A DNA stretch of 38,816 nucleotides from an uncultured Bacilli bacterium (GTDB lineage: Bacteria; Bacillota_I; Bacilli_A; RF39; UBA660): the NCBI GenBank assembly GCA_947629375.1, contig CANRDN010000019.1, positions 1-38,816 on the forward strand, written 5' to 3'. The notes under the pieces are model-generated. The model did not search any database, was not told the origin of the DNA, and worked only from the letters and a program-made list of their open reading frames with translations. This document shows, piece after piece, positions 1 through 38,816 of this stretch. The translations under genes and the position numbers were made by a program. Position 1 is the first letter of the stretch, and every line of letters begins with the position of its first letter.

Positions 1-1644
<1,644 letters not shown>

Positions 1645-1650
1645 TAAATT

Positions 1651-2004
1651 ATGAATATAAAATATAAAAAAATTGGAGATTATTTATTACCAAATTTGGT
1701 AGTAGATAATCAAAATAATAAACAAATTGGAAAGTATGGTTATTTAAGATTAAACTATATTAAACAAAATAAAAAGGCATTATATCAAACATTATTAATG
1801 AAAAATGAACTAATTAATCATCTTTTTTCAGTCAGTAATGAATGTGAAGAAAGGTTAAAAACTTTAATGGATAATTATATAAAAAATGATAATAGACTAT
1901 CTGAAAAAAATAAAGAAACTAATCAAATTGAATGGATAAAATTGATGAATAATTATAAGCTAATTGCTGAAGAAATTATTTTAAATGAGCTTGTCTATGT
2001 TTAA
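1651..2004 (+). CDS. TnpV-like transposon protein
   Basis: A 117-residue protein that matches my memory of the TnpV family (named from Tn4451) across its length. It has an N-terminal YKKIGDYLLPNL block, IGKYGYLRLNYIK, a central leucine-rich helix and the ending EEIILNELVYV. TnpV proteins are encoded next to large serine recombinases in Clostridia and other gut Bacillota; their biochemical role is not established. The gene starts 6 bases after the recombinase stop, with GAAAGGA in the end of the recombinase gene as ribosome binding site, so the two are probably cotranscribed. The recombinase-TnpV-relaxase order supports a Tn4451-like mobilisable element. Confidence 0.8.
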   Translation: MNIKYKKIGDYLLPNLVVDNQNNKQIGKYGYLRLNYIKQNKKALYQTLLMKNELINHLFSVSNECEERLKTLMDNYIKNDNRLSEKNKETNQIEWIKLMNNYKLIAEEIILNELVYV

Positions 2005-2071
2005 TTTTTCTCATAAGCGAGCAACGTGTCGGTACTCCCACCACATTATTTTGAAAGGCTAAACCTTAACT

Positions 2072-3376
2072 ATGGCAACAACATCAATTTGGAGTATTAA
2101 AAATAATTTAAAGCAATCTATAAACTATATCATCAATCCCGAAAAAACTATCAATGAAGATTATGGAAAAACAGAAAATTATAATTATCTTGAACTTAAT
2201 AAAGAATACAATTATAAGTTAGAAAAAACTCACTATGTAAGTTGTCTAAATTGTGATGAAGATGATCCATATAATGATATGATATTTATAAAAGATATTT
2301 TTGGCAAGAAAGATGGAGTTCTTGCCTATCATGGATATCAATCTTTTAAGGAAGGAGAAGTAACAGCAGATATTGCTCACGAAATTGGAGTCAAGTTTGC
2401 AGAAGAAATGTTTAAAGATTATGAAGTGGTTGTAGCAACTCATCAAAATACAAATCATATTCACAACCATTTCATAATCAACTCTGTTTCATTTAAGAAT
2501 GGAAAGAAATACAATAACAATAGAACAAATCTAGCAAAATTAAGACATATATCAGATTCTTTATGTGCAGAATATGGATTAAATGTTTTAGATGAAGATA
2601 TAGGCTATAAAAGTACCTTTAATCATAAAGTAATTGATAATGATTATTATAAAACTTTAAAAGAAGATTTAGATAATGTAATAAGTTATTCAGTTACTCT
2701 TAGACAAGTAATGGATAGAATGAAATTATTAGGATATAAAACTTATTCTCGTAATAATGTTATAACTATTTATAGGGATAATTGTGATAAAGTACGAATT
2801 GAAAAAGTATTTGGGAATGAATATTCAAAAGATAGAATAAATGAACGACTATATCAATCAAGACAAATTGTATTTAAACCTATATCACATAAATCTATAT
2901 TTGAAGAATATTCTAAAAATAACAAGACTCATAAAGGTATATATGGCTTATATTTATACTATTGTTATTTATTAGGAGTATTTCCAAAGAATCATCCGAA
3001 ACAATATCTTCCTTATTCTATAAGACAAGAAATAAAAAAGTTAGATGAATTTTCTGAACAAGTTAGATTTATGGCTAATAATAAAATTGAAACAATAGAA
3101 GATTTAGAAATCTTTTCTAAAAATAATTATGAAGAATATAGAAACCTTATGGGTAAAAGAGAAAATCTTTGGAAAAGATACCATAGAGCAAAAACTACCG
3201 AAAAACAATCTGAAATACTTTCTGAAATAAATGGTATTCAGCCTAAAATAAAAGAACTTCGTAAATATGATAACTATTGTAAAAATATTAAAAAACAATC
3301 TGAATCCATACAAGATAACATTAATAATTTTGATAAAAATATACAAAAAGAAAAAGACAATTCTAGGTCATTATGA
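2072..3376 (+). CDS. Relaxase / mobilisation nuclease
   Basis: A 434-residue DNA relaxase that would nick the element at its transfer origin and start conjugative transfer using a helper secretion system. The N-terminus (MATTSIWSIKNNLKQSINYI) matches the common start of Tn1549/CTn-type relaxases, with the likely nicking Tyr near residue 19. AYHGYQSFKEGEV follows near residue 85, and the histidine triad lies in HQNTNHIHNH near residue 125 (H-x-N-x-x-H-x-H type). The last third is Lys/Glu-rich and probably helical. The 67 bases before it, after tnpV, could hold oriT, but I cannot identify a nic site. The only ribosome-binding-site-like sequence (GAAAGG) is about 13 bases from the ATG, longer than usual; the conserved N-terminus still supports this start. 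No accessory MobC-type gene is visible, so the element is either a mobilisable type or a remnant. Confidence 0.9.
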   Translation: MATTSIWSIKNNLKQSINYIINPEKTINEDYGKTENYNYLELNKEYNYKLEKTHYVSCLNCDEDDPYNDMIFIKDIFGKKDGVLAYHGYQSFKEGEVTADIAHEIGVKFAEEMFKDYEVVVATHQNTNHIHNHFIINSVSFKNGKKYNNNRTNLAKLRHISDSLCAEYGLNVLDEDIGYKSTFNHKVIDNDYYKTLKEDLDNVISYSVTLRQVMDRMKLLGYKTYSRNNVITIYRDNCDKVRIEKVFGNEYSKDRINERLYQSRQIVFKPISHKSIFEEYSKNNKTHKGIYGLYLYYCYLLGVFPKNHPKQYLPYSIRQEIKKLDEFSEQVRFMANNKIETIEDLEIFSKNNYEEYRNLMGKRENLWKRYHRAKTTEKQSEILSEINGIQPKIKELRKYDNYCKNIKKQSESIQDNINNFDKNIQKEKDNSRSL

Positions 3377-3392
3377 CTTGAAATTGTCTTTT
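3352..3392. terminator. Bidirectional terminator between convergent genes
   Basis: AAAAGACAATT at 3352-3362 pairs with AATTGTCTTTT at 3382-3392, and an inner GTCAT/ATGAC stem lies between them. Both strands have A- or T-rich tails. It overlaps the end of the relaxase gene and abuts the stop of the minus-strand methylase gene, so one hairpin can serve both. Confidence 0.75.
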
Positions 3393-5028
3393 AATTTCTT
3401 TTTCCTCTATTATGTCTTCGTTGCACCATAAATTTCCATATTTTTCTAAATTCCAATACTGTTTCTTTTGGAATTTTTAAATAGTCAATCAAAATTTCTT
3501 TATCAATTATATCTAACAATTCTTCGATATCGTTCTTATTTCTAATTTTTTCATCTACTATTTTTAGAAGCTCGTTTGTTTTATTATCGGAAAGATTATC
3601 AATTTTAGGTAAAAATATATTTGATACTTCCTTTGGTAATACTTCTAAAACTCCACCACCATAACTTCTACCATTTAATTCAACATAAGCAAAAGTAATA
3701 CTATTATAATATGATAACAACACTTTATTTTTATTAACACCCTCATAAAAATTAATTCTGTGCATAGTGTCTGTAGATACTGCATTTATTTTATTCATAA
3801 CAAATTTAGGATAATTATTACTTCTACGAAGAAAAAATGCATCAGGAATCCAAATAGATGGAATAGAGTACCATTTATTTCTGATTTTACATTTATAGCC
3901 TTTATTAGCACCAATTTTTTCTCCATACTTTATATACTTTTGTTGTCTCTTACTTAATTGTATGAAATCAACATTTTCATCAAAATTTATTAGGTATGCT
4001 TTTACTCCTTTATCAACATTAAATTGCCAGTCTTTTTCGTCAAAAAACAAACCATGTGCTTGAGAACTCCTACCAATTAAAGGAATAGCAACACTATTTA
4101 AATCATATTTATCAACAGTTTCCTTATTAACTGAAAAATAATCATTATTACCAGTCGTAATGCCAACATTTATTAGAGCCACATCTTCGAACTTTTGAAA
4201 TTTATTATCGTGTTTAATACTATCAATAAGTGTATTTTGATATTCACTTAAGTAATATTTAGTCCATTTATTTCTTTCATTGATTAAATGATTATACTCT
4301 AATTTTTCTAATGAAAAATCATTTATGAGATCATCTAAATCTTTAAAAGAACAATTTGCAATATTACATTCTTTTATAGTGTTGTTTTTTTCGCCTATGA
4401 ATACAACAACTTCTTGTTCTGCATCATCAAAAACCAAATCATCAAATGAAATAATTGTAATTTTATTTAGCTCTCTTGATAAATAAGCACGCAAATCTTC
4501 TGCATATACTACTTGAAGTAATTCGGCAGGAATGACAAAACCAATTTTTCCATTATCTTTCAATAAATTTACACAAGCAACTAAGAAAAAAACCCAACTG
4601 TTTATCAATTTATTTGGTATCATTTTATTATCTAATAAGACTTTTGATTGTCTCTTTCGTTGCTTTTCAGTCAAATATTGGTATCTTATATATGGAGGAT
4701 TTCCTAAAATTAAATCATATTTTTCTTTTGTAGTTTGATAAAATTTATAAAAATCATCATTGTACAAATTAATGTTTTTATTATTTGCAATCAATTTAAC
4801 ACATTTGTCATATTCTTCTTTTACTATCTCAACAGCATCTACTTTTTTATATTTCTTATCTTTAGATATTTCTAAAATACTGCTTAAAAATACTCCATCA
4901 CCACAACTTGGTTCTAGTATTTCCAAATCCTCATCATATAATAAAGAAGTTATGAAATTAGCTAATTTTTCTGGAGTATAATACCCTCCACGTTCCTTTT
5001 TAAAGGATATATCCTTTTTTAATTTCAT
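3391..5028 (-). CDS. N6-adenine DNA methyltransferase (M.Eco57I-like)
   Basis: A 545-residue adenine-N6 DNA methyltransferase that would protect the host from the restriction enzyme encoded just before it. The SAM-binding motif I (LEPSCGDGVF) is at residues 38-47 and the catalytic NPPY motif IV at 110-113, the order of Eco57I-type gamma-class enzymes. The C-terminal half has the look of a target-recognition domain (IPSIWIPDAFFLRRS, GRSYGGGVLEVLP). The gene begins 4 bases after the stop of the type IIG gene, and its AAAGGAT ribosome binding site lies in that gene's last codons, so the pair forms one operon. From memory, the Eco57I system pairs a roughly 1000-residue enzyme with a separate methylase of about 544 residues, close to the sizes here. 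The recognition sequence cannot be read from the protein. Confidence 0.9.
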   Translation of the reverse strand: MKLKKDISFKKERGGYYTPEKLANFITSLLYDEDLEILEPSCGDGVFLSSILEISKDKKYKKVDAVEIVKEEYDKCVKLIANNKNINLYNDDFYKFYQTTKEKYDLILGNPPYIRYQYLTEKQRKRQSKVLLDNKMIPNKLINSWVFFLVACVNLLKDNGKIGFVIPAELLQVVYAEDLRAYLSRELNKITIISFDDLVFDDAEQEVVVFIGEKNNTIKECNIANCSFKDLDDLINDFSLEKLEYNHLINERNKWTKYYLSEYQNTLIDSIKHDNKFQKFEDVALINVGITTGNNDYFSVNKETVDKYDLNSVAIPLIGRSSQAHGLFFDEKDWQFNVDKGVKAYLINFDENVDFIQLSKRQQKYIKYGEKIGANKGYKCKIRNKWYSIPSIWIPDAFFLRRSNNYPKFVMNKINAVSTDTMHRINFYEGVNKNKVLLSYYNSITFAYVELNGRSYGGGVLEVLPKEVSNIFLPKIDNLSDNKTNELLKIVDEKIRNKNDIEELLDIIDKEILIDYLKIPKETVLEFRKIWKFMVQRRHNRGKRN

Positions 5029-5032
5029 AATT

Positions 5033-7996
5033 TTATCCTTTCATATCAATTAATTTTGTTATATTATTATTAATCTTTCTAATCAAATCTTCTTTTATTC
5101 TATTTGTTAGACTTATACTCTCTGAATTCTTGTTCTTAATTAATTCATCATTTAACTTATTAATTTTTATTACATCAGATACTATTTGATTATATATATT
5201 ATTTTCAATTTCATTTGAAAAATCAATATCAATTATTGGAAGTTTATTTAAAACCTGAGTTCCTCTAGAATAAAATCCTCCTTCAAAGTCGCTACCCATA
5301 CATTCCATAACATTAGTCATTAATGGATGACTTAAATATGCTTGAAGGAAAAATAAATTATATTTACTATTTTCATTAATTTTAATTCCACAATACCCAG
5401 CAGTTCCTCCACTTTGTATAACTAAATTATTATTATCATACATAAACATAGGTTCTTTTGACATTACACCAACAATTAACTTTTCTTGATCATTAAATTC
5501 AGTAAAAGCTTGAGTTCTACCAAATTGATACCAACTATCTTTAGTAGAATTTGGAACATCTCTTCCTTGTTTTTTCCCCGAAACTTGTTTTGGAACTATT
5601 TCATCATAAAAATCATTTACATATTCTTTGAATTTTTCATATTCATCTAATTTGATTAAATTTCCATTTTGATCATAAGGAAATATAATATATTTATCTG
5701 TCAATAATGGATCATAAGTCTTTACATTCTTTTCATTTTTTGTTGTCGGTTGAAAATATCTTTTTACAATTCCTCTTTCGACTTTATATATTTTATTTTC
5801 TTTTTCAAATTCAAGATAATCATCATCTATTGATTTTACTTCTTTGCCTTTTATTACATATAAATTATTTAAACTAGTTTGTACTCCATTAAATGGTGTA
5901 GCAACTTGTGAAAGAAATAATGAATTTGCAAATAACTTTTTTAAACTCGCCATTTTTTCTAAATCGGTTGAAAGAATCCAAATATCAGAATTTATTTCGT
6001 TACTATTTATTTTAACATTATTATCATTTATATTATTTAATTTCCACGCTTCATAATTTTGAATATAGTTATATTCAAAATTATTTGCTTTATTTTTATT
6101 AATTAATATTATACATGTATATGTTGTTTTATCTTCAAATATTTGTTGATAATTAAAATCTATTAATAATTCTAAATATTTATTTTTAGTAATTAATTCT
6201 CTAAGATTTTTACCTGCACCAATTTTCATAAATTTATTCGGTATAATATAACATAATTTACCATTTTTATTTAATAGATTAATCGCTCTCTCAATAAACA
6301 GAAAATATTTATCAAATTGCTTATAAGCTGTATAGTATTGTTTTTTATAAATTTCAACTTCCTCTTTGGATAATAAATTAATCATATCTTCTGTTTTAAC
6401 GTATGGTGGGTTACCAATTATCAAATCAAATTTAGAATCGTTATTTATGTATTTCCATGAAAAAGGTTTTAATTCCATATAATTATCAGTTTCTTCTGAA
6501 ATCATATCAAAATCAACTAACGAATTTCCATTGATAATGTTTAAATCCAAGGATGGTAATATTGGATCAACCTCTATAACAGATTCTTTGTTTTCATTTT
6601 CAAGCACTTTTAACAAAAGACTAAATTTAGCTACTTCAACAGCTTGATAATCTATGTCATTACCATATATACATGAAAGTAAAATATTCTTTTTTTCAAT
6701 ATATTTTAATTTATAAGAATTCGTATAAGTTTCTTCAATATAATCAAAACATTTATTTTCTTCATACCAACTTTCACAATAATTTATTAAATGCTCCAAC
6801 AAACATGTAAGAAAAATTCCTGAACCACAAGCAATATCTGCAAATTTCATTTGCTTAATTTCATCTGGTGTTTTATTTTTAATAACCTTATCAAGAGATT
6901 TTTCAGTCATATATTTTACAATATCATAAGGTGTTGTTACTATTGAACGATTCAAATTGTCCTTTTTTGTCTGTAGTTTAATAGAACCATTTTCTTCAAC
7001 CAGAGTTTCTGATAAAAATAATTCATATATTTCTCCAAGAATATCAGAACTTATAACAGTAAAATCATACGGACTTATCGGATAATATAAAGAATTTATC
7101 ATATTTTTTAAAACACTATTACTAAATATTTTTAATATTTCTTTTTCTTTGAAAATACCTGAATTATATCTTTTATCGGCCATATTAAATAACTTGCTTA
7201 ATTCGCTTTGAAGAGTATTTTCATCAAGGATAGATTTTTGCAAAGTTTTGTACAAAGGTAAATCTCTATCTTCACAAATTCTTAGGAAAATAACCTGATT
7301 AATTAAAGTCTGTATTTCCAAATTAATGTTTTTAAGATTTTTTTCTTTTTTATATAAGTAAGTTCCTAATTCTAATCTCCATTCATTTATTTGATTTAAA
7401 AATACATCATCTACATCTAATCCTAAACTGGTATTACTTTCGAATTTTTTATCAAATGTACCATCATAAACAGTTTCTCGTGATATTAATGAATATATTT
7501 CATCGTATTTATTCAAATAATCTGTATAATGATATCGACCAATTAAGTTGCTATTAGTATTATCATCATATTTAGGCATTAAAGTTGAATCGTAAATTAC
7601 TAAATCTTCAAAATTGGTTAATAACACAATTTTATGTTTTGCAGACCATCCATATCTTCTTGCTTGAAAACAGCAAGATTTTTCCACAAGTATATTTACA
7701 TTTGGTTTTTTTGCTTCAACAAAAAATACTGATTTTCCATTTAATGTCATCGTATAATCAGGTTTCCCCAAATCTTGTTCGTACGATTCAACCAAGACTT
7801 CCTTATATTGTGGCTTTTTTCCAGAATTATTCTGTACATCCCAACCAAAATACTCAAGTAATTTATCAATAAATTCTAATCTACATTCACTTTCATTAAA
7901 ATTTGAACTAATATAATGATCATGATTCTCAGAATATCTATCTATAAGAGATTTTAATTCTTCTTTTGCTTCTTCTTTACAAAATTGTATGCTCAT
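5033..7996 (-). CDS. Type IIG restriction-modification enzyme (Eco57I-like)
   Basis: A single-chain restriction enzyme with an adenine methylase. The N-terminus is a PD-(D/E)xK nuclease: ECRLEF near residue 40, PDYTM near 79 and VEAK at about 93-96. A helical connector follows, then methylase motif I DIACGSG near 387 and NPPY near 528. The last third is a TaqI/Eco57I-type specificity region (GVQTSLNNLY, GRTQAF, GGFYSRGTQVLNKLP). At about 987 residues it is as long as Eco57I. I place the start at the ATG at 7996 because GGAGG (minus strand) lies 5 bases upstream; an in-frame ATG 12 bases further out (8008) overlaps that ribosome binding site. It is transcribed with the downstream methylase gene and divergently from the HerA system. 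No control (C) protein gene is seen nearby; palindromes around its promoter suggest regulation. Confidence 0.9.
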   Translation of the reverse strand: MSIQFCKEEAKEELKSLIDRYSENHDHYISSNFNESECRLEFIDKLLEYFGWDVQNNSGKKPQYKEVLVESYEQDLGKPDYTMTLNGKSVFFVEAKKPNVNILVEKSCCFQARRYGWSAKHKIVLLTNFEDLVIYDSTLMPKYDDNTNSNLIGRYHYTDYLNKYDEIYSLISRETVYDGTFDKKFESNTSLGLDVDDVFLNQINEWRLELGTYLYKKEKNLKNINLEIQTLINQVIFLRICEDRDLPLYKTLQKSILDENTLQSELSKLFNMADKRYNSGIFKEKEILKIFSNSVLKNMINSLYYPISPYDFTVISSDILGEIYELFLSETLVEENGSIKLQTKKDNLNRSIVTTPYDIVKYMTEKSLDKVIKNKTPDEIKQMKFADIACGSGIFLTCLLEHLINYCESWYEENKCFDYIEETYTNSYKLKYIEKKNILLSCIYGNDIDYQAVEVAKFSLLLKVLENENKESVIEVDPILPSLDLNIINGNSLVDFDMISEETDNYMELKPFSWKYINNDSKFDLIIGNPPYVKTEDMINLLSKEEVEIYKKQYYTAYKQFDKYFLFIERAINLLNKNGKLCYIIPNKFMKIGAGKNLRELITKNKYLELLIDFNYQQIFEDKTTYTCIILINKNKANNFEYNYIQNYEAWKLNNINDNNVKINSNEINSDIWILSTDLEKMASLKKLFANSLFLSQVATPFNGVQTSLNNLYVIKGKEVKSIDDDYLEFEKENKIYKVERGIVKRYFQPTTKNEKNVKTYDPLLTDKYIIFPYDQNGNLIKLDEYEKFKEYVNDFYDEIVPKQVSGKKQGRDVPNSTKDSWYQFGRTQAFTEFNDQEKLIVGVMSKEPMFMYDNNNLVIQSGGTAGYCGIKINENSKYNLFFLQAYLSHPLMTNVMECMGSDFEGGFYSRGTQVLNKLPIIDIDFSNEIENNIYNQIVSDVIKINKLNDELIKNKNSESISLTNRIKEDLIRKINNNITKLIDMKG

Positions 7997-8014
7997 TTTT
8001 ACCTCCATTTACAC

Positions 8015-8062
8015 ATACTGCAGTATTTACTAAATTCATTATAACATATAATACTGCAGTAT
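8015..8062. promoter_or_regulatory. Pair of 12-bp palindromes, candidate operators
   Basis: ATACTGCAGTAT, a perfect palindrome, occurs at 8015-8026 and again at 8051-8062. With their flanking bases the two copies are 14-bp reverse complements of each other. They lie 36 bp apart, on either side of the -10 box of the restriction operon: one in the -35/spacer region, the other just past the expected transcript start. This is the usual layout for operators bound by a dimeric repressor. The regulator is not identified in the window. Confidence 0.55.
8038..8046 (-). promoter_or_regulatory. Extended -10 promoter of the restriction operon
   Basis: On the minus strand TGTTATAAT (TGnTATAAT) gives an extended -10 box with TATAAT at 8038-8043. 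The transcript should begin near 8031, about 35 bases before the ATG at 7996. There is no good -35 hexamer; one palindrome covers that place. Confidence 0.6.
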
Positions 8063-8124
8063 GAATATCTTTTTTGTGTTTTCATCATTTTTTTACATAA
8101 TATCAATAACTTGATAGCTTTGTG

Positions 8125-8133
8125 TGCTATAAT
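8125..8133 (+). promoter_or_regulatory. Extended -10 promoter of the HerA-nuclease operon
   Basis: TGCTATAAT is an extended -10 box (TATAAT at 8128-8133). TTGATA at 8111-8116 is only 11 bases upstream, too close to be a normal -35. An AGGAG ribosome binding site at 8150-8154 and the ATG at 8166 follow. Confidence 0.55.
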
Positions 8134-8165
8134 ATTTTTAGTAAGAAACAGGAGAATTTAATATT

Positions 8166-9353
8166 ATGAAAAAAAGGCAAGCAAATAATACTATAAAAGG
8201 TTATTTTTATCAGTTTAATAAAACAATTTATGAAATTTTATCTCAAAATAATAAAACAGCAAAAATAGTTGTTGAAGGTATTGAGGATATTGATATAAAA
8301 ACAGATAATACATGTAGTACTATTCAATGCAAGTATTATTCGAAACAAACATATAATCACTCAGTTATAAAAGAAGCAATAATTTATATGTTCAGACACT
8401 TTTCAAATAACAAATCTAGTAATTTAAGATATAAAATATATGCTAATTTTAAAGACGGACAATCAAAATTACCAAGTTCTATGCAATTAAAATTTTTTAA
8501 AGATAACTTCTTAACTTACAAAGAAAAAGGAATAATTCACAAAGTATATGAAGAACTTAACTTAAACGATAATGAAGTAAAAGAATTTATGAAAAAAATC
8601 GATATAGATATAAATGCTGTTGATTACGATACTCTCGAAAGCGATGTTATGGAATTATTAAAAAAAGAACTGAATAGTTCCAACGAATTAATAGATTTAT
8701 ATTTTCTTAAAGCAGGAAGCATTATAAAAAGTATTGCTATACAAGAAACAGAAGATGAGAGAACTATAACCAAAAAACAGTTTATTGATAAACTGATGGA
8801 TGTTAATATTATATTAGACAAATGGTATATATCAAAAATTAGTAAAGAAAAATATTGTGGTTTAATAAGAAAAAAGTATTTTTCAACTCATAATATATCA
8901 CCTTACGAAAGGTTTTTTATTATTGAATGCCCTGAAAATACCAAAATATCAACATTAAAGCAAATAACAAATGTAATTTCTAATAAATGGTCAAAATTGT
9001 CTAAAAGAACTCCACAGCCTTTTTGTCCATATATTATTTTCTCTAATTTAAATGAAGATGAATTATTACTGCTAAAACAAAGTTTATATAATGATAATTT
9101 TAAATTTATTGATGGTTATGATTTTAAAGGTTCTGAATTTTCTGTAGAAAGTATAATTCAAGAAGCTAATTATAAAAATAAGATTCAAATTAAAATATTT
9201 GATATAGAAGATATTGATAATGTATTAAAGAAAATAAGTAAAACAAAAGAAATCTATCAATTTTATATAAACAAAAAGATTTATGACAACAAGAATGAAA
9301 ATCATGTTGACATTAAAATAGATGACTTAGATGACATTTTAAATATGATTTGA
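8166..9353 (+). CDS. DUF4297/Cap4-like nuclease of a HerA defence system
   Basis: A 395-residue protein whose N-terminus looks like the DUF4297/Cap4 dsDNA endonuclease fold of the PD-(D/E)xK superfamily. It has GYFYQ at residues 12-16, an acidic patch VEGIEDID at 36-43 and the Q-x-K motif in IQCK at 53-56. The remaining 300 residues are unrecognised and may be an assembly or sensing region. The next gene, 14 bases downstream, encodes a HerA-type ATPase. DUF4297-HerA pairs are known antiphage systems in which nuclease and hexameric ATPase form one complex, so DNA degradation on phage infection is the likely role. The Q-x-K motif and the HerA partner make the call fairly firm; the exact DUF assignment rests on motif recall. 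Confidence 0.75.
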   Translation: MKKRQANNTIKGYFYQFNKTIYEILSQNNKTAKIVVEGIEDIDIKTDNTCSTIQCKYYSKQTYNHSVIKEAIIYMFRHFSNNKSSNLRYKIYANFKDGQSKLPSSMQLKFFKDNFLTYKEKGIIHKVYEELNLNDNEVKEFMKKIDIDINAVDYDTLESDVMELLKKELNSSNELIDLYFLKAGSIIKSIAIQETEDERTITKKQFIDKLMDVNIILDKWYISKISKEKYCGLIRKKYFSTHNISPYERFFIIECPENTKISTLKQITNVISNKWSKLSKRTPQPFCPYIIFSNLNEDELLLLKQSLYNDNFKFIDGYDFKGSEFSVESIIQEANYKNKIQIKIFDIEDIDNVLKKISKTKEIYQFYINKKIYDNKNENHVDIKIDDLDDILNMI

Positions 9354-9367
9354 GGAGGATAAATTAT

Positions 9368-11011
9368 ATGGAAGAAAATAAAATAATTGCTGAAGTTATT
9401 TCAGTATTACCAAATAAGATTAAAATATCTGTAGATGATATAAATGATTTTAAAATTGCAGAAGAAAAATTGAAAATTGGTTCATATATTGAAGTTAGTG
9501 ACAACGATAATTGCAAATTAATGGCAATTATAGAAAACTTTTCTATAGAACTAAAAGGAAATGAATCTAGTGAAAGAAGATACATTTTAGAAGCAAGTCC
9601 ACTAGGAATAATAAGTAATGGAAGTTTTGAGCGAGGTGGCGATAACATTTCTATTCCACCAAAAGATGTAAAACCAGCTAAAAAAGAAGATATAATAAAA
9701 ATCTTTTCCTCCTCTACAAAAAGTGATGACAAAAAATTTATTTTTTCAACTCTTTCTTCTGATCGTTCAATTCCTGTACCAGTAGATGGAAATAAGTTTT
9801 TTAACAGACACATTGCAATCGTAGGATCAACAGGTTCTGGTAAATCTAATTCTGTTGCTAAAATATTGCAAAATGCTATATCATCCAAAAATAGTAATTA
9901 CTCTGGATTAAATAATTCACATATAATTATATTTGATATTCACTCAGAATATAAGTCTGCATTTCCTAAAGCTAATTATATTGATATAGATAATTTAATT
10001 TTGCCATACTGGTTGCTAAACAGTGATGAATTACAAGAATTATTTATTGATACAGAAGCAAATGATCATAATCAAAGAAATGTATTTAAAGAAGCAGTAG
10101 TTAATAGTAAGAAATCACATTTTGATGGAGACGAAATTCAGAAAAATAAAATTCATTTTGATTCACCATTATTTTTTGAAATCAATGAAATTTTAAACGA
10201 TGTAAAAGAAAAAAATGAGGAAATGGTGCCAGGTGCTAGAGACATGAAAGCAGGTCCATTAAACGGTAAATTAACAAACTTTGTTAGTAGATTAGAAAAT
10301 AAAATTAATGATAAAAGATTAGAATTTTTATTAGGAGAAAAATCCAAAAACATAACTTTTAACGAAACATTAAAAAATTTGATTGGATATAACAATGACA
10401 ATTCTAATATTACAATAATCGATTTAAGTGGAGTTCCTTTTGATGTATTGAATATCACAGTTTCGCTTATTTCAAGAATATTATTTGAATATGGATATTA
10501 TTATAAAAAAATACGATTTTCTCAAAACCCTACTGAAAACATAAATAATGATGTTCCATTACTACTTGTTTATGAGGAAGCTCACAAATATGCACCAAAT
10601 AATGATTTGTCAAAATATAAAGCTTCAAAACAATCAATAGAAAGAATTGCTAAAGAAGGACGTAAGTATGGTATAACACTACTACTAGCAAGTCAAAGGC
10701 CTTCTGAAATTTCTGAAACAATTTTTTCACAATGTAATAATTTTATTGCAATGAGATTAACTAATCCAAATGATCAAAATTATGTAAAACGATTATTACC
10801 AGATACATTTGGTGAACTTATAAATAAAATGCCTTCTCTTAAGGTGGGAGAAGCATTACTTATTGGCGATGCTACCATTATTCCATCGATTGTACAAATT
10901 GATGAATGTGAAGAAAAGCCGTCATCAAATGATATACCATATTTTGACTTATGGAAAGAAGAATGGAAAAAACTAGACATAGAAAAAATTTTAACTGAAT
11001 GGGTAAAATAA
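9368..11011 (+). CDS. HerA-like ATPase/translocase of a defence system
   Basis: A HerA/DUF87-type ring ATPase that would partner the upstream nuclease. An N-terminal beta-barrel (HAS-like) region of about 140 residues is followed by Walker A GSTGSGKS at 153-160, IFDIHSEY (about 185-195), Walker B with catalytic Glu in LLLVYEEAHKYAP near residue 401, and the sensor-like SQRPSEISETIFSQC and RLTNPNDQNYV segments. The start is the ATG at 9368: GGAGG at 9354-9358 is 9 bases upstream. An in-frame ATG at 9350 lies before that site and inside the previous gene. The gene follows the nuclease gene within one operon. A different effector (for example Sir2) is used in other HerA systems; here the effector is the DUF4297-like nuclease. 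Confidence 0.88.
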   Translation: MEENKIIAEVISVLPNKIKISVDDINDFKIAEEKLKIGSYIEVSDNDNCKLMAIIENFSIELKGNESSERRYILEASPLGIISNGSFERGGDNISIPPKDVKPAKKEDIIKIFSSSTKSDDKKFIFSTLSSDRSIPVPVDGNKFFNRHIAIVGSTGSGKSNSVAKILQNAISSKNSNYSGLNNSHIIIFDIHSEYKSAFPKANYIDIDNLILPYWLLNSDELQELFIDTEANDHNQRNVFKEAVVNSKKSHFDGDEIQKNKIHFDSPLFFEINEILNDVKEKNEEMVPGARDMKAGPLNGKLTNFVSRLENKINDKRLEFLLGEKSKNITFNETLKNLIGYNNDNSNITIIDLSGVPFDVLNITVSLISRILFEYGYYYKKIRFSQNPTENINNDVPLLLVYEEAHKYAPNNDLSKYKASKQSIERIAKEGRKYGITLLLASQRPSEISETIFSQCNNFIAMRLTNPNDQNYVKRLLPDTFGELINKMPSLKVGEALLIGDATIIPSIVQIDECEEKPSSNDIPYFDLWKEEWKKLDIEKILTEWVK

Positions 11012-11150
11012 ATACTGCAAAAGTTAAAAAGTATGTTACAATTTATTTAGTTGATTTAATCAATCTTGGGAGTATAATTTTTCGAATATAAGTAAAGTTA
11101 TCGCTCCATTGACGAATCTGTTCGAACTTTTTCGGACATTTAAATATATT

Positions 11151-11177
11151 TCATCTCTATCTAGAGATGATTTTTTT
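11151..11177 (+). terminator. Terminator of the HerA operon
   Basis: TCATCTCT (11151-11158) pairs with AGAGATGA (11163-11170) around a 4-base loop, followed by seven T. The 139 bases between the HerA stop and this hairpin hold no gene. They contain CGAATCTGTTCG and the palindrome GTTCGAAC (11120-11127), which I cannot assign; the right end of the mobile element could lie here. Confidence 0.8.
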
Positions 11178-11183
11178 ATTTAA

Positions 11184-11236
11184 ATAAAAAATCCCCCAGG
11201 ATATTTTGATACACTTGTCAAAATTCCTAGGGGTTA
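11184..11236 (-). terminator. Terminator of the UDG-like gene
   Basis: On the minus strand a CCCCTAGGA / TCCTGGGGG stem, extended by ATTTTGA / TCAAAAT, is followed by ATTTTTTATTT. It lies about 70 bases past the stop of the minus-strand gene ending at 11307. Its core resembles the hairpin at 24791-24840. Confidence 0.75.
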
Positions 11237-11306
11237 ACTATTTCGTCATAAACAAAATAATTAATAAAAGTGGAAATTTAATTATTAGCATTTATTTTCA
11301 ATATAT

Positions 11307-12005
11307 TCATACTGTTGTTTTCTTGCTTTCATTTTCCAAAAACTCTCGATTTTGTATTGGTAAATCTTTCATTATCCATTTAATATCTTCAATAGATTTA
11401 TCAATGTTAAATCTTCCGTTACCTACTGGATAATAAACAGAATAAAAGTTGTATGTTTTCCCATTTATTTCCTTCTCAAAAAGTTGTTTTCTTACTTTAG
11501 AAACCGATATTTTTTCATCTAATACAATAGAGCTTACTTGATTACCAAATAAAAAAATTACTTTAGGATTAATTATTTCAAATTCTTTTTCTAACAAATA
11601 TAAATATTTTTTATAAACATTATCAGGCAATTCTCTAGCATCTACTTGTGTACATTTTCCTAAATTTGTAATAAAGTATTTATGCTTTTCTACATCTTTA
11701 TAAACTTCCTTGGCAAAGTCTTCTGACCAATCTGTACCTTTTATATCCTTTATTTTTCTATAAATATCTTTATCCATCAAATTTAGTTCAAAAAATAAAT
11801 CCCATATATTTTTAGTTCCTATCCAAGGAGATTTAATTCCTTTCCAATCTTTAGAAGATGCTATATTTCGCCCAGTAGGATTCATAAAGACAAAACATAT
11901 ATCAGGATTATTTATACAACCGCCATTATATATTGAATCTAATTCTTTAGCACCATATTTTAATTGAAGTTTATCATATTCAATTTTTAAATCTTCTAAC
12001 TGCAT
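11307..12005 (-). CDS. Uracil-DNA glycosylase superfamily protein
   Basis: A 232-residue protein with the layout of the uracil-DNA glycosylase fold: FVFMNPTGRN near residues 38-47 (first active-site loop), FITNLGKC near 111-118, PKVIFLFGNQ near 147-156 (central strand), and YYPVGNGRFN near 195-204 in the place of the H-P-S/N loop. It would remove damaged bases from DNA or act on a related substrate. The conserved His of the last motif is not obvious, so activity is uncertain. The start has a GGTGAT ribosome binding site 3 bases before the ATG. It stands alone, with its own terminator at 11184-11236, between the defence genes and the SipW operon, and could be cargo or chromosomal. Confidence 0.7.
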   Translation of the reverse strand: MQLEDLKIEYDKLQLKYGAKELDSIYNGGCINNPDICFVFMNPTGRNIASSKDWKGIKSPWIGTKNIWDLFFELNLMDKDIYRKIKDIKGTDWSEDFAKEVYKDVEKHKYFITNLGKCTQVDARELPDNVYKKYLYLLEKEFEIINPKVIFLFGNQVSSIVLDEKISVSKVRKQLFEKEINGKTYNFYSVYYPVGNGRFNIDKSIEDIKWIMKDLPIQNREFLENESKKTTV

Positions 12006-12161
12006 GAAATCACCAATATAATTTTATCATAAAAATTCTCATTTTCCGAGATATGTGAGAAAATTCGTGTTAAACTTTTATTAAAGGTTGATATTTTATG
12101 TATCAAATTGTTATGAGTAAAAGTTGTAGATATCTTCCACAATCGCTCCAATATGTTTTTT

Positions 12162-12189
12162 ACCTTGATTTTTCAAGGTTTATTTTTTT
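12162..12189 (+). terminator. Orphan terminator in a gene-poor stretch
   Basis: ACCTTGA (12162-12168) and TCAAGGT (12173-12179) form a 7-bp stem with a TTTT loop, followed by a T-rich tail. No plus-strand gene ends before it; the previous plus-strand terminator is 1 kb upstream. The gap 12006-12360 otherwise holds the UDG-like gene's promoter region, a GAAATAG/CTATTTC hairpin near 12300, and only short, unconvincing reading frames. It may mark the end of a small RNA or a decayed gene. Confidence 0.55.
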
Positions 12190-12360
12190 GCAATTATTTA
12201 ATTTTTTTAAATAACTAAAAATAACTTATAATTTACAAATTTAAAGCAAAATAAGACAAGCAACCATACGAATTCTCTATTATGGCATAAATTATTAATG
12301 AAATAGGATAAAACTATTTCAAATTTAACTATAGAAAGCTAAATAGAGAGGAGTATATAA

Positions 12361-12861
12361 ATGCATAAAAATAAAAAATTTATTATTATCTTCTTTCTTG
12401 CAACTATTATTTTAATGGCTGTTGGTTATTCAACATTTGCAACAGATTTTACTATCAATGGTGTTACTGAAATCAAAGGTGAGTGGGATGTTAGAATAAC
12501 AAATATAACTGCAATTCAAGTACCTGATGGATGTGATGCAGGAACTCCTACTTTTACCAATGATTCTATTAACTTTTCAGCTAAGCTTAATAAGCCAGGT
12601 GATGAAATAATATACGAGGTTACCATAGAAAATTTAGGAACAATCGATGCCGAATTACAGACCATAATATTCACAGAAGAAATTGATGGAATTGAAGAAA
12701 TTAACTATACAACATCTGAACTTAAAAAAGACCTAAATGTTGGGGATTCGACTACTTTTAACATTATGGTAACATATGTTAAAGATACGAAAGAAATTCC
12801 TGATATTAAAACTAAAACCTTAACGGGGATAATTCAATATGTTCAAAAAGAAGATAGTTAA
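12361..12861 (+). CDS. SipW-dependent (TasA/CalY-type) secreted protein
   Basis: A 166-residue exported protein. It has a lysine-rich N-terminus, a hydrophobic segment (about 7-22) and the sequence GYSTFATDFTI just after it, the shape of SipW-type signal peptides in which cleavage falls in a short Ala/Thr/Ser stretch. The mature part is beta-rich (EIIYEVTIENLGTIDAELQ), like an immunoglobulin-like or camelysin/TasA domain. An AGAGAGGAG ribosome binding site lies upstream. The next gene, overlapping by 23 bases, is the matching signal peptidase, so this is probably its substrate. It may form or anchor surface fibres; no metalloprotease motif is seen. The family is inferred from signal peptide and context, not from a close match. 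Confidence 0.72.
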   Translation: MHKNKKFIIIFFLATIILMAVGYSTFATDFTINGVTEIKGEWDVRITNITAIQVPDGCDAGTPTFTNDSINFSAKLNKPGDEIIYEVTIENLGTIDAELQTIIFTEEIDGIEEINYTTSELKKDLNVGDSTTFNIMVTYVKDTKEIPDIKTKTLTGIIQYVQKEDS

Positions 12862-13948
12862 AAATAAACAATTATTATTTCTTTTAATCTTTTATACTAT
12901 TTGCAATATCTGTTTGTACACTAACAATTTTTATATTAATTTTTTTAAACCATCTTTTTGGTTATTTATTATAATTATTTTTTATTACCAAGATTTTAAT
13001 ATGTCAAAGAAAAAAGGAATTAATATTACTTTCATTATATCTATAATCTTTTTAATACTTTATTTGTTTAGTGGTTTCATTTTTGGCTTTAGTAAAAATT
13101 TTTCTAATTATTCGTTAATTAATACTTTTACAAATGTATTGAAAGTTATCTTATCAATATGTGGTATTGAAATAATACGCTATAAACTTCTTAGAGGTAA
13201 TAAAAACAACTTATCTTTTATAGTTTTAATAACTGCTATTATTATTTTAAGCGAAATAGATTTTAAAACCCTATTTCTATCACATAACATTATCTTTTTT
13301 CATTATGTTGCTTCAACAATTATGCCTATTATTGTTGAGAATATTCTATTTACTTATCTATCTTTAAACTCCCACTATGACATTCCAATAATTATTAAAA
13401 CTTTTAGTGAAGTCCCTAAAATAATTTTACCGATTATGCCTTATAGTAACTGGTTTATTGAAGGATCTTTTGCAATTATTAAAGTTTTAATAATTTATTA
13501 TTTATTTAAATACTTTATTTTTGATAAAAAGGCTCATCACTTTACCAATTTGGGCATAACTCTTTATCCTTTAACTATTATTACATCTACTTTATTGGTA
13601 TCATTTATGCTTGGATTATTTTCTTATAAACCTATAGCGATATTATCAAATAGTATGAATCCAACATTTGAAAGGGGAGATGTTGTGATTTATAAAAAGG
13701 AAGAAAATATCGTACCAGGTAATATTATCGTCTTTCAATATCAAAATCAAATTATTGTTCATCGAGTTGTAAGTATAAATGAATATTATGTTACTAAAGG
13801 AGATGCGAATAATAGTGTCGATTATATAAAAGTTAAAAGGGAAGATATAAAAGGAGTTTATCAGTTTTCTCTCAAATATTTAGGATATCCTTCGATTTGG
13901 TTAAATGAATTTTTTAAAGAGGAGGATTCAAGTGCTAAGAAAAAGTAA
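12839..13948 (+). CDS. SipW-type (ER-type) signal peptidase I with long N-terminal membrane domain
   Basis: A 369-residue membrane protein. The C-terminal 110 residues are an S26B signal peptidase: SNSMNPTFERGD near residue 270 with the nucleophile Ser before Met, and VHRVVSI near 307 where His replaces the Lys of ordinary bacterial signal peptidases, followed by TKGDANN. This Ser/His type defines SipW and archaeal/ER enzymes. The first 260 residues contain about seven hydrophobic segments, far more than the roughly 190-residue B. subtilis SipW as I recall it. The extra domain is unrecognised. It should process the protein encoded just before it, with which it overlaps by 23 bases; the next gene overlaps its end by 17 bases, so all three are cotranscribed. 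Confidence 0.85.
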   Translation: MFKKKIVKNKQLLFLLIFYTICNICLYTNNFYINFFKPSFWLFIIIIFYYQDFNMSKKKGINITFIISIIFLILYLFSGFIFGFSKNFSNYSLINTFTNVLKVILSICGIEIIRYKLLRGNKNNLSFIVLITAIIILSEIDFKTLFLSHNIIFFHYVASTIMPIIVENILFTYLSLNSHYDIPIIIKTFSEVPKIILPIMPYSNWFIEGSFAIIKVLIIYYLFKYFIFDKKAHHFTNLGITLYPLTIITSTLLVSFMLGLFSYKPIAILSNSMNPTFERGDVVIYKKEENIVPGNIIVFQYQNQIIVHRVVSINEYYVTKGDANNSVDYIKVKREDIKGVYQFSLKYLGYPSIWLNEFFKEEDSSAKKK

Positions 13949-14849
13949 AAAATTGTTAATGATCTTAAGTTTTATTGTTTTAATAGGAATTATTCTATTA
14001 GGAGTAATCTATATTAATAAAAATATGCAAAAAAAAGAAATCTATCAATTAAAAAATAAAACTTATTACGAAGTTGTAATAAATCCTAATGCTTATTTTT
14101 TAAATGATAGATTAGAAGCTGATAATTTTTATATCGCTAGTTCAATTAAAAATATCAATATTTATTTTGATTACTATCTAAGGGATGAAACAAAAGAAAG
14201 TATTAACTATTCTTATGATATAGAAGCTACTATTAAAAGTTATGCTGATAATGGTACAAAACTAATTTGGACAAAAGATTTTTATTTGAAAAATATAGAT
14301 GACAAAGTAGAAAAAGAAATTGATATAAAAGAAAGTTACAAATTAGATTATCAATATTATGTTAATTATGTTAAATCTTTTCAAGAATATTACAATATTA
14401 AAACTGAAAACTATTTGTATGTAAAACTTAATTTAAAGATTAATGATGAAGATAATCCTTATGTTGAATTAGTTATTCCTATTGGGAAAGATATTATAGA
14501 AATTACTATGAAAGAAGACAATGAATTTTTAAACAATAATAAACAAAAAATTGATATTAAAATAGGAATAGCTTTAATTATTTTTGTAATAGCAAGTGGT
14601 TATTTAATAATTGAACTTTTTTTAAATAAAAATAGTGAAAGTGTAGTTTTAAAAGCATATCAAGACATAATAATACCGGTTCAGAATAAACTTGATATTA
14701 ACTTCGATAGTATTATATATTTAACTTGTTTAAAAGATTTAATTAAAATAGCCGAAAATAATAATGTGAATATACTTAGTTATCAAAATAATTACTATAT
14801 TATTATAGATAATCTTTGCTATATTTATAATTTTGGAGAATTACATTAA
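13932..14849 (+). CDS. DUF5305-like membrane protein of the SipW operon
   Basis: A roughly 305-residue protein with an N-terminal membrane segment (about 7-27), a large extracellular domain rich in Tyr, Asn and Lys (about 30-215), a second membrane segment (about 218-235) and a cytoplasmic tail of about 75 residues. This two-segment layout and its place after a SipW-type peptidase fit the DUF5305 family, whose function is unknown. The start is GTG at 13932: GAGGAGG ends 6 bases upstream. An in-frame ATG at 13905 lacks such a site and would lengthen the overlap with the peptidase gene. It may assist secretion or assembly of the substrate. Terminator at 14865-14910. Confidence 0.65.
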   Translation: MLRKSKKLLMILSFIVLIGIILLGVIYINKNMQKKEIYQLKNKTYYEVVINPNAYFLNDRLEADNFYIASSIKNINIYFDYYLRDETKESINYSYDIEATIKSYADNGTKLIWTKDFYLKNIDDKVEKEIDIKESYKLDYQYYVNYVKSFQEYYNIKTENYLYVKLNLKINDEDNPYVELVIPIGKDIIEITMKEDNEFLNNNKQKIDIKIGIALIIFVIASGYLIIELFLNKNSESVVLKAYQDIIIPVQNKLDINFDSIIYLTCLKDLIKIAENNNVNILSYQNNYYIIIDNLCYIYNFGELH

Positions 14850-14864
14850 TTATATATTTATGCT

Positions 14865-14910
14865 TTGAGCAAGAGTTGTAAAAATTTCTCACTTTTGCTC
14901 AATTTTTTTT
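14865..14910 (+). terminator. Terminator of the SipW operon
   Basis: TTGAGCAA (14865-14872) pairs with TTGCTCAA (14895-14902), with a further weak pair towards the loop, followed by eight T. Confidence 0.75.
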
Positions 14911-14923
14911 AAAAACTTTAATT

Positions 14924-14952
14924 TTGATATACTCTTTGTATCATCATATTAT
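14924..14952 (+). promoter_or_regulatory. Promoter of the RdgB-like gene
   Basis: TTGATA (14924-14929) and TATTAT (14947-14952) are separated by 17 bases. They lie between the SipW-operon terminator and the RdgB gene, so this gene has its own transcript. Confidence 0.55.
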
Positions 14953-14989
14953 ATTTTATGTTAGAATATAAAAGCAGGGAGAAATAAAT

Positions 14990-15601
14990 ATGGAAAATTT
15001 AACTTATGTAACTGGGAATTATGGTAAATATGTTTCTGTAAAGGAAAAGTTTGAAAATGCTGGTATTATGATTGATTATTTTGATTGTGATTTAGAAGAG
15101 CCTGACGTTAATGATATAAAATTTATATCAAAAGAAAAGGCTAGACAAGCTTTTGAAAAATTAGGAACACCTGTCTTTGTTGCTGATTCTGGATTTTACA
15201 TAGAAGATTATCCTAAAAATCCTGGGTATCCTGGTGCATTCGTAAAAAGAAGTGGAGTGTCATCTAATATTACAGGTCTATTAGAAACAATGAAACAAGT
15301 TAAAAATAGAAATTGTTGTTTCCTTGATTGCCTAACATTTTTTGATGGTAAAGATTATTTTCAATTTTTTGGAGTTAGCAAAGGTACTCTTTCAAATGAA
15401 ATAAGAGGAGAACAAAATAAAAGGGCAAAATCAAATTTATGGTTTGTATTCATTCCAATGAACTGTAGTAAAACTTTAGCTGAAATGTCAAATGAAGAAA
15501 GAAATAATAGGGATGATAATAGAACAAGTGCCACAGATGAATTTATTAAATGGTATAAAAAAGAATATAAAAGTGAAAAAAAACTAACAAAAAATTTATA
15601 A
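14990..15601 (+). CDS. rdgB: RdgB/HAM1-like non-canonical purine NTP pyrophosphatase
   Basis: A 203-residue HAM1-family enzyme that hydrolyses dITP, XTP and similar nucleotides to monophosphates and pyrophosphate, keeping deaminated purines out of DNA and RNA. The phosphate-binding N-terminus YVTGNYGKY (residues 5-13) corresponds to the usual TxNxxK motif. VADSGFYIE (about 63-71) holds the catalytic Asp, PGYPGAFVKR follows, and the C-terminal part has KTLAEMSNEERN. The length is normal. The usual SHR near the C-terminus is not exact (NNRDDNRTSA), so this is a divergent member. It is a single gene with its own promoter, ahead of the histidine-leader region. Confidence 0.82.
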   Translation: MENLTYVTGNYGKYVSVKEKFENAGIMIDYFDCDLEEPDVNDIKFISKEKARQAFEKLGTPVFVADSGFYIEDYPKNPGYPGAFVKRSGVSSNITGLLETMKQVKNRNCCFLDCLTFFDGKDYFQFFGVSKGTLSNEIRGEQNKRAKSNLWFVFIPMNCSKTLAEMSNEERNNRDDNRTSATDEFIKWYKKEYKSEKKLTKNL

Positions 15602-15635
15602 ATATTAAAATTTTATTGTGATGTTTAAAATTTAC

Positions 15636-15674
15636 TTGACACAAATAAAGAATTATGCAAATATATTGTATAAG
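15636..15674 (+). promoter_or_regulatory. Probable promoter of the histidine-leader transcript
   Basis: A perfect TTGACA at 15636-15641 is followed by AT-rich candidates for the -10 box (TATATT at 15662-15667, or TATAAG at 15669-15674). Spacing is 20 or more bases, longer than ideal, so the exact -10 is uncertain. Confidence 0.4.
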
Positions 15675-15690
15675 AAAAAGAGGAATAATT

Positions 15691-15744
15691 ATGAATTTAA
15701 AAATATTTTTAAATCAATTACATCATCATCGTAGGAGCTTGTAA
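15691..15744 (+). CDS. Histidine-rich leader peptide (17 residues)
   Basis: A short reading frame for MNLKIFLNQLHHHRRSL. It has an AGAGG ribosome binding site 7 bases before the ATG, three tandem CAT (His) codons at 15721-15729, then CGT AGG (Arg Arg), Ser, Leu and TAA. It lies between a TTGACA promoter element and an intrinsic terminator, all upstream of the DapF-fold racemase gene at 16055. A short translated ORF with tandem codons for one amino acid before a terminator is the hallmark of transcription attenuation; the sensed amino acid would be histidine, possibly arginine as well. It is not a known Rfam element that I can name in this phylum. Confidence 0.72.
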   Translation: MNLKIFLNQLHHHRRSL

Positions 15745-15806
15745 CTATTGCTAAAAAGCGTAGGTACAGGCTAAATTTGCTGTGCCTACGATAGTTTAAA
15801 AATATT
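15743..15806 (+). promoter_or_regulatory. Leader RNA hairpin of the histidine attenuator
   Basis: CGTAGGTACAG (15759-15769) pairs with CTGTGCCTACG (15780-15790), 11 bp with one G-U. The stem can extend by AACTAT/ATAGTT (15743-15748 with 15791-15796). In addition AATATTTTTAAA inside the leader ORF (15702-15713) is fully complementary to 15795-15806. The 3' arm CCTAC-ATAGT (15785-15795) can instead pair with ACTAT-GTAGG (15827-15838), the 5' arm of the terminator, giving an antiterminator. The two pairings exclude each other. How a stalled ribosome shifts the balance is not clear from the layout. Confidence 0.6.
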
Positions 15807-15809
15807 AAG

Positions 15810-15886
15810 AATAGATATACTAAAAGACTATTTGTAGGAAGAAAAAATTCTATAAATAGTCTTTTTTTGTATATCTATTTTTTTAA
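15810..15886 (+). terminator. Attenuator terminator before the racemase gene
   Basis: An 18-bp stem (15822-15839 with 15848-15865, containing AGACTATTT/AAATAGTCT) is followed by a T run. It is enclosed by a second stem, AATAGATATAC (15810-15820) with GTATATCTATT (15869-15879), and another T run. It is the strongest hairpin in the region and lies 170 bases before the racemase start. Confidence 0.8.
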
Positions 15887-15917
15887 ATTAAGAATTAAAA
15901 ATTTATAGTTATTCTAA

Positions 15918-16025
15918 AAGGAAGGTGGTTTAAAAAATGATTTAGATTAAAAATGCAATATGTCATTTAGGGGATATGATATAGAAAATGTATCAAAAAA
16001 ATTAAAAAATTATAAAAAAAAATAA
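15918..16025 (+). other. Start-stop codon pair and 21-codon ORF ahead of the racemase
   Basis: A very strong ribosome binding site (AAGGAAGGTGG, 15918-15928) is followed at normal spacing by ATG ATT TAG (15937-15945), a two-codon frame. At 15960-16025 a 21-codon frame encodes MSFRGYDIENVSKKLKNY plus a Lys tail; SFRGYD-x-x-x-V resembles the N-terminal motif of DivIVA proteins. It has no good ribosome binding site of its own. It could be the remnant of a lost gene or a second translated leader element. Confidence 0.3.
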
Positions 16026-16054
16026 ATTAAAACAGAAAAATTGGAGGGATTAAA

Positions 16055-16852
16055 ATGAACAAAATTAAATATTTAATATATAAGCCAGCAGGTAACGATA
16101 CAGCATTAGTGTATGGTACTCAATACAATGAAACAATGAAGAAGAGGATTAATGATGCAATTATGAAGAGACATACAAATGTTGAACAAGTTGGTTTTAT
16201 TAATGATAATGGAAAAAAAGAACTACAAATGGCAGGAGGAGAATTTTGTGGAAATGCAACTAGAAGTGCTGCATATAATTATTTAAATGGAAAGCAAGGA
16301 AAAATACAAATATGCGTAAATTCAAAAGATAAAATTATAGCAGGTGTTGATAAGGATAAGAAAGCTTGGTGTGAAATACCATTACCTGAAAAAAGCAACA
16401 TTATTACAGAGATAGAAAAGGGAATATTTATTGTTGATTTAAAGGGAATCACTATTGTTGTTATTCAAGATTTTCAAGCGCAAAAGTACTTATGCAACAA
16501 AGATAAATTGAAGCAAGTTGGAAGAAAATTGATCGATGATTATAATCTTGTAGATAATTCAGCAGTTGGTGTAATGTTTTGTGAAAATAAAAAAGAAAAA
16601 ATAAAGATAAATCCAATTGTTTGGGTAAAGAGCATAGATACATTATTTTATGAAACTGCTTGTGGTAGTGGAAGTATGGCAGTATGTATAGTTGAGTCCT
16701 ATCTTAAAAAGCAAAAAGAGAAAATTGACATAATACAGCCATCAGGTTTAATAATTACAGCAAGTGTAGATTATAAGAATGATAGATTTCAACAATCAAT
16801 AATTTCAGGAAATATTGAAAATGATGGAATAGTATATTCTTTAGATTTATAG
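16055..16852 (+). CDS. CntK-like (DapF-fold) amino-acid racemase, probable histidine racemase
   Basis: A 265-residue PLP-independent racemase of the diaminopimelate-epimerase fold. Both catalytic cysteines are present: MAGGEFCGNATRS near residues 64-76 and ETACGSGSM near 205-213. They would deprotonate and reprotonate the alpha carbon from opposite faces. PAGNDTALVYG near the N-terminus replaces the DapF GLGNDF motif. EQVGFI and GGEFCGNAT match my memory of S. aureus CntK, the histidine racemase of staphylopine synthesis, better than DapF. A GGAGGG ribosome binding site precedes the ATG. Upstream lies a leader peptide with three His codons and a terminator, which independently points to histidine. 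No cntL/cntM-like genes are adjacent, so a role in making or salvaging D-histidine on its own is inferred. DapF or another amino-acid racemase is the alternative. Confidence 0.75.
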   Translation: MNKIKYLIYKPAGNDTALVYGTQYNETMKKRINDAIMKRHTNVEQVGFINDNGKKELQMAGGEFCGNATRSAAYNYLNGKQGKIQICVNSKDKIIAGVDKDKKAWCEIPLPEKSNIITEIEKGIFIVDLKGITIVVIQDFQAQKYLCNKDKLKQVGRKLIDDYNLVDNSAVGVMFCENKKEKIKINPIVWVKSIDTLFYETACGSGSMAVCIVESYLKKQKEKIDIIQPSGLIITASVDYKNDRFQQSIISGNIENDGIVYSLDL

Positions 16853-16888
16853 ATTAAATATTATAAAGGAAGAATAGATTTCTTAAAT

Positions 16889-17563
16889 TTAAAATGACTT
16901 CTTAAGAAAAATTTTGTATGAAATAAGATAAGAAATAACATAGAATAAAATGTTTAAGACAATACAAATATATGGTGATATTTTTAACAAGTATTTTAAA
17001 TCTAAATTGAAATATAAATCGGGAAATAATACTAATACCAAAGTACCAAGCATACTTAATAAGAAAACTAATAGAGCAGGGATTATGACAGATTGCATTC
17101 TTCCTTTTTCTACTCCCCATTTATAAATACAAGGTATATTGGAGCACATTAGAAATGAAACACTTGTGAATGCTATAAAGCATATTCTTAATGAATCTCC
17201 TAAATTATATACTTTACCTCTTACTAAAACAGTAATAGTAAAACTCACTATAATTCCTACTAAAATGGAAATAAAAGAATTTAAAAAGACAAATAAATAC
17301 TTAGATAAAACGATATCTTTTCTTGTGATTGGTAATGATAATAGGTACTTATCAGAATCAGCATTCTCGTCGTATGAAAAAGAAGAGATACTATTCATTC
17401 CAAAAAATATTAAGAATACAATTGAACCAACAGTAAAAATATCATCTTTTACAGAACCGAAAAAAATTAAAAAGACAAACATAATAGCACTAAAAATGAT
17501 ATTGCCTTTAAAATTTTTAAAAACATATAGATCTTTTAATAATAAACCTTTAATAGTATTCAT
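16889..17563 (-). CDS. ABC-2 type exporter permease
   Basis: A 224-residue membrane protein with six hydrophobic segments and the N-terminal GLLLKDLYVFKNF typical of ABC2_membrane_5-type permeases (the BcrB/YhaP-like kind). SSFSYDENADSDKYLLSLPITRKDIVLSKY between the second and third segments is the family's conserved cytoplasmic loop (given here in part). It pairs with the ATPase gene immediately upstream: its AAGGAGA ribosome binding site sits in the end of that gene and the stop-start gap is 2 bases. The substrate is unknown. Such pairs often follow a GntR-type regulator, which is absent here. Confidence 0.82.
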   Translation of the reverse strand: MNTIKGLLLKDLYVFKNFKGNIIFSAIMFVFLIFFGSVKDDIFTVGSIVFLIFFGMNSISSFSYDENADSDKYLLSLPITRKDIVLSKYLFVFLNSFISILVGIIVSFTITVLVRGKVYNLGDSLRICFIAFTSVSFLMCSNIPCIYKWGVEKGRMQSVIIPALLVFLLSMLGTLVLVLFPDLYFNLDLKYLLKISPYICIVLNILFYVISYLISYKIFLKKSF

Positions 17564-17565
17564 AG

Positions 17566-18420
17566 TTATTCTCCTTTCACAAGCATTAGCATTAATTCTT
17601 CTAAAGTTGGTCTTCTTACTTCTAACTTTGGATATTTCTTTTGAAATTCATTCTTAGGATTTACCAAGATATAGCATCCATTCTTATATTTTAAACATTT
17701 TATGTAATCATCTTTTTTAATCTTATCAGGATTATTATCAAAAAACTCAACAATTCCATAATCGTTATCTATTTTTTCTTTAGGAACATCTAAAATGATA
17801 TTTCCTTCATCGATAAATATTACTTCATCTGCTAGATGTTCTAGGTCACTTGTTATATGTGTAGTCATTAAAATAGAGTTTTCACCATTGTTTACAAAAT
17901 CACTAAATAGTTCAATTATCTCATAACGGAATATTGGATCTAGACTATTAGTTGGTTCATCTAAAATTAATAATTTAGGTTCGTGAGCTATTGCACACAA
18001 TACCTTGATTTTCATTTTCATACCACTAGAAAATTCTTTGATTTGCTTATTGCAAGGAATTTTGAACTTTTTAATTGTGTCATAATACAATTTTTCATTC
18101 CAATTGTGGTAGAAGTTTTTCATTAAATTGTTAATATCATTTACATTTAAAATAGGGGAGAAGAAACTATCATCTAAAAGTACGCCGATTTGCTCGCGAT
18201 CTTCTTTTGTTAAGTTTCTAGAATCTTTACCAAATATTTTAATGCTTCCTTTATCGTAAGTCATAAGATTTAGTATTGATTTGATGGTAGTTGTTTTACC
18301 ACTGCCGTTTTCACCTATAAGACCAATAATTTTTCCTTTGGGTAGTTTTATATTAATTTCCTTTAATTGAAAATCTTTATACTTTTTAGTTAAATTTGTA
18401 ACTTCTAAATTATATTCCAC
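17566..18420 (-). CDS. ABC transporter ATP-binding protein
   Basis: A roughly 284-residue ABC ATPase energising the permease encoded after it. It has Walker A GENGSGKTT near residue 35-43, an LSGG-equivalent EFSSGMKMK near 130, Walker B KLLILDEPTNSLDP near 150-163, and the H-loop MTTH near 188. A C-terminal extension of about 70 residues follows. The start is GTG at 18420 (EYNLEVTNLTKKYK): GGTGAT lies 4 bases upstream, and the -10 box at 18437-18442 would start the transcript near 18430. The in-frame ATG at 18432 would then lie at or before the transcript start. Confidence 0.87.
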   Translation of the reverse strand: MEYNLEVTNLTKKYKDFQLKEINIKLPKGKIIGLIGENGSGKTTTIKSILNLMTYDKGSIKIFGKDSRNLTKEDREQIGVLLDDSFFSPILNVNDINNLMKNFYHNWNEKLYYDTIKKFKIPCNKQIKEFSSGMKMKIKVLCAIAHEPKLLILDEPTNSLDPIFRYEIIELFSDFVNNGENSILMTTHITSDLEHLADEVIFIDEGNIILDVPKEKIDNDYGIVEFFDNNPDKIKKDDYIKCLKYKNGCYILVNPKNEFQKKYPKLEVRRPTLEELMLMLVKGE

Positions 18421-18436
18421 TATTATCACCATAATA

Positions 18437-18442
18437 AGTATA
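18437..18442 (-). promoter_or_regulatory. Extended -10 promoter of the ABC exporter
   Basis: On the minus strand TGGTATACT (TGnTATACT) gives an extended -10 box. The expected start near 18430 leaves a leader of about 10 bases before the GTG at 18420 that just includes the GGTGAT ribosome binding site. Confidence 0.5.
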
Positions 18443-18592
18443 CCATAAAATAATTTTATAATTTTAATTTATATAGAGTTACAAATGTTTTTGAATTAAA
18501 ATTAAAACAATATTTCTTATGGCAATATTTTTAAATGTGCCGAAACATTGATAATTTTTTTAATATTGTTTATAATCAAATTGGTGATGGAA

Positions 18593-19657
18593 ATGATAAA
18601 ACCAGAGAGATTAAAAAAAGGGGATAAAATAGCAATAGTCAGTTTATCAAGTGGAATGTTAGGCGATGATAAGTTTATTCATAAGTATTACATTGCTAAG
18701 AAAAGGTTAGAAGAAGACTTTGGTTTAGAAGTAGTTACTATGCCTAATGCCCTAAAGGGAAGCAAATTCATCTATGAACACCCAGAATCTAGAGCAGAAG
18801 ACTTGATGAATGCTTTTAAAGATAAAACAATTAAAGGAATATTTTGCGCTATTGGTGGAGATGACACTATAAGATTATTGCCATATATAGATTATGAAGT
18901 AATAAAAAACAATCCCAAAATATTTATGGGATATTCAGACACAACAGTTAATCATTTAATGATGAACAAAGCAGGGTTAGTATCTTTTTATGGACCATCT
19001 ATTATTTGTGAATTCGGTGAATATGTAAAAATGTTTGATTATACAAAAGAAGCAGTAGATAATGTTTTATTTAAAGATTGTACAAATTATGAGATAAAAT
19101 CGAGTGATATATGGTCAAATGATTTTGTTCCTTGGGGTGAAGAAAATATTAATGTAGCTAAGAAAACAATAAAAGAAGAGCACGGATATGAGACTTTGCA
19201 AGGTAGAGGTACAGTTATAGGAAAATTACTAGGAGGATGTCTCGATGTATTTCCAATGGTTATTGGAACAGAGATATGGTCTTCAAAAGACGAATGGCAA
19301 GACAAAATATTGTTACTTGAAACAAGTGAAGATAAACCTAGCCCTAGTTTGGTAACATATTACTTAAGAAATTTAGGAGCTCAGGGAATATTTGATGTTA
19401 TCAAAGGGATAATAGTTGGTAAACCAAAAGATGAAGAGTATTATGAAGAATATAAAGATGTATATAAAAAGGTATTGAAAGAATTTAATAAAGAAGACTT
19501 ACCGGTTTTATATAATGTTAATATTGGTCACGCTTGTCCAATTGGCATATTGCCGTTAGGAACTGATATAAAAGTTGATTTCACAAACAAAGAAATATGT
19601 TTGCTTGAGTCCCCAACTAGTGAAAAAAATTTAATAAATATAAAAAAGTTAAAATGA
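18593..19657 (+). CDS. S66-family LD-carboxypeptidase / MccF-like peptidase
   Basis: A roughly 354-residue serine peptidase of family S66, which includes LD-carboxypeptidase A (murein peptide recycling) and MccF (cleavage of microcin C). It starts MIKPERLKKGDKIAIVS, the usual S66 N-terminus. AIGGDDTIRLLPYIDY and GYSDTTVN (nucleophile Ser, near residue 115) follow, then the Glu in LLETSEDKPS near 240 and the His in NIGHACPIG near 310, completing the Ser-Glu-His triad. The start at 18593 is chosen because GGTGAT lies 4 bases upstream; a longer in-frame start would add a hydrophobic stretch without a ribosome binding site. No signal peptide is present, so it is cytoplasmic. The length is closer to MccF-like members than to LdcA. 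Confidence 0.83.
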   Translation: MIKPERLKKGDKIAIVSLSSGMLGDDKFIHKYYIAKKRLEEDFGLEVVTMPNALKGSKFIYEHPESRAEDLMNAFKDKTIKGIFCAIGGDDTIRLLPYIDYEVIKNNPKIFMGYSDTTVNHLMMNKAGLVSFYGPSIICEFGEYVKMFDYTKEAVDNVLFKDCTNYEIKSSDIWSNDFVPWGEENINVAKKTIKEEHGYETLQGRGTVIGKLLGGCLDVFPMVIGTEIWSSKDEWQDKILLLETSEDKPSPSLVTYYLRNLGAQGIFDVIKGIIVGKPKDEEYYEEYKDVYKKVLKEFNKEDLPVLYNVNIGHACPIGILPLGTDIKVDFTNKEICLLESPTSEKNLINIKKLK

Positions 19658-19682
19658 TAATTGAGAAGAAAGCAATATAAAA

Positions 19683-19713
19683 CGATGGCTATAGTAAGTC
19701 ATCGCTTTTTATT
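19683..19713. terminator. Terminator after the S66 peptidase gene
   Basis: CGATGGCT (19683-19690) pairs with AGTCATCG (19697-19704), 8 bp with one G-U, around a 6-base loop, followed by CTTTTTATTT. On the other strand the stem is followed by GTTTTATATTG, so it may also end the convergent minus-strand gene. Confidence 0.7.
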
Positions 19714-21106
19714 TATGAAAGCCTTTATTTTCATTTTCTTCATAAATGTTTGTTTCATCATCATCAAAGATAAAATCAGTTTCTTGTTCTTTTAATCCTT
19801 TTTTCTCTTGTTGATACCTTTTTTCAAATTCCTCGTATAAAAAATTGTTATCCGAATATTTAATATTTGGGTCATTTTCATCATAAATTAAATCGGCATC
19901 TAATACGACTAAATCACCTTCTTTAAGAACAATTTCACCACGCTTGGAATCTAATCCTAGTACTTCTTCTGATGGTTCTATATTATCTCTCCAGTGTATT
20001 ATATTTTCTTTTGTTAATCTTCCAACATTGGCTATTTTAATGTCTGTCCAAACTAAATTTAAGTCGCGTAATTTTTTAAATAATTGATATAATTCTTCTT
20101 CACTTACATCTATATTTGTGTCAACTCGTTCTGTAACTTCGACAAAGCAGTGCTCATTATCAAATTGAAAATCTTTACGGAGTAATGGAGCAATTATATA
20201 AGGATTATTAGGGAATTTTTTTGAAACTCTTTCACCAAGTTTAATAACTTTATTACCAATTAATATTACAAGAGAGTATCCACCACCATTAAAGGTAATA
20301 TCGGATAACTTTGCATTTTCGTTCTTAGCAACATCTAATATCATTAATTTAATTATTTCTCTTAATGTTGGATTTTCTACTTTTAAATGACGATTTATTT
20401 CATTTAGTATAGACTCTGTGGCTTTTTCTTCGTTATTATCAATATAATCTTTTACTTCTGAAAGGGCACGAGCATCATCTTTTACAAATTTCATTAAAGC
20501 ATATAAGTTTTGTGAACTTTCAATAAAATGAGTTATATTGCCATAGACAAGTTGCTTATTATTTCCTTTATATTCAATGGCAGAGTAGTAGATATCGCGG
20601 TTGTTTTCAAGCAAAAGAATTAGAAACTCTTTTTGTCTTTCTTTACTTAATCTATTTAATATCTCTATACAAGATGCTTTATCTAAATCCATACTTGCAA
20701 GTGTACTTAAGACTTTGTAATCTAAAAACTCATCATATTTATTTGCTTCACTATTTAACCCAACACGAATATTATTGAGTATTTTATTTATTTCATCTTT
20801 GTATGGATAATTTTTAAGACCTTCAATAAATTTTTCTTTGAAATTAGGTTGTTTTACTAATAACTTAATGTTTTTTAGAAGAATATCTATATTGGATCCA
20901 ACTATGAAGGGGAGAATTTCATCAAAATGATTTGCTATTACTTTAGCATTCTTATCTTTGAAAAAGGAACTATTTAATTCTTTTGAAATAAAATCACTTA
21001 GATTTCTAAAAACATCTTTATCGTAACCTGATTTTTCCTTTTCGTTTAAATACTTTCTTATTTCTTTTGCTTCTTCAAGTAATTTGTTTAACTTTCTTTC
21101 TATCAT
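19709..21106 (-). CDS. Unrecognised protein with divergent protein-kinase-like domain
   Basis: I do not recognise this 465-residue protein as a whole. Residues 1-260 are helical and charged, perhaps a scaffold. From about 270 there are kinase-like features in the right order: a glycine-rich GGGYSLVILIGNKVIKLGE (about 272-290, with a lysine where the ATP-binding Lys would be), a hinge-like CFVEVTERV, then WTDIKIANVGRL (about 352), which fits the catalytic loop D-x-K-x-x-N with HRD His replaced by Trp, and VVLDADLIYDE (about 400), which could hold the metal-binding Asp. The tail is acidic and low-complexity. It may be an active atypical kinase or a pseudokinase. It has its own extended -10 promoter and an AGGAGA ribosome binding site; no partner gene is obvious. 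Confidence 0.55.
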   Translation of the reverse strand: MIERKLNKLLEEAKEIRKYLNEKEKSGYDKDVFRNLSDFISKELNSSFFKDKNAKVIANHFDEILPFIVGSNIDILLKNIKLLVKQPNFKEKFIEGLKNYPYKDEINKILNNIRVGLNSEANKYDEFLDYKVLSTLASMDLDKASCIEILNRLSKERQKEFLILLLENNRDIYYSAIEYKGNNKQLVYGNITHFIESSQNLYALMKFVKDDARALSEVKDYIDNNEEKATESILNEINRHLKVENPTLREIIKLMILDVAKNENAKLSDITFNGGGYSLVILIGNKVIKLGERVSKKFPNNPYIIAPLLRKDFQFDNEHCFVEVTERVDTNIDVSEEELYQLFKKLRDLNLVWTDIKIANVGRLTKENIIHWRDNIEPSEEVLGLDSKRGEIVLKEGDLVVLDADLIYDENDPNIKYSDNNFLYEEFEKRYQQEKKGLKEQETDFIFDDDETNIYEENENKGFHK

Positions 21107-21128
21107 AATTTTTATCTCCTATAACCAT

Positions 21129-21134
21129 ATTATA
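21129..21134 (-). promoter_or_regulatory. Extended -10 promoter of the kinase-like gene
   Basis: Minus-strand TGCTATAAT gives an extended -10 box, about 25 bases before the start codon, downstream of the previous gene's terminator. The gene is therefore transcribed on its own. Confidence 0.55.
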
Positions 21135-21152
21135 GCATAACTATTTTTTTAA

Positions 21153-21194
21153 TAAAAAAACTCCAAGAGTACTTTACATAAATCCCGGAGTTTT
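21153..21194 (-). terminator. Terminator of the metalloprotease gene
   Basis: On the minus strand AAAACTCC (21187-21194) pairs with GGAGTTTT (21157-21164) and runs into a T tract. It directly follows the stop at 21201. Confidence 0.65.
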
Positions 21195-21200
21195 CATTTC

Positions 21201-22046
21201 TTATTTGTCTTTCTTGTCTTCTTCTTTTTTCTGATGAGATAATTTATATTCATTTATCATTTCGTATACATTCGAATAATCTAGAGTAGAGTAATCTTTT
21301 GATTTTTCTAAAACTCCATTAAATCCTTTATACGCATCTTTACCAGTAAAAAATTTATCAGTAAATTCTTTTTGCATTGCTCTTGAAACATCAAGATAAA
21401 GTTTTGCTTCATCTATTCCTAATGTATCTACTAAAAAAATATATATTTGTCTTTCTGATCTAATGAATGCTATTTGGTTCATAATTTCTTCACCAAAAAC
21501 ACTTTGAAGTTCAAGGGCAACCTCCATTTCTTTAGAATAAGCACAGGCAGTACTTTTATAACCTTTTTCCAAAGCGAGTTTTCTTGATAATAATTCGTTT
21601 AGGCCTTCATTAAAAGCAAAATAACCCCAACTGCCACAAAAGTGCATAGTCTCGTGTAAAAGCACATCTTCAAAATAATCTTGGGCAGTAGCACCTGAAA
21701 CTAATAGATGAAATACATAATCACTATATGTATTATTGTTGAGTATCAAGGTATCAGAATCAAACATTTTATGTTCCTTATCACTTCCATATTCGGGCAT
21801 CTTACTAAAATCTTTTAATATTTTATCAGCGTGCAATGGCAAAGTTATTTCATTTTCATTAGCATAAGCCGATACAGAACCATAATCATCTAATTTAATT
21901 ATACTTTTAAAATCAGTTATACTTTTTAATCTATCTAATTTTTCTTTAGGTATATATTTACCATATTTTTCAATTATTGCCTTAATATATTCTTCCAGTT
22001 GTTTAGCTAAACTAGTTATAATTCTATCCTTTTCAAGTTCATCCAT
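21201..22046 (-). CDS. Putative zincin-type metalloprotease (HEXXH)
   Basis: A 281-residue soluble protein without signal peptide or membrane segment. LLHETMHFCG near residues 129-138 is an HEXXH zinc site, and NEGLNELLSRKLALEKG (about 144-160) supplies a Glu that could be the third ligand, as in gluzincins. The rest is helical, ending in a very lysine-rich tail. I cannot name a family or a substrate. The start has a GAGGAGA ribosome binding site, and an extended -10 box (TGATATAAT, TATAAT at 22081-22086) lies upstream. A second HEXXH gene, broken by frameshifts, lies 2 kb away after asnB. Confidence 0.65.
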   Translation of the reverse strand: MDELEKDRIITSLAKQLEEYIKAIIEKYGKYIPKEKLDRLKSITDFKSIIKLDDYGSVSAYANENEITLPLHADKILKDFSKMPEYGSDKEHKMFDSDTLILNNNTYSDYVFHLLVSGATAQDYFEDVLLHETMHFCGSWGYFAFNEGLNELLSRKLALEKGYKSTACAYSKEMEVALELQSVFGEEIMNQIAFIRSERQIYIFLVDTLGIDEAKLYLDVSRAMQKEFTDKFFTGKDAYKGFNGVLEKSKDYSTLDYSNVYEMINEYKLSHQKKEEDKKDK

Positions 22047-22080
22047 ATTATCTCCTCAAATATTAATAATTTCATATAAT

Positions 22081-22086
22081 ATTATA
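22081..22086 (-). promoter_or_regulatory. Extended -10 promoter of the metalloprotease gene
   Basis: Minus-strand TGATATAAT gives an extended -10 box about 35 bases ahead of the ATG at 22046. It is divergent from the T-box promoter. Confidence 0.5.
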
Positions 22087-22165
22087 TCATCTTTATCTAA
22101 TATTTTAAAATTGTAAATTTATTGAACTTTTTAACATAAAAATTAAAAAAGTGAATAAAGTGTTA

Positions 22166-22194
22166 TTGACAATAATTAAAAAAATGATTATATT
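22166..22194 (+). promoter_or_regulatory. Promoter of the asnB T-box transcript
   Basis: TTGACA (22166-22171) and TATATT (22189-22194) are spaced by exactly 17 bases. The transcript should begin near 22201, just before the T-box leader. Confidence 0.8.
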
Positions 22195-22200
22195 TAGTAA

Positions 22201-22468
22201 GATGACTGTGAAAAAGAAAAGTATAATTGAAAATTCTGAAAAAGAGAACTGGATAGTGGTGAAATTCTAGTAGAATTTAGATTAGAAAGAACACTTTGGA
22301 GTTGCTTACCAAAACCTTTTAAGGGAGTAGATTAAGCCGATTGAACACCGTTAACTGTTCTAGACTTAATAGAGTCGAATAAAGAGATTATAAAGTAATA
22401 TAATAAATTGGGTGGCACCGCGGATTACCAGACTTCGTCCCAAGAAAGGGATTAAGTCTGGTTTTTTA
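22201..22468 (+). promoter_or_regulatory. T-box riboswitch, tRNA-Asn specific
   Basis: This is a T-box leader that senses uncharged tRNA and prevents termination when the amino acid is short. The conserved T-box TGGGTGGCACCGCGG is at 22409-22423. The terminator is CCAGACTT (22428-22435) with AAGTCTGG (22454-22461) and six T. A hairpin GAACA/TGTTC with a CCGTTAAC loop (22343-22360) fits the usual stem III. Aligning the 3' side of stem I with the well-known glyQS leader (GAAA-specifier-A...TTGAG) places the specifier codon AAC at 22290-22292, followed by A. AAC is an Asn codon, in agreement with the asnB gene downstream. Confidence 0.93.
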
Positions 22469-22482
22469 TTGGAGGAGAGAAT

Positions 22483-24057
22483 ATGTGTAGTTTTATTGTT
22501 TATACTAAAGAAAACATTAGTAAAGAAGAGTTTAAAAAAAATCTAAAAAAATTAGAACACCGTGGTCCAGATATGACCCAAATAAAAGAGTATCACGGAA
22601 TGTGGGGATTTAATCGTTTAGCCATTATGGGTCCTGATGAAAGAGGAATGCAACCCTTTCAAAAAGAAGATAAGATGGTCGTATGTAATGGTGAATTGTA
22701 TGGCTTTCGCAAAACAAAGAAAGAACTTCAAAAGAAGGGATATCAGTTTATTTCAGAGAGTGATTGTGAACTTTTATTACCAATTTATTTAGAAGAAAAA
22801 TTAGAAATGTTTAAGCATTTAGATGCTGAATTTGCCTGTGTTTTATTTGATGGTAAAGATTTTATTGCAGCAAGAGACCCAATAGGAATTAGGCCAATGT
22901 TTTATGGTTTTTCGAAAGTAAGTCACGATATTGCTTTTGCATCAGAAGCTAAAGGTCTTATTGGATTTTGTGATGAAATACATCCATTTCCACCAGGATA
23001 TTATTACAATAAGGGAGAGTTTATTCAGTATGCTGATGTAACAAAAGTTAAAAAAGTATCAAAGGATGACTTGGATACCATTGGTAAAAAAATAAATAAA
23101 TTATTAACAGAGGGTGTCAAGAAAAGATTGGATTCTGATACTCCAATTGGCTTTTTGTTAAGTGGTGGACTTGATTCAAGCTTGGTATGTGCAATAGCAT
23201 CTAAAAAATTAAAAAAACCAATTAGAACTTTTGCAATCGGAATGAATACTGACGCAATTGATTTAAAATACGCTAAAGAAGTGGCAGATTACATTCATAG
23301 TGATCACACGGAAGTAATAATTGATAAAGATGATGTCTTAAATGCTTTAGAAAGCGTTATAAAGGAACTTGAAACTTGGGATATTACAACTATTCGTGCT
23401 TCAATAGGAATGCATCTATTATGTAAATGGATTCACGAAAATACAAACTTAAAAGTAATTATGACAGGTGAAGTAAGTGACGAATTGTTTGGGTATAAAT
23501 ACACTGATTTTGCACCAAATAAAGAAGAATTCCAAAAGGAAAGTGAGAAACGAATTAGAGAACTTTATATGTATGATGTTCTAAGAGCAGATCGTTGTAT
23601 TTCAGAAAATTCACTAGAGGGGAGAGTACCTTTTGCTGATTTAGCATTTGTAAAGTATGTTATGAGTATTGATCCTGCTAAAAAAATGAATATCTACAAT
23701 AAAGGTAAATATCTATTGCGTCACGCTTTTGAACAAGATTATTTACCGCAAGATATTTTATATCGTGAGAAAGCAGCTTTTTCTGATGCAGTTGGACATT
23801 CTATGGTCGATTACTTAAAAAGTTATGCTGAGAAAAAATATACAGATGAAGAATTTGAGGAAAAAATAAAGAAATACAAAGAACCACGACCATTTACTAA
23901 AGAATCACTTTTATATCGTGAAATTTTTGAAAAATATTATAAAGGTCATAGTGATTGGATTATTGATTACTGGATGCCAAATAAAAATTGGGAAGGATGT
24001 AACGTAAATGATCCATCAGCAAGAGTCCTTTCTAACTATGGAGAAAGTGGAAAGTAG
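22483..24057 (+). CDS. asnB: Asparagine synthetase B, glutamine-hydrolysing
   Basis: A 524-residue enzyme that makes asparagine from aspartate, ATP and glutamine. The start MCSF leaves Cys2 as the N-terminal nucleophile of the class II glutaminase domain. HRGPDMT (residues 26-32), NGELYGF and SESDCELLLP follow, then ARDPIGIRPMFYGF. The synthetase domain has the pyrophosphate loop LSGGLDSS near residues 226-233, MTGEVSDELFGYKY near 327 and LEGRVPFAD near 380. This matches the bacterial AsnB type, complete in length. A GGAGGAGAG ribosome binding site precedes the ATG. Expression should rise when tRNA-Asn is uncharged, through the T-box just upstream. Confidence 0.96.
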   Translation: MCSFIVYTKENISKEEFKKNLKKLEHRGPDMTQIKEYHGMWGFNRLAIMGPDERGMQPFQKEDKMVVCNGELYGFRKTKKELQKKGYQFISESDCELLLPIYLEEKLEMFKHLDAEFACVLFDGKDFIAARDPIGIRPMFYGFSKVSHDIAFASEAKGLIGFCDEIHPFPPGYYYNKGEFIQYADVTKVKKVSKDDLDTIGKKINKLLTEGVKKRLDSDTPIGFLLSGGLDSSLVCAIASKKLKKPIRTFAIGMNTDAIDLKYAKEVADYIHSDHTEVIIDKDDVLNALESVIKELETWDITTIRASIGMHLLCKWIHENTNLKVIMTGEVSDELFGYKYTDFAPNKEEFQKESEKRIRELYMYDVLRADRCISENSLEGRVPFADLAFVKYVMSIDPAKKMNIYNKGKYLLRHAFEQDYLPQDILYREKAAFSDAVGHSMVDYLKSYAEKKYTDEEFEEKIKKYKEPRPFTKESLLYREIFEKYYKGHSDWIIDYWMPNKNWEGCNVNDPSARVLSNYGESGK

Positions 24058-24792
24058 TAAAACTACTGTGTTTGAAAAATTACTGTTACTTGAAACAATA
24101 TACCCTGAAATTGACATAATTATCGATAGGAAAAAAGGAAAATTCATATTTTGATAGCGTTTATAATTTAATTTATTTAAATGTTTTATCTATTGATACT
24201 TTTCTTCACGAACTTACTCATTTACTTTCCTATAACTTTTCATACTTTCAAGTACCCGAAGAATTTAGCAAATTTAAAAAAGAATTTTTATCGTCTTCTA
24301 AAAATACTAATGTGATGGTAAATTTTTTGAATTTATGTAAAATAAGAAAACAGGAAATCTTGAGTAGAAATGATTTAAAACTTGATAATTTTAATGACAA
24401 TAATTTAGAGATTCTAGAAGATAAAAAAGTAGCAAAACAAGAAAATTTAGAACTTGGTACAATTGTTAGGGTAGAGTGTTTGATAGAGTCTCTATTTAGT
24501 GGTCTATCTTATACATATGGTTTAAACTTATAATAAAGACAGTAATCATCTTACTCTAAAAGCCGACAAAGCATCTGGTCACAGTCGTGAATATTTTGAA
24601 AGTAATAGCTACCAGTTTGAAGAAATACTTGCCGATTATCAAACTCTAAAGTTGATAAGTCCTAATAGTGATTTGTTTGAGATATTGAAAACTATATTAG
24701 GAGAAAAGTTTATATCATTTTTAGATCAAAGATGTAATGATATGTCTAGAACAGTTTCAAAAAGTGACAATAATGAAATTTATAAAAAATAA
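24038..24792 (+). pseudogene. Frameshifted HEXXH metalloprotease-like gene
   Basis: Three reading frames join into one protein-like sequence. Frame one runs from about 24038 (VFEKLLLLETIYPEID) to a TGA at 24152-24154. Frame two continues from about 24153 (DSVYNLIYLNVLSIDTFLHE) through HELTHLL, a zinc-protease motif, to TAA TAA at 24531-24536. Frame three picks up at once (YNKDSNHLTLKADKASGHSR) and ends FLDQRCNDM...IYKK at 24792. Joined, it would be roughly 240-250 residues. The 5' end is uncertain: no ribosome binding site is seen, and the first ATG lies in the end of asnB. Each break follows a short T run or TA-rich stretch, so true decay and assembly error are both possible. The family is unrecognised apart from HEXXH. 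Confidence 0.65.
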
Positions 24793-24840
24793 AAATACTA
24801 GGATATTCTTGATTCATTATCAAATTCCTAGTACTTTTTT
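24791..24840. terminator. Bidirectional terminator between pseudogene and HD gene
   Basis: TACTAGGA (24796-24803) pairs with TCCTAGTA (24826-24833), with further TTGA/TCAA pairing inside, followed by CTTTTTT on the plus strand and ATTTTT on the minus strand. The core is very similar to the hairpin at 11184-11236. Confidence 0.75.
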
Positions 24841-24841
24841 A

Positions 24842-25492
24842 CTATTTTAATGTTTTCTTTTTAACATTTATATCATTATTAATTGCATAATTTGAAACAG
24901 CTCTAAAGTTTTCATCGTATGGATAGACTTTTTGGCCAAATTTAAGCCACATTGTTGACCAGGAAGAACCATCTTTAAGTAATTCTTTAACTGTTTTATT
25001 GTTCATCGTATTGTTACCATCTTGTTTATTTAAATCGACACAGCCTTCTTCATCGTATAACTTACATTGCAAATCACATTCTAACTTATCACACTGGTAG
25101 GCAAACATTGCTTCCTTTGTTTTGTGGGCGTCAAACTCTAAAAACAATTCTTCAATTTGGTTGCCATCTAGTAAACTGTGTAAAATTTTATGGACGGCTT
25201 CGTGTTCTATTTTCTCTTTATCTTCTTTTGCTATTTGAAACTGAGTTAAATCTCCAATAATTGTTTCACCAAGTTCGTGGATAGCAAGCATAAAGATTAC
25301 TTTTAAAATATCGACATCATATTGGTATTCTGATTTCATAGCAATCGCTAACATTTGAACTCCAAAGATGTGTTCTGCAACACTTTCAATTCTTTCTCTT
25401 TGAACATTCCAATCTTTCCAACCGGTTCTAATAACATTTTTAAGATTATTACATATTACATAATAGTTTATTACATTTTCTTCCTTAGACAT
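24842..25492 (-). CDS. HD-domain phosphohydrolase (YfbR/HDDC2-like)
   Basis: A 216-residue HD-superfamily hydrolase, of the group containing the 5'-deoxynucleotidase YfbR and HDDC2. VAEHIFGVQMLAIAM near residues 38-52 carries the first His. AIHELGETIIGDL near 70-82 holds the central pair, but as His-Glu rather than His-Asp, a variant I recall in other Bacillota members. CDKLECDLQCKLY near 133-145 gives the last Asp. It would dephosphorylate nucleotides; the substrate is not readable. The start has AAGTGAT as ribosome binding site. It stands alone, convergent with the pseudogene and divergent from the PRC-barrel gene. Confidence 0.75.
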   Translation of the reverse strand: MSKEENVINYYVICNNLKNVIRTGWKDWNVQRERIESVAEHIFGVQMLAIAMKSEYQYDVDILKVIFMLAIHELGETIIGDLTQFQIAKEDKEKIEHEAVHKILHSLLDGNQIEELFLEFDAHKTKEAMFAYQCDKLECDLQCKLYDEEGCVDLNKQDGNNTMNNKTVKELLKDGSSWSTMWLKFGQKVYPYDENFRAVSNYAINNDINVKKKTLK

Positions 25493-25605
25493 ATTATCAC
25501 TTCTTTCAATAAGTTAGTATATCATCATAGATTAATATAAACAATCTCTTTTACTATTTGCTTATAAATTATGGTTATCACTCATAAAATAGTCTAGGAG
25601 GATAT

Positions 25606-25839
25606 ATGAGATTATCAGACTTACAGAGTAAATATATTGTAAATGTTAACGATGGTAAAAATATAGGCAATATAATCGATGTCAAAATAGATGAGGAAAG
25701 TGGAGCTATCGTATCATTAGTAATTGAACCTAATAAAAATTTCTTTTCTTTTAGCAAGGGAAAGATGGATACGGAAATCAGATGGAACACCATAGAAAAA
25801 ATAGGAGAAGATGTTATTTTAGTAAATATTACTTTATAA
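25606..25839 (+). CDS. PRC-barrel protein, YlmC/YmxH family
   Basis: A 77-residue single PRC-barrel domain. MRLSDLQSKYIVNVNDGKNI is the typical start of YlmC/YmxH proteins, followed by GNIIDVKIDEESG and an ending IEKIGEDVILV. In spore-formers this family is linked to sporulation, but it also occurs in non-spore-formers and its function is not established; sporulation should not be assumed here. AGGAGG lies 5 bases before the ATG. It heads a run of plus-strand genes with lspA and rluD. Confidence 0.85.
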   Translation: MRLSDLQSKYIVNVNDGKNIGNIIDVKIDEESGAIVSLVIEPNKNFFSFSKGKMDTEIRWNTIEKIGEDVILVNITL

Positions 25840-25877
25840 TATTTTTTTTCTTTGATAAAATAATCTTGGTGATTTAG

Positions 25878-26357
25878 ATGAAAAAAAGAATTATTTTAAT
25901 TACTGTTATCTGTATTTTAATCGACCAACTTTCTAAGTTTTTAGTTATAAGTAATTTAGATGTAAATATGGGTAAGACTATAATTCCTTCTTTCTTCTCT
26001 ATTTTATATATAAAAAATACAGGTGCAGCTTGGGGAATGTTTTCAAATGGCACGATGATTCTATCTATTTTGAGTATAATATTTTTAATTCTTTTAATAA
26101 AATACATAATTGATTCTAAAAGTATCTCGAGGTTAGGTAGCTATACTTATGGTATGTTAATTGGGGGAATAATAGGTAACTTAATCGACCGATTAGTAAG
26201 ACAATATGTTGTAGACTTCTTAAGTTTTAGAATTTTTAGTTATCATTATCCAGTATTTAATTTAGCAGATGTATTTATAGTAGTTTCCGTAATATTAATA
26301 GCGTTAGAAACATTTTTCTCAAGTAAAAAGAAGGTGAGTGTAAGTGATAGCAACTAA
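25878..26357 (+). CDS. lspA: Lipoprotein signal peptidase (signal peptidase II)
   Basis: A 159-residue membrane aspartyl protease that cleaves the signal peptide of lipid-modified prolipoproteins. Four hydrophobic segments are visible. DQLSKFLV near residue 16, YIKNTGAAWGMF near 47-58, and the two catalytic Asp motifs GNLIDRL near residues 96-102 and FNLADVFIV near 122-131 are all present. Length is standard. Its end overlaps the GTG start of the rluD-type gene by 14 bases, as in the lspA-rluD pair of B. subtilis. The ribosome binding site is GGTGAT. Confidence 0.95.
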   Translation: MKKRIILITVICILIDQLSKFLVISNLDVNMGKTIIPSFFSILYIKNTGAAWGMFSNGTMILSILSIIFLILLIKYIIDSKSISRLGSYTYGMLIGGIIGNLIDRLVRQYVVDFLSFRIFSYHYPVFNLADVFIVVSVILIALETFFSSKKKVSVSDSN

Positions 26358-27237
26358 AAGTAATATAAGATTAGATAAATATTTAAATGAAGAACTTGAT
26401 ATAACAAGAAGTAAAGTTCAAAAACTTATAAAAGAAGATAAAGTTTTAGTAAACGGTAAAGGTGTAAATGCTAATTATCAAGTAAAAGAAGGGGATAATA
26501 TCGAGGTGTTATCCGAATTAAACTTTGATATCGATGTCGAGCCAGAAGATATTCCTCTTGATATTGTCTATGAAGACAAATACTTATTAATTGTCAATAA
26601 AAAAAGTGGTATGGTAGTTCATCCAGCTAATGGAAATTATTCACACACTCTTGTAAACGCGCTACTTTATCGATTTAACTTAAAAGGTGGAAATGATAAA
26701 AGTAGACCAGGAATAGTTCATCGAATAGATAAAGATACAAGTGGTGTTATGGTCGTTGCTAAAGATGAAAAAACTCACGAATTGTTAAGTGAAATGATTA
26801 AAGAGAAAAAAGTAGAAAGAATCTATTTGGCACTAGTAGATGGAATAATTATGCACGACACTGGGGACATCGATGCTCCAATTGGAAGAGACCCCGTAAA
26901 TCGTGAAAAGATGAAAGTAACAGATATTAATGCTAAAGATGCTTTTACTCATTTTAGAGTATTAAAAAGATATAAAAATGCTAATAAAACTTTAATTGAA
27001 TGCAAATTAAGTACTGGTAGAACGCACCAGATTAGAGTTCATATGGAATATATTGGACATCCTATTTATAATGATCCAGTCTATGGAAAAAGTAAGAAAA
27101 CAACTGAGTTTGGACAGTTTCTTCACTCTAAGAGTATAAGATTCATTCATCCTATAACCAAAGAAGAAATATATAAAGAAGTAGATGTACCAAAAGAATT
27201 TCAAGATTACCTTGATACACTAGAGTCAGACATTTAA
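26344..27237 (+). CDS. rluD: RluD-family 23S rRNA/tRNA pseudouridine synthase
   Basis: A 297-residue RluA/RluD-type pseudouridine synthase that isomerises uridines in structured RNA. An S4 RNA-binding domain (RLDKYLNEELDITRSKVQKL, residues 9-28) precedes the catalytic domain. PGIVHRIDKDTSGVMVVAK near 122-140 holds the catalytic Asp, and GRTHQIRVHMEYIGHPIYND near 224-243 is the conserved family signature. The start is GTG with AAGGTGA 6 bases upstream, inside the end of lspA. The 3' end overlaps tail-to-tail by 12 bases with the minus-strand TspO-like gene. The exact rRNA target cannot be assigned. Confidence 0.92.
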   Translation: MIATKSNIRLDKYLNEELDITRSKVQKLIKEDKVLVNGKGVNANYQVKEGDNIEVLSELNFDIDVEPEDIPLDIVYEDKYLLIVNKKSGMVVHPANGNYSHTLVNALLYRFNLKGGNDKSRPGIVHRIDKDTSGVMVVAKDEKTHELLSEMIKEKKVERIYLALVDGIIMHDTGDIDAPIGRDPVNREKMKVTDINAKDAFTHFRVLKRYKNANKTLIECKLSTGRTHQIRVHMEYIGHPIYNDPVYGKSKKTTEFGQFLHSKSIRFIHPITKEEIYKEVDVPKEFQDYLDTLESDI

Positions 27238-27615
27238 AAATAGAATAATTATACTTAAAAGTGTCAAAATAAAGTTCCACAAAATATATGGGATAATTAG
27301 ATTGGCACTTTTTTTATTTGAATAAATGTGACTGTTTAGGTGAATAGAGAAGACAAATTGAAATAGTTTTGTTGCAAACATAAAAAAGGGACTTGGAAGA
27401 AAAAACATAAAGATATTGTATAGTAGTTCTAAGACAAAATTTATTACAATGATAACAGTTAGTTCCTTATATAAATAGTGGTATTCAAAAATTGCTAAAA
27501 AGAAAAGAAAAATAATGAAAAAGTCTAGGATAAAATAGATGGATTTATCTATCATAAATATAGGAGTAAGGTATTGATATTGTGTTGAAAAAATGGGAAA
27601 ATTTACAAAATTCAC
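27226..27615 (-). CDS. TspO/MBR-like membrane protein (divergent)
   Basis: A 129-residue protein with four hydrophobic helices. The C-terminus KKSANLIIPYILWNFILTLL matches the TspO motif (lls-PY-lW-...-N), and the central VIIVINFVLELLYNIF fits the preceding helix. The first TspO helix, with its usual W/P residues, is poorly conserved or missing. TspO proteins bind porphyrins and other hydrophobic ligands; a role here is unknown. The start is GTG at 27615 with GAGGTG 7 bases upstream. Only 67 bases separate it from the GTG of the divergent rhomboid gene, and its 3' end overlaps rluD by 12 bases. Confidence 0.55.
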   Translation of the reverse strand: MNFVNFPIFSTQYQYLTPIFMIDKSIYFILDFFIIFLFFLAIFEYHYLYKELTVIIVINFVLELLYNIFMFFLPSPFFMFATKLFQFVFSIHLNSHIYSNKKSANLIIPYILWNFILTLLSIIILFLNV

Positions 27616-27651
27616 TTTTTTACACCTCTTTATTTATTTTATGTTATGATA

Positions 27652-27657
27652 TATAAT
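27652..27657 (+). promoter_or_regulatory. -10 box of the rhomboid gene
   Basis: TATAAT at 27652-27657 lies 25 bases before the GTG at 27683. An in-frame ATG at 27656 overlaps this box and so cannot be the start from this promoter. Confidence 0.5.
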
Positions 27658-27682
27658 GTTATTAATTGAAAGGAGTGGTATT

Positions 27683-28837
27683 GTGCCCGAACAACTAGAT
27701 AGAAAAAATGTATTAGCAATGAAGCTTCTTCATTATTTTATTACAGAAAAAAACTATAACCCAATTATTCTTCAAGGTGCTGAAGATGAGATTTGGTTAG
27801 AGAATATGAATAGTGACTATAAAATAGTTAGAATTGTTTCTAATCACATAATTAATGATGAACAATTTAACTTTGATATATTTAAGACAAAACATATAGT
27901 AAAGAAAATAAAAAGAAAGACTTTTTCTTTCTCAATGAATGTATTGTCAATTTTTATAGATTTAGATGAAGATATTAAGTTCGAAAATACAAAGAATATG
28001 AATTTTATTTCTCTATATGATGAAAATGATTTATCTAAATATAAATTTATCTATGAATCTTTCCCAGATATAAGTAATAAGCTTGAATTTAATGAACACG
28101 GCTTTCAATTGTTTATGAAAATAACAAAAGATATTAATAAAAAGAATAAAGCGGATGCTACTAAAGTAGAAGAAATATTTAAAAGAAAAATTCCCTACGT
28201 TACTATAGGATTAATTTTAATAAATACTATATTATTAATTTTAATGTATTTTTGTGGTTATGAAGCTTATTTTATCAATAAATATGCTGTATGGGGTAAA
28301 GGAATAGTTGAATATGGGGAGTATTATCGTTTAATTACTGGAACATTTTTACACGCTTTTGGTAATGGGCATTTCTTATTTAATATGTATGCATTATACA
28401 TCATTGGTTCTCAAATGGAAGGATTCCTTGGTAGATGGAAATATATAATCGTATATTTCTTTAGTGCCCTTGTTGGAAGTTTATTCTCCATAATATTCAA
28501 TGTCGATATTCCTTCGATTGGTGCTAGTGGGGCAATCTTCGGTTTACTTGGTTCACTTTTATACTTTGGATATCATTATCGTGTATACTTAGGAAGTGTT
28601 ATTAAAAGTCAAATAATTCCAATTATTCTTATAAATTTAATACTTGGATTCTTACCAGGTTCTGGAACTGACAACTTTGCACATATAGGTGGACTAATTG
28701 GTGGAGCTTTAATTACAATGGCTGTTGGTATTAAATATAAGAGTACCAAGGCTGATCAAATAAATGGCTGGATTGTATCAATAATACTTGTTTTGTTCTT
28801 ATTCTTTGTCGCATTTAACTATGTTAATTTTAGTTGA
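27683..28837 (+). CDS. Rhomboid intramembrane serine protease
   Basis: A 384-residue membrane protein. A cytoplasmic N-terminal region of about 165 residues, of a kind seen in Bacillota rhomboids, precedes six or seven membrane helices. The HGHFLFN-like segment FGNGHFLFNMYAL lies near residue 230, the nucleophile in GASGAIFGLLGS near 284, and the partner His in FAHIGGLIGGALI near 333. It cleaves membrane proteins within the bilayer. The start is GTG: AAAGGAG lies 7 bases upstream and a TATAAT box covers the alternative ATG. It precedes the ireB-ruvX genes. Confidence 0.9.
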   Translation: MPEQLDRKNVLAMKLLHYFITEKNYNPIILQGAEDEIWLENMNSDYKIVRIVSNHIINDEQFNFDIFKTKHIVKKIKRKTFSFSMNVLSIFIDLDEDIKFENTKNMNFISLYDENDLSKYKFIYESFPDISNKLEFNEHGFQLFMKITKDINKKNKADATKVEEIFKRKIPYVTIGLILINTILLILMYFCGYEAYFINKYAVWGKGIVEYGEYYRLITGTFLHAFGNGHFLFNMYALYIIGSQMEGFLGRWKYIIVYFFSALVGSLFSIIFNVDIPSIGASGAIFGLLGSLLYFGYHYRVYLGSVIKSQIIPIILINLILGFLPGSGTDNFAHIGGLIGGALITMAVGIKYKSTKADQINGWIVSIILVLFLFFVAFNYVNFS

Positions 28838-28887
28838 TTACTAGATAAAAAAATGTTAAACTTATTTTATGAATAAAGGGTGATAAT

Positions 28888-29160
28888 ATGGATGATTCTT
28901 TAGAGAATAGTGAAATAGAAAAAACTTCGTTATATTCGATTGATGATTTTGAGGAATCTTTAGTAAGTTCTACTTTAAAAGAAGTATGTGTTGCCTTAAA
29001 GGAAAAAGGTTACAATGAAATCAATCAGTTAGTTGGTTATATTATGAGTGGAGATCCAGGGTACATCTCATCTCATAATGATGCTAGAAATAAAATCTCT
29101 AGTATTGAGAGAAGTACTATTATTGAAGTTCTATTAAAAAATTATGTAAATAAACTATGA
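28888..29160 (+). CDS. ireB: IreB-family regulatory phosphoprotein (YrzL/DUF965)
   Basis: A 90-residue IreB homologue. In Enterococcus IreB is a substrate of the PASTA kinase IreK and negatively regulates cephalosporin resistance. The family core LKEVCVALKEKGYNEINQLVGYIMSGDPGYI (given in part: NQLVGYIMSGDPGYISSH) and the ending NARxxI..IER...E.LL..Y are present. A Thr near the N-terminus (KTSLYSIDDF) could be the phosphosite, by analogy. GGTGAT lies before the ATG. Its stop overlaps the ruvX start as ATGA, as in the conserved yrzL-yrrK pair. Confidence 0.92.
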   Translation: MDDSLENSEIEKTSLYSIDDFEESLVSSTLKEVCVALKEKGYNEINQLVGYIMSGDPGYISSHNDARNKISSIERSTIIEVLLKNYVNKL

Positions 29161-29567
29161 GATATTTAGGACTTGATTTAGGAAGTAAAACACTTGGAGT
29201 GAGTATATCTGACCCAAGTGGAATAATAGCAAGTAGTTATACCATAATAAGACATAATGAAGAATATGAAAGATTAATAGAAGAAGTAGAAAAAATAGTC
29301 GAAGAAAAGAAAATAGATAAGATAGTGTTGGGTCTACCTAAAAATATGAACGGTACAATTGGACCTAAAGGTGAGTTATCTTATAAATTTAAAGAGATGC
29401 TAGAAAAAAGAACAAATTTAGAAGTTATTTTAGAAGATGAGAGATTATCAACTAAAGAAGCAACTGATTTGTTAATAAAAAATGATACATCTAGAAAGAA
29501 ACGCAAAGAAGTAGTTGATAGTGTGGCTGCAACGATTATATTACAATCGTATTTAGATAGAAAATAA
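29157..29567 (+). CDS. ruvX: RuvX/YqgF Holliday junction resolvase-like nuclease
   Basis: A 136-residue RNase H-fold protein. YLGLDLGSKTLGVSISD at residues 3-19 holds the first catalytic Asp, VLGLPKNMNGTIGP (about 58-71) the family loop, EDERLSTKEA (about 99-108) the Glu/Asp pair, and KEVVDSVAATIILQSYL the C-terminal Asp helix. It is thought to act in 16S rRNA 5'-end processing (E. coli YqgF) or junction resolution. It overlaps ireB by 4 bases and lies 14 bases before the DUF1292 gene. Confidence 0.94.
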   Translation: MRYLGLDLGSKTLGVSISDPSGIIASSYTIIRHNEEYERLIEEVEKIVEEKKIDKIVLGLPKNMNGTIGPKGELSYKFKEMLEKRTNLEVILEDERLSTKEATDLLIKNDTSRKKRKEVVDSVAATIILQSYLDRK

Positions 29568-29581
29568 AAAGGAGAGTTAAA

Positions 29582-29899
29582 ATGGAAGAAAAAAATATGG
29601 AAAACACTTTTAAAATTATTAATGACAAAGGAGAAGAAGTAATGTGTGATGTTTTATTCACATTCGACTCCGAAGAAACAAAGAAAAGTTATATAGTATA
29701 TACTGATAACTCAAAAGACCAAGAAGGAAATGTTCAAGTTTATGCATCTATCTATGATCCAAATCAAGAAGATCAAAAACTAGAACCAATTCAAACTGAA
29801 AAAGAATGGAAAGTAATCGAAACAATTTTAAATACATTACAAGAAGAAATAAAGAAGAAGATTGATAGTACTGCAGATGAAGGAAATGACGAGCAATAA
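29582..29899 (+). CDS. DUF1292 protein (YrzB-like)
   Basis: A 105-residue acidic protein of the DUF1292 family, function unknown. NDKGEEVMCDVLFTFDSEETKKSYIVYTD and VYASIYDP are typical, here seen at residues 14-42 and 54-61. GGAGAG lies before the ATG. It occupies the yrzB position between ruvX and mltG as in B. subtilis. The stop codon lies inside a short hairpin. Confidence 0.9.
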   Translation: MEEKNMENTFKIINDKGEEVMCDVLFTFDSEETKKSYIVYTDNSKDQEGNVQVYASIYDPNQEDQKLEPIQTEKEWKVIETILNTLQEEIKKKIDSTADEGNDEQ

Positions 29900-29912
29900 T
29901 GCTCGTTTCTTA
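29888..29912 (+). terminator. Weak terminator-like hairpin after DUF1292
   Basis: ACGAGCA (29888-29894) pairs with TGCTCGT (29899-29905), 7 bp, followed by TTCTTATT rather than a clean T run. It may give partial termination before mltG. Confidence 0.45.
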
Positions 29913-29920
29913 TTAGCAGT

Positions 29921-31006
29921 ATGAAGACTTTTAGAAACATAATGATAGCACTTGTGTGCTTAGTTTTTGTAACCATTGTTGTTCTTGGAATAACTTATAA
30001 AGTAAATATAAGTCCAATGGATAAAGATGATAAAACACCAATAGAAGTAGTAATACCTGAAAAGACATCAGTAAAAGAAATAGGTAAAATATTAGAAGAA
30101 AAGAAATTAATAAGAAGCAGTACATTTTTTAATATTTATGTTAAATTATTTGGTGTTGGAAGTATGAAAGCTACAACATATTACTTATCACGCGATATGG
30201 ACTTAAAAGAAATAATAAAAACTTTGGAGAAGGGTAATTCTTATAATCCTAACGAAATAAGTATTACTTTCAAAGAAGGAATCAATATGAGGGAAGTTGC
30301 TTTAGTAATTGAAAAATCGACAAATAATAGTTATGATTCAGTTATTGAGAAAGCAAATGATACGGAATACATCGATTCCTTAATAGAAAAATATTGGTTT
30401 ATAACAGATGATATAAAAAATGAAAATATCTATTATAAATTAGAGGGATATTTGTTCCCAGATACTTATAACTTTAAAAGTAAGGACGTAACAGTAGAAG
30501 AAATATTTAATAAAATGCTTGACGAAATGGGTAAGAAACTAGAGCCATACAAAGAACAAATTGAAGAATCTAATATGAGTGTTCACGAGATTATCACTCT
30601 TGCAAGTATGATTCAAGAAGAGACAATTAATGCGAAAGACTATCCTAAAAATGCTGCAAGTGTTTTCGTAAACAGAATCAATAGAGGAATGAGTTTGGGA
30701 AGTGACGTTACAACTCGTTATGCCCTTAAAATAGATGACCCAACCATTCCATTAAATGACGAGCAATTTAATACAAAGAATCCATATAACACGAGACTTA
30801 CAGATGGTTCAATGAATGGAAAATTACCAGTAGGACCAATCTGTACTATATCTACTTACAGCTTGGAAGCTGCAATAAATCCTGCTAAGACAGATTATAT
30901 TTACTTTATTTCTAATATAAAGACTAAAGAGATGTTCTTCTACAACAACAGTAGAGACTTCGAAAAGAAAAAAGCTGAATTGAATTCTGTCAATAATGGA
31001 TTATAA
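29921..31006 (+). CDS. mltG: Endolytic murein transglycosylase MltG (YceG-like)
   Basis: A 361-residue membrane-anchored lytic transglycosylase that cuts nascent glycan strands. An N-terminal membrane helix (about 7-27) is followed by an extracellular domain. LEGYLFPDTYNF near residue 177 and the catalytic Glu in LASMIQEETINAKDYPKNA (about 227-245, partly quoted) are family hallmarks. YNTRLTDGSMNGKLPVGPI and the Asn-Pro-Ala-Lys motif follow, then YFISN near the end. It sits in the yrrL position. No good ribosome binding site is visible before the ATG, and the hairpin just upstream may limit expression. Confidence 0.94.
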   Translation: MKTFRNIMIALVCLVFVTIVVLGITYKVNISPMDKDDKTPIEVVIPEKTSVKEIGKILEEKKLIRSSTFFNIYVKLFGVGSMKATTYYLSRDMDLKEIIKTLEKGNSYNPNEISITFKEGINMREVALVIEKSTNNSYDSVIEKANDTEYIDSLIEKYWFITDDIKNENIYYKLEGYLFPDTYNFKSKDVTVEEIFNKMLDEMGKKLEPYKEQIEESNMSVHEIITLASMIQEETINAKDYPKNAASVFVNRINRGMSLGSDVTTRYALKIDDPTIPLNDEQFNTKNPYNTRLTDGSMNGKLPVGPICTISTYSLEAAINPAKTDYIYFISNIKTKEMFFYNNSRDFEKKKAELNSVNNGL

Positions 31007-31020
31007 GAAAAGAGATAATT

Positions 31021-31620
31021 ATGTCAAATTACACAATGATAAAAGAAATAAAAGAATATGCGAAAACTAACGATGTACCGATAATGCAAGATGAAGGAAT
31101 TGATTTTTTGACTACATTTATAATAAAAAATCAAATAAATAGTGTCTTGGAAATAGGTACTGCCATTGGTTATTCAGCTATAATGATGGCTTTAGCAAAT
31201 CCAAACTTAAAGATTGTCACAGTAGAAAGAGATGAAGAAAGATATCTTGAAGCAATTAAAAACATTAAAAAGTTTAATTTAGAAGGTAGAATAACACCAT
31301 TATTTCAAGATGCTTTAGAATTAACTCTCAATAATAAATTCGACTTAATCTTTTTAGATGGAGCTAAAGGACAAAATATAAACTTTTTTGAACACTTTGA
31401 AAAGAATCTAAATGATAATGGGTATTTCATAACAGATAATATTGGTTTTCACGGTTATGTCGAAAAAGATGAAAATGAAATAAAAAGTAGAAACTTAAGA
31501 GGGTTAGTAAGAAAGATAAAAGCATATATCGAATACTTAAAAGAAAATCCAAATTATGATACTACATTTTATAAAAAAGGAGACGGTATAGCCGTTTCAC
31601 ACAAAAAAGAAATTGGGTGA
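31021..31620 (+). CDS. trmR: SAM-dependent O-methyltransferase, TrmR-like (YrrM)
   Basis: A 199-residue class I methyltransferase. VLEIGTAIGYSAI near residues 41-53 binds SAM, VERDEER near 69 marks the adenosine-binding acidic residue, and FDLIFLDGAKGQ near 108-120 holds the metal/catalytic Asp, as in COMT-like enzymes. In B. subtilis YrrM (TrmR) converts 5-hydroxyuridine to 5-methoxyuridine at tRNA wobble position 34. The two U32 genes directly downstream would make the hydroxyuridine, which supports that assignment. AAGAGAT precedes the ATG, and its stop codon lies in the GGTGAT site of the next gene. Confidence 0.85.
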   Translation: MSNYTMIKEIKEYAKTNDVPIMQDEGIDFLTTFIIKNQINSVLEIGTAIGYSAIMMALANPNLKIVTVERDEERYLEAIKNIKKFNLEGRITPLFQDALELTLNNKFDLIFLDGAKGQNINFFEHFEKNLNDNGYFITDNIGFHGYVEKDENEIKSRNLRGLVRKIKAYIEYLKENPNYDTTFYKKGDGIAVSHKKEIG

Positions 31621-31624
31621 TATT

Positions 31625-32479
31625 ATGAAGCTTGCAGTTGTTGCAAACAGTGTAAGTAATATACTTGAATATCAAAAAATAGGGGCTGATGCCTTTATTT
31701 TTGGTTTAAAGAATTACTCGAGTGGTTATAATAATGAACTTACAATTGAAGAAATTAAAAAGTTAAAAGAAACTTATGATGGAGAACTTTTTATTGCTGT
31801 TAATAAAAATATTTTTAATCGTGAGTTAGAAGAGTTAGAAAAAGATTTGACCATTTTAGATGAGTTAAATATATCTGGCGTACTTTTTTATGATCTTGCC
31901 GTTTTATCGATAAGAAATAGGCTTAACCTTAAGTTACCACTTATCTGGAATCAAACTCATATGGTTACAAACTATAATACTTGTAATTACTATTATGATA
32001 AGGGATGTAAGTATGGAGTTCTTGCTAGTGAAATTACTTTAGATGAGGTAAATGAAATAAGTTCAAAGACAAAAATGAAATTGTTCTTAAATATTTTGGG
32101 GTACCCAGTTATGGGTTATTCTAGAAGACATCTATTAAAGAACTATTTTAAATCTATCGAAAAAGAAAGAACAAAGGATACTTATACGATAAAAAATAAT
32201 AATGAAGACTATATAATAACAGAAGAAGAAAATGGTAACGCTTTATACTATGGGAAACCACTTAATGGAAGTGTTGTAGCAAATAAAGTAAATGTAGACT
32301 ACTTAATACTTAATGACTATTTATTTGAACAAGAAACTTTTTCTAAGGCACTAGAATTATTTAAAAAGTTAATAACTTCCAAAGATGAAAAATACAGAGA
32401 AGAAATAGATAAATTAGTAGGGGATAATAGAGGCTTCTTCTTTAAGAAGACAATCTATAAGGTGAAGAAAGATGACTAA
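31625..32479 (+). CDS. trhP1: U32 peptidase-family protein, TrhP1-like (YrrN)
   Basis: A roughly 284-residue TIM-barrel protein of the U32 family lacking the cysteine-rich signature of its partner. MKLAVVANSVSNILEYQKIG and the central NILGYPVMGYSRRHLLKNYF are typical of YrrN. With TrhP2 it is thought to form the prephenate-dependent tRNA U34 hydroxylase. The start is the ATG at 31625 with GGTGAT 3-4 bases upstream; a TTG 12 bases earlier lies in the end of trmR. It overlaps the next gene by 8 bases, which suggests translational coupling. Confidence 0.82.
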   Translation: MKLAVVANSVSNILEYQKIGADAFIFGLKNYSSGYNNELTIEEIKKLKETYDGELFIAVNKNIFNRELEELEKDLTILDELNISGVLFYDLAVLSIRNRLNLKLPLIWNQTHMVTNYNTCNYYYDKGCKYGVLASEITLDEVNEISSKTKMKLFLNILGYPVMGYSRRHLLKNYFKSIEKERTKDTYTIKNNNEDYIITEEENGNALYYGKPLNGSVVANKVNVDYLILNDYLFEQETFSKALELFKKLITSKDEKYREEIDKLVGDNRGFFFKKTIYKVKKDD

Positions 32480-33653
32480 AAAAGTAGAATTATTGTCACC
32501 TGCTGGTGATATAGAAAAATTAAAAATATCGCTTCTTTATGGAGCAGATGCTGTATATTTTGGAGGACAGGACTACAGTTTAAGAGCAAATGCCAACAAC
32601 TTCAGTATCGAAGAAATAAAAGATGCTTGTACTTTTGCTCACAGTCTTAATAAAAAAGTTTATTTAACTTTAAATATCGTTTTTCACAATGAAGATTTAG
32701 AAAATGTAAATAAGTTTATAAAGGATGTCGTGGACGCAGGAATCGATGCCTTTATTGTAAGTGATCCATTTATCATCAAATATATTAAAGATAACTTCCC
32801 TGTTGAAGTTCATTTAAGTACTCAAGGATCTACTACTAATAAGGAAGCAGTTAAATATTGGAAACAGGAAGGTGTCGATAGAGTAGTTCTTGCTCGTGAA
32901 GTATCAATTAAAGAAATAAAAGAAATATACGATGAGACTGGACTTGACCTCGAAGTGTTTATTCACGGTGCAATGTGCACTTTTTATAGTGGCAGATGTT
33001 GTCTATCCAATTATTTTACTAATAGGGACTCTAACCGTGGAGGATGTGCTCAAATATGTCGTTTTGCTTTCGATATTTTGGATGACGAAGATAAGTTTAC
33101 GATGGCCACAAAAGACCTAAATATGGCAAGTTTATTAGATAAATTAATCGAAACAGGTGTCAGATCTTTAAAAGTAGAAGGTAGAATGCGTTCTTCTTAT
33201 TATCTTGCTACAGTAATTTCTTCATATCGAAAATTAATTGATGCATATTATAGTAATAACTTAACTGAAGAGTTAATTAAGAAAGAAGAAAAAATATTAT
33301 CTCGAGTTGCTAACCGTGAGACAAGTACCCACTATTATCTAAAAGAAGCAGACCATACTGACCAATATTACACGGGAAGACAAGAACTATCTAATCAGGA
33401 CTTTTTAGCACTCGTTCTTGATTATGATAAAGAAACACATATTGCGACAATAACAGAAAGGAACTATTTTCAAGTAGGGGATGAAGTAGAAATATTCACA
33501 CCGGATGGTAAGACTTATTCGTTTACTGTCGAAAAGTTATATGATGAGTTTATGAATCCAATAACTGTTGCAAGACATCCTGAAGAAATACTAAAGTTAG
33601 TTGTCGATTATGATATCGTAAAAGACTCAATGATGAGAGTAAAGGTGAAATAG
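32472..33653 (+). CDS. trhP2: U32 peptidase-family protein, TrhP2-like (YrrO)
   Basis: A 393-residue member of family U32 with the full signature: EVFIHGAMCTFYSGRCCLSN near residues 156-175 and NRGGCAQICRF near 188-198. The conserved cysteines are likely to bind an iron-sulphur cluster. In bacteria TrhP uses prephenate to hydroxylate uridine 34 of tRNA, so the trmR-trhP1-trhP2 block makes mo5U at the wobble position, widening decoding of four-fold codon boxes. A C-terminal barrel (about 310-393) completes the usual length. The stop TAG directly abuts the ATG of the next gene. Confidence 0.88.
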   Translation: MTKKVELLSPAGDIEKLKISLLYGADAVYFGGQDYSLRANANNFSIEEIKDACTFAHSLNKKVYLTLNIVFHNEDLENVNKFIKDVVDAGIDAFIVSDPFIIKYIKDNFPVEVHLSTQGSTTNKEAVKYWKQEGVDRVVLAREVSIKEIKEIYDETGLDLEVFIHGAMCTFYSGRCCLSNYFTNRDSNRGGCAQICRFAFDILDDEDKFTMATKDLNMASLLDKLIETGVRSLKVEGRMRSSYYLATVISSYRKLIDAYYSNNLTEELIKKEEKILSRVANRETSTHYYLKEADHTDQYYTGRQELSNQDFLALVLDYDKETHIATITERNYFQVGDEVEIFTPDGKTYSFTVEKLYDEFMNPITVARHPEEILKLVVDYDIVKDSMMRVKVK

Positions 33654-34778
33654 ATGGATGTTTTAGAAATAATAAAAGAAAATTTATATCTTAAAGAAGA
33701 AAATTTGTCTATTTATGCGTGTAAAAGTAGTGATGCAATTAGAATTAAAGAAGCTAAGGAAGATATTAGACCACCATTTTTCCACGATACAGATACGATA
33801 ATCCACAGCAGTTCTTTTGCAAGATATATGAATAAAACGCAAGTGTACTCATTTGAAAAGCACGACCATATCTCAAGAAGGATGCTTCATGTTCAACTTG
33901 TCAGTAAAATTGCAAGAACAATCGGTAGGTGCCTAAACTTAAATGAAGACTTAATTGAAGCGATAGGGCTTGGACACGATATTGGTCACACACCTTTAGG
34001 GCATATGGGAGAAAGATTCTTAAATGAAATATCCCAAAAAGAATTAGGAATACCTTTTATGCACAACTTACAGAGTGTAAGAACATTTATGACTTTAAGT
34101 AACAATGGAAAAGGTAATAACTTGACTATTCAGACTTTAGACGGGATGATGTGCCATAATGGTGAGATGCTAGAAAACATCTACAAACCTCGACCTAAAA
34201 CTAAAGATGAGTTTATCTTAGACTACTTGAGATCTTGTCAAGATAAAGACTATGCGAACAAAGTAAGACCGATGACTCTAGAAGGGTGTGTCGTAAGAAT
34301 ATCCGATGTTATCGCCTATATCGGTCGTGATATCGAAGATGCGATAATCCTAGGTAAATTAAAAAGGGACCAAATCCCAGAAGAAATAACTAAAGTACTA
34401 GGAAACAACAACCGTGAAATAATAAATTCTATCGTTTTAGATATAGTAAAAAACAGTTTCGGTAAAAACGAAATAGTACTTAGTAAAGAAGTTTTTGAAG
34501 CTGTCAACAAATTAAAAGCTTTCAATTATGAAAATATTTATAATAATGCGAATACAAAAGAAGAAGTTGCATATTATAAAGAAGGCATAAATAAACTTTA
34601 TTATTCACTTTTAGATGATTTAAAAAATAATAAAGAAAATAGTAAAATCTATAAAATGTTTTTACTAAATATGGATAAAAGTTATATTGAAAATACAAGT
34701 GATAAACAGATAGTCATCGATTTCATTGCTGGAATGACTGATGATTATTTCTTAGAACAAGTAAAAGAATGCTGTTAA
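33654..34778 (+). CDS. dgt: dGTP triphosphohydrolase-like HD protein
   Basis: A 374-residue HD-domain nucleotidase. SSFARYMNKTQVYSFEKHDH near residue 52-71, RRMLHVQLVSKIARTIGR near 73-90, and the metal-binding GLGHDIGHTPLGHMGE near 104-119 form the classical dGTPase signature. It would cleave dGTP (perhaps other dNTPs, as in EF1143-type enzymes) to deoxynucleoside and triphosphate. GGTGA within the end of trhP2 serves as ribosome binding site. In B. subtilis udk lies in this place between yrrO and greA. Confidence 0.88.
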   Translation: MDVLEIIKENLYLKEENLSIYACKSSDAIRIKEAKEDIRPPFFHDTDTIIHSSSFARYMNKTQVYSFEKHDHISRRMLHVQLVSKIARTIGRCLNLNEDLIEAIGLGHDIGHTPLGHMGERFLNEISQKELGIPFMHNLQSVRTFMTLSNNGKGNNLTIQTLDGMMCHNGEMLENIYKPRPKTKDEFILDYLRSCQDKDYANKVRPMTLEGCVVRISDVIAYIGRDIEDAIILGKLKRDQIPEEITKVLGNNNREIINSIVLDIVKNSFGKNEIVLSKEVFEAVNKLKAFNYENIYNNANTKEEVAYYKEGINKLYYSLLDDLKNNKENSKIYKMFLLNMDKSYIENTSDKQIVIDFIAGMTDDYFLEQVKECC

Positions 34779-34788
34779 CAACATTTAC

Positions 34789-34817
34789 TTGACAGAAAAG
34801 TATTTGTATGTTATCAT
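34789..34817 (+). promoter_or_regulatory. Promoter of greA
   Basis: TTGACA (34789-34794) and TATCAT (34812-34817) with a 17-base spacer. Start of transcription near 34824, which excludes an in-frame ATG at 34808 as the greA start. Confidence 0.8.
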
Positions 34818-34846
34818 TAAGACTAACGAAAAAGAGGTGTTGTCAA

Positions 34847-35314
34847 ATGAAAGAAAAAAAGACATTGCTAACAAAAGAAGGACTAAAAGAATTACAAGAT
34901 GAGTTAGATGATTTAATAAATGTTAAAAGACCAGCTAATTTAAAAGCTATCAAAGAAGCAAGAGCACTAGGAGATTTATCTGAAAATGCTGACTATGATG
35001 CTGCTAAAAATGATCAAGCTGAATTAGAAGGAAGAATAAAGAAAATAGAAAAGATGTTAGAAAACTATGAAATAATAGAAAAAACATCTAATGGAGAAGT
35101 TGGACTTGGATCAACTGTTAACATCAAATACATAGATGATGATGAAGAAGACGAATACGAAATAGTAGGAAGTCAAGAAGCAGATCCATTTATGAGCAAG
35201 ATTTCTAATGAATCACCAATTGCAAAAGCATTATTACACAAAAAAGTTGGAGATATCGTAGAAGTTGAAAGCCCAACAGGAACATATAAAATAGAAATCA
35301 CACAAATTAAATAG
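34847..35314 (+). CDS. greA: Transcription elongation factor GreA
   Basis: A 155-residue GreA. It rescues backtracked RNA polymerase by stimulating transcript cleavage. LLTKEGLKELQDELDDL begins the N-terminal coiled coil, and ARALGDLSENADYDAAKNDQ near residues 36-55 holds the acidic tip (D-x-x-E-N). The C-terminal FKBP-like domain has GLGSTVNIKY and SPIAKALLHKKVGDIVEV. GAGGTG lies 8 bases before the ATG. It is transcribed from its own promoter and ends in a terminator that overlaps the stop codon. Confidence 0.96.
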   Translation: MKEKKTLLTKEGLKELQDELDDLINVKRPANLKAIKEARALGDLSENADYDAAKNDQAELEGRIKKIEKMLENYEIIEKTSNGEVGLGSTVNIKYIDDDEEDEYEIVGSQEADPFMSKISNESPIAKALLHKKVGDIVEVESPTGTYKIEITQIK

Positions 35315-35330
35315 CATAATGCTATTTTTT
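35309..35330 (+). terminator. Terminator of greA
   Basis: AAATAGCA (35309-35316) and TGCTATTT (35320-35327) pair around a 3-base loop and run into a T tract. The stop codon TAG is inside the stem. Confidence 0.8.
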
Positions 35331-35331
35331 C

Positions 35332-35360
35332 TTGTTTAAAATTAAGTCTTATAATATAAT
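35332..35360 (+). promoter_or_regulatory. Promoter of tig
   Basis: TTGTTT (35332-35337), 17 bases, TATAAT (35355-35360). A second TATAAT overlaps at 35350-35355. Confidence 0.6.
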
Positions 35361-35383
35361 ATAGGAGAAATGTGGAGGAAGTT

Positions 35384-36646
35384 ATGGCAAAGAAAGATAA
35401 TAAAAACGAAGTAGTGGTAAAAGTTGAAGGAACAGAATGGAAAAATGCACTTGATAAAGCTTTTAAAGAAAAAGTAAAAACAGTTACGGTAGATGGATTT
35501 AGAAAGGGAAAAGTTCCAAGAGATATATATGAAAAGAAATTTGGAAAAGAAAGTCTATATTTCCCAGCAAGTGATTATGTTATCGAAGATGCATATAAAA
35601 AAGCACTTGATGAATCTAAATTAATACCAGTTGTTCAACCAAAAGTTGATATTAAAAGTGTCGATGAAAATCAAATTGAATTTACTTTTAAAATAATTAC
35701 AAAGCCAGAAGTAAATGTTAAAAAATATAAAGGATTAAAAGTTAAACCTGTAGAAGTAAAAGTAACTAAAGAAGAAGTAGAACATGAAATGGGACACTTA
35801 CTTGAAAGATATACAGAAACAAAAGTAAAAGAAAATGGTACTGTAGAAAATGGAAATATTGCAGTTATTGACTTTGAAGGATTTAAAGATGGTAAAGCTT
35901 TCGATGGTGGAAAAGCTGAAAACTATGAATTAGAAATTGGTAGTAACACATTTATTCCAGGATTTGAAGATCAATTAGTAGGAATGAAACTTAATGAAGA
36001 AAAAGATATCAATGTAACATTCCCAAAAGACTACCACGCTGAAGATTTAAAGGGAGCTAAAGTAGTATTCAAAGTTAAAGTAAACGATATCAAAGAAAAA
36101 GTAGCAAGAGAATTTGATAAAGATTTATTTGATGATTTAGGAATAGATGGAGTTGACTCTAAAGAAAAATTAGAAAAACATCTAGAAGAAGAAATTAAAG
36201 CTCAAAAAGAAATGGATGCTGAAAATAAATATGTTGAAGAACTTCTAGAAGCTGTTTCTAAAAATGTCGATGTAGATATACCAGAAGAGATGGTAGAAGA
36301 AGAAATAGATAGATTAATCGATAGATATAGTGAACAATTAAGAATGCAAGGTATATCTTTAGAAATGTATTATGAATTTACTAAGTCAACTGAAAAAGAT
36401 TTAAGAGCACACTTAGAAAAAGAAGCTTACTCTCATGTACTTTATAGATTAATGCTTGAAGAATTAATTAATACTGAAAAAGTTGAAGTTAGTGATGATG
36501 AAGTAGAAAAAGAAATAGAAGAAACTTCTAAAAAATACCAAATGAAAAAAGATGAATTTGTTAAAATGTTTGGTGGAAAAGATATGGTTAAATACGATTT
36601 AGAAGTAAGAAAGATAATTGAACTTTTAAAAGAGTACAATAAATAG
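35384..36646 (+). CDS. tig: Trigger factor (ribosome-associated chaperone and prolyl isomerase)
   Basis: A roughly 420-residue trigger factor that binds the ribosomal exit tunnel and shields nascent chains. The N-terminal ribosome-binding domain contains VDGFRKGKVPRDIYEKKFGK (about 34-53), the family signature. The FKBP-like prolyl isomerase domain lies at about 155-240 (IAVIDFEGFKDGKAFDGG, LEIGSNTFIPGFEDQLVGM), followed by the helical chaperone domain to the end. The start is the ATG at 35384 with GGAGG 5 bases upstream; a GTG 12 bases before overlaps this site. Single-gene unit with its own promoter and terminator. Confidence 0.96.
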   Translation: MAKKDNKNEVVVKVEGTEWKNALDKAFKEKVKTVTVDGFRKGKVPRDIYEKKFGKESLYFPASDYVIEDAYKKALDESKLIPVVQPKVDIKSVDENQIEFTFKIITKPEVNVKKYKGLKVKPVEVKVTKEEVEHEMGHLLERYTETKVKENGTVENGNIAVIDFEGFKDGKAFDGGKAENYELEIGSNTFIPGFEDQLVGMKLNEEKDINVTFPKDYHAEDLKGAKVVFKVKVNDIKEKVAREFDKDLFDDLGIDGVDSKEKLEKHLEEEIKAQKEMDAENKYVEELLEAVSKNVDVDIPEEMVEEEIDRLIDRYSEQLRMQGISLEMYYEFTKSTEKDLRAHLEKEAYSHVLYRLMLEELINTEKVEVSDDEVEKEIEETSKKYQMKKDEFVKMFGGKDMVKYDLEVRKIIELLKEYNK

Positions 36647-36649
36647 TGG

Positions 36650-36671
36650 AAAGACCTTCGGGTCTTTTTTC
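36650..36671 (+). terminator. Terminator of tig
   Basis: AAAGACC-TTCG-GGTCTTT, a 7-bp stem capped by a stable UUCG tetraloop, followed by T-rich sequence. Confidence 0.9.
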
Positions 36672-36742
36672 TTTTAAAAAAATACTATGAAAATTATGTG
36701 AAATGTGATAATCTAAAATAGGAAAGTATGATAGGTGACAGT

Positions 36743-37420
36743 ATGAAAAAAAATATCTTATATTTTACATTATTTTTGTTATTAATGCTTGGAACAGAAA
36801 AAGTTTATGCTTCGGATTTATGTACTAGTTCTAAGTCTCGTGATTTACAAAAGAAAGTTAACCAAATTGAAGCAAAAGCAGATCTAGTATTTGATGAAAA
36901 TAAAAACGCAAGTTTTACAATTACTTTTTCTAATGTTGATAAAGATTTGATGTTATTTTTTTACGGAGATTATTATGAACCAAAAGATGGTGTTATAGTA
37001 CTTGAAAATGCTTTTGAGGGAGGAAATACATATAACTTTAAATTTTATGGTGGATATAATCATAGTTGTGTTGAAGAGTTTATCGGATATAAGACATTAA
37101 AAGTAAAAAAATATAACAAGTATTCTCAAATAAAAGAATGTGAAGAGAATAGTGAATGGGAATTGTGTGATGAATGGTACGATGGTGAAATTATCGATGA
37201 AGAAGATTTCCTTAACAAACTAGATGAGTATCTTCATAGTGATGAGAAAAAAGAAGTTATAGCACAAAAAGATAAAGAAGAAACTAGAAAAAAATTAATA
37301 ATTGCAGCAGTTGTTTCTGTAGTTGTTGTAGGAACAGCTTGGTGTGTTGTTAAAGTAAGAAAAACAAAAAAAGTAAAGACTACTAGCAAAGAGACAAAAG
37401 AAAATAATAAAAATAAATAA
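36743..37420 (+). CDS. Exported protein with C-terminal membrane anchor, function unknown
   Basis: A roughly 225-residue protein I do not recognise. It has a signal peptide (MKKNILYFTLFLLLMLG, cleavage probably after VYA), an extracellular part of about 165 residues with five cysteines beyond the signal peptide, and an acidic stretch. A membrane helix near residues 189-206 (LIIAAVVSVVVVGTAWCVV) is followed by a strongly basic Lys-rich tail. It is therefore a type I membrane protein facing outward. The start at 36743 has GGTGA 5 bases upstream. The next gene, 20 bases downstream, also encodes an exported Cys-containing protein, so the two are probably one operon. Confidence 0.7.
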   Translation: MKKNILYFTLFLLLMLGTEKVYASDLCTSSKSRDLQKKVNQIEAKADLVFDENKNASFTITFSNVDKDLMLFFYGDYYEPKDGVIVLENAFEGGNTYNFKFYGGYNHSCVEEFIGYKTLKVKKYNKYSQIKECEENSEWELCDEWYDGEIIDEEDFLNKLDEYLHSDEKKEVIAQKDKEETRKKLIIAAVVSVVVVGTAWCVVKVRKTKKVKTTSKETKENNKNK

Positions 37421-37440
37421 AAAAGAAATTTGGTGAAAAA

Positions 37441-38816
37441 ATGAAACTTAGAGATTGTTTAATATTGTTAGTGTTATTTATAGTACCTGTAATATTTTTG
37501 AAAGCAACTAAAGACGTAGTGGCAGCAGGTTCTTGGCAGGATGCCCACGCTTATCAAATCCAAATTGTAAAGTATGGTGGAAGTGGGTCACCAGAAAATG
37601 TTGGGCAACCAATTTTAATATATCATCCAGATTTATTTCAGGAAATTAAGAATCGTGAATTCGGTTCTGAAATTCCTTATGATTATGATAATTATATAAA
37701 AAAAGCATATTCTGGAATGCATCAGGTTATTGATAGGGAAGATAAGCAATCTACTTATCTTGAAGCCAATTCCGATAAGTATGATGATTGGGATTCGGCA
37801 GTATATGAGGCTTATAGTTCTTTATCTAATGACCCAAATTTGAACACAATGGATAGAGAAGTTAGTTACGAAGAGTATGAAGGAATGGCCCATATGGGAC
37901 TATATCCTTGTTCAAGTGCTCCTGCTAATGCAAAGAATTGTTATCCTACTGATAATAATCATTTTTATACATCTAATATGAAAGATCCTGTCACAGGTCA
38001 AGCAATTCTTAGTGGATGTAATTTCAAAATGATGGATACTAAAACTTATGATTACCCAGAAGAACATACATCAGGATTTGAAGAATTTTCAGTAACATTT
38101 ATGAGTAATCACAAAAAAGTTACTTATCCTACATCACTTATTGACCATAGTCAATATTATAAAATATATGAAGATAGCAATTTAACAGAAAATAATGTAA
38201 AAAATAATGACTATTTAAACAAACTTGTTAAAGAAGTATATTGTAGAGATATGGACACAATAAAACATTATTTTGGAGTAACCCTAAGTTATGCTGATAT
38301 CGATAAATACTATGTTCAAATAGAACCAGTTGTTAGAGTGCTAGAAGAAAATATCACAAAAATGAAAAATGTTAAATCATATGTAGCAAGTTACTTTGAA
38401 AAAATATTCCAGTATCCAGCTCAATTTGTTTACACAAGTGCATGTATTGATAAATATCATTGTGTAAAATATACAAAGCATACTGAAGATGGTGATGTTT
38501 GTGGATATGAAGATTGTAATTGTAAGGGTGGAAATTATCAAACAAATTATCAAGTCACTGCTGAAGAGGATTGTAATAAAGTGGGGAATGGGTATAAATG
38601 GGATTCAAGCACTAAAAAATGTAGAAAATACATAGAAAGAACCTGTGATAAATGTGCGCTAACTTGTTATACAGCACCAGAAAGAAGTGCCTATTGTGGT
38701 GTTAAAAATATATACACAATATTAGGCCAAATGGCTGATGGACCATCATACCTAAGAACAGCAAGAAGTGCAGGAAATACAGTACATATGCAAAGAGCGA
38801 TAAATACATGTGAAAC
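37441..38816 (+). CDS. Large exported cysteine-rich protein, 3' end beyond window
   Basis: The frame opens with ATG at 37441 (GGTGA 5 bases upstream) and stays open to the last base, giving at least 458 residues; the end is not in the window. MKLRDCLILLVLFIVPVIFL is a signal peptide, followed by a secreted region rich in Tyr, Asp, Asn and Lys. Cysteines cluster after about residue 340 (CVKYTK, CGYEDCNCKGG, RTCDKCALTCYTAPERSAYC), suggesting disulphide-stabilised or repeat-like domains. I recognise no enzyme motif. It could be a surface adhesin-like or cell-envelope protein working with the anchored protein encoded just upstream. Confidence 0.72.
   Translation, partial: MKLRDCLILLVLFIVPVIFLKATKDVVAAGSWQDAHAYQIQIVKYGGSGSPENVGQPILIYHPDLFQEIKNREFGSEIPYDYDNYIKKAYSGMHQVIDREDKQSTYLEANSDKYDDWDSAVYEAYSSLSNDPNLNTMDREVSYEEYEGMAHMGLYPCSSAPANAKNCYPTDNNHFYTSNMKDPVTGQAILSGCNFKMMDTKTYDYPEEHTSGFEEFSVTFMSNHKKVTYPTSLIDHSQYYKIYEDSNLTENNVKNNDYLNKLVKEVYCRDMDTIKHYFGVTLSYADIDKYYVQIEPVVRVLEENITKMKNVKSYVASYFEKIFQYPAQFVYTSACIDKYHCVKYTKHTEDGDVCGYEDCNCKGGNYQTNYQVTAEEDCNKVGNGYKWDSSTKKCRKYIERTCDKCALTCYTAPERSAYCGVKNIYTILGQMADGPSYLRTARSAGNTVHMQRAINTCE

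What the first reader, a model, noticed from the sequence alone, without database searches (positions are those of the whole stretch)
15636..16852. Histidine-codon leader and attenuator upstream of a CntK-like racemase
A 17-codon ORF with a good ribosome binding site carries three tandem His codons. It is followed by mutually exclusive RNA pairings and a long intrinsic terminator, then a DapF-fold racemase whose EQVGFI and GGEFCGNAT motifs resemble CntK, the histidine racemase. Two independent clues (leader codons and enzyme subfamily) point to the same amino acid. The racemase stands without staphylopine genes. One explanation is that low L-histidine switches on conversion of D-His to L-His (salvage); another is regulated D-His production. 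I know of no described attenuator of this kind for a racemase. The switch logic is not resolved: the His codons lie 30 bases before the main hairpin.
Basis: partly seen in the sequence, partly recalled or inferred. Interest (0 to 1): 0.88.

Follow-up and report, generated by a model that had tools for sequence, protein, structure and literature searches.

The report
Histidine-starvation switch on histidine racemase
A gut bacterium that lacks key histidine-synthesis genes carries, in front of a gene for an enzyme predicted to flip mirror-image histidine, a tiny RNA switch that senses histidine shortage; related switches sit on histidine transport, salvage and tRNA-charging genes in other bacteria, which points to scavenging of D-histidine.

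Summary
A 17-codon leader (MNLKIFLNQLHHHRRSL, 15691-15744) with three tandem His codons is followed by competing RNA pairings and an intrinsic terminator, then a CntK/HisR-type racemase (16055-16852). The same anatomy recurs in relatives, including ones whose sequence has changed almost completely. In 800 kb of related loci, 15 short ORFs with RBS and terminator carry HHH, against at most 5 for any other residue. Nearly all head operons with the racemase, often with hisS (twice fused to it), hisZG, an Xaa-His dipeptidase, a VanX-like dipeptidase or an amino-acid ABC transporter. Folding with a model ribosome gives one logic in 11 of 11 leaders tested in detail: stalled at the first His codon, the antiterminator forms; at the stop codon, the terminator-permitting hairpin is favoured. 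So low charged tRNA-His means ON. The host lacks hisG and hisD by search. Most likely role: starvation-induced salvage of D-His to L-His (inferred; no enzyme or read-through was measured). The leader once headed hisS-racemase; a hisS relic remains clearly in a sister locus and faintly here. His-leader attenuators are known for his operons and hisS* in Firmicutes; I found none described on a racemase. New variant of a known kind.

The parts
15636..15641 (+). -35-like hexamer TTGACA of the leader promoter; -10 probably near 15659-15667
   Evidence: sequence; TTGAC(A/G) kept at the same place in L005, L007, L029, L036, L051, L070, L011; the -10 is inferred
15679..15684 (+). ribosome binding site of the leader peptide (AGAGGA)
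   Evidence: sequence; kept in relatives
15691..15744 (+). leader peptide ORF MNLKIFLNQLHHHRRSL*
   Evidence: conserved in L005, L007, L026, L029, L036, L051, L070
15721..15729 (+). three tandem His codons (CAT x3), the predicted stall site
   Evidence: invariant in the seven closest leaders, two or three His codons in all others
15730..15735 (+). segment A1 (CGUAGG), can pair with segment C; covered by a ribosome stalled at the His codons
   Evidence: minimum-energy fold; not present in the divergent leaders (L011), so probably dispensable
15736..15748 (+). segment A2 (AGCUUGUAACUAU), pairs with B (15760-15772), enclosing a small covarying hairpin at 15750-15759; covered when the ribosome is at the stop codon
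   Evidence: small hairpin varies as GCU/AGC, GCAUU/AAUGC, GCAU/AUGC, UGCU/AGCA between relatives
15759..15772 (+). segment B: 15759-15769 pairs with C, 15760-15772 pairs with A2 (mutually exclusive)
   Evidence: B:C supported by covariation, 95.9% of cells paired, 5 pairs changed on both sides, 0/500 shuffles as high
15780..15797 (+). segment C: 15780-15790 pairs with B; 15785-15797 pairs with D (antiterminator)
15825..15838 (+). segment D: 5' arm of the terminator, which C can sequester
15809..15878 (+). intrinsic terminator; core stem 15822-15865 followed by a T-run, extended lower stem 15809-15820 with 15867-15878
15943..15993 (+). faint relic of a deleted hisS gene between attenuator and racemase
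   Evidence: 75% identity over 52 bases to the internal part of hisS in L007 (E 0.009) at the place where sister locus L005 keeps clear hisS 5', internal and 3' remnants; weak on its own
16043..16047 (+). ribosome binding site of the racemase (GGAGG)
16055..16852 (+). CntK/HisR-family histidine racemase, 265 aa, catalytic Cys65 and Cys203, Glu44, Glu63, Glu200

Best explanation
A ribosome-mediated transcription attenuator that senses charged tRNA-His controls a cofactor-independent histidine racemase. RNA polymerase starts near 15670 and a ribosome follows on the leader ORF. If His-tRNA is short, the ribosome stalls with the first or second His codon in its A site. It then covers only up to about A1, so A2 folds onto B. 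That leaves C free to pair with D, the 5' arm of the terminator, and transcription reads through. If His-tRNA is plentiful, the ribosome reaches the stop codon and covers A2. B then pairs with C, D is free, the D:E terminator forms and transcription stops. The racemase is thus made on histidine starvation, and its likely job is to turn D-His into L-His for tRNA charging in a host that cannot make histidine. Shown here: leader, His codons, pairings and their conservation; enzyme family; absence of hisG and hisD matches in the host. Inferred: stalling, direction of the switch in the cell, substrate, and direction of use of the enzyme.
For: Leader and terminator conserved upstream of racemase operons. 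B:C covariation in 16 leaders. With a ribosome placed at His1 (+13) the C:D antiterminator has probability 0.72-0.99 in 11 of 11 leaders; with it at the stop codon (+13) this falls to 0.01-0.39 and C pairs with B (structures). The shuffled-spacer control was exceeded in 10 of 100 shuffles or fewer for most type-I leaders. The same attenuator model finds leaders upstream of hisZ-hisG (L009, L010, L014, G146:C17, G813 = L111), hisS (L012, L007, L036, L051, L070), VanX-like dipeptidase-racemase (L020) and Xaa-His dipeptidase-racemase (L017). Racemase::HisS and HisS::racemase fusions. HHH leaders before ABC transporter-racemase operons in Lactococcus and a termite Clostridiales. Host lacks hisG and hisD but has its own hisS. 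Best folds CntK and HisR, E 1e-18 to 7e-16, against 1e-11 for DapF; every residue proposed for His binding or catalysis in HisR or CntK is present (PMC11602996). Cetobacterium: hutU-hutG-racemase, a D- to L-His context.
Against: No expression or enzyme data. At equilibrium the complete transcript always ends in the terminator fold, so the antiterminator must win kinetically before arm E is made. With no ribosome at all the model also favours C:D before E (0.70-0.99), so no superattenuation is predicted. Stall at the third His codon no longer frees A2 in most leaders. Four leaders with late stop codons or other tails (L017, L038, L076, L109) did not show the clear switch under the automatic settings. 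About a third of the close racemase loci have no His leader (e.g. L013, L015, L019, L023). In F. nucleatum, D-His did not rescue or alter the hisR mutant (PMC11602996).
Confidence: 0.72

Rival explanations
1. Reverse logic: histidine excess switches the racemase on, to make D-His for a product or to drain L-His. With segments A2:B, B:C, C:D and D:E an opposite outcome is possible if the stalled ribosome covers A2.
For: If the stall is at the third His codon the ribosome edge reaches A2, and B:C (terminator side) is favoured in most leaders (H1+19 column). CntK uses the L-to-D direction for staphylopine (PMC11602996).
Against: The first starved codon is the expected stall, and it leaves A2 free in 11 of 11 leaders. 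The same leaders head hisZG, hisS and transporters, which are needed on starvation. L016 and L037 carry a different, classical 1:2, 2:3, 3:4 layout (read by eye from the sequences) that also gives low-His ON.
Confidence: 0.1
2. The racemase is an ordinary diaminopimelate epimerase, or acts on another amino acid, and the His leader is inherited from the lost hisS gene.
For: DapF fold; G000 has no other DapF match than this gene. hisS relic between leader and racemase in L005 and faintly here, so the leader did not arise for the racemase alone.
Against: Relatives 81-82% identical coexist with a true DapF in the same genomes (G146, G147, G148). EQVGF, GGEFC and YETAC signatures match HisR and CntK. 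Tree separates the family from DapF by a long branch. The racemase is fused to HisS twice and follows hutUG in Cetobacterium. The ORF has stayed open and conserved after hisS decayed.
Confidence: 0.1
3. The enzyme makes D-His for a metallophore or a modified peptidoglycan or peptide, under histidine control only because it consumes histidine.
For: CntK precedent. VanX-like D,D-dipeptidase and GNAT genes next to or fused with the racemase in relatives could belong to a D-His product pathway. Metal depletion affected F. nucleatum hisR growth comparison (PMC11602996).
Against: Window has no opine-zincophore genes; making D-His specifically during His starvation is wasteful; Xaa-His dipeptidase, transporters and hisS are salvage and charging functions.
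Confidence: 0.08

Closest known systems
His-leader attenuators of Firmicutes: upstream of hisZ and hisS* in bacilli (Naville and Gautheret 2010, PMC2965389) and of his operons in the B. cereus group, Peptostreptococcaceae/Lutispora and Erysipelotrichales (Ashniev et al. 2022, PMC9413887)
   Same: Short ORF with a run of His codons, intrinsic terminator, alternative antiterminator; low-His ON. Some relatives found here sit on hisZG and hisS, the same targets.
   Different: Here the first or only target is a histidine racemase; 'racemase' does not occur in PMC9413887. I could not compare RNA sequences with their supplementary alignments.
Proteobacterial histidine operon leader (Rfam RF00514)
   Same: Works alike: ribosome stall at tandem His codons selects between terminator and antiterminator.
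   Different: No Rfam match at or below the gathering score with E up to 5 for RF00514 in 15600-16060; seven tandem His codons there (from memory), three here; other genes.
HisR histidine racemase of Fusobacterium nucleatum (PDB 9CR1, 9CR6; PMC11602996)
   Same: Family, fold, C67/C209, E49, E65, E206 equivalents all present; not linked to staphylopine genes.
   Different: About 30% identity; orphan operon without a His leader in the 400 bases read upstream (L104); NCBIfam HisR cut-off not reached (88.5 of 400 bits).
CntK histidine racemase of Staphylococcus aureus (PDB 6JIS, 6JIW, 6L4L)
   Same: Best Foldseek hit (1.4e-18); EQVGF motif.
   Different: CntK serves staphylopine synthesis next to cntLM; no such genes in the window and NCBIfam cut-off not reached (89.8 of 300 bits).

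Membership tests
Ribosome-mediated (leader-peptide) transcription attenuator for histidine | Short translated ORF with tandem codons of the regulating amino acid | tested here: met
   HHH in a 17-codon ORF with RBS; conserved in relatives. Translation itself not shown.
Ribosome-mediated (leader-peptide) transcription attenuator for histidine | Intrinsic terminator between leader ORF and gene | tested here: met
   15822-15865 plus T-run
Ribosome-mediated (leader-peptide) transcription attenuator for histidine | Mutually exclusive antiterminator whose choice depends on ribosome position | tested here: met
   Computed in 11 of 11 leaders; B:C covariation
Ribosome-mediated (leader-peptide) transcription attenuator for histidine | Read-through changes with charged tRNA-His | not testable with these tools
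   needs a reporter or transcription assay
Rfam RF00514 His leader | Score above the gathering threshold | tested here: not met
   only a T-box elsewhere passes in the window; no RF00514 in the relaxed scan
T-box riboswitch | Rfam RF00230 match at this site | tested here: not met
   the single T-box is at 22199-22445
Cofactor-independent histidine racemase (CntK/HisR) | DapF-type two-domain fold nearest to CntK/HisR | tested here: met
   pLDDT 94.3; nine best PDB hits are CntK or HisR
Cofactor-independent histidine racemase (CntK/HisR) | Two catalytic Cys and the Glu residues proposed to bind imidazole | tested here: met
   C65, C203, E44, E63, E200 align with HisR C67, C209, E49, E65, E206
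Cofactor-independent histidine racemase (CntK/HisR) | NCBIfam equivalog cut-offs NF033599 (300) or NF052224 (400 bits) | tested here: not met
   89.8 and 88.5 bits; so a distant relative, not the same equivalog
Cofactor-independent histidine racemase (CntK/HisR) | Racemises histidine | not testable with these tools
   no assay
Diaminopimelate epimerase DapF | TIGR00652 above cut-off (114.65 bits) | tested here: not met
   30.6 bits; 14 of 20 racemase genomes have a separate true DapF
Staphylopine-type metallophore cluster | opine dehydrogenase (PF10100) and nicotianamine synthase-like genes nearby | tested here: inconclusive
   none among the window ORFs checked; genome search found none but had no positive control; CntL not searched

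The most novel reading that the evidence does not exclude
A histidine-starvation regulon in gut Firmicutes built around D-histidine: leader-peptide attenuators switch on D/L-His import, D,D- and Xaa-His dipeptidases, a histidine racemase and a histidyl-tRNA synthetase (sometimes racemase and synthetase in one polypeptide), so that D-histidine and D-His peptides feed protein synthesis in histidine auxotrophs. The window is a horizontally acquired, stripped-down remnant.
Probability: 0.45. Interest if true: 0.8.

Novelty: new variant of a known kind. Interest (0 to 1): 0.68.

Why it matters
The physiological role of cofactor-independent histidine racemases outside staphylopine synthesis is open; the authors of the F. 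nucleatum HisR study call its purpose unclear (PMC11602996). A starvation-sensing leader, HisS fusions and salvage neighbours give a direct, testable role: D-His as a histidine source. It would add racemases to the targets of leader-peptide attenuation, give a regulatory marker for annotating 'diaminopimelate epimerase' genes that are really histidine racemases, and show a route by which gut auxotrophs use D-amino acids. Cultured Lactococcus taiwanensis and L. hircilactis carry a version, so it can be tested.

Tried and rejected
1) A1:C pairing as superattenuation without translation: the full fold supports it, but before arm E is made the model prefers A2:B plus C:D even with no ribosome, and A1 is missing in divergent leaders; dropped. 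2) Reverse logic (high His ON): considered first because the number of stems is even; rejected on ribosome-edge arithmetic and the company of hisZG and hisS. 3) Contamination of the bin: trigger factor on the same contig is 74-82% identical to ten genomes of the same genus, so the contig belongs to the host. 4) Vertical inheritance: no racemase match at E 1e-8 in any other genome of the same genus or family that was searched, and 4 of 146 genomes in all; leader motif in 1 of 395 genomes of the class; nearest proteins are from Clostridia MAGs (82%), so horizontal gain. 5) Viral, phage and plasmid searches: no viral contig or phage match; plasmid hits only Fusobacterium, Cetobacterium, Acetoanaerobium and Vescimonas replicons at under 60% identity. 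6) MAFFT alignment of divergent leaders misplaces A2, so A2:B was judged sequence by sequence rather than by column counts. 7) The automatic terminator finder failed for L036 and L014 and picked the wrong stem in L010; these were not counted as evidence. 8) Wider CM search of 391 genomes of the class of L007 found only four more leaders, under strict filters.

Full report
OBSERVATION. The leader ORF, His codons, terminator and racemase are at the stated places. The leader RNA is far more stable than shuffles (z -8.9) and holds the one terminator-like site in 3 kb. Rfam has no family for it.

ENZYME. The 265-aa protein scores best with the two histidine racemase models, NF033599 CntK 2e-25 and NF052224 Fusobacterium HisR 6e-25, against 2e-7 for DapF, though it reaches neither curated cut-off. 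By sequence the best solved structures are HisR 9CR6/9CR1 and CntK 6L4L/6JIS. The AlphaFold model (pLDDT 94) matches CntK and HisR as its nine best hits (1e-18 to 7e-16), DapF only at 1e-11. Residues N14, T16, E44-Q45-V46-G47-F48, G61-G62-E63-F64-C65, E200 and C203 are invariant in 34 relatives including Fusobacterium and Cetobacterium. They align with HisR E49, E65, C67, E206 and C209, which PMC11602996 discusses as catalytic or imidazole-binding residues. A histidine racemase is therefore the best reading, without an assay.

HOST. The window genome (G000, 1.87 Mb, 95.6% complete) has no match to hisG or hisD, and carries its own hisS elsewhere. It is most likely a histidine auxotroph. The contig belongs to the host: its trigger factor is 74-82% identical in the genus. 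The racemase is absent from every other genome of the genus and family searched, and the leader motif from 394 other genomes of the class. Nearest relatives are uncultured Clostridia from rabbit gut, 81-82% identical. The pair was probably gained horizontally.

CONSERVATION OF THE LEADER. Upstream sequences of the relatives show the same design. Close ones share the peptide end HHH(R/C)RSL. Divergent ones keep only the plan: MKFKSKNINKVHHHF (L011), MNSAIFLNHFHHHC (L020), MKDIRLLNEAHHHIKPVSLQ (L012), MLKFLINTNWHHRRSA (L029), MNNLYTRQHHHYNLHLLIRH (L055), MYNYNLSSLHHHVHR (Lactococcus L038). L016 and L037 (HHVW...) have a different, classical three-stem layout. Scanning about 800 kb of related loci on both strands for short ORFs with RBS and terminator gave 15 with HHH against at most 5 for any other triple residue, and 18 of 19 HH hits lie before a racemase operon or another histidine gene (assignment).

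WHAT ELSE THE LEADER CONTROLS. A covariance model finds it before hisZ-hisG (L009, L010, L014, G146:C17, L111), before hisS or hisS-racemase-vanX (L007, L012, L036, L051, L070), before a VanX-like dipeptidase then racemase (L020) and, by peptide and layout, before an Xaa-His dipeptidase (c18 cluster, TIGR01893 by its L029 member) then racemase (L017). In Lactococcus and a termite Clostridiales an HHH leader precedes an amino-acid ABC transporter and racemase. L011 encodes racemase::HisS, L036 HisS::racemase, L027 and L034 VanX-like::HisG in one ORF. In Cetobacterium the gene follows hutU and hutG. These neighbours say histidine uptake, release, charging or breakdown; where L-His is the consumed form, the racemase must run from D to L.

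ORIGIN HERE. In L007 the order is leader, hisS, racemase, vanX. In L005 hisS is reduced to 5', internal and 3' remnants between leader and racemase; in the window only a faint match remains (15943-15993, E 0.009) and vanX is gone. The window is thus probably a stripped remnant of leader-hisS-racemase-vanX.

SWITCH. Segments: A2 15736-15748, B 15759-15772, C 15780-15797, D 15825-15838 (terminator 5' arm), E the 3' arm. A2:B and B:C exclude each other; B:C and C:D exclude each other; C:D and D:E exclude each other. B:C covaries over 16 leaders (95.9% cells paired, 5 pairs with two-sided changes, 0 of 500 shuffles, slid controls far lower). I folded each leader up to just before E with the bases under a ribosome held single-stranded. 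A ribosome with its A site at His1 (edge +13) gives C:D 0.72-0.99 in 11 of 11 leaders, still 0.61-0.99 at His2 (edge +16). A ribosome at the stop codon (edge +13) gives C:D 0.01-0.39 and C paired upstream with B instead (structures). Hence low charged tRNA-His is ON. Weak points: the complete molecule always prefers the terminator, so the choice is kinetic; without a ribosome C:D is also favoured; a few leaders with other tails do not behave clearly.

FUNCTION. A starvation-induced racemase in an organism lacking hisG and hisD is best read as D-His salvage. Production of D-His is not excluded. F. nucleatum takes up both D- and L-His, yet its hisR mutant showed no D-His effect (PMC11602996), so transfer of the role to Fusobacterium is not claimed.

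NOVELTY. His-leader attenuators in Firmicutes are predicted for hisZ and hisS* (PMC2965389) and his operons (PMC9413887). A text search for racemase with leader peptide and attenuation found nothing relevant, within an open-access library only. The switch type is known; the racemase target and the D-His salvage regulon look new.

Noticed in passing
window 22199-22445: T-box leader (Rfam RF00230, 100.8 bits) directly upstream of an asparagine synthase-like gene at 22483-24057 (gene name from its sequence, not searched).
   Followed up: no
L011:4965-7121 and L036:3711-5774: Single ORFs that join the racemase to a histidyl-tRNA synthetase, in opposite orders; two independent fusions in uncultured Clostridia.
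   Followed up: partly
L009:3236-9923, L010:335-7057, L014:628-7917: His-leader-controlled cluster hisZ-hisG-(racemase::GNAT or racemase+GNAT)-hisIE-hisS-VanX-like-unknown protein in genomes with no hisD and no convincing hisA/hisF: a partial histidine pathway whose purpose is unclear. The last protein resembles formylglycine-generating-enzyme folds by eye but has no Pfam or NCBIfam match.
   Followed up: partly
L027:5885-7759 and L034:5800-7566: VanX-like D,D-dipeptidase fused to HisG, downstream of hisS and racemase.
   Followed up: no
G146:C17:7003-10904: his biosynthesis operon with its own copy of the attenuator, apparently decaying: TAG inside hisZ, hisG split over two frames, no hisD in the genome.
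   Followed up: partly
L018, L019, L022, L023: Racemase without a His leader lies just after a gene whose end reads like phosphoglycerate kinase, in a conserved gene order.
   Followed up: no
L107 (Cetobacterium somerae plasmid p4): Gene annotated 'diaminopimelate epimerase' directly after urocanate hydratase and hutG; probably a misannotated histidine racemase of a D-His catabolic operon.
   Followed up: partly
window 1-12005: Likely mobile region by ORF content: serine-recombinase-like ORF, relaxase-like ORF, two N6-methylase-like ORFs and a HerA-like ATPase (judged from sequence, not searched).
   Followed up: no
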